The notes under the pieces are model-generated. The model searched no databases. It saw only the letters and a program-made list of their open reading frames with translations, and was not told where the DNA came from. This document shows, one piece after another, positions 1-64,000 of a DNA stretch of 64,000 nucleotides. The DNA comes from Halichondria panicea (lineage: Eukaryota; Porifera; Demospongiae; Suberitida; Halichondriidae): positions 3,301,001-3,365,000 of the forward strand of contig NC_087392.1 in assembly GCF_963675165.1 (NCBI RefSeq). Direction: 5' to 3'. The translations under genes and the position numbers were made by a program. How positions within the stretch are numbered: the stretch's first letter is position 1; every line of letters starts with the position of its first letter.

Positions 1-1650
1 ACATCACAAAAATAGCTAGACAAGGAGAGGAGCTAGGCCCCCAGTATAGTGACTTAGGCACAGTCTATCGGAAAACGGTACAAAATGTAAGATGCGTGCG
101 AAACAGAAAATTTGAGGCTACACACTGTTGCTCAATAGCAAGTGTTGTTCCACTCTCACTCTCACTCTCACTCTCACATATAATAATGAAAACGTTAATC
201 ATCGTGCATACCCATAAAAATACCATGGAATGATTGCAGCGTTTTCCAGAAAAGTCGAAGCATCAAATATGCTTCGTTCTGGGATTGCATCAAGAAGTGC
301 TCAGTGTAAAAAGGTCAAACAGGTAAAAAGGTTAAACGACCTGGCTCAAGATGCCTGGCTCAAGACTGCACACCCATTCTTCGGGCAACAATGTAGGAAA
401 TCTCCACTTCGCAAAGGAAATCAGACCCGGATTCTTCCACACAACCAAGTTTGGCCCGAGGAGCTTTTATCGAAGGCTTATGACATTACTTGTTTTGGAT
501 CTTTGCGAAGCCATATCACTTTCGAAACCACTTTCGAAGCCATACCACTTTTGAAATATTTTGGGAAGAGGCAGACATAGGTACAGCAGTACTATCACAT
601 GTACACATGAACTACTCCCTATATATTTTGGCATATATAACATGTGATTTGTACTGAATTGATGTTGCACAGGTATACACAGTCCATCAACAGTCTATAT
701 ACTATGTCGTACGCTCTTTGATCACATTTTTCTTTCTTTTTCAGTAGTATAAATTTACGACGACAGTAGTACGAGAAACTGGATTAATGATATCTTCTCT
801 GGACTAATAATTCAGTAATGAGTAATTGATATGTGAGTAATTGATATGTTGAATTCGTGAAGCCATTTTAGCTCTAGCATGAGAAAGGGAGAGACTCTGG
901 AAAAGCACTGCACTGATTTTAGGCACACGGTTTGTTCCTATCTACGCAACGCAATTGCTGAGCTGAGTGATTCAGCAATGGCGGAATTGTCTAAGAGAGG
1001 AACGCAAGGGGGTCAAAAGGTCATCAATAGGTCATCAATAATTGATATCTAGACCATTTTGTGACGTCTGTCACGTGCCGTGAAGGAGTGTAATAGTTGT
1101 AGATCTAGTTGTAGATCTAGCGCTAGCGCTTGTCTCTGTGTCGTCGTCTTACAAGTATACGGTCCTAAAAAGCTTGATGGGAAAGTGGGAAAGTGTCTCT
1201 TGTGGATGTATTTTTTAAAGAAAAGAAGACTCTGTCCCTCAGTTGACGCCTCCTTTCTCTATTTAAAGTGACCCAACTACTGCTACGTCCAGGTACACGC
1301 TATAGAAATACTCACAAAAACTGTTCAGGAATCAGTATAAATTATGCTCGACTATTGAAGAGGAGACACAAGAAAGGACGGGCCGTCGCTTTTTTTATCG
1401 TCAACAGAGTACGACTCCGTCGCTTTTTTTATCGTCAACAGAGTACGACTCAGATGAGATACGACTCAGATGAGATTGAGATTGAGACTGAGACTGAACG
1501 ACCGACTACCAACTATATACAGCTGATCAGCTGATCTTCATCCGTTGTTTTTAAATATATAAATGTATAGGTGCCGGTGCCGTCAGTATCAAGATGCAGC
1601 CAAGCACAACTTCAACTTGCAGAATGGATGGTCGGACCGTACTCAGGTGC
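1..1650. other. Gene-poor DNA, no gene recognised
   Basis: I recognise no coding region. A 116-codon reading frame at 230-580 has no family features. There is a CTCACT-type microsatellite at about 151-178. Several exact tandem duplications occur: 1018-1039 (11 bp twice), 1095-1118 (12 bp), 1383-1450 (34 bp) and 1444-1475 (16 bp). Confidence 0.6.
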
Positions 1651-2332
1651 GTACTCAGGTGCATTAAGGACTGGGACCTTCAATTATTGCTGAATTTGCA
1701 ATTATAAGCCCCGCCCACACGGTCGCCATGGTTCCGCCCACGCGTTCATTACTTCAACGTACCACTCCCTTTTCATTTTGCAGTAATGCAGTAATTCAGC
1801 TAGTTTAGAGAAGTGACTTAGTCGGCATTTAAAACACCCTCTAGTAAAGCTTGCGAGACAATAGATGACTTCCATAAGCCTTCCTTAGCTGATTTATCCT
1901 TGTACTTTGTCAACAAATTGTTGACCGTGTCCCTGGGAAGCCTACTATCCAAGATGAGACTGCTAGATCAAACAACTTTCTGTTATTTCTCCCTTGCAAA
2001 GACCAGGAGGGCTAAGCGCTAGAGTGAGTTGTTAGCTTAGATAGAACTAAGTATAATGAGCAGCAGCAATAGCTAGTAGCCTTAGTGTTTAAACGCCGAT
2101 TTTTCAATAGAAAAGTGAAATAGTGCTTCGACAAAACGGACCACCCCCACTGATCAATTAGTGGGCGGGGCTTCATTTTAATATTTTCCTAGAGAATGGA
2201 AGCTAGTGTTTCATTTCATCATAAAAGTTTTATATATACACAGTAAACAGCAGCAGGTTGAAGTGCCTCTTATAAATGTCTTTTTATGTTGGTCTTTTTA
2301 TGTTGGTCCCAGTCCTTAATGCACCTGAGTAC
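1651..2332. repeat. Inverted-repeat-bounded segment, probable MITE
   Basis: A 28-bp sequence at 1651-1678 is repeated exactly in inverted orientation at 2305-2332 (core CAGGTGCATTAAGGACTG). The 680-bp segment between them has no convincing reading frame, which suits a short non-autonomous DNA transposon. The outer edges are blurred by 12-bp (1638-1661) and 14-bp (2279-2306) tandem duplications, so no target-site duplication can be defined. Confidence 0.5.
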
Positions 2333-3737
2333 CTGTAAGAATGAGGTACCAACCCCACAAACATAATGGAGCTGTAGTGTTTGAATGTTCATTTGGGGTG
2401 TCCATTCAGCAACGAGGGACGTCAAAGTGGACGTCAAGTTCAAGTGGGTGAAATACATAACTGACTAGACGGTAACCAAGAGTGGTCAGTGGGAACGAAA
2501 TGGTTTAGAACCACGCATGCATGCTTTAATTTGTTTTGTGCGTACATGTAATTATTTATTTTTCTTGAACAAACTTACGGTAGGAGTGCAAATGATGTAT
2601 CGTAAAGTGATGACTAATAATAATAGCTTGAAATAATGTCACTGGGCCAAATCACTGGGTCAAATCTTGAATTTCATTTGTTGCCTGAAATTTTACAAGC
2701 TTATTATCGACTGGAGCAATTTGTGGCGACAAATTGCCGCCTCACTTCAACGTTTTACGAATACTGGGTTGTTCGTTTGTCTTCCATTTGCACCACTGAC
2801 CACTGACGTTCGATGGAACGGTTTTTTTTCAAGGGCCTTCTTGAGTGGCTTCGTAACAAGGACCCCAGGATCTGACCTAAAGTGTTCACAGTTAACATCT
2901 TTCTGGCTATAGCCACCTATGTTGAAAAGCACGCCTGACTTGTATGTAGGCGCAGGTACAAAATGCTCTTCAAAATGCTCTTCAAAAGGTGTCTGTGCGG
3001 GGAGACTGCCGCACAGACTGAACCTGAACAACAACAACATCACTGCTTAGAGGTGGGAGATTCTGGTGGAGAAATCGAATACGGAGATTCTGGCGGAGAG
3101 GTGATTCTGGCGGAGAGGTAGGAGGAATCGAATACTGGTTGATAGGTAGGAGGTAGGAGATCGTAATTTACGTTTCACATATGATTATTACTACGGCTAC
3201 TTAAACAGAGACTCAGACATTCCTGTTGTGATACTGGCTAACCAACTGTACATGCAAGAGTTACCACATGGCCTTGTGTTAGTCCACGTGGGTCTCAGTG
3301 TTATTGAGCCCCTCCCACTCTTTAGTTACCATGGTTATCCTTATCCTCAGTACATGGTTATCCTCAGTACAGTACATTAGAGAAACTGTAAAAGCTAGCT
3401 AGTTTTATTCAAGTCTAGTAACTGTCACTATTAAGCTGTAGATTAGTTGCAGTGAGTCCTCTCAGACGCTGTTTAAGAGTAGCACCACCCTGTGTACGTC
3501 CCTGAGGTACTTACTCATTTTAATACTTACTCATTTTAAGGTATAGGAGCACTTTATATGTAGCCATGCTGTCAATAATAGTACGTACTATACAGAATTG
3601 CCACTTTCATCCTTCTCTGTACCATTTCCTTGATCACCTTGTTGAATATGTCTCGCACAGCCGCATCCTTTAACGAATGGTACGGTATGCACTGAACCGG
3701 CAAAGCATGTGCATGAGTGTGGCTGGAGTTCGTAGAC
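2333..3737. other. Intergenic DNA, no gene recognised
   Basis: Overlapping frames on both strands at 2667-3043 have no family signature. Short GA-rich repeats (gagattctgg-type) occur at about 3055-3140. A 12-bp tandem duplication lies at 2960-2983. Nothing else could be supported. Confidence 0.5.
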
Positions 3738-4502
3738 TTTAACCGTCGGATTCACCGTCGGATTCTTAATTAACAGCGAAGTGAAATGTCTGTAAATTCT
3801 CTATTGGGTTTCCAGAGCAATAGGGTGCAACATGTGTTGCCACGGTTATTACGCTCACCCGTTTTTATCATTTTAAATGCTCGGCCAGCGGTGAGATAAA
3901 ATCCAAAAATTTTTTTTTATGGATCAGCCTATCATATGGTATGAAAAGGCTTGCGGCTTGACTCATCATATGAATGTAACAGTGATATGAATGTAACAGT
4001 GCTAAGATATATCAATTTGAAGTACAATACGTACATGTAATACTATATATATCGGTGAACGATCTATGAAATTTACAAGCTCACATAAAGACTGTTCATT
4101 TACTGCTAATTCTATTTTAGCTATACTATACTTACTACTGATATTCTAGCTATACTATACTCACCGTCCTGGTCCATAGCTCGTCATGCATGCCAGACAG
4201 TTCATCAGCGTCTGGCATAAAGCTGGTAGTCTTTGGGAGGTATCCTACTATCCCCTCTCCTTCATAGGCACTGTCATCAACAGAGGAGACATCGCCATAA
4301 CAACCTAGCAGCTTCGTGCGGTAAGATGCTAATGAAATTTTAATATAGCAACGTGCCTTGGAAAATTCTAGACTAAATTGCACGTGATTCTACTCTATAC
4401 AGGATTCTACTCTATACAGGGAGTTCGAGATACTTGGAATTAGAATTTCGCAAAAATTGTCACTATTGCTGGCCCGTGACGGTTAAAGGGTTAAAGGGTT
4501 AA
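3738..4502 (-). mobile_element. piggyBac-like non-autonomous element, copy A
   Basis: This matches the complete copy at 25,062-25,878. It begins with TTTAACCGTCGG, having lost the first bases of the TIR, and ends with CGGTTAAAGGG followed by TTAA. The internal order is the same in every copy: a ctctattgggtttccag block, a catatgaatgtaacagtg block, then an acidic reading frame. The TTAA target and CCC terminal bases are typical of piggyBac. Near the right end the terminal ttaaaggg motif is itself duplicated. Confidence 0.6.
4150..4383 (-). pseudogene. piggyBac-type N-terminal fragment
   Basis: The 77-codon frame is homologous to the one at 25,175-25,405: both start MQFSLE, contain ISLASYRT and GDVSS-DDSAYE, and run into TSFMPDADE. 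An acidic, serine-rich N-terminus of this kind is common in piggyBac transposases, but no DDD catalytic core follows, so this is a non-autonomous remnant. The assignment rests on the TTAA-flanked element around it more than on the peptide, and a piece lacking here relative to the 25-kb copy (MARLFTCADADVLEQLED) shows an internal deletion. Confidence 0.4.
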
Positions 4503-5775
4503 TAGCACGGGTTAATAGCACACAGGGTACGGTACATGTCAGTTTGTTTGTCATATACTCAAATTCTCAAATTGTAAAATTGTCGCGTAGTGTGTCCACC
4601 TCGATATGAAGCCTTCTCATTGAGTGACTAGCTGCATTTCTTCTGGTCTTTTTGTTCAAACTCAGAGTAAACACACAAATTATACCACAGAACACTAAAT
4701 AGTTTACGTTGAACAACTTACTCTTGGTGACAACTTACTCTTGGTGACAAATCTTGGTGACAAGTTCACGATGAAAAGTACATAAATTGTTGATTTTTCT
4801 CACTTGATTTTTCTCACTTGAAATTCACATCTCTCAGGCTGCTTAATAACACTCCTGGACAATAGATTATAATTATTATGAAATCGCGTACGCACGCAGG
4901 AGGATTATTCCAGGATGAATGCATCTCTCACGGCTCAGAGCAGGGCACTTTCAGTTTCAGTAACATCTTCACTTGGGCTGGTACTAGGCTGTAGTTCGTC
5001 CTGGTTGTTCGTCCTGGTTGAATTGTCTGAATTGTCTGATTGGGAGACAATGATGAGGTTTTATGGATTCGACGATAAACAAGCAAAAAAGTTGAAATTA
5101 ATGTGCGACAATCACCAACCATGTGTGCTTAAAAATTGCAAACATATTCAATTGCAAACATATTCAGTTGTCAGCTGCAAAGTCTTCCCTCCCTTCCCAC
5201 CCTTATATATAGCCCACGCTTATATATAGCATGGTTTGAAAATGTTGTATTTACGCTTATTTCGTATTTACCATACTTCTCCGCCTTCGGGCATAATCGC
5301 TGTCGGGGCATTGCACCACTCTCTCACACTTATGGGATGCTTAAAAATTGCAGAGAGGGAACCAAGTTCCAAGTTCGAATTTCGGTTTCACTTAGCTGAT
5401 ACCCAATTTGTTTTAGTACTCCTGAAAATTCTTGCTCGGAGGACTGCTCCTATAGTTGATGTAACAAATTTGGGTCTAAAACGAATGCCTTGAGAGCTGT
5501 ATGTCTTCGTTGCTGTATGAAACTGATGAGCGTCATTCAGGTTGGCCAAGAATTCCAGTAGATTGATATGAATATTTTTCGCCAAGATTTTCTGGGATCT
5601 ATCAACTTCGCGAAGGACTTGTACCGAGCTTCCATTACCCCCTGGTCCATTAACAGCCGAACAGTTGTCCAAAGTAAGTTGTCCAAAGTAAGTACTGCTC
5701 GGGGCTCTAAACCGTCCACTTTTCTGTCCTGAGTACCTAACAGGTAAGGAATCGGTTTTAAAGTGTAGTTTCAGC
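4503..5775. other. Intergenic DNA with anonymous ORFs
   Basis: A 104-codon plus-strand frame (4915-5229) and a 94-codon minus-strand frame (5388-5672) show no domain I can name. Tandem duplications cluster here: 4496-4521 (13 bp), 4714-4747 (17 bp), 4791-4818 (14 bp), 4994-5019 (13 bp), 5020-5037 (9 bp) and 5663-5690 (14 bp). Confidence 0.5.
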
Positions 5776-5779
5776 TTAA

Positions 5780-6556
5780 CCCTTTAACCGTCGGATTCTT
5801 AATTAACAGTGAAGTGAAATGTCTGTAAATTCTCTATCAGGTTTCCAGAGCAATAACAACCATATATCAATAGAATGCCCATACAACAAGGGTGCAACAT
5901 GTGTTGCCATAACAACCACGATTATTACGCTCACATCACATTTAAGTTAAATGCTCGGCCAGCGGTGAGATTTTTATAGATCAGATGGTATGGTATAAAG
6001 GCTTGACTAAGGTTAATTTCATATGGTTCACATCATATGAATGTAACAGTGCTCAGATATATCAATTTGAAGTACAATACGTACATGTATTACTATATCG
6101 GTGAACGATCTATGAAATTTACAAATTTACAAGCTCACATAAAGACTGTTCATTACTGCTAATTCTATTTTAGCTATACTATACTCACTACTGATATTCT
6201 AGCTATACTATACTACTTGCCAGAGTCACACAGTGAGCCCTCTCCTGGTCTTTCACCGTCCTGGTCCATAGCGCTAGCGTCTAGGTCCACGTCATGCATG
6301 TCCTCAGTCCCAGACAGTTCATCAGCGTCTGGCATAAGGTATCCTACTATCCTACTATCCCCTCTCCTTCATAGGCACTGTCATCACCAGAGGAGACATC
6401 TGTCCTCAAGCTGTTCAAGCACATCGGCAAAAGTTCGTGCGGAAATTTTAACATAGCAACGTGGCTCTAGACTAAATTCCACGTGATTTTACAGGATGTG
6501 CGTAGTTCGAGCTACTTCCTAAGTATCGCAGAATTAGAATTTCGCAAAAAAAGTCA
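5780..6556 (-). mobile_element. piggyBac-like non-autonomous element, copy B
   Basis: It starts precisely after TTAA (5776-5779) with CCCTTTAACCGTCGGATTC, the same terminus as copy C. It runs through the shared internal blocks to the gcaaaaaaagtca sequence that normally sits just inside the other TIR. The distal TIR and second TTAA are missing, so the copy is truncated. Confidence 0.6.
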
Positions 6557-6604
6557 ATGGACCCTGGATCACATTGAATGTAATGTAACTCGATCTTTCG
6601 ATTT

Positions 6605-7084
6605 TTGTCTTCTCTGGTAGAACACGGAATATTTGGTCAGGGCAGACCTTATCTGATGATGATTCCATGCGCCTTGACGAAATCAATGAAGCTTGGTGCA
6701 AATGAAAATCTTGACAAAGCGCTTTATGTATGGTTTACCCAAAAAAGAATGGAGGGCATTCCAATTAGCGGTCCAATTAGCGGTCCAATGCTGGAGAACA
6801 GATCGAGGGATCCAACTCAGACCTACATGATGATGTCACTGAGCAGAAGAAGCAAGGTACAAAGGTACAAGAGAGCTTGGTTGCGCGGCAGCCACCAAGT
6901 TTTTTGTTTGTCAAAGTTCATGCATGTACAGAGGTCAGACCTACATGATTATGTCCAAGAAGCGAGGCGCGTCAGTTCGAGCACACTGGTGGACAGACTC
7001 TCCGGACGGCGCTCAACCTCAGCCAAAAGCATCAATGGATTCTCCATTGTGCCTGTGGTAATTAAGTTAGAATGTGCTGGGTAA
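6605..7084 (+). pseudogene. Tigger/CENPB-type HTH transposase fragment
   Basis: The 159-codon frame contains NENLDKALYVWFTQKRMEG followed by PISGP and LENRS. This is the characteristic second helix-turn-helix (HTH_Tnp_Tc5/CENPB type) of pogo/Tigger transposases, at about residues 33-65. The catalytic DDE_1 domain is absent and the sequence after residue 75 is not recognisable. A 12-bp tandem duplication (6761-6784) doubles ISGP in frame. The ATG upstream is not a reliable start. Inference: a relic of a DNA transposon unrelated to the larger Tigger-like unit at 37-45 kb. Confidence 0.5.
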
Positions 7085-7285
7085 TGGTTTTATCGCTGAC
7101 TTGCTAGACTGCGGTTTCTCGCCTCGAAGCATAGTGGTGGTGATGCCTGTGACCCTTGTAACTAATAGATATGCAACTGTATATAGAGTGTTTTTACCAG
7201 CTGGTGGTATGGTTGCAACAATGTTGCAACAAGGCTCGTGAAGGTCGGTGAGTCTACAGGGACAGGAGGAGACAGATTTTGGCAG

Positions 7286-7547
7286 CTACATCATCGTTGT
7301 AGATGGTGAAACCGGTTGTCTCGCAGGATTTGCGTTTTCACTGCTAACCCCTTCGTCATTCTCCATGTTCAGCATCATCAACGAACGGAGGTAGGTTGTG
7401 TGTCTGTGTCTGCTGTCGATGATGATGTACTTCAATAGATAGCTGTGTCTCCTTGTAATACGCTGATGTCCATCGTTTATCACAAAATTCTGAGACTGAA
7501 GTGCAAAAATGATGTGACGACAGGGAAGAATCATAGAACGGGATCAC
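7286..7547 (-). pseudogene. SWIM zinc-finger (MULE/ZSWIM-like) C-terminal fragment
   Basis: Two overlapping minus-strand frames together show LPCRHIIFAL, the His-containing end of a SWIM zinc finger, and a little downstream CDKRWTSAYYKET, a motif that follows SWIM fingers in MULE-type transposases and ZSWIM proteins. They lie in different frames, so at least one indel separates them. The first SWIM cysteines and the DDE catalytic domain are not present. Probable transposon remnant. Confidence 0.4.
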
Positions 7548-7589
7548 GACCCGGACTCCCTCAGATGTTTCTACTCCATCTTGATGTCC

Positions 7590-7790
7590 TTTAACTTTAA
7601 CCGCTCTAATTCTCTATCGGGTTTCCAGATGACTAGCAATTGCACATACAACAAGGAATAAAATGGTGCAGACTACCCGTTTTTATCATTTTAAATGCCC
7701 GGCCAGCGGTGAGATAACTATCATATGTATCATATGGTATAAAGGCTTGATTTTCACATCATATGAATGTAACAGTGCTATCAATTTCAT
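7590..7790 (-). mobile_element. piggyBac-like element, truncated copy D
   Basis: A roughly 200-bp fragment shares ctctatcgggtttccag and catatgaatgtaacagtgct with copies A-C, beginning after TTTAACCGCTC. Most of the interior is deleted. Confidence 0.5.
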
Positions 7791-7791
7791 G

Positions 7792-7925
7792 TCTGGCGTT
7801 TCGGAATCTCAGTAGGAGGGTGCGCGAGAGTGCAAAACATTTTGGGGTACGCCCACACACCAGAAGCCACGCCCATCATACATGAAGCCACGCCTACATT
7901 AGTGTTACTGCGCATGACAACAGAC
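7792..7925. repeat. End fragment of a CAGTGGCG-type element
   Basis: The segment from tctggcgtttcggaatc through gtaggagggtgcgcg and gccacgcc to gcgcatgacaacagac is a reverse-orientation, diverged match to 56,850-56,955, the right end of the 5-bp-TSD element there. It is a truncated relic. Confidence 0.45.
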
Positions 7926-8044
7926 ACGCCGACAAAGACAAAGACAATCAAGCAAAGCAGATCTACCCACTGCATCATCTATATAGCTACATCAGGTATG
8001 TGTGTAGAAGTGATAAGCCGTTTGTGTCAAAATATTGATGACAA

Positions 8045-8200
8045 AAACACAATGTATTCATTTGAGGGTATTTAGCAAACGCTGAGGGTATTAGTAAATG
8101 TCTGAGGGTATTTGACTGAGGGTATGTACTAAACAACTTGTATATACATATTGCTCAGTCATTTAGTAAATACCCTCAGTTCCCTCAAATGTATTTACTA
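8045..8200. repeat. AAATACCCTCAG-type short repeat cluster
   Basis: Irregular repeats of GAGGGTATTTAG and its complement are spaced 15-25 bp apart. The orientation changes inside the cluster: forward up to about 8125, then complement from about 8165. The same motif forms a second cluster at 34,250-34,465. Confidence 0.6.
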
Positions 8201-8233
8201 GTAGGACTTGCTTACAGTATTGCTCATCTGCCA

Positions 8234-8554
8234 TCAGTGTAGCTCACTCTCGATGCAGGTTGGTGATGGGAGATCATCCTTGTACAGGTCAACTAGTTGG
8301 CTGACTTTGGAGCTGTGATCTTCTTCTGCTACCATAATTGATGGAACTATGCTGTTTTCTGATGGGCGCTGAAGCGAGATTTCATCTCTGTGAGCAGATG
8401 GCTCGAGTACCGGGATCGATATCGAACTACAGTAGAAAGTAGAACTGTGATGGAGGAACATTGAAAACGGCTCAGTCCCTACATCATTGCACATCTGCTC
8501 AATGGTTTCTCTGCTCAATGGTTTCGTTTGAATGGTGTATGCCCGGTCGTACAT
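8234..8554 (-). CDS. Uncharacterised 106-codon ORF
   Basis: The minus-strand frame starts MYDRAYTIQTKPLSRETIEQ and ends with ESELH before a stop. No domain, signal peptide or membrane segment is visible. A 16-bp tandem duplication at 8495-8525 falls at its 5' end. It may be an exon of an unrecognised gene or chance; no splice sites were established. Confidence 0.2.
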   Translation of the reverse strand: MYDRAYTIQTKPLSRETIEQMCNDVGTEPFSMFLHHSSTFYCSSISIPVLEPSAHRDEISLQRPSENSIVPSIMVAEEDHSSKVSQLVDLYKDDLPSPTCIESELH

Positions 8555-9111
8555 TTTGAATGGTGTACTGTTACTGTATTTATTTCGCTGCTACAATGTT
8601 CTTCGAAGATTTGACCTGAATATACTTGAGGCATGAGTCACGAGTGCGCAGAGGAATTCGGTTGTGGTGATGGCTAACACGGGCATCGGATCTAAACCCC
8701 GACCGGCGGGCGGTAGATGACTTCCATACAAGCAACGATGATGGATTGGTGAAGAGACTGAAAAATATCAACGGCATCAATTCGTTGTACCCACCGTGTT
8801 CGACACATATCTTAACTTGAGAACTTTTGAGGAAGATTGTGTATCAGCTATCTCCATGCACTTCCTTTTAGGGCCAAGGCGTGGCCATGCTTTAATGATA
8901 TTCATGTGAATGACTTCATTTCACGTGACAGGAAGTAGCCCTGAAAGCATTGTCGCATTTATTGAGTGTCTGTGCGTTGTGCGTTGTCGTGTGCTAGCTA
9001 GCTAGCTGCTCTTGGCGCTCCTAGCCTCCAAGATTCAAGTATCTCTCAGTTTGTAGCAAGTATCTTGTTGAAAAGGGAAAGTCTATTTGTAAGCTGGGTA
9101 TAGTCTGCGCA
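8555..9111. other. Intergenic DNA with anonymous ORF
   Basis: A 66-codon minus-strand frame at 8580-8780 (MMPLIFFSLFTNPSSLL...) has no recognisable family. The rest of the stretch, including the gctagctagctagctg run near 8993-9008, shows no gene. Confidence 0.4.
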
Positions 9112-9690
9112 TTAGTCGGGGAGTGAATGATGCGTGTTGAAATATATTCTACTCAAGAGATTTGTCTTTTCTATTTGAATGTCTCGTTGTAGTTGTGCCA
9201 GTAGGGTTTTTTTGAAGAGACTATGTCGAAGGGTGTCATATTCAATCACTGTTCCTAGTAGTCTTGTAATTATTCGTCCATGTTTAGTCTTAAGCTGTGT
9301 TTGTGGGGTATGCTCTTCCTCTGGCAAACCCAGTTGCAGGTACTGCATGTGTTGTAGCTCAGAAGTGGTGTGGTCTTGTAGCTCAGAAGTGGTGTGGCCT
9401 TGTAGCTCAGAAGTGGTGTGGCCTTGTGTAGTGGCACCTTGTAGTGGCACCTTGTAGCTCAGAAGTGGTGGTGGAGCTCGGAAGTGGAGCTCAGAAGTGG
9501 AGCTCAGAAGTGGTGGCGCCTTGCTGCTGCTGTTGTTCACCACATGGAGTGCGTGTATAAATAGAGTCGGTGTTGGAAGCTCTTCTTTGCTTGTCATTAG
9601 CTCGTCCCAACATGTTTCTGTAACTAACTGGGGCACACTGAGTTTACGACCCAGCAGTGTTCTGTACTCAGCAAGAGACTCAAGGAACAA
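9112..9690 (-). CDS. ORF of 192 codons with in-frame octapeptide repeats
   Basis: The open frame runs the full 579 bp on the minus strand. Its first codon is TTG rather than ATG, so it would have to be an internal exon or begin elsewhere. The centre contains several copies of GHTTSELQ encoded by the 24-bp minisatellite at 9355-9530. The N-terminal part (EYRTLLGRKLSVPQLVTETCW) and the C-terminal part (charged, leucine-rich) look protein-like, but I cannot assign a family. Because the repeat has few stops in any frame, the length is weaker evidence than it seems. Confidence 0.3.
   Translation of the reverse strand: MFLESLAEYRTLLGRKLSVPQLVTETCWDELMTSKEELPTPTLFIHALHVVNNSSSKAPPLLSSTSELHFRAPPPLLSYKVPLQGATTQGHTTSELQGHTTSELQDHTTSELQHMQYLQLGLPEEEHTPQTQLKTKHGRIITRLLGTVIEYDTLRHSLFKKTLLAQLQRDIQIEKTNLLSRIYFNTHHSLPD
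9355..9530. repeat. 24-bp minisatellite
   Basis: Tandem units of the type tgtagctcagaagtggtgtg are repeated about six times with shortened variants. The first copies are nearly identical 24-mers; the later ones lose part of the unit. The unit is a multiple of three, so the minus-strand frame stays open. Confidence 0.75.
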
Positions 9691-9741
9691 TTAACATACA
9701 GGCCACTATAGAGCAGAAATCCATCTACTGAAGATCAGATT

Positions 9742-10850
9742 TCTTTGCTACAAGATCGGCTAGATTGCATCCTAACCCTATCTGAACCACCAACAACCAC
9801 AACCAACGGCATTAAAATTACCGACAAACTGAGATTCTTTGTTGGCGACCATCCTGCACAACAGTTCGAGAGAGGGACTAAACAAGGAGGCACATACAAA
9901 TGTGGTGGATGCGGTGCCAGGTTCTCGGACATGCGCCATGGCGAAGCCTAGAAGATTTGCAAAGGATTGCAATACATGGAAAGAGAGGGAAAACAACAGG
10001 CAATATCAATCAACCTAAAAGTTAACGAAATCCGAGAAGAGCTAGACTCCCGAAGTATTAACACAACGAAAGATGAGATGGAAGGTATATTAAAAGACGG
10101 GAGTCCAGCATGTACCAGCATGTACCCACACTTTTACTCTTAAATCCGACTGGCTCACTCACTACTCGATCTTGGATTGTGAGCCTCTTAACCTCTTAAG
10201 GGATAACCTCTGCAAGCAGCTACTGTATCTGTTGAAAGGTGACGTCCGAAAGTCCACTGAAGACATGCTACTGTGAGCACATGTGCAAACTATCCAAAAG
10301 AGCATACTGCTTCTTCTCGAAACTGCCATACAAATTACCCGTCTATTCTATTTACCCTAACGACGGATACTTCAACGCACGTGGGTACACCATGAGCTCT
10401 GCTATGAGCTCATTCACAGATTTTACGCTGGAATGACAAGAGAGAAAATGTTTGGACTTGCTCATGCCCCTGCTCAGTTTGAAATTCTTCCTCTGTCGTC
10501 CTCTGTCGTCCGTGAACACTGAATGCCAAGAGCGTATCTTTAGTCAAGCCAGAAAGACAGCAACAGCTACATCACCCCCAGAACATTGTTTCAACCCTAA
10601 CTCTTCGACTACGAGCTAAAACAGAGCTCAAACCTATTAGCACTATTGTAAACCAAGAAGAGTATTCCACAGTATCAAGGCACGATAATTGAGAAGAGTT
10701 TTGTCGAACGACACTTGAGCAGCTGGAATCTGGAATCAGCACTTGAAACGAATCAGTCCTTTCGTGTGTGGTGGGACTACTCCGACAATGGGTACAGATT
10801 CAATGACAGTGAAGAAGACCAGCAGAGCTACTGCCAGGGTCGTTGGATAG
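9742..10850 (+). pseudogene. C-terminal half of a repetitive marine-invertebrate protein family
   Basis: Plus-strand frames contain QDRLDCILTLSEPP, NGIKITDKLRFFVGDHPAQ, QFERGTKQGGTYKCGGCG and, after several stops and frameshifts, NTECQERIFSQARKTATA. From memory, these motifs occur in this order in a large, functionally uncharacterised protein family that is highly multicopy in corals and sponges. The CxxC pair in YKCGGCG suggests metal binding. The copy is broken by many stops. A 10-bp tandem duplication (10,491-10,510) lies inside it. The corresponding N-terminal half sits next to it on the other strand. Confidence 0.45.
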
Positions 10851-11349
10851 TTTTAAATTGCTCTTCCACTGTGTCTGTGTCGTTATATTCTGCATTCAGC
10901 TTCGAATATAGTTCATCCTTGGACATGTTCTCGATGTCTTCATCTGTGGCCAGTCTGGTGGTTAGTTGTCTGGTTTATCTTAAAGGAAACTTCTCCAAAT
11001 CACCATTGCAAACATTGTATGACACAAGAGTAAAGGGAGAGCAGGGTGACATTTCTCCTGTTCGGACTTGTTCTGTCCATGATTCCTGAATTTTTTTCAC
11101 AGTTGGTGGGACAGGTACAGGTACCCCTCCACACAAATGTCTCTTCCTTTTACTGCCTGGTTGCCGTCCATCTCCAGACTTCTCGGCGAACTCTTTGACA
11201 CAGTTGTCTCCTGGAACATTGTGGTCTCTAGCAAACTTTTGCCAGTTGATTGGAGGTGGAGCAGAAGAGTGTTGTTCCAAGTCATTCAGAACGGCATCAG
11301 GTAGTAGGTGTAGAGTCGATAGAATGGGTAGCTTGCGTTGATATGCCAT
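10820..11349 (-). pseudogene. N-terminal half of the same repetitive protein family
   Basis: The minus-strand frame of 124 codons includes INWQKFARDHNVPGDN, VKEFAEKSG, a basic KRKRH patch and EQVRTGEMSPCSPFT. After one frameshift near 10,980 it continues as RQLTTRLATDEDIENMSKDEL. From memory, these belong to the N-terminal part of the family whose C-terminal motifs lie at 9742-10,850 on the plus strand. The two halves therefore face each other tail to tail, which implies an inversion or two independent fragments. No function is known to me. Confidence 0.45.
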
Positions 11350-12835
11350 TAGAAATGCTTTTGGGGCATTTTCACTTTGAGCTTTTTCTTTACGAGTTTC
11401 TTCTTGGATTCATTGTGTGATAAGTTAATTTAACAAAATCACGTACACCTATAATTATACTCTAATAAATTACTACACAACAACTCTAGCACGTTATTTT
11501 GTAAATCCACTAATTGCAATCCAAGAGCTAGCAGTTGCAAACTCTAAACTCTACACACACACACACCAGCGTATACCTCGCTGGCGCATGCGCAGCGTCA
11601 CTAGTATTGCGTCACTAGTATTGTGTATGCCTTGTCAAATGATTATACAATAAACTGTACTTCTGTACCTATAGATTTACCGATTTACCTGTACACCATC
11701 ACGGTGTCAATAAATGTCTGAAACCCGTCCCTTAACCTCTCCTAGATTATCTAGGCTTTCAGGGTTGATGGAGAGCACTGAATCTCTTTTGCGAGAGTGT
11801 GTTTTTGCTGTTCTCCTGTAGACAGAGCTTTCCATTTCTCAATAGAAAAAACATTCTCATAATAATAATAAAATAAAAAAAATTATTGTTTCTTATCTCA
11901 TATTGTTTCTTATACTCACTGGGGTGCCACGTTTTCTTCCAGTTGAGTAGGAGGGTACTGCAATGACTGCAATGACCCCACCCATTTCCTAGCATTCCTA
12001 GCATCACTGATTGCTAGTACATCGATTTCCTAGCATCACTGATTGCTAGCTAGTATATCGATTTCCTGGAATCACTGATTGCTGACAGTCTGGTCCTTGA
12101 TGCTGATACTCTATTTTTGACCCAGGTGGCGTTCCATATGGATGGACTGTGTGTACCTGTGCTCAACACTGCATGTAGCTCAACACTGCATGAACATCAA
12201 TTCATCACAAATCATCATAAATCATCATGGCCCAAAATGGATGTACAATAAAAGGATTGGTCATCACTCACCAGTTATTATATTGGCCGGGCCAGTTGAC
12301 GTTGAAACGGTGCTCTCGTCGCCAATCCTAGCAATTTCAAATGTTTTTCTAGTCGGATCCATGTACACCTTAGGCTCTATACCATCCATAAGTTTAAAGT
12401 CCAACATCAGATGTGGCTGATCTAGATCTCTATTTTTACCAGTGTATATGGTACCATTGATAAACGAACACCCATTTAGTTGGTTTGGCAAGTACCCTTC
12501 GAAGGGTTCATCGATTGTATTAGCTTGGGTGTAATCAATCTAAGAGCTTACGGAGTTTGTCATAACCATGAGGGATCTGCTCAGAATCATGACTTGGGAG
12601 AGGCTTTTGCGAGACCAATACATTTCAATCGTTGGCAGTTGGCAGATCGTTGGCAGATCGTTGGCAGAATAACAATCATGCACACGCCTTCAAGGGTACG
12701 ACTATCAGCACGTGTGGGACGCTGTGCACCTCTACACTGTGCAGCATACCGATTGGTCTCAAGATCCCATACATGGTGGTGTCATCAGTAACAGGTTGCG
12801 CAGGACCCAACTTTCCCATACCCCAAGCATTGTAT
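11350..12835. other. Intergenic DNA
   Basis: The segment at about 11,470-11,630 (aatccactaattgcaatcc, an ACACAC run, cgtatacctcgctggcgc) is a diverged copy of 28,850-29,020. A 75-codon minus-strand frame at 12,264-12,491 (MPNQLNGCSFINGTIYTGK...) has no recognised family. Repeats of cgttggcagat lie at 12,630-12,665. I see no supported gene. Confidence 0.5.
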
Positions 12836-12982
12836 TGGCAGCTGAATTTGACAGAGTTTCAGAGACCAGACGCGCAGGGCCTCTCCTCTTTACAACAAAA
12901 GAACAAAAGACTACTAAGCGAGTCAACATAAACTATGGTAACTACACAATAACCAATAATGAAGTCTAAGTGTTAAAACACA
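12836..12982 (-). repeat. Probable 3' LTR of the copia element
   Basis: It shares TGGCA at one edge, acaaaagactactaag and aactatggtaactacacaat inside, and AAAACACA at the other edge with 22,796-22,970, in the same orientation. In the element's direction it would start TGTGTTTTA and end CA. The copies have clearly diverged, and no flanking 5-bp duplication is visible. Confidence 0.5.
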
Positions 12983-12998
12983 TACTCTCTTGACTTAA

Positions 12999-14853
12999 GG
13001 GTGCTGGGACACTACACCCACACACGGTTGTTAGGGAAAGTTTGCAGAAAATAGACACTTCTTACCTTCACAGAACTATTAAGAAGTGGATAACTAGTTT
13101 ATGTTCCAAAAATCAAGAAGTGAGGACCAACAACAGGATTGTTATAAGTGACTGCACTCTGAAGATAAAAATCGTTCGATCTGGAGAACCGCTTGTGCTA
13201 CATACCTGATCTTTGTTTATTAGCTAAACTGTACTATTGTCTACGAAGTTACGAAGAGTTTTTGATTATGTAGAGCTATTTATCCAATACGGCACACCCA
13301 TATCTCATGCTCTGGGTAGCGTATGAAAAATATCAAAACGTAGTCATTGGAGTAGCATGCAAAATATAAGCCCAGCGCCTGGTTCTCGAGATCGAACACT
13401 TTTTGTGACATCATCTTTGCGTTCGCAATTGATCTTCATGCTCTGGCCCCGCCCCCTGATTGTGCAATTATGAAAAGACAATGTTTTGTGCGACGGTGGT
13501 TAGCTCTTAGAAGAGCTGTTTATGAGTAGCCGTCCAGACTGAGGTGACAGCGCAGAAGATCCACGGGGCTCTGGCTGTAGTCTGGCTAACTGCTGATGTA
13601 GTTGGAGCAGGTGAGTCACTCTCACTGCAGCAGCACATTCATTGATAAATTCTTTCTCAGGGGCTTGCTTTTTACTCCATTAGCTTTCAAAGCCTCCATG
13701 AACGCCTCTGGAGTATCTGGAGTAGGGCAGTCTGTTCTAAGGGTCTTCAAAGTAGCAATCCCCAGTCCAGTTTCTTTGCCTGTGCTTTGCTGATAGTTGG
13801 CTTCCCCAAGGCCTTCACAAGTGACTGCTGATGCACAGCTTTTTGTGTTGACCACAGCTCGATCTGTCTCTTAGGAGACCGAATAGGAAGGTTGGTGAGG
13901 CAGCTCACTAGCAACGGGTGAGTCATCACTGCTTCCATAGCCTGGACGTCGGGAAGGCCCTGTGAGCACCTAGATACGACGTTGGAGTGTTATCATTTTA
14001 TTTGCTACAATTTTGTACGCTACCTTCTACAGCAGTACCCAGGATGTACAGTGGAGCGCTTCCATACCCAGCCTGGTGCCATTTAACTCACTCCGGCCAT
14101 CTTTCTTCATCTACGATCATTGTACGATAAGGCTAATTTCAGTTCTTGAAAAGCATACCTGACGTAGGAGAGGTAGGGTATCGCTAAAGTGTATTTTTTT
14201 ACTCTCAAAGGCAGACGTACACAGAGTCCCTTGGCGTCGCTCCACTTCAGCCAGTAGAATTGGGAAATCAAACAAGAACCCATTGTGAGCTACAAGAACT
14301 GGGAAAGTAAAACATAATAATTTGTGTTACATGGGTATTTTATTTACATGGGTATTTTATTTGTCTTACCAGGATAGTGAGGATTCGTGGTCACATCACT
14401 AACGTATGTGGTGACAGCAGTAACCCAGTCCAGGAACAGAGGGAGGACAACTGACAGCGGCTTCTCACCACGGTAACTAAAATCACTGCAACATTTACTC
14501 TTAGCCTAATGTGTACAGTACCAGTTGGTGAGATGTGTCGTGATGTTGCTACCAGGCTCGAGAAGGTTGGTGCCTCGTGCAACAACTTTAGCACCTACAT
14601 CTGTGATGTTGGCTTCTGTTGCAGCTTTGAGCTGTAGAATTCTCTTTCTGCTGGGCAATTTGGGCATCCTACTTGTAACCACTGTGTCTAGACTCTATAG
14701 CAACTGTAACTGTAACTTAATTAATGCGCGGCTCATGCTAATAGTAAATTATTGCACGCGGGCGCAATTTCAAACGCGCATCAATGAATATTATTATGTA
14801 AACGACATTCCTGTGGTTTTGTTACATCAATTTGTTGGTATGTCCCAGCACCC
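12999..14853 (-). mobile_element. TTAA-flanked DNA element carrying an exonuclease pseudogene
   Basis: GGGTGCTGGGACA at 12,999-13,011 is repeated in inverted orientation at 14,841-14,853, and each end abuts TTAA (12,995-12,998 and 14,854-14,857). This is the target-site pattern of piggyBac and a few other superfamilies. The 1,855-bp interior has no transposase; its only coding potential is the DEDDh-exonuclease-like gene on the minus strand. Outside it, copia coding sequence lies on the right and the copia LTR-like repeat on the left, so it inserted into the older copia element. Confidence 0.6.
13616..14640 (-). pseudogene. DEDDh 3'-5' exonuclease-like gene, multi-exon, frameshifted
   Basis: One clean exon lies at 14,159-14,298, bounded by tttcccag and CAG|gtatgc. 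It encodes VLVAHNGFLFDFPILLAEVE, whose NxxxFD is the ExoII motif of DEDDh exonucleases (TREX, RNase T and PML-exo group). The upstream exon ends at 14,370 with a gtaagac donor and reads FLDWVTAVTTYVSDV. A downstream part (13,960-13,620) reads KPTISKAQAKKLD, then after a frameshift FMEALKANGVKSKPLR, a tail I associate with transposon-borne exonuclease proteins. The ExoI DxE motif was not located. The intron between the first two exons contains a 17-bp tandem duplication (14,327-14,360). Probably inactive here. Confidence 0.5.
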
Positions 14854-14859
14854 TTAAAC

Positions 14860-15784
14860 ATTACGGTTCCACCACTCCAGTTTTCTCTCGGAGTTTGCAA
14901 AAAGTTACGACTGAGACCAATGTTAGCAACCATTTCGGTACCTTGCGTCACTTGTTCGCGAATGAAGTGATGTTTGATATCGCGATAGCAGATTTAGAGT
15001 AGGTGAGTCTGCAGTAGAGGAATCAGTCAGTTCTATGATTAGCTGCCTTAGCCAGACAGATTCTTGGGTAGCACTAGCCATAGCAACGTATGCAGAACAC
15101 ATCTCTGAGATTGCACCACATAGCAAGAATAAGTACCCTGAGGTTGACTTTCGACCATAGCTATCCATAGTGTAGCGGATTCCATAATTCGTGGTTCCTT
15201 TCAGGTAGCGAAGTAATCGCATATGAAATGTCCGGCCGTGTACAAACAGAGAGATACAGCAAACTGCTTTGGTGAGTGTTGCTCACTGGCGTACTGCAAT
15301 CTTGCATTCCAAGCAATCCGAATTGAGTCCTGTGACTTTTGATCAACCTCAGTTCGCCTAGGTCCTTGATGTTGAATTTTGTTGACAGAGCAGTCTTGAC
15401 TTCCTCCAGATTTTGTTCCGTCTTTCCAGCCAATATGCAATATGAAACTTCTCTCCTCCTATGTTCTTGTGGTAGATACATGGGTCGTTTTGTGATTGAG
15501 TGAAATCCATCTTCTGCTGTGTTCCAGCATCGCGGAGATTGCTTAAGCCCATAGACGCTATTCTTGAGTCGTTTCATGAACACTTCTTCCTCAAGAGTAC
15601 CATTTAGAAAAGCGGTGGTTACCCACTTGATGGAGCTACTTGATGGAGCTTGAGTCCATTCTGAACAGATAGAGCAATGATCGAGGACATGTAGTGATTC
15701 TTGTCTAACCACTGGGCAGAATTTAGCATATTTCTGAGTCGTTCTACTGAGCCATCAGATCCAGTCTTCACACCCATTTGCTGC
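14860..15784 (-). pseudogene. copia RT/RNase H region, distal part
   Basis: The minus strand shows VTTAFLNGTLEEEVFM and NSVYGLKQSPRCWN (copia RT), FNIKDLGELRL, TRPDISYAI, then RYLKGTTNYGIRY, RKSTSGYLFLLCGAIS and ESVWLRQLIIEL (RNase H), ending near DIKHHFIREQVTQG. The YxDD-containing part of RT appears deleted and several frames are used. At 15,784 the sequence breaks at the Ty3 element. On the other side (21,024) the protein continues backwards as VWNLVKLPPGKKLVG, so the insertion point lies inside the RT N-terminal motif. Confidence 0.8.
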
Positions 15785-16074
15785 TGTGGTGAACTAGAAC
15801 ATTCTGTGACTGGTTTAATTAAGAACTAGAACATTCCGTGGTAAAGGACCAGAACTTTATGTGTTAAGAACCTTCCAGAGGTTCAGTATTCTAGAACTTT
15901 GTGGGTGTTGTAGAACAATCTAGATTTTTGGTGCATGTGGCTGTATAAAATAGCTAGAGAAGGAGTTATGTTCAGTTCTGTTCTCATGTTAAAGTTATAG
16001 AAGACTCCTATTTACTTGGATCGTGTTCTGTTTAAGTCAACTGCGAGCCTTGGCGCAGCCGGGGGCGCATGACA
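15785..16074 (+). repeat. 5' LTR (290 bp)
   Basis: It begins TGTGGTGAAC and ends GGGCGCATGACA. A TATAAAA box at 15,944-15,950 is a plausible promoter about 130 bp before the LTR end. It matches 20,729-21,018 base for base as far as I could compare by eye. Confidence 0.93.
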
Positions 16075-16076
16075 AT

Positions 16077-16094
16077 TGGTGGCAGCGGTGGGAT
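16077..16094 (+). other. Primer-binding site for tRNA-Leu
   Basis: TGGTGGCAGCGGTGGGAT starts 2 bp after the 5' LTR. It is the complement of CCA plus the 3' acceptor end of an animal tRNA-Leu of the AAG/TAG type, over 18 bases, as recalled from known tRNA sequences. Confidence 0.8.
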
Positions 16095-16152
16095 AGTCGA
16101 AGACAGTGGTTTTTCGAGACCCACAAATTTGAGAAGCGAATGGTAGATCTGT

Positions 16153-17193
16153 ATGTCGGTGACAAGGACTGGCAGAATCTACAACCTAGGAGAATCGGTG
16201 AACGAAACAGAACAAGACGTGGAGAGTGACCAAGCTGTAATAACGATGGCAGAGACAGGAACTGGAGTGACTGAACTTCTACAGATGCTGCTGGAAGATC
16301 GCCGGAGCCGTGACGAGGCAGAAACGGAAAGGGCCAGAGCAAGAGAAGAAGAGAACAGACAACGAGAGCGAGAACGAGCAGAAGAACAGGAACGTAGAGA
16401 GAGAGAAAGAGAAAGTGAACAAAGAATGCAAATGATGCAAAGTCAGGTGGAGATGATGAGAAACTGGATGGACCTAAATCAGAGTCGAGAGGAGATCAAG
16501 GCGAAACGAGCGGAAGATCTACGACATTTGAACCTAGCCAAACTCACGGAAAAAGAAGACATTGAGGCATACTTGACTACGTTTGAGCGACTGATGACAG
16601 CCTTTGAAGTGAAAGAAGAGCACTGGGCCCATAAGTTAGCGCCACAACTTATGGGGAGAGCCCAGCAGGCCTTTGCTGCAATGGATGTAGAGAAAGCTAA
16701 GAACTATGAGGACGTGAAAAGAGCTATACTGCAACGCTATGATATTAGCGAAGAAACGTACCGCAAACGCTTCCGAACTACGAAGAAGGCCGAAGGGGAG
16801 GCGTACCTGGAGCTCGCAACAAAACTGAGAGACCTCCTGGAGAAATGGACAGCAGGCTGCACCACGATGGAAGCACTCAAGGAGAAAATTGTAGTGGAGC
16901 AACTGACCGGAGAAGAAGCGGGAAGACTGGCCGACAGCTATGTTCATTCCCGTCAACTTGATCCTAAGGAGTTACCGCCACGAGAGACTCGTCGGCCCAG
17001 CAGTGAGAGCGGAGCAACCAAAACGTGCCACTACTGCAAGATAAAGGGCCATATTGCCAAAGACTGTAGGAAGGCTATGGCTGATCGAATGACAGAAAGG
17101 ACGGAGGGAGGCCAACAAAACAAAGATGGAATGGAACAAAATCAAATGCTACAACTGCCAAGAGACCGGACATATTGCCGCAAATTGCCCTAG
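16153..17193 (+). CDS. gag: Gag of the Ty3 element
   Basis: The 346-codon frame has a highly charged coiled-coil-like stretch (Arg/Glu-rich, about residues 48-125), a central capsid-like region (LMTAFEVKEEHWAHKLAPQL) and one CCHC zinc knuckle, C-x2-C-x4-H-x4-C, at residues 292-305. A second in-frame ATG at 16,246 (MAETGTG) has a better context and may be the true start. The frame ends at 17,193 inside the beginning of pol, so Pol expression would need a +1 shift in the overlap 17,126-17,193 or a separate mechanism. A second zinc knuckle is encoded in the pol frame, which suggests the two frames may once have been continuous. Confidence 0.88.
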   Translation: MSVTRTGRIYNLGESVNETEQDVESDQAVITMAETGTGVTELLQMLLEDRRSRDEAETERARAREEENRQRERERAEEQERRERERESEQRMQMMQSQVEMMRNWMDLNQSREEIKAKRAEDLRHLNLAKLTEKEDIEAYLTTFERLMTAFEVKEEHWAHKLAPQLMGRAQQAFAAMDVEKAKNYEDVKRAILQRYDISEETYRKRFRTTKKAEGEAYLELATKLRDLLEKWTAGCTTMEALKEKIVVEQLTGEEAGRLADSYVHSRQLDPKELPPRETRRPSSESGATKTCHYCKIKGHIAKDCRKAMADRMTERTEGGQQNKDGMEQNQMLQLPRDRTYCRKLP

Positions 17194-20100
17194 CAAGTCA
17201 AATCTATTCACAGAAGAAACTGAATTGGTGTACATGAATGAGGACAAGTTGGAGAAGAAAATCAACCCCCAGATTACACGATCCGGCACAGTGGAGGGAA
17301 AAGCAGTAGACGAGATTGTCCTTGACACCGGTTGTGCCCGTTCGATGGTGAGAAGTGATCTGCTACCACAGAAGAAGCAACTAGGACGAGTTCGCATCCG
17401 ATGTGCTCACGGAGACGTTCGAGAATATCCACTCGTAAGTGTAGAAATTGGCCTCGGAGAAGGAAGACACCAAATCGAAGCAGCAATTTCAAAGACCCTC
17501 CCAGTACCAGTGCTACTCGGACGAGATGTGGCAGGCCTACTCGAAATGTTACAGAATAAGGAAGGGACAGTTCGGACTGAAGAAGCCCTTGCCGTAATGA
17601 CCAGAGCCCAGGCCAAGAAAAACGAAGAAGAAAGAGTGGAGCTGGAGAAGATACAACAACAGGAGGGAATCAAACAGCCTACTACCACGTCCGACACATC
17701 CACGGATGAGATGCCTGATGACCAAGTGGCCAAGATGGTTCCAAACACTCCCAACACTCCTGATGACCAACAAGCCGAGATGCTAACGGACTTGGACGTA
17801 ACCGATGACCAAATTGCTGAGATGCCAATTGGCGCAGAGATGGACCCAGATCTTTTTCTCGAAGTAAAGAAACACCAGCAACTAACTAGGAGAGAGAGGA
17901 GGCAGCAGAGGCGTGAAGTGGCTCAAAACAAGCAGACACACCCCTTGGACCTGTCCCCCATTGAGTTGCGACGAATGCAGCAAGAAGATGTCACGCTTAA
18001 AGGTATTCGAGAAGCAATGAACGGTGCTACTGGAGCCAGCAAGATGGTCTTTCACAAAGAAAATGGACTGATTTACCGTCAATGGATCTCACCCCATGGC
18101 GAAGACAGCAGCCCGATACAGCAGTTGGTGCTACCAGAGTCGTGCCGTAGCCTAGTGATGTCCCTTGCTCACCACATTCCAATGGCTGGCCACATGGGGC
18201 AGCGAAAGACCGTAGAACGGATTCTCCAGCGGTTCTATTGGCCGACAGTATTCGAAGATGTGAAGAAGCTATGCCAATCGTGCGAAGAGTGTCAGAGGAC
18301 ATCAAAGGGGAAAAAGCAGCGTGTACCAATGATTCCCCTACCCATCATTCGAGAGCCGTTTGAACGTATTGCTATGGATATCGTGGGTCCTCTTCCTCGT
18401 AGCCGCACGGAAAACCGCTACATCCTGGTGATTTGCGACTATAGTACAAGGTACCCAGAAGCTGTCCCCCTACGAACCATAGATGCTGAGCACGTAGCCA
18501 AGGAGCTGATAATGTTTTTCTCAAGAGTAGGCATACCCCGAGAGATCCTGACTGATCAAGGAGCTAATTTCACATCTGGATTGCTAGCAGAGCTCTACCG
18601 CTTGTTGAAGATACAGCCGATCAAGACCAGCCCTTACCACCCTCAAACGGACGGATTAGTAGAACGTTTCAATCAAACCTTGAAGTCCATGCTTCGCAAA
18701 ACCGCCAATGAAGAAGGAAAAGACTGGGACCAACTAATTCCGTATTTGCTGTTTGCCTACCGTGAAGTACCCCAGTCATCAACCGGATTTTCTCCCTTCG
18801 AACTAATGTATGGAAGGCAGGTGCGAGGACCTCTTGATGTGCTCAAAGAAACGTGGGAATCTAGCAAGAAATCTACAGAGAGTGTCGTTTCTTATGTCCT
18901 GACGATTCAAGAAAAACTCGCCAAGATGTCGGAGCTAGCTTGTGAGAATCTGAAGAAGGCCCAAACAACCCAAAAGAAGTGGTATGACCGAAATGCACGA
19001 GAGAGGAAGCTGCAGGTAGAGGACAACGTACTAGTCCTTCTACCTTCCTCGACCAACAAACTCCTAGCGAAGTGGCAAGGTCCCTACCCCGTGAAGAAAG
19101 TGATTTCACCGGTGACATATGAAGTGGACATGTTCGATCACAAGAAGCGGAGAAGAGTCTTCCACATCAACATGTTGCGAAAGTGGAATACCCCCACGAT
19201 CCCAAACCTCTTGGCGGAGGAAGAGAGAGGAGAATTAACGGATGAACTCCCGTTGTGGAAAGAAAGTGACGGTATCACAAAGAAGATTGTCATGGACAAG
19301 CGACTGGAAAAGACCCAACAGTATGACCTCCGTCAGCTAACCAACGAATTCGTAGAAGCTATGCGAGACACCCCAGGACGGACAGCAATCATTGAGCACG
19401 ACATTGAAACCGGAACGGCACGCCCAATCAGGTTGCCTCCTTACCGCTTACCTCATGCCTATCGAGAGACAGTGAAGAAAGAAATTGCGGAAATGCTAGA
19501 ACATGGAGTGATCGAGCCTTCGACAAGTGAATGGTCAGCCCCTATTGTATTGGTGAAGAAGAAAGATGGTACTATGCGATTCTGCGTTGACTATCGACGT
19601 CTAAATGGAGTTTCTGAGCCAGATGCATACCCAATGCCCCGCATTGACGAGATGATCGACAGACTAGGCCAAGCTAAGTACATCACCACTTTGGATCTGA
19701 CAAAAGGATACTGGCAGGTACCCCTCACCAAGAAAGCCCAGACGAAGACGGCATTTGTAACCCCTTTTGGTCTTTATCACTTCAATGTTATGCCATTTGG
19801 CTTGCAAGGCGCACCGGCAACTTTCCAGAGGCTAATGGACCGGGTACTGCAAGGACTGGAAGAATATGCTGCAGCATACCTAGATGATGTTGTAATCTAC
19901 AGCTCCAATTGGAAGGACCACCTCTACCATTTACGTCAGGTGCTGGAGCGGATCCAAGATGCCAGCCTAACCATGAAGCTCAGCAAATGTCAGTTTGGGA
20001 TGGCCCACTGTATATACCTAGGCCATGTCGTTGGGAGTGGAGTGGTGAAACCAGAGGAAACAAAACTAGAGGCAATGAGGGAATTTCCAAGACCAAAAAC

Positions 20101-20773
20101 GAAAAAAGAAGTGCGTTGTTTCCTTGGATTAACTGGATATTACAGGAGGTTTATCCCGGATTTCGCCTCCATTGCCGCCCCCCTGTCCGACCTCACCCGA
20201 AAGAATTTAACCTCAACAGTAATATGGACACCAGCTTGTGAGACAGCATTCCAGACCCTGAAGAAGCAGATGTTGTCACAGCCGATATTGCACAATCCAG
20301 ACTTTTCGAGAGCCTTTGTCCTCCAAACCGATGCATCCCAGCGAGGTGTAGGGGCAGTCCTCAGCCAAACTGATGGGGATGGCGCTGAACACCCAGTAGG
20401 ATATTTTAGCCGAAAACTCCTTAACCGAGAAGAACACTACTCGACCGTGGAGAAGGAGTGCCTGGCAATTAAACTCGCTGTTGAAGCTTTCCGAGTCTAC
20501 CTCCTAGGACGACCCTTTGTAATCCAGACGGACCATCACTCCCTGGAATGGATGGAGCGAATGAAAGAGAACAACAATCGTCTCATCCGATGGAGCGAGC
20601 CTGGCCTTGCAACCATTCAACTTTTCTGTCCGCTATCGGAAGGACAAAGACAACCAAAACGCAGACGCCCTCTCCCGATTGCCTATTTCTCACCCCGACA
20701 TGAATGTCGCAGGAGAAGGGGAGAGGAATGTGGTGAACTAGAACATTCTGTGACTGGTTTAATTAAGAACTAG
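17126..20773 (+). CDS. pol: Pol of the Ty3 element: PR-IN-RT-RH order
   Basis: The 1,215-codon frame shows, in order: zinc knuckle (residues 8-21), aspartic protease DTG (67-69), HHCC zinc domain (about 349-395), integrase catalytic D (about 418), D (about 476) and E exactly 36 residues later (DX35E), a GPY/F-type module (KWQGPYPV), RT with CVDYRRL (about 816-822) and YLDDV (about 917), and RNase H with TDAS (about 1067) and EKE. Integrase upstream of RT is atypical for Ty3 and matches the Gmr1 group. A 4-bp tandem duplication (GAGC twice, 20,593-20,600) throws the last 58 codons out of frame; in the neighbouring frame RNase H C-terminal features and a stop at 20,739-20,741 just inside the LTR can be seen. 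Catalytic residues of all domains appear intact. Confidence 0.9.
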   Translation: MEWNKIKCYNCQETGHIAANCPSKSNLFTEETELVYMNEDKLEKKINPQITRSGTVEGKAVDEIVLDTGCARSMVRSDLLPQKKQLGRVRIRCAHGDVREYPLVSVEIGLGEGRHQIEAAISKTLPVPVLLGRDVAGLLEMLQNKEGTVRTEEALAVMTRAQAKKNEEERVELEKIQQQEGIKQPTTTSDTSTDEMPDDQVAKMVPNTPNTPDDQQAEMLTDLDVTDDQIAEMPIGAEMDPDLFLEVKKHQQLTRRERRQQRREVAQNKQTHPLDLSPIELRRMQQEDVTLKGIREAMNGATGASKMVFHKENGLIYRQWISPHGEDSSPIQQLVLPESCRSLVMSLAHHIPMAGHMGQRKTVERILQRFYWPTVFEDVKKLCQSCEECQRTSKGKKQRVPMIPLPIIREPFERIAMDIVGPLPRSRTENRYILVICDYSTRYPEAVPLRTIDAEHVAKELIMFFSRVGIPREILTDQGANFTSGLLAELYRLLKIQPIKTSPYHPQTDGLVERFNQTLKSMLRKTANEEGKDWDQLIPYLLFAYREVPQSSTGFSPFELMYGRQVRGPLDVLKETWESSKKSTESVVSYVLTIQEKLAKMSELACENLKKAQTTQKKWYDRNARERKLQVEDNVLVLLPSSTNKLLAKWQGPYPVKKVISPVTYEVDMFDHKKRRRVFHINMLRKWNTPTIPNLLAEEERGELTDELPLWKESDGITKKIVMDKRLEKTQQYDLRQLTNEFVEAMRDTPGRTAIIEHDIETGTARPIRLPPYRLPHAYRETVKKEIAEMLEHGVIEPSTSEWSAPIVLVKKKDGTMRFCVDYRRLNGVSEPDAYPMPRIDEMIDRLGQAKYITTLDLTKGYWQVPLTKKAQTKTAFVTPFGLYHFNVMPFGLQGAPATFQRLMDRVLQGLEEYAAAYLDDVVIYSSNWKDHLYHLRQVLERIQDASLTMKLSKCQFGMAHCIYLGHVVGSGVVKPEETKLEAMREFPRPKTKKEVRCFLGLTGYYRRFIPDFASIAAPLSDLTRKNLTSTVIWTPACETAFQTLKKQMLSQPILHNPDFSRAFVLQTDASQRGVGAVLSQTDGDGAEHPVGYFSRKLLNREEHYSTVEKECLAIKLAVEAFRVYLLGRPFVIQTDHHSLEWMERMKENNNRLIRWSEPGLATIQLFCPLSEGQRQPKRRRPLPIAYFSPRHECRRRRGEECGELEHSVTGLIKN
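20711..20728 (+). other. Polypurine tract
   Basis: Eighteen uninterrupted purines (aggagaaggggagaggaa) abut the first base of the 3' LTR, as expected for the plus-strand primer. Confidence 0.85.
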
Positions 20774-21018
20774 AACATTCCGTGGTAAAGGACCAGAACT
20801 TTATGTGTTAAGAACCTTCCAGAGGTTCAGTATTCTAGAACTTTGTGGGTGTTGTAGAACAATCTAGATTTTTGGTGCATGTGGCTGTATAAAATAGCTA
20901 GAGAAGGAGTTATGTTCAGTTCTGTTCTCATGTTAAAGTTATAGAAGACTCCTATTTACTTGGATCGTGTTCTGTTTAAGTCAACTGCGAGCCTTGGCGC
21001 AGCCGGGGGCGCATGACA
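20729..21018 (+). repeat. 3' LTR (290 bp)
   Basis: Same length and apparent sequence as the 5' LTR, followed directly by the GCTGC duplication. The TATAAAA copy is at 20,888-20,894. Confidence 0.93.
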
Positions 21019-21023
21019 GCTGC

Positions 21024-21382
21024 CAACTAGCTTTTTGCCAGGTGGTAGCTTGACAAGGTTCCATACATCGTTTTCTACTTCATTTCCACCTCCTTCCATT
21101 TAGCCGTATCTCGGCTATTATTTGCAGTGTTACAGTAGGTGTTTCAGTTGTGAGGTGCCTTCCATAGTAAACAGGCTGCTTTCTCTCTCTGCTAGATCTT
21201 CTAGGTGCGGATTCACTTGATAGATCGACAATCAGTTTCAAATCGTTAACAGTTTCGGCTTCGGTTTCTTCACCATCGTTTGGTGTTTCTGTTTCGTCAA
21301 ACTGTAGCCTTGACAAGAACACATTTCCGTGCTTTCGTGTCAACTTGCCCCGTGGGAATATGGGCGTATGCATCACACCCAA
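21024..21382 (-). pseudogene. copia integrase-RT linker and RT start
   Basis: The minus-strand frame includes APRRSSRERKQPVYYG, the linker between integrase and RT in copia polyproteins, preceded by an acidic stretch. After a frame change comes DVWNLVKLPPGKKLVG, the start of the copia RT domain. It ends at the Ty3 insertion and resumes at 15,784. Confidence 0.75.
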
Positions 21383-21419
21383 ACACTCGAAGGTTGCATA
21401 CCTTCGGATTTTCTATGCC

Positions 21420-21690
21420 TCGTACGGTGTTTTCCCTTGTACTGCGTTTTCCCTTGTACTGCTTTTGTAGGGCAACGATTCTTCAGGTAAGTTGCAGTTG
21501 ATACTGCCAGTAACAAGCTTGCTGACTCAACCTATCGCCTCTCAGCCACTCCATTTTGTTCTGGCGTTTTAGGGATTGTTCTTTCGTGTCGGATTCCTTC
21601 ATCCCTCAAGAATTTTTCGAATTCGTTTGAAGTGTATTCTCCGCCGTTATTGTTTCTAAGTGATTAAACACCTTATCCTTAGTTTTCAGC
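21420..21690 (-). pseudogene. copia integrase catalytic region
   Basis: In a short minus-strand frame I read NNNGGEYTSNEF, GIRHERTIPKTPEQNG and VAERR, the second half of a copia integrase core. The usual Asp of SDNGGEY is Asn here, so one catalytic position is lost. A stop follows VAERR, and a 17-bp tandem duplication at 21,429-21,462 breaks the frame. Confidence 0.65.
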
Positions 21691-21701
21691 CCACGTGTAT
21701 C

Positions 21702-21983
21702 TTATTTTGTCATCAGTGAAGGTGAGAAAATATTCAGCTCGTATTTTCCCACACACGTCCGAGTGCACAAGTTCCAGAGCTCCTTTCCACCAACACAGGT
21801 CTCGCAAAAACCGATCTTGTTAGCTGCATCATGTTCAACAAGTTTCTCCTTTGCAATCAGTTGTAAGTTCTGTTCACCGAGATGTCTGTGCCACAGTTTC
21901 CAGCCACATTTACGACTTCTTGAGCACAGTGTTCCAGGTGGTAGAGATTGCCAACGCGTGTGGCAAAAGCAACTTCTTCTCAT
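21702..21983 (-). pseudogene. copia GAG_pre-integrase domain
   Basis: The frame contains LWHRHLGEQNLQLIAKEKL and GFCETCVGGK, the HHCC-type zinc domain that precedes copia integrases (two His then two Cys). It is in order between the Gag-like and integrase parts. Confidence 0.75.
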
Positions 21984-22040
21984 TCAGAATTTCACAGCCG
22001 AATCTTGTTGTCTTTCCTTTACTAGAGGCTTTGGATACGC

Positions 22041-22712
22041 TCAACAGGCTACCAAAAGAACAGAACATTGTTCAACTTGCATTTCGCTGAGAGCGCCCAT
22101 CCCCCATCGCCTAGTGTCACTACTTGTGGAGTTTGCAGTGACTGAGTCAACAATCCAGGCGCCTTTCGTTGATGAAGCATTAAGTGCAAGGGTAGTGGCT
22201 TCTTCATCTGAGTGCGTCTCAGCTAGGCTGGCTGCTTGTTTCTTTTGACTCTGAGTCGCTAAGTCGCTAGGAACTTCCTGCAGTCCTGCAGGGGCTACTT
22301 GCTTTTCTTGGAACTTTGATTCTTCATGCAGTAGTCTCTCGGTTACTAGTTCCCATTTAGGAACGCTCTCCGTCACTAACATATCAAATGAGTCTGGTAG
22401 GCTAGCGAGCAGATGCACGACTCTGTCTTCTAGGATCTCCAACAGTTCACTCATCGTTTTGATGCGGTCGAGCTTTCTTCTTAGCTGCAGGTTATTTTCT
22501 TCAGCTTCAGCTTGTGGATCCTCAGGGTCACCTAGCAATGACGGCTCAACTGCGAGCAAGATCACTGCGAGTGTTTGGTCCTTTCTTGCCAGGAATTTTC
22601 TCTGTGGTTCTCCATCTCCACCTGGTGCGGCTTCTGTCCCGCCGACTATGTTCCAAAGGCTGTCCTTGACAAGGGCCTCGTAGTGCAGTTTTAAAGTTCG
22701 CCATTCGATCAA
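22041..22712 (-). pseudogene. copia Gag-like and protease start
   Basis: The 223-codon frame starts IEWRTLKLHYEALVKDSLWN and contains EILEDRVVHLLASLPDSFD and WELVTERLLHEESK, typical of the UBN2/Gag region of copia elements. Further on AWIVDSVTANS stands where the protease WIVDSGAT motif is expected, so the catalytic DSG is altered to DSV. No CCHC knuckle is visible, which suggests an internal deletion. Confidence 0.7.
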
Positions 22713-22795
22713 CCGTTCAATCCTACTTAAGAGTTTAGAGTCTTTGTTGCTAGCTATTCACTTCCGATTGCCTGGGCCCATAACCTATAACCTAT

Positions 22796-22970
22796 TGGCA
22801 AGAGATCTGATGCACAGCAGCGAGTTGAATTTGACAGGTAAACATGCATAGTGCACTGAGGCCTATTGTACAACAAAAGACTACTAAGATCCAACAGAGA
22901 TAATTACATTCCTAACACAAACTATGGTAACTACACAATAACCAATAAAATAACCAATAACTAAAACACA
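22796..22970 (-). repeat. Probable 5' LTR of the copia element
   Basis: Direct-repeat partner of 12,836-12,982. In element orientation it starts TGTGTTTTAG and ends near TTGCCA. It is followed inward by ggttatgggcccaggc, which could hold a primer site, and then by the Gag-like frame. Confidence 0.5.
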
Positions 22971-25057
22971 TAACTAATAATCATATTGGACATATCACCA
23001 CGCTTGCTGACCCACACACGTCCCACTTCCATGGCCACCACCCGCCTGCACTTTCGTCACTGTCAGACCCGATGACACACTTTTGTCATCAGGAAGTTCA
23101 TCTCCGTCATCATTGGACAGTGACCCACTTCCATCAGACACCCCCACCCGTTGACATCAGAGAACGATCACTGCTAATTCTAGTTTAGCTATACTACTCA
23201 TCTCCTGGCCTGGTCGTCCTGGTCCATAGCGCATAGCGTCTGGCATAAAGCTTTGGGAGGTATCCTACTATCCCCTCTCCTTCATAGGAGACATCGCCTT
23301 CAAGCTGTTCAAGCACATCGGCACAAGTAAACAACTTGCTGTAAGATGCTAAAAGGTGCTAATGAAATTTTAACATAGCTTGTGATTCTACAGCTCTTCG
23401 TACTCAGTGGCGAGAAATCTGGACTTTTGATAGCAGCTTTGTGGTCATAATAAAGAACTTCAATAAATCCATCATCACTTTAGTTTGCCACTCCAGTCTG
23501 TTGTTAGTGAAATTTAGAAAATTTCCACAATTTGCCATTCGTTCCTAATTGGATGCCAATTCTTTACGACTTCTCTAGCTAGGCTCTGAAATTGAGAGTA
23601 GAGTAGAGTTTAGAGTAATCTTCCTCGGTATGCGTAGGAAAGTTTCTGCAATAGATAGATCCAAACATACAGTCCTGAAGTCACTTCCCTTTCAGGTGTG
23701 GAAAAGACAGATGAGAACACTGGCATTTGGTATACACTGCTTCAAGACGTCCCCATATCTTTGTATAAACAATGGTCTGCTGCAAGGGGTGGTTTTGAGG
23801 TGAAAAAACTACTAGTCTGAGGTTACAACTTCTGCATGTAGAGTCACTGACTTAAGAGATGCTAGACAACAGCCAGGTCTAGCTACTAAGAATATGTACC
23901 TAGTATATATAGTACGTATCTTAGTCATCTACTAATTTAAAGTGCATGCATAGGTCATAGGTCAACTATTGCTGTTGCTGAGTCAGCAATGTTTTGTAGC
24001 CTCGATCGCCTTGTGAAGGAGTTGTGCATACTGAAAGTTCTCACCAGACTGCACTGGGTACCCAATGACTTGCAAGGATGTAGACAACATGAAAAGAATC
24101 ATGTCAAGATTTGCCATGCAAGGGTACTTCAAATGATCACTTACCCTGATTCTTCTCAATTTCTTGCAGGTTACTTCAAGTGTTAAGTGTTAAGGCAAGA
24201 CTCTTACCCTGATATGACAACCTGTAACATAAGGTTACTTCAAGTGTTCAGGCAAGACTCTTACACTGATTTGATTCTTGTCAATTCAAGTGTGTAACAC
24301 ATAGTGCTGGCTATACGACTGTACTCCAATACTCCCCCAGCATTAAATTTTAATCGGCATTATAAAGTCATGGTACCATTAAAATGAAAATGATTGTAGT
24401 TAAAACTGAAAACATTAAACTGTGCTAATGCCTCTCGCCAGCTTTCGCTGAAAAGTATTAGAGTGTTAGTTTCTAAAGTCACTGAGACTTATTTACAAGC
24501 TTGTATTATGTGGCCTTCAAAAAGGAAGAATCTTCCGGGATCTGTAGTTATTGTTAGCTTACCAGGCCTTCAAGAGACAAAGATGATTCTACCAGGAGGA
24601 TCTGGATCTGGATCTTGGATCTCACACATGGGGAATGAGCGCGCATGCGCATTACATCCATAGGAATAATTAAAGGGTGTGCCGGCTACTGTTTTAACAG
24701 ATATTTTTTCTGAGTATTGTAGCTAACAAAAAGCTAGCGCTTTAGTGCAAGGCTAACTCATATGTTGAATAGAAAGTTTGTGCGGACAGATGATGGTGCC
24801 TTCAATGTGAGTCAAACTAGCCATAACTCGAGAAAGAAGCTTTAGATTACTACGAATCAAAATCCACTGTTAGCATTGCAACCGTTGAGCTGGAACAGAC
24901 ACACAACACAGTCAGCTTTACCGTATCCCTCGTGCATAATGAAAATGATTGTGTTAACCCAGACTATGTTATGTTGCAGTTCACTGCCCCCCAATTTTTG
25001 CTATCTTGGTCCACAGCTCGATATTCCACTACATCGCATATAATTTTCTGATTGTAC
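22971..25057. other. Intergenic DNA
   Basis: No gene is supported. An acidic minus-strand stretch at about 23,050-23,160 could be an exon but has no homology I recognise. The short frames at 23,989-24,186 and 24,463-24,663 are anonymous. A piggyBac-like fragment is listed separately. Confidence 0.5.
23166..23396 (-). mobile_element. piggyBac-like element, internal fragment E
   Basis: The stretch from ctgctaattctagtttagc through tcctggtccatagcg and ggtatcctactatcccctc to gctaatgaaattttaacat matches the interior of copies A-C. Both termini are missing. Confidence 0.55.
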
Positions 25058-25061
25058 TTAA

Positions 25062-25878
25062 CCCTTTAACCGCCCCACAATAGTGACTTTTTTTGCGAAA
25101 TTCTAATTCTGCGGTACTTAGGAAGTAGCTCGAACTACGCACATCCCTGTATACAGGAAGAGCTGTAGAATCACATGCAATTTAGTCTAGAAATTTCCAA
25201 GCCACGTTGCTATGTTAAAATTTCATTAGCATCTTACCGCACGCAGTTTATAGCTATGGCTAGGTTGTTTACTTGTGCCGATGCCGATGTGCTTGAACAG
25301 CTTGAGGACAGCAATGGCGATGTCTCTTCTGGTGATGACAGTGCCTATGAATATGAATACCTCCCAAAGGCTACCAGCTTTATGCCAGACGCTGATGAAC
25401 GCTAGCGCTATGGACCAGGACGGTGAAAGACCAGGAGAGGGCTCACTGTGTGACTCTGGCAAGTAGTATAGTATAGCTAGAATATCAGTAGTGAGTATGA
25501 TATAGCTAAAATAGAATTAGCAGTAATGAACAGTCTTTATGTGAGCTTTATGTGAGCTTGTAAATTTCATAGATCGTTCACCGATATAGTAATAGACGTA
25601 CGTATTGTACTTCAAATTGATATATCTTAGCACTGTTACATTCATATGATGTGAAAATCTGAAAATCAAGCTCCTTTATACCATGATCCATAAAAAAAAT
25701 TTTTTGGAGCATTTAAAATGATAAAAACGGGTGAGCGTAATAACCGTGGTTGTTATGGCAACACGTGTTGCACCATTTTATTCCTTGCATTCTATTGGTA
25801 TATGATTGCTAGGCAACCCGATAGAGAATTTACAGACATTTTACTTTACTGTCAATTAAGAATCCGACGGTTAAAGGG
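25062..25878 (+). mobile_element. piggyBac-like non-autonomous element, copy C (complete)
   Basis: It is flanked by TTAA on both sides (25,058-25,061 and 25,879-25,882). The termini are CCCTTTAACCG and its complement CGGTTAAAGGG, an 11-bp TIR. The length is 817 bp. It carries one reading frame but no transposase core, so it would depend on a transposase encoded elsewhere. This is the reference copy for the relics at 3.7, 5.8, 7.6 and 23.2 kb. Confidence 0.75.
25175..25405 (+). pseudogene. piggyBac-type N-terminal ORF remnant
   Basis: The 76-codon frame starts MQFSLEISKPRCYVK, then MARLFTCADADVLEQLED, GDVSSGDDSAYE and FMPDADE. The second part looks like the acidic N-terminus of a piggyBac transposase; translation may begin at the internal ATG (MARLF). 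It stops before any catalytic domain. The homologous frame in copy A supports shared ancestry but not function. Confidence 0.4.
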
Positions 25879-25882
25879 TTAA

Positions 25883-26674
25883 CGACGGAGTAGACGGCTG
25901 ACACTACAACAAACTGAACATCAGAACAAACTGAACATCAGCCATTGCAGCCTGCAAAGTTATAGTATATAGTATCTAGTATAGCTAGAGCAGCTCACAT
26001 TTCACACTAAGACGGCACACTAAGACGGCGCACCTTTGAGTCTGGTAGAGTGTTAAATTGGATCTTATCAGGCAATCTAGCAATCTATATTCATCATAAT
26101 TATTAATACAAATATTATTATTAATACAATAACATACGATACAACAATTAGTGCCTTTCAAGGGTGTGTAGCTCACATCGACATTGAAAAGAAGTTGGTT
26201 AGATTTGCCATGAAAGAGATGCTTTAAATGTCCATTCTTGTTTTCAAAACCGAATAAGGAATGTGTGCACTTCTATCACCATATTATAGTTCAGGGAGCA
26301 AGACGCAAAAATCTATAATCATTTACTCCGCAGCGTTGACTTCAGCTTGAGTTATCCTACTTCCCAACATGATTACTTCCCAACATGATATGAATTGCAC
26401 ACACCAGTGGTGCCAAAAAAGAGACGGCAGGTGATCAATGAGCAGAAGCCAAGTATGTAGTTCTGAAGCTTTCCAGATGTTTCCGAATAGATCTTGGGGG
26501 CCGGCTGAATTCATGGGGGGGAGTTTGCTTCAGAAAAGTCCAAGGTAGAACGGCTCTCTGTGGTTGTTACTCCTTCCAGCACTGCATGCTTATAATACAG
26601 AATTGACTAAGTTGATAATGGAGGTGAGAGGAGATAACCCTTTGACTGGTTGCTGACTTTGACTGGTTGCTGAC
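25883..26674. other. Intergenic DNA
   Basis: No gene seen. Exact tandem duplications occur at 26,359-26,390 (16 bp) and 26,641-26,674 (17 bp). Confidence 0.5.
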
Positions 26675-26986
26675 TCACTTCGGCTTCACAAGCATTACAA
26701 CGATTTCGATTTCAGAATCAGATCTTAAAGTATCGGGCGGGTATGTGAGTGTCGCATTCTTTGTGGAGACAAACCGAGCGGCCATTGAACTGCTATCACA
26801 ATTGATGCTTTGAAGTCCTTGAAAAGAATTTACAACAAGGCGGAGTCTACTAATTTGACACGCTAGAGAGGTGTTTAATATTCGGCTTAGATGGCACGTT
26901 TTCAGTCTAATAGTAGGATCAGACTGGCCACATGCTGGCCACATGCTGACACCACATGCTGACAGTAGACACCATCGGTAGGACAT
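26675..26986 (-). CDS. Uncharacterised 103-codon ORF
   Basis: The minus-strand frame has several cysteines (CHLSRILNTSLACQISRL, SINCDSSS) and ends EIVVMLVKPK before a stop. The pattern could be an extracellular domain, and a frame with a possible membrane segment lies upstream on the same strand (27,305-27,703), but I cannot link them by splice sites. The first ATG is not well supported. Confidence 0.25.
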   Translation of the reverse strand: MSYRWCLLSACGVSMWPACGQSDPTIRLKTCHLSRILNTSLACQISRLRLVVNSFQGLQSINCDSSSMAARFVSTKNATLTYPPDTLRSDSEIEIVVMLVKPK

Positions 26987-27115
26987 TGAAAGGGCAAGAC
27001 AATCCCCACCAGAAAATTGACTACCTGACGCTACAAGTTTTCATCATCAGTCGATACTTCTGGCAGTCCAACAAGCGAATCTCCAACAAGCAGTAATCTG
27101 CAGAACAAAGGATGA

Positions 27116-27335
27116 TTGACACACACCCACACACACACAGAGTCAGTCCACACACAGAGTCAGTCACACACACACAGCACACACACACACACACACACCA
27201 CACAGAGTCAGTCACACAGTCACACAGTCAGTCACACACACACACACAGACACACACCACACACAGACACACACACACACACACACGCACATCGCACACG
27301 CACATCACACACACACACACACACGAAGGAAGTCA
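27116..27335. repeat. CA-rich simple repeat
   Basis: Runs of (CA)n are interspersed with gagtcagt units (ACACAGAGTCAGTCACAC). Frames through it encode HTHTH or VCVCV and are not evidence of genes. Confidence 0.85.
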
Positions 27336-27703
27336 CTCACTTGATAAAACTGACTCAAATGCACCAAGTCGGCAGTGGGCGAACACTTCTTTCCACAAGT
27401 CACGCATATTTTTTTATGGCAGGAGTCTGTCTTTTCAAAAAACCTCTTCAATTTGTAGAAGGTGGGAGGTATTAGATTTTGCTTGGGGGAGATGAATATG
27501 AGGAGACCTATGCATGCACACAACACTTCAAAAACAGTGACCTTTGCACCAGGTGTTGAGTTTGCTGATGTTGCTGATGAAGACGTGGATGTTGAATTTG
27601 CAGTGCTGGTGAAGACGTGGGCGTGGAACGCTGGTGAAGACGTGTTTGTTGAATTTTCTAGAGGGGATATGGCTACATCTGGCGGGGATATGGGTATGGG
27701 CAT
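27305..27703 (-). CDS. ORF with Ser/Thr-rich stalk and possible membrane segment
   Basis: The minus-strand frame has an ATG start (MPIPISPPDVAISPLENS), a Ser/Thr/Asn-rich stretch (about residues 18-50), then VTVFEVLCACIGLLIFI (about 55-71), which is hydrophobic enough to be a transmembrane helix, and a basic tail with CVTCGKKC. It runs into the CA repeat at its 3' end. It could be an exon of a type I membrane protein. No signal peptide is visible and no family is recognised. Confidence 0.3.
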   Translation of the reverse strand: MPIPISPPDVAISPLENSTNTSSPAFHAHVFTSTANSTSTSSSATSANSTPGAKVTVFEVLCACIGLLIFISPKQNLIPPTFYKLKRFFEKTDSCHKKICVTCGKKCSPTADLVHLSQFYQVSDFLRVCVCV

Positions 27704-28576
27704 CTGGTCTGCAATGACAAAAAAAGTGTATACACTCTTGTGGTACTGGCATCCTTGTTCTTGATGGAGTACCCATTGCTGATCGACATCGACATTAGCT
27801 TATTAGCTAGCAACGCATTACACAGCAACTAAGCATATAGTTTTCAGCTTGAAAACTCCCTTGTTTACTAACATTTCCATTCTTGTTAATTGGACACTTC
27901 CAAACTTGATTACTACTGTTGTGTGAACCACAATTACCAAGCAGTACTCAAACCTTGCAAACATGGTATAAACAAGCTTGTGAACTGCTTGAAAACTAGC
28001 TCAAATTACCAAGCAGTACTCAAACCTTGAAAACACAAGCTTATGAACTGCTTGAAAACTTCTGGTTTAGGTAATTAACTTTGGCAGGAATAATTGATTT
28101 CAATTAGCATAACAGCATGAACAATACACAAGTATACAAAGTTAGTGATAATGATACATGAGAGTTTCTGAAATGAGTTTTGTCAAATTAAACCACATCT
28201 GTTAAACATCCGCAGATAATGAATGCATCTGGAGGAGGTAGTACATAATAATATACAGGTCTCACTAGCATTAGCAGGACAAGGTGGTTGTCCCGGCTTT
28301 CTTGATTTTTTTGGCCATGACTGCCCCACCATCCTTCATTACTTTGGCATGAGAGTGTTCAAAACTACATGGAACAAAATAATAAAAAGTGGGATTTTAA
28401 CAGAGATTACTTACGATTAGATCGCCATCCAAGCTTATGTTCAATGATCACAGCTGGATCATCACTGTCATCTGATTCATCTGTGATGAAAGCAGGAGCT
28501 CCAATACTTGACTAATTTGATGTTTCTAAGGGGGTGTGTGTAATGATACTAAATTTAAATGAAAGCACCGCGGGTG
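27704..28576. other. Intergenic DNA with an 80-bp-class direct duplication
   Basis: A segment starting aattaccaagcagtactc at about 27,929 is repeated at about 28,004, each followed by a gaactgcttgaaaact motif. No gene is recognised. Confidence 0.5.
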
Positions 28577-29028
28577 CTGATGCCTCGGTGAAGCTATACC
28601 ACATGCTGTAGCTGCTAGCGCTAGTAGCTTGCGACCGTGTAATGGCTGCTGCATGCTGAACAGCTAGATGCAGCTTTACAGCTCTTTACAGCTCTTTTAT
28701 CACTGTTGCAGCTACCAATAGCTAGCGTTCTAGTGCAGAGCTAACTGCTAAGTAGAGTAGCAACACTACATGGACAAGTTTCGCTTCGCACTGATCTGAA
28801 AAGGCATTCCAAGTAAGCAAATCTAGCCATAACTAGAGAACGAAGCATTATTTTGCAAATCCACGAATTAAAATCCAAGAAAACAATCCAAGAAAACATG
28901 ACTAGAAGCCTATAGAAACTCTTACTTGCACTTCATTTATCCTTGAGCAGCACTCTACACACACACACAGACAGACACACAAACACACTACCGTATACCT
29001 CGCTTGCGCATGCACACCGAGGCATAAT
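28577..29028. mobile_element. Probable MITE with ATGCCTCGGTG termini
   Basis: ATGCCTCGGTG near 28,579 recurs inverted (CACCGAGGCAT) near 29,013-29,023. The right part (aaatccacgaatt, an ACACAC run, cgtatacctcgcttgcgc) matches 11,470-11,600. No coding potential is seen. Confidence 0.4.
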
Positions 29029-29415
29029 AACTATAGTATACTTACTCGAAGACGCCTTGCTCGACACCGACTTTGTTTAGCTTTGGCCGTTCTGCGCTGT
29101 TTTCTTTTTGATCGAGAGACCACTGTCGCCTGATCTGCTCATACTTCCGCTGAACTGCATCTGTACAGTATATATACAACGGAAAACTTGACCCTTAGAG
29201 AAATGTTCAGAGACGACGTTTTTAACCAGCTGACTCTTTACCAGCTGATTATGTTCTGACAAGGAACTAATTTAAAAAAACGAAAGTATGGTTAATAATT
29301 ATAGATTTAATCTCTCGTGTGGTAAAAAATCATCTTAAAAGGCATCGTAAGCGGCTGCTACCAAGTTCTGTAGATGATGTACAGATGTACATAAACTGAA
29401 TAAAATAAAAATTAC

Positions 29416-29690
29416 TTACAGTGAGCTGTCTGGTGACCCTGGCTTTCAGATGTGTCGATTGGTGACATTCTACAATTTATCTCTGGCTCTAGGAGGCTTC
29501 CAGCAGCTGGGTTTCCTTGTATCCCTAGTGTCCACTTCACAAATGAAAAGATTCTCCCTAAGACTTCAACATGTGACGTAAGCATCACCTTTCCAAGATC
29601 TTTTGACGAGCTGCCATATGAGATGTTTAAGAAAAAAATGGATATGAGCGTTTTGGATTCTGCTGGTTTTGGTGGTGGTCCGTAGTTAGT
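29416..29690 (+). pseudogene. HECT E3 ligase C-lobe fragment (G2E3-like)
   Basis: The plus-strand frame reads DILQFISGSRRLPAAGF, then KILPKTSTCDVSITFP, then YEMFKKKMDMSVLDSAGFG. This is the end of a HECT domain, with the catalytic Cys in TSTC at about the expected distance from the C-terminus. An acceptor-like cttacag lies just before it. The rest of the HECT domain is not found upstream on this strand, so this is an exon or fragment. The multicopy G2E3-like HECT proteins of marine invertebrates end in this way. Confidence 0.5.
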
Positions 29691-29834
29691 ATATAACAGT
29701 TCCAACCTTGACATTTTAGCTGCTGTATTACTTCATTGTGTTCATTCATTCATTCATCATCACATTATTCATTCCTTTTTCATTTATTTATTCATTCTTT
29801 CATTCATTCTTATCATAATTATAATAATTGAATA

Positions 29835-31317
29835 TTACATCCAAATACATTGTGAGCAAGTAGCATTAAGATGCTGTCCTGTAGTATGAAGTACGTCGAC
29901 AAAGAGTCCTCTACCATTATCTTCTGCTTCTTCAAGGGGATTTATAGTTTGGAAACTTTGTTTTAAAATTGAGCATGGTATAAACTTAATTCTTGGCACT
30001 GATAATTCTTGGCACTGATACACGTTCTCCTTACGTTCTCCTTCAACATCAGAAGTGTCCACATTAGCTGTAGTACCAAGTTCTTGCTCGCTTGTTTGCA
30101 GCATACCTTCAAAAAAAAGTTGGTATGGAGTTCGATTGCCTTCAGTAGATAAAGGATGATGATTCCAACTATCTACGAAACCTGAAATACATTTGTTTAT
30201 TCGTGGCAGGAAGATCAGATGCAAACAGTAAAGATCCACTTCATTTAAGGGGTCAAGAAGTCCATCACTTTCCAAAGATCGGAAGATTTGGGAAAACACG
30301 GAACCAACACATCTATGAACGTCACGCCAGAGTCTCTCAATTCTTTCATTGTGCACATTCTTTCATTGTGCACAGAACTCCCGGTGATTACACAACTGTA
30401 ATCATTATTGTGTGCAGCAATCATGTACCGCCATACCTCCACATTTTCTCCACCATGATCTGATCTCACATGGTTAGGGACACCATAGTGCCTGATACTG
30501 TCAGTGAAGAGCTGGAGAACAGTTTCTGAACGATTGTTGTCGGTGCATGCCACATAAATGATAGTGCGGGAGAAGCCGTCAATTGAACCATGGATCACAA
30601 AACGCCACCTTATAAGTTTATGATGGCCATCAATGTGCCACACATAATTTGGGTGAGGGGCACTGTACACACGGCGTCTAACAACAGTACAGCGACGCGC
30701 AATGACAGCTTGCTGAGGAACTTTTAATCCCCTTGCTCTTAAGTGGCCGCAAACAAGTCGTTCCCCATCATTCGGGTGATCTCTTTTTATACCACTGATC
30801 ACATCATCTAGCTCATTATCATCCAACATCGACCCATCCTGTGAGGATCTTCCATTTTCTTCTAATCGTCTGTACAAAGTTGCTCTTGATATTCCCAAGA
30901 TAGACGCAATTTTATTCCATTTGTAATGAAGTGATCGTATTTCCAGTATTTCGTCAATGGTAACAGTGGACCTCGCTCGGCCTTCCTGGACGATCAGACC
31001 TGTATATACACATAGACAGTTATGTATCAGAATTATTGTTTATACAGATATAGCACAGTGGAACCTCGTCTTATGTGACAAGGGACTTGCCCGTGTATAA
31101 TTATGGAAACTGAAGTACGTGGTGTTTACCATAGGGTAATGGTAATACCGGCGGTAAACTTTCTGCTAGAGTCTGTCACTGACCTGTCACTAATGGGACT
31201 CTGGTTGGCACCACTTGTTGGCACTTGAGGTAACTGTAACTGACCACTGCTAACTGCTTGCTGAATTGAAACAGCCAGGGCACTAGACAACACTCCAACA
31301 TTCACACCTTCAGCCAT
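29835..31317 (-). pseudogene. Integrase-core (DDE) transposon-derived protein, frameshifted
   Basis: The first exon (31,317 downward) starts with ATG: MAEGVNVGVLSSALAVSIQQ. A second exon begins after an acceptor at about 31,001 and runs to 29,835. It holds a helix-turn-helix (YKWNKIASILGISRATLYRR), then WHIDGHHKLIRWRFVIHG (first catalytic Asp), VRSDHGGENVEVW (second Asp) and, in another frame, ERIERLWRDVHR (Glu). The break is a 17-bp tandem duplication at 30,340-30,373; further duplications lie at 29,988-30,019 and 30,022-30,043. Proteins of this build are multicopy in corals, fish and sponges; their transposon class is uncertain to me. Confidence 0.65.
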
Positions 31318-31400
31318 TCTTGTGGACCATGTGGCAGGTTATCATGTGACTACCACTTGTAATGTAACAAAACCACACCCTGAAAAGCACACATCCTCCA

Positions 31401-32190
31401 CTGACATTTATAAATACCCATTGACATTTATAAATACCCATTGACATTTATAAATACACATGGACATTTATATATACCCATGGACATTTATATATACCCA
31501 TGGACATTTATAAATACCCATGGACATTTATATATACCCATGGACATTTATAAATACCCATGGACATATATAAATACCCATGGACATATATAAATGTCTA
31601 TGGGTATTTATAAATACCTGTGGACAATTATAAATGTCTACGGGTATTTATAAATACCCATGGACATTTATAAATACCCATTGACATTTATAAATACACA
31701 TGGACATTTATATATACCCATGGACATTTATATATACCCATGGATTATATATACCCATGGACATTTTATAAAAATACCCATGGACATTTATATATACCCA
31801 TGGACATTTATAAATACCCATTGACATTTATAAATACCCATTGACATATGACATATATAAATACCCATGGACATATATAAATGTCTATGGGTATTTATAA
31901 ATACCTGTGGACATTTATAAATGTCTATGGGTATTTATAAATACCCATTGACATTTATAAATACACATGGACATTTATAAATACCCATGGACATATAATA
32001 AATACCCATGGACATTTATATATACCCATGGACATTTATAAATACCCATGGACATATATAAATACCCATGGACATTTATAAATACCCATGGACATATAAA
32101 TACCCATGGACATATATAAATGTCTATGGGTATTTATAAATATCCATGGACATTTATAAATACCCATGGACATATATATATGTCTCACTC
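31401..32190. repeat. 20-bp near-palindromic AT-rich minisatellite
   Basis: About 38 units of the type TGGACATTTATAAATACCCA. Each unit contains two self-complementary cores, TTTATAAA and CCATGG, so the array reads similarly on both strands. Several units are inverted (aaatgtctatgggtattt at about 31,592, 31,633, 31,880, 31,919 and 32,119). The inverted stretches recur inside similar neighbour blocks, which suggests a higher-order repeat. No frame is meaningful. Confidence 0.9.
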
Positions 32191-33609
32191 TTACATAGTT
32201 TTGACACAAACGGCACCTCATACAAACGTCATGAATAATTGAAGTTCAATTATTGCCTTCCGGGCACTTCCGTATACTCATAAAGCTTCGTAAAAGATGT
32301 TCTGGAGAAGACAAGTTAGTTAGATGAAGGCTAGGCGTTCTAGGACTCTCTAGCTAGCTAGTATAGCTATGTAGCTGGATTGCTTGGCACCTAGGAAGGA
32401 TCTTCGAAGAAATAAAGAGGCAAAGACTCCCGTCGCTCGAATGGTAAGTTATAAGCTTGTACTTATTATCTGTGTAATGTATCAGTCTTATAAAAGATCC
32501 CTCACTTGTATGGAGCCTACAGAAAGTGTCTCTGTCCTTCATACAGCTTAAAGGAAGCCTAAGTGATCTATTATAGGTAGTCTTTCACTTAGTATTCGTC
32601 CGTATCGATCTAAGGCTTGATCCAACTTATTAGTAGCCTTATAAGAAGCTTTCCTCCTTTAATTTAGTACTGGTATCACTGCCATTGTGCTTAGTAGTAA
32701 CAGGCCTGATGGGATGGGTGATCACATCATGGAGGGCCCAGGAAACTGCGTGGAATTGTCGTATAACATTTATATTGATGGTTCCCCCAGGTGGTGGTAA
32801 GTGTCAGAGGCCTGAGAAACGCTAGTCTATTAGCTAGAATGTAAGTGACATTGATATTGTGTCTATCTTAACTTACTACTTATCTGTAGGTTGTTATGGA
32901 GTGTTTATGAGGACAAGTGGCACGGGATACGTACATCTAAAGAAACAAGAGTGGATCTACGCCAAGCTAGCTAGCTAGATAGCTGCTCTTTCTAATCTAT
33001 TTCTGTTGCTAAATTATGTTTGTTAAGAAGTGGAGCTATAATATACCTGGCTCCTCTTGATGATTGTAAGTACTGGGCTGATGAAATAGTCCTGTACAAG
33101 TTGTCATCTTTTATTTGTTAAAAATAATTAACAATAATACAGAAATTCCCAGGGTATTTCCCCTCACGTAGACAGTAAATTTCATTATAAAAAATGAACG
33201 TTCGGTGAGTTTCTTCAACGTCCGCGCTTGACCTGTTTAAAGCTTTGTAGAGACCCAAATTTTTACAGGTAGGTAGAGGAAGGGTTGAAGTTAGCACCTG
33301 TGAAAAAAAATTTTTTACCCATGTTTTTCATTTCTACTAAATAGCTTAATTTAATCAGTGCCGCGTTAAGGGGGTTTTCCTAGGCCCTGTCACATATTGT
33401 TGAAAAAGAACAAAGTTGCCGTGACGAAATGTCTCCTGTGTATTAAACAAAGTCGTAGCCTAGCCAGGAGGGACAAGCAATGTCTCCTGCATTATTGTTG
33501 ACAAAGTTCTCATTCTGATAACAACAAAACAATGTACACACTAAACAAAACAAAACAATACAAGCTAACTAAATAATAAACAAAACTATGTACACACTAA
33601 AAGCTAACT
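32191..33609. other. Intergenic DNA
   Basis: No coding region is recognised on either strand. Some GT-AG-like pairs exist (for example cttactacttatctgtag before 32,890) but no frame joins them. Confidence 0.45.
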
Positions 33610-34230
33610 ATAGTTCAATCCCTTTCTCATCTGCCTAATCAGAGTCTTCACTTTGTCCTGAATGTTCTGCAAGCTTCTTCCGGAGAAGTTGCCCCTTTTT
33701 GGTTTTCTTTCAGGAAAGCCTGTGCTCTGTCAGGTTTGGTATCCGTGGCTAGGTTTGATCCGTGGCTAGGTTTGAACCATTTTCAGTGTCTGTAAAAAAC
33801 CTCTTTTTTGTAGGTGGTTCTTCCTTGTCAGTCTGGTTGTTGAGCGAGGTATAGACGTTGTTGCCAGGTGTTGGTACTTTCCTCAACGTCACTGGTTGCT
33901 ATTGCCAGGGTGGGTGTAATCTGCAGAGCAGAGTACTAGTTCAACTCTTAAACCGATCGAAAGAGTCCCCCAGCTCTGCCGCGATGTTCCGCAGTGGTAA
34001 ATACCAAGTTGGTATCCTCCCCTTGTGGTGAATGGTCCATGATGATCTTGTATACCTTAACAGGCATCTTGCAGATCCATGTGCTGTTGCAGTTTTGTGC
34101 CCCCACACCGACACCACTTGAAATTCATTCTTGTTCTCCGCATCACCCATTGTCATATTTACCACTGCGCCCTGGCGCTGGAAATTGGTGTAAACCAAGT
34201 AGCAACCAAGTAGCACATTAGGAACCTGGG
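33610..34230 (-). pseudogene. Crypton/tyrosine-recombinase-like C-terminal fragment
   Basis: The minus strand reads VVNMTMGDAENKNEFQVV, then VWGHKTATAHGSARCLL. The HKT with following hydrophobic strand resembles the region around the catalytic His/Lys of eukaryotic tyrosine recombinases (Crypton-like). Further along, in shifted frames, PPTKKRFFTD, RAQAFLKENQKG and FSGRSLQNIQDKVKTLI resemble the tail found after the recombinase in repetitive marine-invertebrate proteins. The catalytic Tyr was not identified. Several frame breaks mark it as a relic. Confidence 0.4.
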
Positions 34231-34249
34231 TTATGGTTGGATAGAATAA

Positions 34250-34465
34250 TATCCTCAGTCCTTTGCTAAATACCCTCAGTTGTTTAGTAAATACGTTTAC
34301 TAAATACCCTTAGCTCAGTTGTTTACTAAATACCCTCAGTCTAAATCCCTCAGTCTAAATACCCTCAGTCCTTTGCCCTCAGACATTTAACAGTTCCTCA
34401 CAGTTGTTTACTAAATACCGTCAGTTCTTTGCTAAATACCCTCAGACATTTACTAAATACCCAAT
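34250..34465. repeat. AAATACCCTCAG repeat cluster
   Basis: About nine units of ctaaataccctcag with variable spacers (tcctttg, ttgttta, acattta). The same motif occurs at 8045-8200. Confidence 0.75.
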
Positions 34466-34746
34466 AAGGAATGTGTCTAGTACATCCTTGAACTCTTGAA
34501 TGGATAATTTCTCCAACTCCTACAGGTAGGTCGGCTGGCAAAACTGTTTCAGTTCAACAACCCCAGATGTGCTTTCGGCGAACAATCACTTTTTGTCGAT
34601 CTTCTGGTATGACAGCAACATGACACCTTTCATTTGAAGTGTCTGAGCACTTCACCCGCGGAATTGGCTTCCAAATAAACCTACGAACATGACGTAAAGG
34701 TTAGGGTAAACTGTTCAGCAATACACATAAAATGTAGGTACCTACA

Positions 34747-35442
34747 CTCTGTGTAGTTAAGGCCTGGGTCAGGCACTGATAAGATTAATTTTATTCATTA
34801 CCAACATTTAATGTAGATGGTGTAGATTATGTAGTGTTAATGAGATTCATAACCATTATTAATGTTATTCATTGCAATTGATGTCACGTGTCAAGAAGAA
34901 GTCAAGGTACTTGCTTAGCTAGCTGCTGGAAAGAATCTTTAGCAACAAATGCGGTGGACTTGCACAAGGTAAGACTAGTTGTTTAGGCCCTCAAAGATAG
35001 AGTAGGTTGTCATGATTATATTTCTAGCGGGGGAAGTCAATATGTGCAAAACTGCCTTAGCTATACTGGCTTCTTTAGCTCTGACAGCCACTCTAGAGGT
35101 AGGCTATGCTGTGTATCTCAAGAATACAGTAACTCCTACTCTTCCCCCGCCGGATATTAGTACCTAGCAATGATAAGTTCATCTAGCCTTGTTTTTGAAG
35201 CTTGATCTTAGCATCTTCGTGGCCGCATTTGTAGTTAAAAGTGGCATGACGTCATCACCATTTTTGGGGCTAATTAGCATAATTGAATTAAGCTAATTAG
35301 TTTATTGGAAAAAGAAAACATTGAGCTTCATTTTGGATCATTTTGATGCAGCATACACTGTATATTGCAAATAATACAGCAGTATGAACATAGTGTTAAA
35401 TTTTGGTATTTACAGCCAGACCCGGGCCTTAACTGCGCAGAG
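34747..35442 (+). mobile_element. 0.7-kb TIR element with micro-ORF, copy 1
   Basis: The termini are CTCTGTGTAGTTAAGGCC and, inverted, CTCTGCGCAGTTAAGGCC. A 2-bp duplication (CA) flanks both ends. It contains a consensus-like donor (acaag|gtaagact, about 34,967) and acceptor (tatatttctag, 35,027) immediately upstream of a 41-codon frame. The insertion sits in an exon of a G2E3-like gene relic on the opposite strand. Confidence 0.75.
35042..35167 (+). CDS. 41-aa hydrophobic micropeptide ORF (copy 1)
   Basis: ATG to TAG within the TIR element. Lys3 is followed by a hydrophobic run of about 15 residues (TALAILASLALTATL), then EVGYAVYLKN and a Pro/Thr-rich tail (TPTLPPPDIST). The shape is that of a signal peptide or a small membrane-inserted peptide. 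The same frame, with no indel, is present at 45,987-46,112, 50,841-50,966 and 51,698-51,823. The 5' arm of an inverted repeat (GCGGGGGAAG, 35,027-35,036) lies just before the ATG and its complement (35,141-35,150) inside the 3' coding part. Expression is unproven; no family is recognised. Confidence 0.5.
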   Translation: MCKTALAILASLALTATLEVGYAVYLKNTVTPTLPPPDIST

Positions 35443-36305
35443 CACAGTTGAATGCCTGTTGCACTTCCAACGTGAAGTCATCATCGTCTGAGTTTAACAG
35501 GTCCACGTACACCCTATCAAAAGACACACCCTATCAAAAGACATTAATTAAGAGCACAATGAAGGCATAACCCAAGCATGCATGTGCCTATACACTAATT
35601 TTTGGGACAACCCTGATACGTACACATAGATGAATTTTGCTTACATCTGTGGATCCAGAGAATGACGTTCAGTCTTGGTGATCACACAATCTTGTTGTGC
35701 AACTGCAGGCACTAACACAGAAACACATGCACTAGGAGTAACCGTGACTGGTGTAGTATTAACAACAATCGAAACAGGACTCTGGGTACTTGAAACGGTA
35801 GTAACTCTTCAAAACTATGTGATAGTGATTCTTACAGACTGCACTATCCTGTAACCAACAATTATACATGTAGGGTCAAACAACCATAAAATATTACCTT
35901 TAAAATGGAGAAGGAGCGAGACGTACACACACCCACTTGTCTTTATTCCATCGCCATCACAACTAAAAACACCATCCGGAGCACGAACCCGTCTATTCAC
36001 ACACTTGATAATTGTTCCTTTATGGAGGATAAAGGAACAATATCCAGATACATTCGATCCTTGGAAATCGATAACCACTAGATTCTTCTGATATTCACGT
36101 GTCCATGATATTCACGTGTCCAACTTGTAGATTTTGCCACATTTGGTCGCCTTTCGTTTACAGCAGCTGGTTCAGATCTAAGCTGGGTAATCAACCGGCT
36201 AGCTTTGGAAACCAGGTTTGAAGTACTTGCCCCACTGCCACTTGACGTGGCCGTTGCACCTTTGAAAACGTTCTTAGTCTCAGCTTCAATCTCTGTTTTT
36301 CCTAC
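35443..36305 (-). pseudogene. G2E3-like protein N-terminal region, disrupted
   Basis: Minus-strand exons read STSNLVSKASRLITQLR, EPAAVNERRPNVAKSTSWTR, NLVVIDFQGSNVSGYCSF, VRAPDGVFSCDGDGIKTSG-CVYV, then TTVSSTQSPVSIVVNTTP and finally VYVDLLNSDDDDFTLEV. This order (SWT-x-EY, VVIDFQG, an acidic stretch) recalls the region before the HECT domain in repetitive G2E3-like proteins. A 17-bp tandem duplication at 36,089-36,122 breaks the frame before NLVVIDF. The last exon is cut at QAFNCA by the TIR element at 35,442. The start and the HECT domain are missing here. Confidence 0.5.
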
Positions 36306-37163
36306 AGATTTTTTTAATTACTACTACGTACACAAACTCAGTATGCTTGCTTACTTTTCGATTTTTACAAACATTTCGAGGTGCTGGTCTTCCATCACGT
36401 ACAATTGTTATAAAAAAGCCGAACAAGTGTTAATTGAATTACCGTACTTCTTCTAACAGAGGCCCCCTTCGGAGATTTCTCCCACAAGGCACCATAAAAT
36501 TCATTTGCTATTTCCACTAGGTATTTAAAAGGCGGCATCCATTTAAAAAGGCGGCATCTTATTTAGAAGTACAATACTTTATGTATTATCATAATTATCA
36601 GGACTACGTACTACCTGATTTATGTATAATTATAATTATTTGTATATACAAAATAATCTATTAATAAATTATTATTGTGCAGGTGTGAGGTGTGAGATAC
36701 CAGCTACTTGAAGAGCATCAGCTAAGTCTTTATCTTCAGCTTCTTCCATATTAAGTAACATATAGAGCTTACACACAGTACAGAGAGACAGCAATAGAGA
36801 CAGACACCCAAATTGAAGAGCTTAGACACAGTACAGAGAGACAGCAATAGAAGACACCCAAATTTAAGACTGTACAGAGAGACAGCAATAGAAGATTAAG
36901 ATTAAGACACCCAAATTTAATAGTACACGCACACGTGGTATAGTGGAGTGCGCATGCATAAATAAAAACTCTTTGCACGTACAAAATCTGGAGTAAATTT
37001 TGCACGCGTAAAACAACAGCCTCAAATTTTGCTCCCGTGAATATAGTGAATTTCTTTTGAGTCATATACTGAATGTTTGCGCGCGCTATTTTGTACTTAT
37101 CGCAAGCGCGAATTATGTGTCAACGTTTGGCTTTCCATACTATGGCTTTTCCATACTAGAGTA
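36306..37163. other. Intergenic AT-rich DNA
   Basis: Tandem-like copies of gagacagcaatagaagacac (about 36,785-36,925) followed by acccaaatt are the only structure noted. No gene is recognised. Confidence 0.5.
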
Positions 37164-37541
37164 AGTAATCAAACCTCGGACTATACCTATATTCGGACGC
37201 GTTTTCCATGGACTCAAAGCAGCTATCCAGATTTTAGCCACATCTACAAGTCACTGGTGCTTGGTACTACCTAGCAGCCAACTCTCAGCCTGTTCCTCAC
37301 AACGACGCACTGGTCACGAGCTCTCAAAAACGAGTCCGAAATAACCGAAATAATCAAAATACGGACGAAGGGACACTACTTTAGACTGCGTAGCTTGAGA
37401 TATTTCTAGTTTCTGTGCCTCCTGTACTTCTTCTTAGCTAGATCTACCATCATGCAAAAAATCAGCAGTGGCAGCTGCACAACAAACTCCAGAAACCAGA
37501 CTGAAAATAGCAGCCCCACCCACTAATTTAGGATCTCGGAC
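37164..37541 (+). repeat. Left long terminal inverted repeat
   Basis: It begins agtaatcaaacctcggact and ends ttaggatctcggac. The complement is at 44,655-45,034, differing by scattered substitutions and small indels. Confidence 0.85.
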
Positions 37542-37918
37542 GCATGTGCAATGCATATATAGGCAGATCTACACGTGTTAATGAGCTAGTCTATGCGAGA
37601 GTCTATGAGCTATTAGCCAAAAGTCTAAAAGAAAAACTCTCTACCTGAAGGACAAAATCAAAGGAGGGGCAGAGAATCGGTGGATTTGTTTGTAAGTGCC
37701 ACACTAGATCTACATACAGTAGACTATAACTAGAGTGTCTTTATGTGATGATGTTTTGTGTGTATACAGATTGTTAGTAATTAACTAGGTATGGCTGAAG
37801 GCTATATTTTAAGAAGTAAGCTTGCATCACGTCCATCAACACCAGCAGTTTGACGGTAGATTTACTCACCAACGACCGCTGTACAAGTCATGGGTGGATG
37901 ACAGTATGAAAAAAAGCT

Positions 37919-39920
37919 ATGGAAGCAGTTGTCAAGAATGGAGCAAGTGTTAGAGAGGCAGCAGTTTGCTTTGGTGTGCCCAAGTCAACTTTGGGGGATC
38001 GAATCAGTGGCAGAGTTCAACACGGTGATGTCAGTGGCCCCCTAAAATACCTCTCAACTGCGGAAGAAAATGACTTAGCCAAATTCTTAGCCAAATTCTT
38101 GATAAAATGTGCTGGTATTGGATATCCTAAGACAAGATTAGAAGTTATATCTCTTGTCCAAACGATTATTGATTATAAAGGGATTCACTCAACTGTTACG
38201 GCTGGTTGGTGGCAGAGATTTATCAAGCGAAATGCGAACATCACTTTAAGGGCCCCTTCTCCACTATCAAATGCTCGAGCATATGCAACAGATCCTGATA
38301 TCATGAACAGGTACTTTGATCTACTTGAGGAGACTTTGTTACGGTATGAACTGAAAGATAAGCCGTGTTTAACATGGATGAAACTGGCCTCCCCATGGAT
38401 CCTAAGGCTTCTAAAAGCGTTTACAGAAAAGGAGAAAAAATCCTTTAGCACGCTCTAGTGGTAATAAATCCCAGACGACAGTAGTAGCCTGTGTGAGTGC
38501 TGCAGGCTATTGTATGCCACCTTTGGTGATCTTGAATCGGAAGAGTGTTCCGAGCTGCTATAAGGAAGGAGAAGTTCCTGGGACCAAATATGGCCTGTCA
38601 CCAAAAGGAAGGATGGATTGACCGTGACTTGTTTCACCAGTGGTTTGCTTTTCATTTTCTTCGATATGCTCCTCAAGAACGTCCCTTATTGCTGCTTCTT
38701 GATGGCCACTCCAGCCACTTTTGCCCGGAAACAGTTCATCTAGCTGATGAACATGATATAGTTGTATTTATTCTCCCTCCAAACTTATTCTCCCTCCAAA
38801 CTCTACCCACCTATTGCAGCCTTTGGATAAGGGGACATTTTCCCCTTTAAAGACTTATTGGAAACAGGAGTGTCACGAATTTATGAGCAAAAATCCAGGC
38901 GAAGTAGTGTCCCGTTTTACCTTTTCCAAAATTTTGGGAAGATCATGGGAAAGATGTATGGGAAAGATGTATGAGATTATCCAATGTGCAAGCGGGATTT
39001 AAAGTAACCGGTGTGTACCCTTGATCGTGAAGCAGCTTTCAAGCAAATTAATATGCCTTCTGGTGTTGCCAAAAGTTTTTCTCTGCCGTATCAACCCATG
39101 TTTAGTCCTGCGCCCAGGAAAAAGAAAGCTGCAGCTATACATGTAGATCTAGTACGTTATTCAGAAGATGATGATATCAGCTCTGAAGAATCGTTCAGTG
39201 ACGTACGAGCAGTACATACACCTGTAGGTGGCAGTTTTGATTATGAGAGTGCAGCACGAGAACCTGGTTTTGGTGAACATGCCAAGATGCCACCCTATAC
39301 GTCTAATGGTGATACGGATGACAACAGTTCCAGTGACACTGATCGTGTGACACCTTTAATTTACTGCAGCCAAACCAAAAAAATGCTGAAAACACCCATC
39401 CCACCTCCAAGAAAAGTTGATCCTTTGAAAGTAAAATCTTGTGGTAAAATTCTCACTAGCAGCGAATGTATGGCTATTATGGATAAAAAAAAAGAAGAGA
39501 AAGATGAAAAGGAGGCTGAGAGAAAGCGTTTGCAGGCTGAGAGGAAGCAATTGAAGGCTGAAAACAAGCGTTTGCTGGCTGAAAAACGAGCTTCGAAGCT
39601 ATCAGCCAAGAAATCGGGAAAGAGTGTTTCCACAAAAGTGTCTAAAGCTCAGCATTCCTTATGTGTTGAAAACCCACCTGAACCGGTTTTTACTGCTAAA
39701 GAACTTGAACTTTTTACCACCAGGTTTGAAAATGGTTTTGACCTCACGCATGATGACCGATATAACTTATGGTTAAAAGAAAATGGATCTCCCCAGAATG
39801 GTGTGTATAATAGTGTTTGGTATACTGCAGAATGTGCTATAATCATGTTTCTATTGTATTTAGCCAGGCAAAAGCGAGTTACGAAGCCTACTTTCAAAGT
39901 GAGAGAAAGCATTGGTCAAG
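37919..39920 (+). pseudogene. Tigger/pogo-like DDE_1 transposase
   Basis: The N-terminus (MEAVVKNGASVREAAVCFG, VPKSTLGDRI) is a psq-type HTH. A CENPB-type HTH follows (WWQRFIKRNANITLR). The catalytic domain is in pieces: NMDETG lies in a shifted frame near 38,375, DGHSSHF at about 38,700-38,720 and QPLDKGTF at about 38,815-38,838, giving the DDD triad of DDE_1. Apparent 1-bp losses near 38,370 and 38,438 and tandem duplications at 38,074-38,097 (12 bp), 38,768-38,801 (17 bp) and 38,945-38,970 (13 bp) break it. The last part (39,011-39,920) has an acidic linker, a Lys/Glu-rich coiled coil (AERKRLQAERKQLKAENKR) and FTTRFENGFDLTHDDRYN-LW, then a GT donor at 39,921. Confidence 0.75.
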
Positions 39921-39971
39921 GTGGTTACTTCTGCTATTTAATATTGACATAGCTAATATCCATAATTGCAG

Positions 39972-40562
39972 ATTGGAGTGATGCTGATGAGTTGTGCCAC
40001 GTGACGGGGATAGATTCAAGTGGCGTATCTGGTGTGTTGATTATTGATTTAGCTATAATCATACAGCTACATAATTATGTTATATATACTTGGATAGCAC
40101 TTGAATTGAATAGCCTGCAACATGTCCGCTTAACACGTCATAACTTTCGCTCAATTTGGCGATGCATGAGGCTATTTCTATTGAGCATAATTATAGTACT
40201 GCAGTCGACTATACTCGTGATTAATACATTTTCTAACAGATGAAGAGCCAGTCAAGTCCAAGGTACTGTCTGGTAAGTAGGTTTATTTTATAATTATATG
40301 CGACCAATTCGGATGATGTGCCTTTAGTTGCAGAGCAAAGAAGGAACGCTGGAGTGAGGGCAACTAGAGCTAACCCATCTGGTGAGTGAGTAAATTTAAT
40401 TATCCCCCTTCATATTAGGACCCACCCCCAAAGCAAATCTACCCCCCTGAAACAATTTAAGACTCTTAAAGGTAGCTCTGAACTCCGTCATATTCACATG
40501 TATATTATTAGGAAGCAGTGTTGGATTGAGAGCTACTAAATCTACTAGAGCTAACCCGTCAG
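39972..40562 (+). CDS. Chain of small phase-1 exons extending the transposase frame
   Basis: After the donor at 39,921, exons with AG...GT borders lie at 39,972-40,031 (60 nt), 40,240-40,272 (33 nt), 40,334-40,381 (48 nt) and 40,512-40,562 (51 nt). All lengths are multiples of three and all borders are phase 1, so the transposase frame continues: WSDADELCHVTGIDSSGVS, EEPVKSKVLS, QRRNAGVRATRANPS, then SSVGLRATKSTRANPS. The last two are shorter relatives of the repeated exon in the array that follows. Four consecutive symmetric exons joining in one open frame is strong sequence evidence for real splicing at some time. Confidence 0.65.
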
Positions 40563-40611
40563 GTTAGTGGCATATGTTGTACGTCGCATTCACATACACG
40601 TCTATTTTTAG

Positions 40612-43600
40612 AGCCCGTAAACAGTGTTGGAGTGAGAGCTACGTTGGAGTGAGAGCTACTAAATCTACTAGAGCTAACCCGCCAGGTTAGTGGTTCATGG
40701 TACCATAATTATGTTGTCGCATTCACATACACATCTATTTTAGAGCCCGTAAACAGTGTTGGAGTGAGAGCTACTAAATCTACTAGAGCTAACCCGTCAG
40801 GTTAGTGGTTTATGGTACCATAATTATGTTGTCGCATTCACATACATTCACATACACGTCTATTTTAGAGCCCGTAAACAGTGTTGGAGTGAGAGCTACT
40901 AAATCTACTAGAGCTAACCCGTCAGGTTAGTGGTTCATGGTACCATAATTATGTTGTCGCATTCACATACACGTCTATTTTATAGCCCGTAAACAGTGTT
41001 GGAGTGAGAGCTACTAAATCTACTAGAGCTAACCCGTCAGGTTAGTGGTTCATGGTACCATAATTATGTTGTCGCATTCACATACACGTCTATTTTTAGA
41101 GCCCGTAAACAGTGTTGGAGTGAGAGCTACTAAATCTACTAGAGCTAACCCGTCAGGTTAGTGGTTCATGGTACCATAATTATGTTGTCGCATTCACATA
41201 CACGTCTATTTTATAGCCCGTAAACAGTGTTGGAGTCTAAATCTACTAGAGCTAACCCGTCAGGTTAGTGGTTCATGGTACCATAATTATGTTGTCGCAT
41301 TCACATACACGTCTATTTTTAGAGCCCGTAAACAGTGTTGGAGTGAGAGCTACTAAATCTACTAGAGCTAACCCGCCAGGTTAGTGGTTCATGGTACCAT
41401 AATTATGTTGTTGCATTCACATACACGTCTATTTTTAGAGCCCGTAAACAGTGTTGGAGTGAGAGCTACTAAATCTACTAGAGCTAACCCGTCAGGTTAG
41501 TGGTTCATGGTACCATAATTATGTTGTCGCATTCACATACACGTCTATTTTATAGCCCGTAAACAGTGTTGGAGTGAGAGCTACTAAATCTACTAGAGCT
41601 AACCCGTCAGGTTAGTGGTTCATGGTACCATAATTATGTTGTCGCATTCACATACACGTCTATTTTTAGAGCCCGTAAACAGTGTTGGAGTGAGAGCTAC
41701 TAAATCTACTAGAGCTAACCCGTCAGGTTAGTGGTTCATGGTACCATAATTATGTTGTTGCATTCACATACACGTCTATTTTAGAGCCCGTAAACAGTGT
41801 TGGAGTGAGAGCTACTAAATCTACTAGAGCTAACCCGCCAGGTTAGTGGTTCATGGTACCATAATTATGTTGTCGCATTCACATACACGTCTATTTTTAG
41901 AGCCCGTAAACAGTGTTGGAGTGAGAGCTACTAAATCTACTAGAGCTAACCCGCCAGGTTAGTGGTTCATGGTACCATAATTATGTTGTTGCATTCACAT
42001 ACACGTCTATTTTTAGAGCCCGTAAACAGTGTTGGAGTGAGAGCTACTAAATCTACTACAGCTAACCCGCCAGGTTAGTGGTTCATGGTACCATAATTAT
42101 GTTGTCGCATTCACATACACGTCTATTTTAGAGCCCGTAAACAGTGTTGGAGTGAGAGCTACTAAATCTACTAGAGCTAACCCGTCAGGTTAGTGGTTCA
42201 TGGTACCATAATTATGTTGTCGCATTCACATACACGTCTATTTTTAGAGCCCGTAAACAGTGTTGGAGTGAGAGCTACTAAATCTACTAGAGCTAACCCG
42301 TCAGGTTAGTGGTTCATGGTACCATAATTATGTTGTCGCATTCACATACACGTCTATTTTAGAGCCCGTAAACAGTGTTGGAGTGAGAGCTACTAAATCT
42401 ACTAGAGCTAACCCGTCAGGTTAGTGGTTCATGGTACCATAATTATGTTGTCGCATTCACATACACGTCTATTTTATAGCCCGTAAACAGTGTTGGAGTG
42501 AGAGCTACTAAATCTACTAGAGCTAACCCGTCAGGTTAGTGGTTCATGGTACCATAATTATGTTGTCGCATTCACATACACGTCTATTTTTAGAGCCCGT
42601 AAACAGTGTTGGAGTGAGAGCTACTAAATCTACTAGAGCTAACCCGTCAGGTTAGTGGTTCATGGTACCATAATTATGTTGTTGCATTCACATACACGTC
42701 TATTTTAGAGCCCGTAAACAGTGTTGGAGTGAGAGCTACTAAATCTACTAGAGCTAACCCGCCAGGTTAGTGGTTCATGGTACCATAATTATGTTGTCGC
42801 ATTCACATACACGTCTATTTTTAGAGCCCGTAAACAGTGTTGGAGTGAGAGCTACTAAATCTACTAGAGCTAACCCGCCAGGTTAGTGGTTCATGGTACC
42901 ATAATTATGTTGTTGCATTCACATACACGTCTATTTTTAGAGCCCGTAAACAGTGTTGGAGTGAGAGCTACTAAATCTACTAGAGCTAACCCGTCAGGTT
43001 AGTGGTTCATGGTACCATAATTATGTTGTCGCATTCACATACACGTCTATTTTATAGCCCGTAAACAGTGTTGGAGTGAGAGCTACTAAATCTACTAGAG
43101 CTAACCCGTCAGGTTTCATGGTACCATAATTATGTTGTCGCATTCACATACACGTCTATTTTTAGAGCCCGTAAACAGTGTTGGAGTGAGAGCTACTAAA
43201 TCTACTAGAGCTAACCCGTCAGGTTAGTGGTTCATGGTACCATAATTATGTTGTTGCATTCACATACACGTCTATTTTAGAGCCCGTAAACAGTGTTGGA
43301 GTGAGAGCTACTAAATCTACTAGAGCTAACCCGCCAGGTTAGTGGTTCATGGTACCATAATTATGTTGTCGCATTCACATACACGTCTATTTTTAGAGCC
43401 CGTAAACAGTGTTGGAGTGAGAGCTACTAAATCTACTAGAGCTAACCCGCCAGGTTAGTGGTTCATGGTACCATAATTATGTTGTTGCATTCACATACAC
43501 GTCTATTTTTAGAGCCCGTAAACAGTGTTGGAGTGAGAGCTACTAAATCTACTAGAGCTAACCCGCCAGGTTAGTGGTTTATGGTACCATAATTATGTTG

Positions 43601-44161
43601 TCGCATTCACATACACGTCTATTTTAGAGCCCGTAAACAGTGTTGGAGTGAGAGCTACTAAATCTACTAGAGCTAACCCGTCAGGTTAGTGGTTCATGGT
43701 ACCATAATTATGTACCATAATTATGTTGTCGCATTCACATACACGTCTATTTTTAGAGCCCGTAAACAGTGTTGGAGTGAGAGCTACTAAATCTACTAGA
43801 GCTAACCCGTCAGGTTAGTGGTTCATGGTACCATAATTATGTTGTCGCATTCACATACACGTCTATTTTAGAGCCCGTAAACAGTGTTGGAGTGAGAGCT
43901 ACTAAATCTACTAGAGCTAACCCGTCAGGTTAGTGGTTCATGGTACCATAATTATGTTGTCGCATTCACATACACGTCTATTTTTAGAGCCCGTAAACAG
44001 TGTTGGAGTGAGAGCTACTAAATCTACTAGAGCTAACCCGTCAGGTTAGTGGTTCATGGTACCATCTGTTGTCGCATTCACATACATGTGTATTTTTTGG
44101 CCCAGGAAGCAATGTTGGAATGAGAGCTATTAAATCTACTAGAGCTAACCCAACCCGTCAG
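40612..44161 (+). repeat. Tandem mini-exon array (57-nt exon + ~60-nt intron, ~30 units)
   Basis: The period is about 116-118 bp. Each unit holds ctattttTAG, then a 57-nt block from AGCCCGTAAACAGTG to AACCCGTCAG, then GTTAGTGG. In phase 1 the block encodes a 19-residue unit, EPVNSVGVRATKSTRANPS. I count 30 units from 40,612 to about 44,044, plus a diverged end unit at 44,106-44,161 with 56 nt. Variant sites (TAGAG or TATAG acceptor, GTCAG or GCCAG, GTCGC or GTTGC) recur in blocks, which indicates higher-order duplication. Units with a 17-bp duplication (40,626-40,659), an 8-bp loss (near 41,232) or a TATAG acceptor would break the frame. Confidence 0.85.
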
Positions 44162-44654
44162 GTTAGTGGTTTAATAGTACCGTATTGAAATTGGTAAAGA
44201 GCCCACCCAAGTGTGCTGTACATTTCTGGTTCATATATAGTCAAGTTCCTAAATGACAATGTCACTATATATGCATGTTACTCGTCTCAATTAACGTCAT
44301 GTACAAACGCAATAAAAAGAAATAGTGATTAGGGAGTTCCATGTATTTACCCTGTAGTGCTCGAGGACAATTCTTTTTGTTCTGCTACTGATTGCTCTGT
44401 ACAAAAGAGCGGGATAGAGTTCCCTGTGTGGATCAGTTGTGATGTGTGCTCCAGGTGGTATCATCTTTACTGTATAGGACTGAAGAAAACCAAGAAACAG
44501 TTTACTTGTGTACAATGTATATAATGAACAGTAAGCTTGTGTAGATCTATATTCAATGTGTATAGTTCTGATTAAATACAGTATACTAACAGTATACTAC
44601 CTTTCTGGGCTCTGGTAGAGATCGATTTTCTTTTAACCATTAAGTGAACTCTGT
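44162..44654. other. 3' part of the 7.9-kb transposon, no gene
   Basis: After the last unit's donor (gttagtgg) I cannot find a convincing terminal exon. A 72-codon minus-strand frame at 44,297-44,515 is anonymous. Confidence 0.4.
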
Positions 44655-45034
44655 GTCCGAGATCCTAAATTAGTGGGTGGGGCTGCTATTTTCAGTCTGG
44701 TTTCTGGAGTTTGTTGTGCAGCTGCCACTGCTGATTTTTTGCATGATGGTAGATCTAGCTAAGAAGAAGTACAGGAGGCACAGAAACTAGAAATATCTCA
44801 AGCTACGCAGTCTAAAGTAGTGTCCGGATAACGGTACCTTCGTCCGTATTTTGATTATTTCGAACTCGTTTTTGAGAGCTCGTGACCAGTGCGTCGTTGT
44901 GAGGAACAGGCTGAGAGTTAGCTGCTAGGTATTACCAAGCACCAGTGACTTGTAGATGTGGCTAAAATCTGGATAGCTGCTTTGAGTCCATGGAAAACGC
45001 GTCCGAATATAGGTATAGTCCGAGTTTGATTACT
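44655..45034 (-). repeat. Right long terminal inverted repeat
   Basis: Complement of 37,164-37,541. It starts gtccgagatcctaaatt and ends gtttgattact. Confidence 0.85.
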
Positions 45035-45687
45035 TTTGTTGTATGCAATAATTAAACAATGCAATAATTCAACAACAATTGTGGCACTGATGGATGAGTG
45101 GTTCGAAATTGCAGGCCAAACTGTTCGATATTCCCACGTACAAAATACCAACCAAGGTGCGGAATTTTGCGACAAAATATATTCTTTTTTTTTACAAAAA
45201 ACGTGTCGAATACACTGCTAGAAAATTGGAAAGTATCGAATCAAAACATACGCTGTCAAACTGTGATGCATGTTACAAGCAACAGAAATCGTTTCCTAGT
45301 AAACCACTGTATACCACACCAGTCTGTATCATCTGTCTGGTCACAATCACAATCACGCACTTCTTCAGTCTATCACGTACTTCAGTCTACAACACATCAA
45401 TTATATACATAATTAATAGGCTAACTACAAACTGTTAAGCACATACATGTACATGTACCTTCACATGTATGACATCGTCGTCATCAATAGCAGACTTATA
45501 GCACTGGAAAGCACTGAACTGTTTCCATCCTCATTCTCCGAACTGTCAGAACTGAGGTCTGTTAAGCCTGAGGCTACATGGACCATCAAATGTAATGCTA
45601 CACACCTACACTTTTCAACACTTTTGTTGCATACTTACAAATCCCGAGAAGCATAGATGCCGAGATAACTTCCAAATCTTTTGTGTT
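45035..45687. other. Intergenic DNA
   Basis: Overlapping anonymous frames (45,094-45,438) have no domain. No gene is supported. Confidence 0.45.
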
Positions 45688-46398
45688 CTCTGCGCACTTA
45701 AGGTCCGGGTCCAGATTTCAACACCAAAATTTACACTATGTTCATACTGCTGTATTATTTGCAATATACAGTGTATGCTGCATCAAAATGATCCAAAATG
45801 AAGCTCAATGTTTTCTTTTTCCAAAAAAATAATTAGCTTAATTCAATTATGCTAATTAGTCCCATAAATGGTGATGACGTCATGCCACTTTCAGAAAGAG
45901 AAGTGCAAATACGGCGTTGAAGATGCCAAGATCAAGCTTCAAAAACAAGGCTAGATGAAAAACAAGGCTAGATGAACATCTCATAGCTAGGTACTAGTAT
46001 CCTTGATGGGAAGAGTAGGAGTTATTGTATTCTTGAGATACACAAAATAGCCTACCTCCAGGGTGGCTGTCAGAGCTAAAGAAGCTAGCATAGCTAAGAA
46101 AGTTTTGGACATTTTTACTTCCCATCAAGGAAACATAATCATAACAACATACTCTATCTTTTGAGGGCCTAAACAGCTACTCTTACCTTGTTTAAGTCCG
46201 CCGTATTTGTTGCCAAAGATAATCTATAATAGTTCTAGCAGCTAGCTAAGCAAATACATTGACCTTATGACGTCACATGCAATGAATAACATTAATATAC
46301 ATTATTAACACTACATGATCTACATCATCTACATAAAATGTTGGCAATGAATAAAATTAATCTTATCAGTGCCTGACCCAGGCCTTAACTGCGCAGAG
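45688..46398 (-). mobile_element. 0.7-kb TIR element with micro-ORF, copy 4
   Basis: The termini are CTCTGCGCACTTAAGG and, at the other end, its TIR partner CTCTGCGCAGTTAAGGCC in inverted orientation. TT duplications lie at 45,686-45,687 and 46,399-46,400. It is the same element as the copies at 34.7, 50.5 and 51.4 kb, here reversed. A 17-bp tandem duplication lies at 45,942-45,975. Confidence 0.75.
45987..46112 (-). CDS. 41-aa hydrophobic micropeptide ORF (copy 4)
   Basis: The frame gives the same peptide as at 51,698-51,823: MSKTFLAMLASLALTATL, EVGYFVYLKN, then TITPTLPIKDTST. The flanking arms are CCTTGATGGGAAG (46,118-46,130 on the plus strand as complement, and 46,001-46,013). The start is the first ATG after the arm. 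One synonymous difference (CTG for CTA) from the 51.7-kb copy was seen. Confidence 0.5.
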   Translation of the reverse strand: MSKTFLAMLASLALTATLEVGYFVYLKNTITPTLPIKDTST

Positions 46399-47335
46399 TT
46401 GGGGATACACCGCAAAACTTTCCACATTCCGGTCTGCCAAACAATACATTTTCAAACTTAGACTGCTTGCTCTTGCTACCCTTTCTTGAGGAGATGACGT
46501 GCTATAAGCTACCTAGCAGTACAGAATGCACAACATCAAGAGCTCTGAGACTCCGTAATACAGTAATTAAACACTACTTAACACAAAGTACCTATCATGC
46601 ATGACAAGCGACCTACTTTTATATAATATACTATGTTGAGTAATATATACGTGGAGCACCGACACACACACACACACACACAACACACCACACACACAGC
46701 TATCACACACACGCACAAACCACACGGCCTGCACACCCACCCCCTCACCACACACACCCCCACACACCCCCTCACACACACAGACACACCACACCACACA
46801 CACAGGGGCGTAGCTTAATGGTTTCGTCAGTCTGCTATAGCCTGCATGCATTGATGTGTGTGTGTAGGGGTACAGGTTATGGGTCCAACTTCAGGCCTGC
46901 CTTCTCTCCTTGCTTGCTCAAAAGTGGGTGGAGCTGATCATGTGCGCATGCGCAATAACACATGGCTGGAAATCAAAGCGTTTGTCGTCTTTTGGATTTG
47001 TTCCAGTGCCTGATCAATCCTATTTGATAGAGGTTCAGTGATTTGGTTGAGACGGAGTAGACATTGATGAAACACCATGGTTGAAGGTTGCTGGTGAGAG
47101 GCCATGGGAGCCATTGAATGACAACTGGTTAGTCACACTTCTGTACATTGCCATGTCTTAGACTTTACTACAATTAGCTAATAGGTAGATCTTTTATAGC
47201 ACAATACTGCAGGCCACGTGTGTGCTGAGCTGGACCTACTAATTTGACCACAAACCCATGTGGGGGATCAATTCTTGCACAGTATGGAATCAGCTAATTA
47301 CTGAGGCTGAAGGATCATCAACTAGCCAAACTAAT
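46399..47335. other. Intergenic DNA with CA-rich repeat
   Basis: A CA-rich tract at about 46,660-46,803 contains cggcctgcacacccacccc. It is the complement of units found in the GT arrays at 57 and 62 kb. The remaining sequence has no gene I recognise. Confidence 0.55.
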
Positions 47336-48260
47336 GAGAATCCACCCAAAAATAAGAAAAGAAGAAGCGAAAACGCAAACAAAGAAAAGCAAGAATCACA
47401 AAAATTGTTCCGGATTCAAATGAACTTGAATTAATCAGCAAGGCAACGATTGAAGTCAAGAAGTACAAAGGAGTACAAAGGAATGGCAGGCAGCAATGGG
47501 AGGAAGTACCATCACTCAAGTAAGCCGAAGGTACACATCAGCTTCTCTGCCTACAGAAGTGTACATGTTGTTCGTCTATCGTGGCATGAAGGTAGAATTT
47601 CTTCCTCGTAGTATAAAAGTTGATGTGACCAATGAAGCTCTCATTACTCCATATAATTATATTTGGAATGTTTGGAATGTGTACTTCTTCATCACTTCAA
47701 TTTCATGGTATTGATGGCTCTTCCTCTATACAGCGTTCGAGCGAATTAGAATTTCAAGCTCCTGGAACAACCATTCACTCAGACCAGTGGGCAGTGTACA
47801 ACAACAGCATCGTACAACAACATGCTTTCTCTCAGCCCTGAGACCTGGCTGTTATTTTGTAGTCAAATTGTGGATGCAGTGCTGTAAAAGTTGTAAAAGT
47901 CATCCACAACGACCTCAACGACCTCAAAGGAAACAATATTATAATTGCAACGTTGCCGAGGCCTCGTCTTCTTCTGCTTCTTCTGCTTCTTCTGCTTCTC
48001 CTGTAAGTGTTCTACCTAGTTCTGATATCACTCCGTTTCCTCATATTGACTTTGGAAAAGTATGTCAAAGCAGATAGACTTGACAAAGTATCCCTACTTT
48101 ATGGACAAAGCAGTCCTCGTACAGTGACATGTGTAAAGTTTTCAAAGTGTTGGCTGTGTTTTGCCGATAAAGAAATTGACTCACTAATCAATAGTGTACT
48201 GTGGCATGCTAGACCGACCGCTGGAGATTGCTTGAACATAATGGAACAATTTTTTAACTG
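47336..48260 (+). pseudogene. Transposase relic, possibly Merlin/ISXO2-like
   Basis: In short shifted frames I read KIVPDSNELELISKATIEV, VYMLFVYRGMKVEFLPRS and, near 47,740-47,805, LEFQAPGTTIHSDQWAVYNN. The last is like the second catalytic Asp region of ISXO2/IS1595 (Merlin) transposases (PGTTIHSDxWxxY). The first Asp and the final Glu were not found. The downstream part (48,060-48,258, RLDKVSLLYGQSSPRTVTC) has no identity I can give. Confidence 0.35.
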
Positions 48261-48539
48261 AATACTGTTTGTCGTTCCCATGTTTTTTGATCACTACGTA
48301 TACATAATAATTATGCACAATGCATTATGTAATGATCTATTGATGATACCAGTAACAAGTTATCGTGACACATGCCACATGGGATATATTGGCCAATAGG
48401 CATAAAAAGCGGACACTTACTGTATTCCGTTTCTTTCAGATTAACGGAAGGCAAGACGGAAGTTCACGGGGGCAGGGCTCGACGGTGCCGTTGCAATCTA
48501 TTTACAAGCAACCCCACTCTTGGAAAAACAGTCATCGAC

Positions 48540-50450
48540 GGGAGCGTTGTACGTTCGATGTGAATGATTGGTGCACTGAGTACGTTGTTTGTTCGAAATG
48601 TCACTCCATATGAGTTTGATAACTGTGTTTATACAACAGCTAGTGGTTGCAAAGAATCGAAGAAGTGTTGCCATGTAGAAATGCCAGAACACCCTCACCA
48701 ACGTCAACGTACTGAATGTGGATTCCTTCTTCTGAAAAAGCAGCATACAAAGAAAGGATATCGCCTGGTTCCACACAAGGTTCACCCCTACAGACCACTA
48801 AAGCGAAGTATCACCAAACTGATGAACAAAAGGCAATTTATTTCTCAATGTCAGAAATGGGAAGAAATCAATTCCATCACATTTTTTTTGTGACATAATA
48901 TTATAATTATGATGGCAATGTATGGAAGACGTTTGAGAATTTTCTGGCTAACCCAAACTCATATTTACTCTCATTAAAATTAATGTAGACTGGTTCCAAC
49001 CATTCAAACACACCATAGGCGCATTATAGTTCAAAATCCTCCTCGAAGTGAGAGGTACAAAAAAGAAAACATGATATTGGTTGGACTAATGCCTGGACGA
49101 TGTCACTCAGTATTAACTCGTATCTTTCTCCATTGGTCGAAGAATTAAAAGAGTTCTGGAAAGGTGTTCTAATTCCAGTAACATGCAATGAAATTACTGA
49201 ATGTTCGCCTTGCAATAACCAGTGTAAGTTGCGACATACCAGCAGGTATGTGGATTTCTGGGACACTTTGCCAGATTGGCATGTATTTAAAGGAATTTAA
49301 ACAACACGACGGCAAAATTGGAAGAAAAGAACAAACGAAAACCATCGAGAACATTGTAAAGAAATATTGAAGGAGAAAACCAAATCTTCAACTCAGAAAA
49401 CTGAGAGCCTTCGATATTCCGTCCTGCTATCACTTCCGTAGCTGCTATCACTTCCGTAGCTGCTATCACTTCCGTACTTTGACCCTATAAAATGTACGAT
49501 CCCATGCACAATCTTTTTCTGGGCACTGGCAAGCATGTATTTAAGATGGAATATTTTAAGAACAAGACCTTGTCAACAATTTCGATGTCCCTACGATATT
49601 GGCCGATATTCCAATAAATATATCGAGCAATTACGGTGGTTTCACAGCTAATCAGTGGAGGCATTGGATATTTCCCTATCGTTTTAAAAGGTGTCATTCC
49701 TGACTCGCACTTGAGATGTTGGCTGTTGTTCGTTAGAGCCTCCAAATGCGGTACATTCGTAGAGCTGATATCGAGACTGCTGATTTCATGCTATTTCATG
49801 CTGTTTGAAGATATATATGAAAGTCTGCACCTTCATTGCTCATTGCCACATTATGGATTGTATAAGACCGTCGCATACATTTTGGTGTTTTGTAACTCAT
49901 TTGAACGAGTTACATTTGAACGTTACAACGGCAATTGAATCTCAGCTGTTGAAAAAGTTTTGCTTAGAACAGGAAGCAGACAATCTGCTCCAAATGCTGA
50001 CAAAGTTGGAACCATTGATTTTAACATCATTATGCATTTGGTATATACATCGCCTAAAGATCTACACTTATCCTTCAACATAGATGATTCTCACAAAGCC
50101 TTACCACCTTTTCAAAAGAATGGTTTGACGGAAAAGTTGGCTACAATCCATCTACCGGCCACTACCGGCCAATTTGTCTACATGTGCACATGTCTTATTT
50201 CTACAGAGAGCATGGCTAGGTACTGATATGATTGGCTCTGTAAAGCCGGGCCCTAACAATATATCCTCATCAATTATAATGGCTAATTGGCCATCTACTG
50301 GAAACTCACTCGATACTCTAACTAGTGAGCAAATGAATATAGGTACAGTATTTTGTAGCACTCGATTAAGACTCTGCAAAGCCCTACGGATACCCCAAGT
50401 AATGAAACGTAGTTCATATTTCATCAACATCACAACTGGTTTCTGCTAAG
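48540..50450 (+). pseudogene. tnp2-type (CACTA/EnSpm-like) transposase relic
   Basis: Motifs appear in family order across several frames: YRLVPHKVHPYRPLKRSI (about 48,760), NVDWFQPF (48,982), NSYLSPLVEELKEFW (about 49,115-49,160), SVSCDIPAG (about 49,230), a GVIPDSHLRCWLLFV stretch (about 49,690), HCHIMDC and FWCF (about 49,830-49,885), IESQLLKKF (about 49,937). Together they match the tnp2 transposase family, but only in fragments with many stops. An 18-bp unit is tripled at 49,426-49,476. No CACTA-type termini were located. Inactive. Confidence 0.6.
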
Positions 50451-50535
50451 GTATGTTTGGCAGATGATCTCTTTGAACCATCAGATGCATGCTGTTTTAT
50501 ACCAGTTCAGCGCATTTATGCACGTTGTGCATACA

Positions 50536-51161
50536 CTCTGTGTAGTTAAGGCCTGGGTCAGGCACTGATAAGATTAATTTTATTCATTACCAACATTTAA
50601 TGTAGATGATGTAGATTATGTAGTGTTAATGAGATTCATAACCATTATTAATGTTATTCATTGCAATTGATGTCACGTGTCAAGAAGAAGTCAAGGTACT
50701 TGCTTAGCTAGCTGCTGGAACTATTGTACAGAATCTTTAGCAACAAATGCGGTGGACTTGCACAAGGTAAGACTAGTTGTTTAGGCCCTCAAAAGATAGA
50801 GTAGGTTGTCATGATTATATTTCCAGCGGGGGAAGTCAATAAGTGCAAAACTGCCTTAGCTATACTGGCTTCTTTAGCTCTGACAGCCACTCTAGAGGTA
50901 GGCTATGCTGTGTATCTCAAGAATACAGTAACTCCTACTCTTCCCCCGCCGGATATTAGTACCTAGCAATGATAAGTTCATCTAGCCTTGTTTTTGAAGC
51001 TTGATCTTAGCATCTTCATGGCCGCATTTGAAGTTCTTCTTGAGCTTCATTTTGGATCAATTTGATGCAGCATACACTGTATATTGCAAATAATACAGCA
51101 GTATGAACATAGTGTTAAATTTTGGTATTTACAGACAGACCCGGGCCTTAACTACGCAGAG
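50536..51161 (+). mobile_element. 0.7-kb TIR element with micro-ORF, copy 2
   Basis: It starts CTCTGTGTAGTTAAGGCC and ends with the inverted CTCTGCGTAGTTAAGGCC. It is closely related to copy 1 but lacks about 80 bp before the right end (the block containing gctaattagcataattg). The flanks CA and TA do not match exactly. Confidence 0.7.
50841..50966 (+). pseudogene. Micropeptide ORF with lost start codon (copy 2)
   Basis: The 41-codon frame is open to the same TAG, but ATG has become AAG. The rest is the same as copy 1 at protein level (CKTALAILASLALTATL). The arms GCGGGGGAAG (50,826-50,835) and its complement (50,940-50,949) are intact. Keeping the stem while losing the start suggests the stem matters at least as much as the peptide, or that the loss is recent. 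Confidence 0.55.
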
Positions 51162-51403
51162 TATGCCGAAATACCATTCCTATAGAAAATGAAACTCAAC
51201 TTGAAACTGTGTTCATTGCTTGCCCAATACCTTTGAAGTATTCAGCTTAATTGCTTATTAATTTGTTTTTTTGCCTAACATTGTATTACACCTTGATTGA
51301 TGTATACTACGACTGCAACAATAATAATAAAGTTAAGGTGTACTTATCCAGCTGACAGTACATACGTATAATATATAAGGCAAATATATAAGGCAAATAA
51401 TTA

Positions 51404-52105
51404 CTCTGGGCAGTTAAGGCCTGGGTCAGGCACTGATAAGATTAATTTTATTCATTGCCTACATTTTATGTAGATCATGTAGATCATGTAGTGTTAATGA
51501 GATTCATAATGTTTATTAATGTTATTCATTGCACATGACGTCATAAGGTCAATGTATTTGCTTAGCTAGCTGCTGGAACTATATAGATTATCTTTGGCAA
51601 CAAATACGGCGGACTTAAACAAGGTAAGAGTAGCTGTTTAGGCCCTCAAAAGATAGATTATGTTGTTATGATTATGTTTCCTTGATGGGAAGTAAAAATG
51701 TCCAAAACTTTCTTAGCTATGCTAGCTTCTTTAGCTCTGACAGCCACCCTAGAGGTAGGCTATTTTGTGTATCTCAAGAATACAATAACTCCTACTCTTC
51801 CCATCAAGGATACTAGTACCTAGCTATGAGATGTTCATCTAGCCTTGTTTTTGAAGCTTGATCTTGGCATCTTCAACGCCGTATTTGCACTTCTCTTTCT
51901 GAAAGTGGCATGACGTCATCATCATTTATGGGACTAATTAGCATAATTGAATTAAGCTAATTAGTTTTTTGGAAAAAGAAAACATTGAGCTTCATTTTGG
52001 ATCATTTTGATGCAGCATACACTGTATATTGCAAATAATACAGCAGTATGAACATAGTGTAAATTTTGGTGTTAAAATCTGGACCCGGGCCTTAAGTGCG
52101 CAGAG
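51404..52105 (+). mobile_element. 0.7-kb TIR element with micro-ORF, copy 3
   Basis: It starts CTCTGGGCAGTTAAGGCC and ends with the inverted CTCTGCGCACTTAAGGCC. TA duplications lie at 51,402-51,403 and 52,106-52,107. It is the best full-length example (702 bp) of the second subfamily. The donor aacaag|gtaagag is conserved upstream of the ORF. Confidence 0.78.
51698..51823 (+). CDS. 41-aa hydrophobic micropeptide ORF (copy 3)
   Basis: The frame encodes MSKTFLAMLASLALTATL, EVGYFVYLKN, then TITPTLPIKDTST. Compared with copy 1, all differences are substitutions: C/S2, A/F5, I/M8, A/F23, V/I30, PP/IK at 36-37 and I/T39, plus silent changes. The frame is undamaged. The arms are CCTTGATGGGAAG (51,680-51,692) and its exact complement (51,797-51,809); the 3' arm encodes LPIK. 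Hydrophobic core at residues 5-18; a membrane or secreted role is only an inference. Confidence 0.5.
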   Translation: MSKTFLAMLASLALTATLEVGYFVYLKNTITPTLPIKDTST

Positions 52106-52186
52106 TATACGCGCATAGTATATATAATTATGTACAGTTAATGTGTATAATAATTATGTTAATAATAATACAGTACTATACAAACA

Positions 52187-52925
52187 ATGAGTACTTTCAC
52201 GCAATCTTCTGAGTTGGGACGACTGTGTGTGCGACACTTCTCAATTAGTGCTTCTTGAGATTTGCAGTCTCTATCCGACATTTTGACTAGCAATTGCCCA
52301 AGAGAAAATATGTCGCTGTATATGCTTTGCTTTAAACTCTCCATGAATAACTTCAGGCACTATTATGTGGTACTTTGAAAGGTATTCAGATCTTTCTCTC
52401 GATCATTTAGGGGACCAGACTCTTTCTCAGTAGCTTTACCAAAGTCTATTAAAACCGCGTGATACATTGCTTCCAGTGACGTTGATGCACAACTTGTTGG
52501 ATTTTCACAACGATTTTATGTCATTGTGGATAATTTTGACGCTTGAATGAGCAATCAATTGTGCACAGACTAGAATCCATTCTCTTGCACAAGTAAGGTG
52601 TCTGTGATGTTGCATAAAGTTATCGTATTCAGGCCAATATCGTATTCAGGCCAATACCATGGAATTGTGTGATAACTCTTAGTGGCCGGGCAGACGTACA
52701 AACACCAAACAAGTAAGGTAAGTGGTAAGGTAAGTGTGGATGACAAACCTTGATTAGCATATTGGCTTCATGAATGGCATCGCGTTGAGCCGTACGTGGA
52801 AGCAGCTCTTTCACAGCAACCAGTATGTCCCTGTATAACTGAACACGTACCACAGAGAAAGATCCTCGACCAATGTACCTACTGCTTTCCTTTCCATTAT
52901 CGATTGGGTCTACTAAGTCACTAGG
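52187..52925 (-). pseudogene. Protein kinase domain, frameshifted
   Basis: Reading the minus strand: YIGRGSFSVVRVQLYRD (glycine loop), VAVKEL (beta-3 Lys), HEANMLIK (alpha-C Glu), HPHLPY and LFGVCTSARPLRVITQ, IIHNDIKS (catalytic loop, HND in place of HRD), LIDFGKAT (DFG), YHIIVPEVIHGEFKA and YSDIFSLGQLLVK. All core motifs are present, but about four frame changes separate them. Two coincide with tandem duplications: 52,621-52,654 (17 bp) and 52,714-52,737 (12 bp, in frame). A single extra T follows HNDIKS. Either a pseudogene or a real gene damaged by sequence errors. Probably in the Tyr or Tyr-like kinase group common in sponges. Confidence 0.6.
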
Positions 52926-53449
52926 ATCAATCTGGTGGTGAATAGGCTATAGGCTGCTGTACACGACACTAGGAGCAAGTTGGCGTCCTCTCAGTACATA
53001 CGTTCTTTTAGCGCTTTATTCCGTTTGAGTAGCTCCCATTGCCACCTGTCCCAAAACGATCTAGCCATGCACTTGTATTTTAAAGTTGCTGTTTGAAGTG
53101 CTCGCTGTGCAATTGTTTTCTCAATGATACTTTGCTGTGTACTCTTTGAAACTTCTTACTCTTTGAAACTTCGAAACTTCTTCCGCACATCATTAACAGA
53201 GTGCCGACTCAGGGGATTGCTGGTTGCGGTCAGTTTCTGATCCACCCTGATCATCTGGCATACTGTAGATTGGACTGGATGGAGGGCTTGTTGCTTCACC
53301 AGCTGGAACTCCATATCATGTCCTTTGAGCTGAGCTGAGCAAAACTCAAATTCTGATAGATTCTCCCTTGGCCTTGTACTATACTATACTGGCTAGCCTA
53401 TACGTACCTATGGCTCACGAAGGAGGATTTTACAGCAGACTTCCCTGAC
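52926..53449 (-). other. Possible upstream exon of the kinase
   Basis: The minus strand at about 53,160-53,005 reads IIEKTIAQRALQTATLKYK and SFWDRWQWELLKRNKALKE, ending near a gtatgt donor. A helical linker like this is a plausible region just N-terminal to a kinase domain, but the splice to 52,925 does not keep frame in my reading. A 17-bp-period duplication lies at 53,140-53,172. Confidence 0.3.
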
Positions 53450-53587
53450 TAGGACATCCTTTGAACAAACTGTTGATAACTTTGACCAGTTTCCAAGATC
53501 TTCTCGGGAAGTGAATTTACCACCAGGCATCCACCAATTAGTACCCATACCCAACCGTTTGATGAGCTATTCTCACGACTTGAGAGC

Positions 53588-54109
53588 ATGGCAGAGATGA
53601 TCAGTTCTACACAAAAACTTGTGTTTGATCAGAAATCTGCCCATGCCATACTTGAAGAGAGGGTGGGTCAGCTCAGTAAGGATATGGAAGAAACCAGGCA
53701 AATGTATAGGTCAAGTATAAATACTCCTGACAGTGGCGGCAAGAATCGGATGACAATTCCTTCAGAACTCTCGGTACGTGGTGTATTACGAGAAATAATT
53801 ATACTATCTACTATCCATACCTTACAAACACTTACATATATATTACAATATTACATTATATAGGCATCCACCATTAAAAAATTGCACAACAATGCTTCGG
53901 AAAATTTTGCTGGAGATCAGTTAATTGCTGGAGATCAGTTGTAAGTATTAATTTATTATTATCAGTCGTACATACCATTGGTTTTCTGAACTTGCTGTAG
54001 ATATCAATCTGAACACAATCAAAAAGTGTTTGAGTTCTTGTTCTCTCAAATGAAAGAAGAGGAATTCAATGGTGCTCATTGTGAAGATCGTCTCCTTAGT
54101 GTTAAATAA
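53588..54109 (+). CDS. Three-exon gene end encoding a coiled-coil protein
   Basis: The exons are 53,588-53,773, 53,864-53,940 and 54,001-54,109, with donors gtacgt and gtaagt and acceptors tatatag and ctgtag. The joined frame is open to TAA: MAEMISSTQKLVFDQKSAHA..., ASTIKKLHNNASENFAGDQL..., YQSEHNQKVFEFLFSQMKEE... The first exon is coiled-coil-like (LEERVGQLSKDMEETRQ). The frame continues upstream of the ATG (FDELFSRLES), and a further possible coding stretch lies at 53,450-53,560 in another frame, so the true start is unknown. Exon 2 contains an in-frame 18-bp tandem duplication (AGDQLIAGDQL). Family not recognised. Confidence 0.5.
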
Positions 54110-54954
54110 TAGTTATTCATGTGAATTTATATAGGTGCGATTCATCGGTACTCGTTTCAAATGCGCATGCGCAGCCGCACCCCCATACAAAACATATAAA
54201 TAGCATTTGGGACAAGAGCTAGATCTATAGGGTTAGAGCTAGATCTATAGTTCACTTGCTATATTCGTCCTGTTGCTAGCACCTGTATGAGTGCCCGTTG
54301 AGGAGTTGTCATCTGAAGTCGGGTGCTTCCTTCGGTTGAAGTTTTGTTGATGGGATTGATAGCATTCGCTTCTTCTTTGCATACTGTCCAGCCCATCCAG
54401 GTACCACGAGAATCAAGCTTTCTAATTAAGCTGTTGAGCTCTGTAGATGGCACAAAATAATGTTTTACACCAGTGTGACGAAAATATTGAGCTAACCTTG
54501 TAGTTTGTGCTGCCATATCGTGCTCTCGTCATCTGATTCTGACTCATCTGTCATGTATTGGTAGTCAATTGATGACCACTTCTGTTTCTCAGCATCTATC
54601 TTTAACATCTTCGCTCTTTGTGAATAGAGCTATTTCACATGCACAAGAAATTATTAACACAATTAAGCTACAATTTTGTGCCTTACTCTTTTCTGGAATC
54701 CAACTTTCTGTGTTCTGCGCTTATTGAGCACCACAGACTCTCTTCTTCCTGGTTGACTATCGTTATAGGTTAGTGTTTAGGTGCCACACTGGACCCACCT
54801 GCTGAGCTGCTGCACCGTCCTGCAGATATGTGCCTAATGGAATTCACTGTGATACATCTAGGTAAGCTTACAATGCTGGACCTATTTATATGTGAGCCTT
54901 GGTTTTATGTGAACGTTTCGCCTTTTAATATGCAAAAACCTGTAACACAGGTGG
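54110..54954. other. Intergenic DNA with anonymous ORF
   Basis: An 85-codon minus-strand frame (54,259-54,516) starts with ATG (MAAQTTRLAQYFRHTGVKHY) and has no recognised domain. Nothing else is supported. Confidence 0.4.
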
Positions 54955-54956
54955 GC

Positions 54957-54991
<35 letters not shown>

Positions 54992-55216
54992 CTTGTGCGA
55001 GCCTTGGTTGTCAAGATGTATGGCAACAACCTGTCAAGATGTTTCGTCTTTAGGCAGGGGGGCTTGTATGTGTACGTGTGTGTGTGTGTGTGTGTGTGCT
55101 CTTGTGCGAGCCTTGGTTGTCAAGATATATCGTCTTTAGGCTATCGTCTTTAGGCAACAACCTGTCAAGATGTTTCGTCTTTAGGCTTGTATGTGTACGT
55201 TTGTGTGTGTGCTACG

Positions 55217-55247
<31 letters not shown>

Positions 55248-55325
55248 TGTGTGTGTGTGTGTGTGTACTCTTGTGCGAGCCTTGGTTGTCAAGATGTATC
55301 GTCTTTAGGCAACAACCTATGTGTA

Positions 55326-55393
<68 letters not shown>

Positions 55394-55440
55394 CTTGTGC
55401 GAGCCTTGGTTGTCAAGATGTATCGTCTTTAGGCAACAAC
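54955..55440. repeat. GT microsatellites inside a larger tandem repeat
   Basis: About four to five copies of a unit made of a (GT)n run followed by actcttgtgcgagccttgg and gatgtatcgtctttaggc. The GT run varies from about 9 to more than 30 dinucleotides (longest at about 55,330-55,390). Frames through it (VCVCV) are spurious. Confidence 0.85.
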
Positions 55441-55950
55441 CTGTCAAGTTGTTGTCCGCTTTCTCAGGTCACTTGAGGTCCTAACCCCATCACCATCACC
55501 CTGTGAATAGACATCTGGTGGCCTTGGCCTGATTTTCTCTGAACTTGAACTGTAATTGTATCTTGTGTGTGCGTCAATAAATAAAAACAAAATTCTTTCA
55601 ATTATGATCTGTACTAGACGGCGAGTCGTATGTAGCCGTCTTAGTGTCTTTGGACGGCAAGGAATGGTCACTACGACGTATTCAACGGTCAGTGTAGAAC
55701 GGCCAGCCACACGGTAACCGTTGTGCAGCTCCGTCTAAGTGGTTCCCGATACGGTGCAGACGGACAACGTTACACTAGTATTGACGGATGCCCGTGACGA
55801 TCTGTCCCGAACGACTAAACGGTGAATTTCTGCTACCGTCGAAGTGGCTGATTTTTCCTGTGTTTGAGACAAACGGCAATAGAGGACATAATATCTAAAA
55901 GTTACATCGATGTTTCGATCATCGATGTCGGGGGTTTCATCTATGTTTCG
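55441..55950. other. Intergenic DNA
   Basis: Minus-strand frames at 55,444-55,710 and 55,735-55,995 have no recognised family. The motif gatcatcgatgtcggggg occurs here and again just after the element at 56,960, because the target site of that element was split. Confidence 0.45.
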
Positions 55951-55955
55951 ATCAT

Positions 55956-56959
55956 CAGTGGCGTATCCAGCTAGGGGCTCAGGGTGCTCAAGCACCCCCT
56001 AAGCTTTACATTAATTACTGTAACCTGCTGGAAGCTGCATAATGAGCCTGCACTGCACTGCACTACGAACCTAGCTCGTTGGAGAGAGTCAAACCACACC
56101 TTCAGATAATAAGTTTCCTGGCTGTGACTTATAAGTCAAGAGCCTGCATCAGAGAAGGTTGTTCTTTCTCAGTGGCGGATCCAGGGGGGATCCCAGGGTG
56201 CCATGGATCCCCCCTTTCAGACTAAGCTATTGTGGCTTTACTACAGCTACCAGCTAGCTATTTATCAGCTATTTATCAGTATTGTAGCTTGATTCAATGA
56301 TTGTACCTGTTGTTCTGATGCATCAACTGCCAAAGGAGTGTTCAGGTTAGCCTAGGTTAGCTAGTTGACTATTCGTGGCAGAGCTAGCTAGCTCTACGCA
56401 AGTTTATTATGGGACTTCCCCTGGGATTTTACCTAGTCACGTGTGACCGGAAGTGGGCGTAACCCCAAAAAATTTCGCGCAACTTTCACTACTCGCGCTG
56501 CGCGTTCGTAGTTTGGAACCCCCCTTTCATATTTCCTTGGTCCGCCACTGTTTCTCACTCAGAAAGTAACCCAACATCACCAGCAGAAACCTGATCACGG
56601 CACTCTAAATACCAGGTAGAAGACAAAAAACAAAACAAAATAAAATAATTAAACAATAATTGTTTTAATACAGATTTTCTGCATGATAGTATAATTATTG
56701 TGCACACTGCCTGTCACTAGCTGCTCAGCAAAGAGAATGAAGACAGCATTACGATCACACAGGACTATTTCTTCTATATATTATATAGCATGAGTCAGTT
56801 AGGCAATGGTAGAGTTGCTGTACTGGGATTGTTCTTTGTAATTAGGGTGTGTCGTCTGTCATGCGCAGTAAAACGTGGGTGTGGCTTCTGGTGCGTGGGC
56901 GGGAGCGGGACCCAAAATGTTTTGGCGCTGTCACGCACCCTCCTACTGAAACGCCACTG
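55956..56959. mobile_element. CAGTGGCG-type DNA element with 5-bp TSD (outer)
   Basis: The termini CAGTGGCGT and its complement form a 9-bp TIR. The target duplication is ATCAT at 55,951-55,955 and 56,960-56,964. Length is 1,004 bp including a nested insertion. No transposase is present. The 5-bp TSD and CAGTGGCG ends fit hAT-related elements of the 5-bp-TSD type; the superfamily is inferred. Confidence 0.75.
56170..56550. mobile_element. CAGTGGCGGATCC element with 5-bp TSD (nested)
   Basis: The termini are CAGTGGCGGATCCAGG and, inverted, CAGTGGCGGACCAAGG. The target duplication is TTTCT (56,165-56,169 and 56,551-56,555). It is 381 bp, non-coding, inside the outer element, so it is the younger insertion. 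Confidence 0.78.
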
Positions 56960-57111
56960 ATCATTGATGTCGGGGGTTTAATCTGGGTTTCATCGATGTG
57001 CGTACAACGCACATTGTAGTCACGTGAAACTCAATTTTTACAAAATTATTTTCGAAGATGGATCACTATCATCTATACAGGCTCCAGCTCAACCCACAGT
57101 TTCTCACTCTC

Positions 57112-57432
57112 TGCCGTGTGTGTGTGTGTGTGTGTATTGTGTGTGTGAGTGTGTGTGGTGTGTGCAAGCCGTGTGTGTGTGGTGTGTGTGTGTCGGTGTT
57201 TGTGTGTGTGTGTGCACGCCGTGTGTGTGTTTGTGTGTGTGTGCCGTGTTTGTGTGTGTGTGAGGGGGTGTGGGGGGGGGTGTGCACGCCGTATGTGTGT
57301 GTGGTGTGGTGAGGGGGTTTGCAGTGCAGGCCGTGCGTGTGTGTGTGTGTGGTAGCTGTGGTAGCTGTGTGTGGTGTGTTGGGGTGTGTGCGTGCGTGTG
57401 TGTGGTGTGTGAGCCGTGTGTGTGTGTCAGTA

Positions 57433-57465
<33 letters not shown>

Positions 57466-58378
57466 CGTGTGTGTGTGTGTGTGGTGTGTGTGGTGTGTGG
57501 TGTGTGCAAGCCGTGTGTGTGGTGTGTGTGTGTCGGTGTGTGTGTGTGTGTGTCGGGGGCCGTGTGTGTGGTGTGTGGAGGGGGGTGTGCACGCCGTGCG
57601 TGTGTGTGGTGTGTGCATGCTGCGTGTGGTGTGTGGTGTGCAAGCCGTGTGTGTGGTGTGTGTGTGTGGAGGGGGGTGTGCACGCCGTGCGTGTGTGTGG
57701 TGTGTGTGTGTGCATGCATGTGCAAGCCGTGTGGAGGGGGGTGTGCACGCCGTGTGTGTGCGTGTGTGGAGGGGGGAGGGGGGTGTGCACGCCTATGTGT
57801 GTGTGGAGGGGGTGTGCCGCGTGTGTGTGTGGTGTGCAAGCCGTGTGTGGAGGGGCTGTGTGTCAGTGTGTCAGTGTTTGTGTGGTGTGTGGGGTGTGGT
57901 GTGTGTGGGGTCGTGTATGTGTGTGTGGAGAGGGGTGTGCTTGCCGTGTGTGTGTGGAGGGGGGGTGTGCTTGCCGTGTGTGTGTGTGTGTGTGTGTGGA
58001 GGGGGGAAGCCATGTGTGTGTGCCGTGGTGTGGTGGTGTGTGTGTGGAGGGGGGTGTGCCAGCCATGTGTGTGTGTGTGTGGTGTGCACACCGTGTTTGT
58101 GTGTGGAGGAGGGGGGTGTGCTTGCCGTGTGTGTGTGTGTGTGGAGGGGGGCCGTGTGTGTGTGGAGGGTGTTTGTTGTGTGGTGTGGTGTGGTGTGTGT
58201 GTGTGTGTGTGTGTGGAGGAGGCCATGTGTGTGTGGTGTGTGTGTGTGGTGTGCATGCCGTGTTTGTGTGTGTGTGGGGGGGGCTGTGTGTGTGTGTGGT
58301 GTGTGTGAGGAGGGCGTGTGCAGGCCGTGCGGTTTGTGTGCAAGCTGTGTGTGTGTGGTGTGTTGTGTGTGTGTGTTT
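57112..58378. repeat. GT-rich degenerate satellite array 1
   Basis: About 1.27 kb of (GT)n interleaved with gtgtgcacgccgtgtg, gtgtgcaagccgtgtg and gtggaggggggtgtgc units. Stop codons are almost absent in several frames on both strands, so very long frames (up to 424 codons) arise by composition only. Alternating purine-pyrimidine tracts and G6-G8 runs could form Z-DNA or G-quadruplexes. Confidence 0.9.
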
Positions 58379-58973
58379 ATAGAAGGTATACAAAAGGTAT
58401 AGGGTGGATGATGGCTTTCAACCACACATCCTATCTTATTCAACACGGAATGCTCAGTTTTGAATTTTCATTTGGAATCCCATCTCTGTTGTTACCTTAC
58501 TTACTGTATACCTTATATATATATATATATAATTATATGTATCAGTATTTAAAGTGTGTGCATGCATTTAGCTTACATTAGTTCACTTGTCATCTTTCAG
58601 GTAGGCCAGGTGGAGAGGAGATTGATGACTATTTTTAGGATTATCATGTGATGTTTCTTTATGTAATGGGGCAGGCTTGTGTATTGTGGTAATGTACTTG
58701 TGGATCTTAATTGTATGTGTAAATTTCACTATCTTCATTAATTTTGGTGTATCATTATTTTGGGGTTTTTGTTTTGTGTGCTTTTATGATAGTAAGGCAA
58801 TGGTTTGGGTTTATGTTTTGAGGGCTTTCTGGAAGCTGTATGTGGCGTACACCGTGGTTTTAAGTATGCAGGGTACATGTATTCTGTAGTGCTCAGTGCT
58901 GGTAATTTATTCTTCAACTCAACGGGGTCCTGTCCTATCAGTGGCTTTGTTACTCTATACAATGAGTTGGGAC
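58379..58973. other. Intergenic DNA
   Basis: AT-rich, with an (AT)n tract at about 58,517-58,532. Anonymous short frames only. Confidence 0.5.
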
Positions 58974-59218
58974 ATTATCAGGGGCGGATCCAGGATTTAG
59001 GGAAGGGGGGTTCTTACTTCTTGGCTGCACAAAGCGCGGACAAGAAGTGTCACTTGGCGCATAGCGCCAAAATTTTTGGCTGACCACGCCCCATCTTACA
59101 TGCCACGCCCACTAATTAACCACATTCCCCTTCAACAAAAATATTATACAAAAACATAAATTATATAATATCTGAAAGAACACAAGGCAAAGCCATTCTC
59201 ATGCTCTGGGATAGTGAT

Positions 59219-59275
59219 AGCCTCGATTCAAGGCCGATTAAAATACGTATTTTAATCGGCCTTGAATCGAGGCTA
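59219..59275. mobile_element. 57-bp perfect hairpin insertion with 10-bp TSD
   Basis: The sequence 59,218-59,275 is a perfect palindrome centred between 59,246 and 59,247, with no loop. Direct copies of GGATAGTGAT flank the inserted 57 bp (59,209-59,218 and 59,276-59,285). It begins AGCCTC and ends GAGGCTA, like the insertion at 62,131. A 10-bp duplication is typical of Mutator-type elements. Confidence 0.75.
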
Positions 59276-59683
59276 GGATAGTGATTGCACTTTCTTCTCT
59301 TTCAGGAGAGCACCAATATCCATTGGCTGATCCTCAGCGGAAGATCTGGAGGGGTGATGGAGGTGGCTGGTGGTTCCAGTGGAGAGATAGTTGTGACTGG
59401 AGGAGAGACGGTGGTGGCTGGAGGAGAGACGTTGATGACTGGAGGAGAGACGATGGTGGCTGGTGGTTCTCTTGAAGAGGAGACTGGCTGTAGACTTGAC
59501 GCATCATCTAGATTATTATATTTAATAGTCAATAATTTATAACTAGGAGAATGTTGAACATTGTGGGGCGAGCGTAAGAAAACATGCTTGTTTTACGAAT
59601 TAAAAGAAATATGTTGTATTTAAATTCAAGGTTATTAATTTAGTATACGTAGTAGAAGCATTTTACATTCGCACTGGTAGTTA

Positions 59684-60340
59684 TCAAGGTCGCGTAACTG
59701 AGTTCATGACAGTACCATTATAAGAACATGAGAAGGGCTGTGCAGAGATTAGGTTGTCAGCAGTGACTTCGGCTTCATCTATTTCAGCAATTGCTGCTAC
59801 ATTTTGGCCAAATACGTCCAATGTAAGATAGTTTCCACCTGGTGTGCTTATGATAACTTTAGCTCTCAATTGCTTTGTGGAGTGACGAAGACTTTGAATC
59901 AATGAGCATTTGTTGCATTTGCCTGTAGTGTCAGTTGAGATGGTGATCTTACTTTTGCAGTTGAGACATGAGATATACAAGTCGAGTGATAAAACACCTA
60001 CAATTTCAGCTGATGGTACAGTTCGGAAAGTGTCTGGGACATCATCATGGGCCACAACATTTGGCAGTTCCTCAATTTTTGTCCCTGTTGACCCGTTGCG
60101 AGGTACTTGAAGATATTTTTGGTGCTGGAACTCATTGACAAGAATGTTTTCAAATTTGTATGTTTCACCTTTTACAAGCGAATCAATCTTGTTCTCAAAA
60201 AGAATTAGCTTAGTTGATGTCGTGGAATCTGCGATATGAACATCTTGTTTCCAGAGCCCATCTGATATCTGGGCCTTAGGTGAAACCATCAATACTTTGG
60301 CATTCACTGTGACACGATCATACCGTTCCTTGTTCGACAC
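59684..60340 (-). CDS. RPA70-like OB-fold protein with zinc ribbon
   Basis: The 218-codon frame, with TGA at 59,684-59,686, has an OB-fold N-terminal half (VTVNAKVLMVSPKAQ, KQDVHIADSTTSTKLILFEN, GETYKFENILVNEF, KYLQVPRNG) and a zinc ribbon (CLNCKSKI...GKCNKC) followed by a second OB-like part (LRAKVIISTPGGNYLTLDV). This is the arrangement of RPA1-related ssDNA-binding proteins, many of which are multicopy in marine invertebrates. The first codon here is GTG; upstream an 8-bp tandem duplication (60,341-60,356) creates an in-frame TGA, so the natural start is lost or lies in an earlier exon. It lies between CAGKGGCGG termini, so it may be transposon cargo. Confidence 0.6.
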   Translation of the reverse strand: MSNKERYDRVTVNAKVLMVSPKAQISDGLWKQDVHIADSTTSTKLILFENKIDSLVKGETYKFENILVNEFQHQKYLQVPRNGSTGTKIEELPNVVAHDDVPDTFRTVPSAEIVGVLSLDLYISCLNCKSKITISTDTTGKCNKCSLIQSLRHSTKQLRAKVIISTPGGNYLTLDVFGQNVAAIAEIDEAEVTADNLISAQPFSCSYNGTVMNSVTRP

Positions 60341-60886
60341 TTCATCAATTCATCAAGATGGATGCAATATTAATTTTTATTAACATCGACGTGGAAGTCG
60401 GTAAGGATCATGAGTCCCAAAAGCAAATCATTGTGCCGGTCCATGGATACATACATACATACATACATACATACATACATACAGACAAAATTGCAACGTT
60501 GAAGACTAGGTAGGGACTCGCTTCGCTCGCCCCAATTATTATAGCAATTATAATTAATCTATACAGTGTATCTATACAGTGTCTATCATTCAGTATGCAG
60601 TGCCGTGAACTCTCCCTTACCTGAAACTTTACTCTTCTTAAACCAGGAGTCAATGGAGGGTTGCAATCTAGACCTTATAGCCAGCCCCACCCTCATATTA
60701 TGCAGAGAGTACCAGCCCCACCCTCACATTATGCAGAGAGAAGAACTTTGTACCCTATTGTCACGACAGTAAGCTACCGGTAGCTAGCTAGCCAGGTCCT
60801 AGGTGTATTAAATATAAAGTATCAACTTAGTGGAAGGGTAGTTCGTACGAACCCAACGAACTACCTCTGGATCCGCCACTGATTAT

Positions 60887-62414
60887 ACCTATTAAGTGAG
60901 CTTGCATTTGCAGTGGCTCTGCTGCTATTATCTAAAGGACTTAGGTTATAGTCTGAATTCAAAGTGGGCAGTACTGGTTATTGTCAATAATAACAAATGG
61001 GGGGGGGGCACAGGGGACAGAAAATAAATTAAAACAGAAAACATAGACAAATGATAAACAAAGAAGCACTTGAACGCCCGACCTTGAGATTCGGGAATGG
61101 GGATTAAAGATCTTTGATGGTACCAACTCTCTCCGCTCATTCAATGCATCCACAGTCTTAAGTATAGATACTTGTACACAATACTTGTACACAGCTACTT
61201 ATTACACATTGGGTATGTTTACATAGCTATTCAATGGTTTGAGGATATCTTGTTCATGTATCCACAGTCTTAACAATTTAGTATACTTATGTATTTTACA
61301 CCTTGGGTATGCTTAGCTATTTAATTACAGTAATAATGGTGGGAGCACTTATCTTATGTTATTCTGAGTGGGTTGCTGCAGTTTACTTGGCTTTGTTATG
61401 GAGGCTCTCTTGGAGGCTCTCTTAGGACTTTATCTCATGTGACTACTGGGTTGTGGTACTTTGGAGGGAAAAACCTAGGGTCTTATCTAATTTTTGTGGT
61501 ATAGGCTTAATTAATGCTTATACATAATTATAAATAAAGTACATGTACATTTAGGTGACATGTGTGTGTAGTCTCTACATTTCTTAGAGTTAGCACAAGG
61601 CATTAGTCAAAATAAATATTTCTTTGAGTTAGCACAAGGCATTAGTCAAAATAAATATGTGGTAGTCAGAGGAGTAGGAAGATGTTTTTGTAAGGGGGTG
61701 CTGAGGTGGCCAGAGGCCACTGACAAATCTGGGGGTCCGGGGGCAAAATTTTGGCATTCTACATTCCCGCAGATAAATTCTGAGCAAATTTGGTACAGTA
61801 TCAAAATTTGCCAAAATAATTAATTCTACGTGAGTTTACCTGGATAAATTTTTCTGCTATATACTTTAAATCTATAGAATCTGTTAAGTGTGTATGAATA
61901 TACAATAAAAAAAGATTGCATTGTGTCATTGTACTTCGGAGGAATGTTTTCAATCTTCGCAGTGAAGAAAAAGAAAGGTTGGGCAGTTAGACAGCATGTC
62001 TATTTTAGTATCCAATTACACTTGACACTTGATAGTCTAGCTACCCTCTTTAGTAGCTGTTCATGAAAATTTACCATTGATGTCAAAAATGAGAGGAGAC
62101 TTGCTTATTTACTTGCCATTGCAGATCGATAGTCTCATAAATCAGCCGCACCTTTGGACACCAAAGGTGCAGCTGATTCATGAGACTAGCAGATCGATTG
62201 TGTATAAGATGTGCAAAATGTGCTTCCTCTTTATAAGAGATATCTACGATGTGGTTCATCTAGCTGACCTTTGTACTGTGTACGTAACGATGCTAGTATA
62301 GCTAGCTCAGTAACTATATTTTAATAAAATAGCTACTAGCTCTAGCTAGCTAGCTGCTATATCAAGCTAGCTAGCTTGAGATAAGGGGGTGCTCCAGCAC
62401 CCTGAGCACCCACG
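60887..62414. other. Intergenic DNA
   Basis: A 39-bp tandem duplication lies at about 61,587-61,664. The 61,660-61,750 and 62,385-62,410 stretches carry agggggtgct motifs similar to those just inside the element at 55,956. No gene is recognised. Confidence 0.45.
62131..62188. mobile_element. 58-bp hairpin insertion with 10-bp TSD
   Basis: The arms of about 28 nt are complementary apart from two mismatches and a 3-nt loop. They are flanked by exact direct repeats GCAGATCGAT (62,121-62,130 and 62,189-62,198). The insertion starts AGTCTC and ends GAGACTA, parallel to the element at 59,219. Confidence 0.72.
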
Positions 62415-63927
62415 CCGTATGTGTGTGTGGTGTGGGGGTGTGCAGTGCAGGCCGTGCGTGTGTGTGTGTGTGGTGGTGTGTGTGTGGTAGCTGTGTGTGG
62501 TGTGTTGGGGTGTGTGCGTGCGTGTGTGTGTGGTGTGTGAGCCGTGTGTGTGTGTCGGTGTTTGTGTGTGTGTGCCGTGTGTGTGTGGTGTGTGTGTGTG
62601 TGGTGTGTGCAAGCCGTGTGTGTCGTGTGTGTGGAGGGGGCCGTGTGTGTGGAGGGAGGGGGGTGTGCACGCCGTGCGTGTGTGTGGTGTGTGCAAGCCG
62701 TGTGTGTTGTGTGTGTACCGTATGTGTGTGGTGTGTTGTGTGTGGAGGGGGGTGTGCACGCCGTGTGTGGAGGGGGGTGTGCACGCCTATGTGTGTGTGT
62801 GTGGAGGGGGTGTGCATGCCGCGTGTGTGTGTGGTGTGCAAGCCGTGTGGTGTGCAAGCCGTGTGTGTGTCGGTGTGTGTGTGTGTGTGTCGGGGGCCGT
62901 GTGTGTGGTGTGTGTGTGTGGAGGGGGGTGTGCACGCCATGCGTGTGTGTGGTGTATGCAAGCCGTGTGTGTGTGTGTGTGTGTTGTGTGTGTGTGTGGT
63001 GTGCAAGCCGTGTGTGTGTGGTGTGTTTGTGTGTGGTGTGTTTGTGTGTGGTGTGTTGTGTGTGGAGGGGCTGTGTGTCAGTGTTTGTGTGGTATGTGTG
63101 GGGTTGTGTATGTGTGTGTGGAGTGCTTGCCGTGTGTGTGTGTGTGTGTGGAGGGGGGAAGCCATGTGTGTGTGTGCCGTGGTGTGGTGTGTGTTTGTGT
63201 GTGTGGAGGGGGGTGTGCCAGCCATGTGTGTGTGGTGTGCACGCCGTGTTTGTGTGTGTGTGGAGGGGGGAAGCCATGTGTGTGTCTACCGTAGTGTGGT
63301 GTGTGTTTGTGTGTGTGGAGGGGGGTGTGCCAGCCATGTGTGTGTGGTGTGCACGCCGTGTTTGTGTGTGTGTGGAGGGGGGAAGCCATGTGTGTGTCTA
63401 CCGTGGTGTGGTGTGTGTTTGTGTGTGTGGAGGGGGGTGTGCCAGCCATGTGTGTGTGGTGTGCACGCCGTGTTTGTGTGTGTGTGGAGGGGGGAAGCCA
63501 TGTGTGTGTCTGCCGTGGTGTGGTGTGTGTTTGTGTGTGTGGAGGGGGGTGTGCCAGCCATGTGTGTGTGGTGTGCACACCGTGTTTGTGTGTGTGTGGA
63601 GAGGGGTATGCTTGCCGTGTGTGTGTGTGTGTGTGGAGGGGGGCCGTGTGTGTAGGGCCGTGTGTGTGTGGAGGGTGTTTGTTGTGTGGTGTGTGTGTGT
63701 GTGTGTGTGTGTGTGGAGTGTGTGTGTGTGGAGGGGGCCATGTGTGTGTGGTGTGTGTGTTTGTGTGTGTGTGTGTGTGGGGGGCTGTGTGTGTGTGGTG
63801 TGTGTGAGGAGGGCGTGTGCAGGCCGTGCGGTTTGTGTGCAAGCCGTGTGTGTGGTGTGTTGTGTGTGTTTGTGTGTGTGTGAATGTGTGTGTGGTGTGT
63901 GTGGGGAGGCACGTGTGTGTGTGTGTG

Positions 63928-63958
<31 letters not shown>

Positions 63959-64000
63959 GCCGTGTGTGTGTAGTGTGCACGCCTTGTGTGTGTGTGTGTG
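62415..64000. repeat. GT-rich degenerate satellite array 2 (continues past the window)
   Basis: Same unit types as array 1, with a clearer higher-order repeat of about 120 bp at 63,120-63,600 (ggggggaagccatgtgtg, then ccgtggtgtggtgtgtg, then tgtgccagccatgtgtg, four to five copies). The array runs to the last base. Long frames (up to 410 codons) are artefacts of the missing stops. Confidence 0.9.

Follow-up and report, generated by a model that had tools for sequence, protein, structure and literature searches.

A tandem array of putative mini-exons in a pogo-like transposon of the sponge Halichondria panicea

Transposase genes are usually short and simple. In the window analysed here, a 64,000-nucleotide stretch of Halichondria panicea DNA (contig C16, 3.30-3.37 Mb, of a 131-Mb genome in 39 contigs), a transposase frame is followed by a long tandem array whose units each resemble a small exon with its own short intron. 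The locus raises the question of whether this array is an ordinary satellite or a part of the transposase gene. A preliminary description had proposed that the satellite arose by amplification of a symmetric exon-intron unit behind the transposase, forming the tail of its gene. The ends of the element, its copies and its diverged relatives were used to evaluate this proposal.

The element and its copies

The array was found to lie inside a DNA transposon that spans approximately 37159-45040, or about 7.9 kb, in the window. The terminal inverted repeats (TIRs) are about 370 bp long, and the right arm at 44652-45027 is 97-99% complementary to three segments of the left arm (37172-37352, 37346-37374 and 37371-37544). 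Searches of the 131-Mb genome with the TIR, the transposase and the array recovered at least three copies of the element, namely the window copy, one on contig C13 (L054, about 5.4 kb) and one on contig C14 (L055). The C13 and C14 copies have TA at both ends, the right end of the window copy is worn and the right TIR of the C14 copy is interrupted by an insert of about 0.5 kb. In the region 5' of the array (37171-40500 in the window and the matching stretches elsewhere), substitutions between the three copies amount to 0.4-1.0%, in addition to indels. Alignments of the copies have an identity of 96-98%. The TIRs, the two further copies, the PHD exon and the diverged relatives with other mini-exons had all been missed by the preliminary description.

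In C14 the transposase frame is uninterrupted over 674 codons. Pfam identified both DDE_1 (79.4 bits) and HTH_psq (34 bits) in this open frame, and the catalytic spacing is DD35D, with 35 residues between the second and third D, within the pogo range of DD29D to DD59D. The element was called pogo-like because HTH_psq, DDE_1 and DD35D occur together in the C14 frame. Judged by these domains and spacing, by the TA target site duplication of the C13 and C14 copies and by the TIRs, it is a pogo-like transposon. In the window copy, tandem duplications of 12, 17 and 13 bp and other indels disrupt the transposase frame, which is also frameshifted in the C13 copy.

Exons, array units and the PHD finger

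Table 1. Features of the element in the window
Feature	Positions	Strand	Description and basis
Left TIR	37159..37544	+	TA before it; arm pairing, outer end from three-copy comparison
Transposase exon 1	37791..39800	+	97% to C14 copy; frameshifted in window; phase-1 donor AATG/GTGTGT (border at the slash) after 39800
Exon 2	39972-40031	+	60 nt, phase 1-1; same exon in three copies; splice-scored
Exon 3	40240-40272	+	33 nt, phase 1-1
Exon 4	40334-40381	+	48 nt, a diverged version of the repeat unit (EQRRNAGVRATRANPS)
Exon 5	40512-40562	+	51 nt, first array-like unit (GSSVGLRATKSTRANPS)
Tandem array	40563..44161	+	30 units of 57-nt-type exon (EPVNSVGVRATKSTRANPS) plus intron of about 59 nt; TRF, splice-border parse
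Last array unit	44106-44161	+	exon of 56 nt in window, 51 nt in C13 and C14 copies
Possible alternative terminal exon	44200..44240	+	EPTQVCCTFLVHI*; open in three copies; AATAAA at 44311
Terminal exon, PHD finger	44358..44524	+	phase-1 acceptor CCCTGTAG; stop codon ends at 44524; Pfam
Right TIR	44652..45040	-	outer end worn in window; TA-flanked in C13 and C14

The four exons of 60, 33, 48 and 51 nt with phase-1 borders that had been proposed earlier could be placed at 39972-40562, and their splice borders are unchanged across all three copies found. The array of about 30 copies, with a 116-118-bp unit containing a 57-nt exon, was likewise recovered by TRF (40643-44151, period 116, 30.3 copies, 95% matches). 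When the window array was parsed by acceptors and donors, 32 units were obtained: a first unit of 51 nt, 30 units of the 57-nt type and a last unit of 56 nt. Exactly 57 nt was found in 24 of the 30, the remainder being one of 74, four of 55 and one of 47 nt. The exon length is thus a multiple of three in 25 of the 32 window units, and seven units (74, 47, 56 and four times 55 nt) are out of frame. The same parse gave 11 of 11 units in frame in C13 and six of six in C14, although the contrast between the window and these two copies together (25/32 vs 17/17) is by itself not significant (P = 0.08). The number of 57-nt-type units between the two flanking 51-nt units is 30 in the window, nine in C13 and four in C14.

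The frame-breaking changes noted in the preliminary description (TATAG acceptors, a 17-bp duplication and an 8-bp loss) are real in the window units and occur in none of the parsed C13 and C14 units. With its transposase broken and seven of its 32 units out of frame, the window copy is itself decaying, a point on which the preliminary description is to be corrected. The intact copy elsewhere that would favour the earlier reading exists as C14, in which the transposase and every unit are in frame, and all units are in frame in C13 as well. Within the window array, stretches of up to 626 bp also recur exactly at an offset of 924, indicating that multi-unit blocks were duplicated together. Another count registered repeats in four of the 13 tiles cut from the window; according to the TRF list, these are short-period or GT-rich.

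On the 3' side of the array there is an exon encoding a PHD finger (Pfam PF00628, 27.4 bits, cut-off 24). It is present in all three copies in the same phase, with one residue differing among them, and is followed by ATTAAA at 44571. The short open exon between the array and the PHD exon was demoted to second choice as the end of the gene once the PHD exon had been found. The view of the array as the tail of the gene also needs correction: the array need not end the gene, since an exon of the same phase lies downstream. When the C14 copy was spliced in silico, a single open frame of 873 amino acids was obtained, consisting of the transposase, nine mini-exons (in order 60, 33, 48 and 51 nt, four of 57 nt and one of 51 nt) and the PHD finger.

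Related loci and the frame of their mini-exons

A protein search of the genome gave at least 74 matches (66 of 142 candidates being scored), the diverged ones mostly 40-55% identical. The 4 kb downstream of the transposase were read at 16 of these loci, which were sorted into 10 groups by all-against-all blastn. Tandem mini-exons of other sequence were found in six of the 10 groups, and the units tested are multiples of three and open in phase 1. The mini-exons measure 63 nt in L056/L070, 90 nt in L064/L067, 87-117 nt in L058/L071, 57-66 and 69-78 nt in L057, 51-57 and 84-99 nt in L063, and 48 and 30-39 nt in L060/L061/L065. In L065, five of six units match the pattern and one no longer does. 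L059 and L068 have mini-exons of similar look by eye. The stretch read holds no array in L062/L069, where L069 shows one duplication besides Ulp1-like and PHD segments, and no repeat in L066 and L062. Assessment of L059, L068 and L069 was visual, and none of the three entered the frame test. On visual inspection, unit sequences are unlike between groups, but Ser, Thr, Pro, Lys and Arg are frequently abundant in them. Sister copies differ in unit number: three in L058 vs nine in L071 (stretch read), four in L056 vs eight in L070, and nine in L064 vs eight in L067.

PHD segments with a phase-1 acceptor lie 3' of the arrays in L057, L064/L067 and L056/L070, and a PHD segment is also found 3' of the array in L058. 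L057 (30.6 bits), L058, L063 and L069 exceed the Pfam cut-off for PHD, and L064 (21.6 bits), L056 (18.6 bits) and L059 fall short of it. The PHD segment of L059 and L063 is 5' of the array, and in both loci an Ulp1-like segment also precedes the mini-exons. A role of the array as a linker to the PHD finger therefore cannot apply to every group; in these two loci the mini-exons would form a tail rather than a link, or would be part of another transcript.

The reading frame was evaluated in the C13 and C14 copies together with the relatives, comprising 10 exon classes from seven groups; the window copy, being decayed, was excluded. The exon borders were set by eye beforehand, which is a weakness of the test. 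All 76 pattern-matched units are multiples of three without a stop in phase 1, and two L071 units missed by the pattern are likewise multiples of three and open in phase 1. If the array were non-coding, no frame constraint would be expected, and frameshifts as common in the exon as in the intron had been named in the preliminary description as the result that would speak against its own, coding interpretation. Instead, all 10 distinct length changes in exons are multiples of three vs one of 16 in introns (Fisher P = 2.1e-6). The 10 exon changes come from five of the seven groups (the window family, L057, L058, L060 and L063); exon length does not vary in L064 and L056, so that neither contributed an exon change to the test, and one of the 16 intron changes is the dissimilar 130-nt intron that precedes the first 51-nt unit. 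The contrast is weaker when the window copy is included (exon 10/14 vs intron 3/20, P = 0.0013).

The splice sites were scored at one locus per class with approximate matrices. By this measure, the mean rank of the acceptors is within the top 13% of AG sites in all 10 classes, and that of the donors within the top 13% of GT sites in nine of the 10, the donor of L056/L070 being weak (mean rank 57% of GT sites). Amino acid selection was dropped as support for a coding array, as the changes between units do not show it: nonsynonymous exceed synonymous changes by 16 to 4 in L064/L067 and by 6 to 1 in L056/L070, so that purifying selection on the residues is not visible in these larger classes and the segment lacks sequence conservation. 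By a crude automatic criterion, tandem units were present in 12 of 16 relatives vs 6 of 23 control tiles, a mildly significant difference (P = 0.003) from a count that missed L060 and L064, both of which bear arrays. Tandem duplications are common in this genome, as the six control tiles illustrate.

Interpretation and comparison with known systems

Within one pair of TIRs, all three copies have the same order: a transposase exon with a phase-1 donor, symmetric phase-1 mini-exons with short introns, and a PHD exon with a phase-1 acceptor. Judging from this arrangement, the array probably belongs to the pogo-like transposase gene, and its mini-exons would be spliced into one mRNA with the transposase and the PHD exon. 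They would encode a basic, Ser/Thr-rich and probably disordered segment of variable length between the DDE domain and the PHD finger, its length being set by the number of units and perhaps also by splicing. Unequal exchange or slippage could add or remove units, and splicing could skip them, with the downstream frame kept: since intact units are multiples of three with phase 1-1 borders, none of these events would harm the PHD finger. The array itself would have grown by duplication of exon-intron blocks, and the earlier proposal of an amplified symmetric exon-intron unit is supported by the in-frame units of C13 and C14 and by a frame constraint confined to the exons. The segment may serve as an adjustable linker or tail, or may contact nucleic acid.

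The possibility was considered that the array is a non-coding satellite, an ordinary tandem repeat in a 3' UTR or intron that grew by slippage, with splice and frame features that arose by chance or descend from a former exon. Tandem repeats internal to a transposon are known to grow into satellites, as in the available account of Tetris (PMC4079207), control tiles of this genome contain tandem duplications too, and the residues are without visible purifying selection. A satellite would, however, have to account for lengths that are frame-constrained in exons and not in introns across unrelated arrays, for nearly all units keeping their splice borders, and for the in-phase PHD exon 3' of the array in three copies and in three other groups; this explanation is distinctly unlikely. 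Even less credible, to the point of being very improbable, is that the array acts as DNA, with repeated binding sites for the transposase or a host factor, as proposed for the repeats in the inverted repeats of Galileo. Such repeats do occur in foldback elements, according to the part of PMC4079207 available, but the array is inside the gene and not at the ends of the element, and its unit sequence varies by group while the phase stays. Moreover, the array and the TIR share no words of 9 or more bases, for which reason repeated TIR-type binding sites were rejected, and shared 8-base words number two vs 2.8 expected from shuffles.

It is also unlikely that the mini-exons, together with the PHD finger, constitute a second gene with its own promoter, unjoined to the transposase. 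The position of the Ulp1-like and PHD segments 5' of the mini-exons in L059 and L063 would suit such a gene, as would the fact that the transposase frame of C13 and C14 may read through and end inside the first intron (as the 674-codon frame of C14 does). Against it, the transposase exon closes with a usable phase-1 donor and is followed by phase-1 exons, and an Amphimedon model has repeats and transposase in one protein.

A broader reading, on which the evidence is evenly balanced, is that pogo-like transposons in this lineage have time and again amplified one small symmetric exon of their transposase gene, a different one in each group, into a tandem array. Mobile elements would thereby use an exon array of variable length as a module, with the length of a flexible segment governed by a fast-changing exon count and by splicing. 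In several groups this segment would connect the transposase to a PHD finger, a reader of chromatin. The fusion with a PHD finger hints at chromatin-reading transposases. The copies with differing unit numbers would be a natural series for the origin of tandem exon arrays and would tie the birth of a satellite to exon duplication. They would also provide a test case of whether the splicing machinery can handle 30 near-identical exons separated by introns of about 59 nt.

When the window tail was searched against 5.8 billion proteins, with candidates restricted by length and to about 8000, the only hit among the matches listed was P0001, a 99% identical transposase whose match lies 5' of the tail and stops before it. 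The Amphimedon tail as query, under the same restriction, returned among the matches listed only its own source, P0038, a model of Amphimedon queenslandica LOC109590340 isoform X7. Like the window family, P0038 has a homologous transposase (42% identical) followed by a tail of repeats of equal length, with nine TLTG motifs exactly 16 residues apart at its C-terminus; unlike the window family, it has another repeat sequence, and no PHD finger was noticed in the model. As read from this protein model, the regular 16-residue repeats in the same place would agree with 48-nt mini-exons. Schistosome micro-exon genes are host genes with many short exons; they share that feature with the present element, but are not transposons. 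Among open-licence PMC papers, the one found to mention transposons together with tandemly repeated exons (PMC10526429) concerns such host genes.

The pogo superfamily is described in the available text of PMC7386202 as elements of 1.2-5.2 kb, a described range rather than a criterion, which the window copy (about 7.9 kb) and the C13 copy (about 5.4 kb) exceed. According to the same text, HTH_psq is one of five pogo DNA-binding types, most pogo TIRs are 40 bp or shorter, and very long TIRs (392-856 bp) were reported only in insects; the words intron, exon and tandem have no occurrences in it. The present element resembles that superfamily in HTH_psq with DDE_1, DD35D as in Passer, the TA target site and the TIRs, and differs from it, as there described, in its length, its TIR of about 370 bp and a putative multi-exon gene with a mini-exon array and a PHD finger. 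Literature searches in open-licence PMC papers found no such element, whether they addressed transposases with tandem exons, symmetrical exons, exon duplication in sponges or pogo with a PHD finger. POGZ and POGK are also pogo transposases fused to another nuclear domain (zinc fingers, KRAB), but in the portion of PMC7386202 available these are domesticated host genes, whereas the fusion in the window family is inside a mobile element. The foldback element Tetris, as covered in the accessible part of PMC4079207, likewise has tandem repeats of variable number within a transposon and is a source of satellites; unlike here, its repeats are in the TIRs and its middle part is without apparent coding capacity.

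Short tandem duplications in the window and in other copies

The window contains 82 exact tandem duplications of 10-20 bp in its 64 kb, some of them inside minisatellites, and the commonest period among them is 17 bp. In the control loci, 4 such duplications were found in 40 kb, indicating that the density in the window is approximately 10x higher. When 49 kb was subjected to Markov shuffling, 0-2 tandem duplications were obtained in the size range of 8-30 bp. Short tandem duplications were likewise abundant in L054, the stretch with the C13 copy of the transposon (8 in 10 kb), and none was present in L055, the stretch with the C14 copy. In the window, the transposase and part of the array units are disrupted by them. 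One reading of the excess is that a duplication-prone process acts locally.

Coordinates of features, numbered within each sequence
Sequence	Positions	Feature
Window	1-12000	Densest in short tandem duplications
Window	24001-32000	Densest in short tandem duplications
L057	~2900-4000	Putative tyrosine-recombinase gene
L067	between 1004 and 1455	Insertion of ~400 bp

Additional segments at the loci of transposase relatives

In four diverged relatives, segments resembling Ulp1-type (C48) peptidases adjoin the PHD finger. Those of L059 and L063 gave Pfam C48 matches, both under the cut-off, and those of L058 and L069 were recognised by eye in the translations. The L057 translation, also read by eye, includes 3' of the transposase what looks like the tyrosine-recombinase gene of a DIRS- or Crypton-like element. 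In L067, a copy of the L064 group, the mini-exon array is split by an insertion. One mini-exon of the group containing L060 and L061 encodes PVGRPKKTG, which resembles an AT-hook core; this mini-exon had no Pfam match.

In-frame repeats in public transposases

Between their DDE domain and C-terminal motif, four other HTH_psq-DDE_1 transposases in public data (P0005, P0006, P0007 and P0013) contain long Arg/Ser-rich repeats that stay within a single open frame. Such in-frame repeats are apparently an alternative route to a variable segment in the same transposase family.
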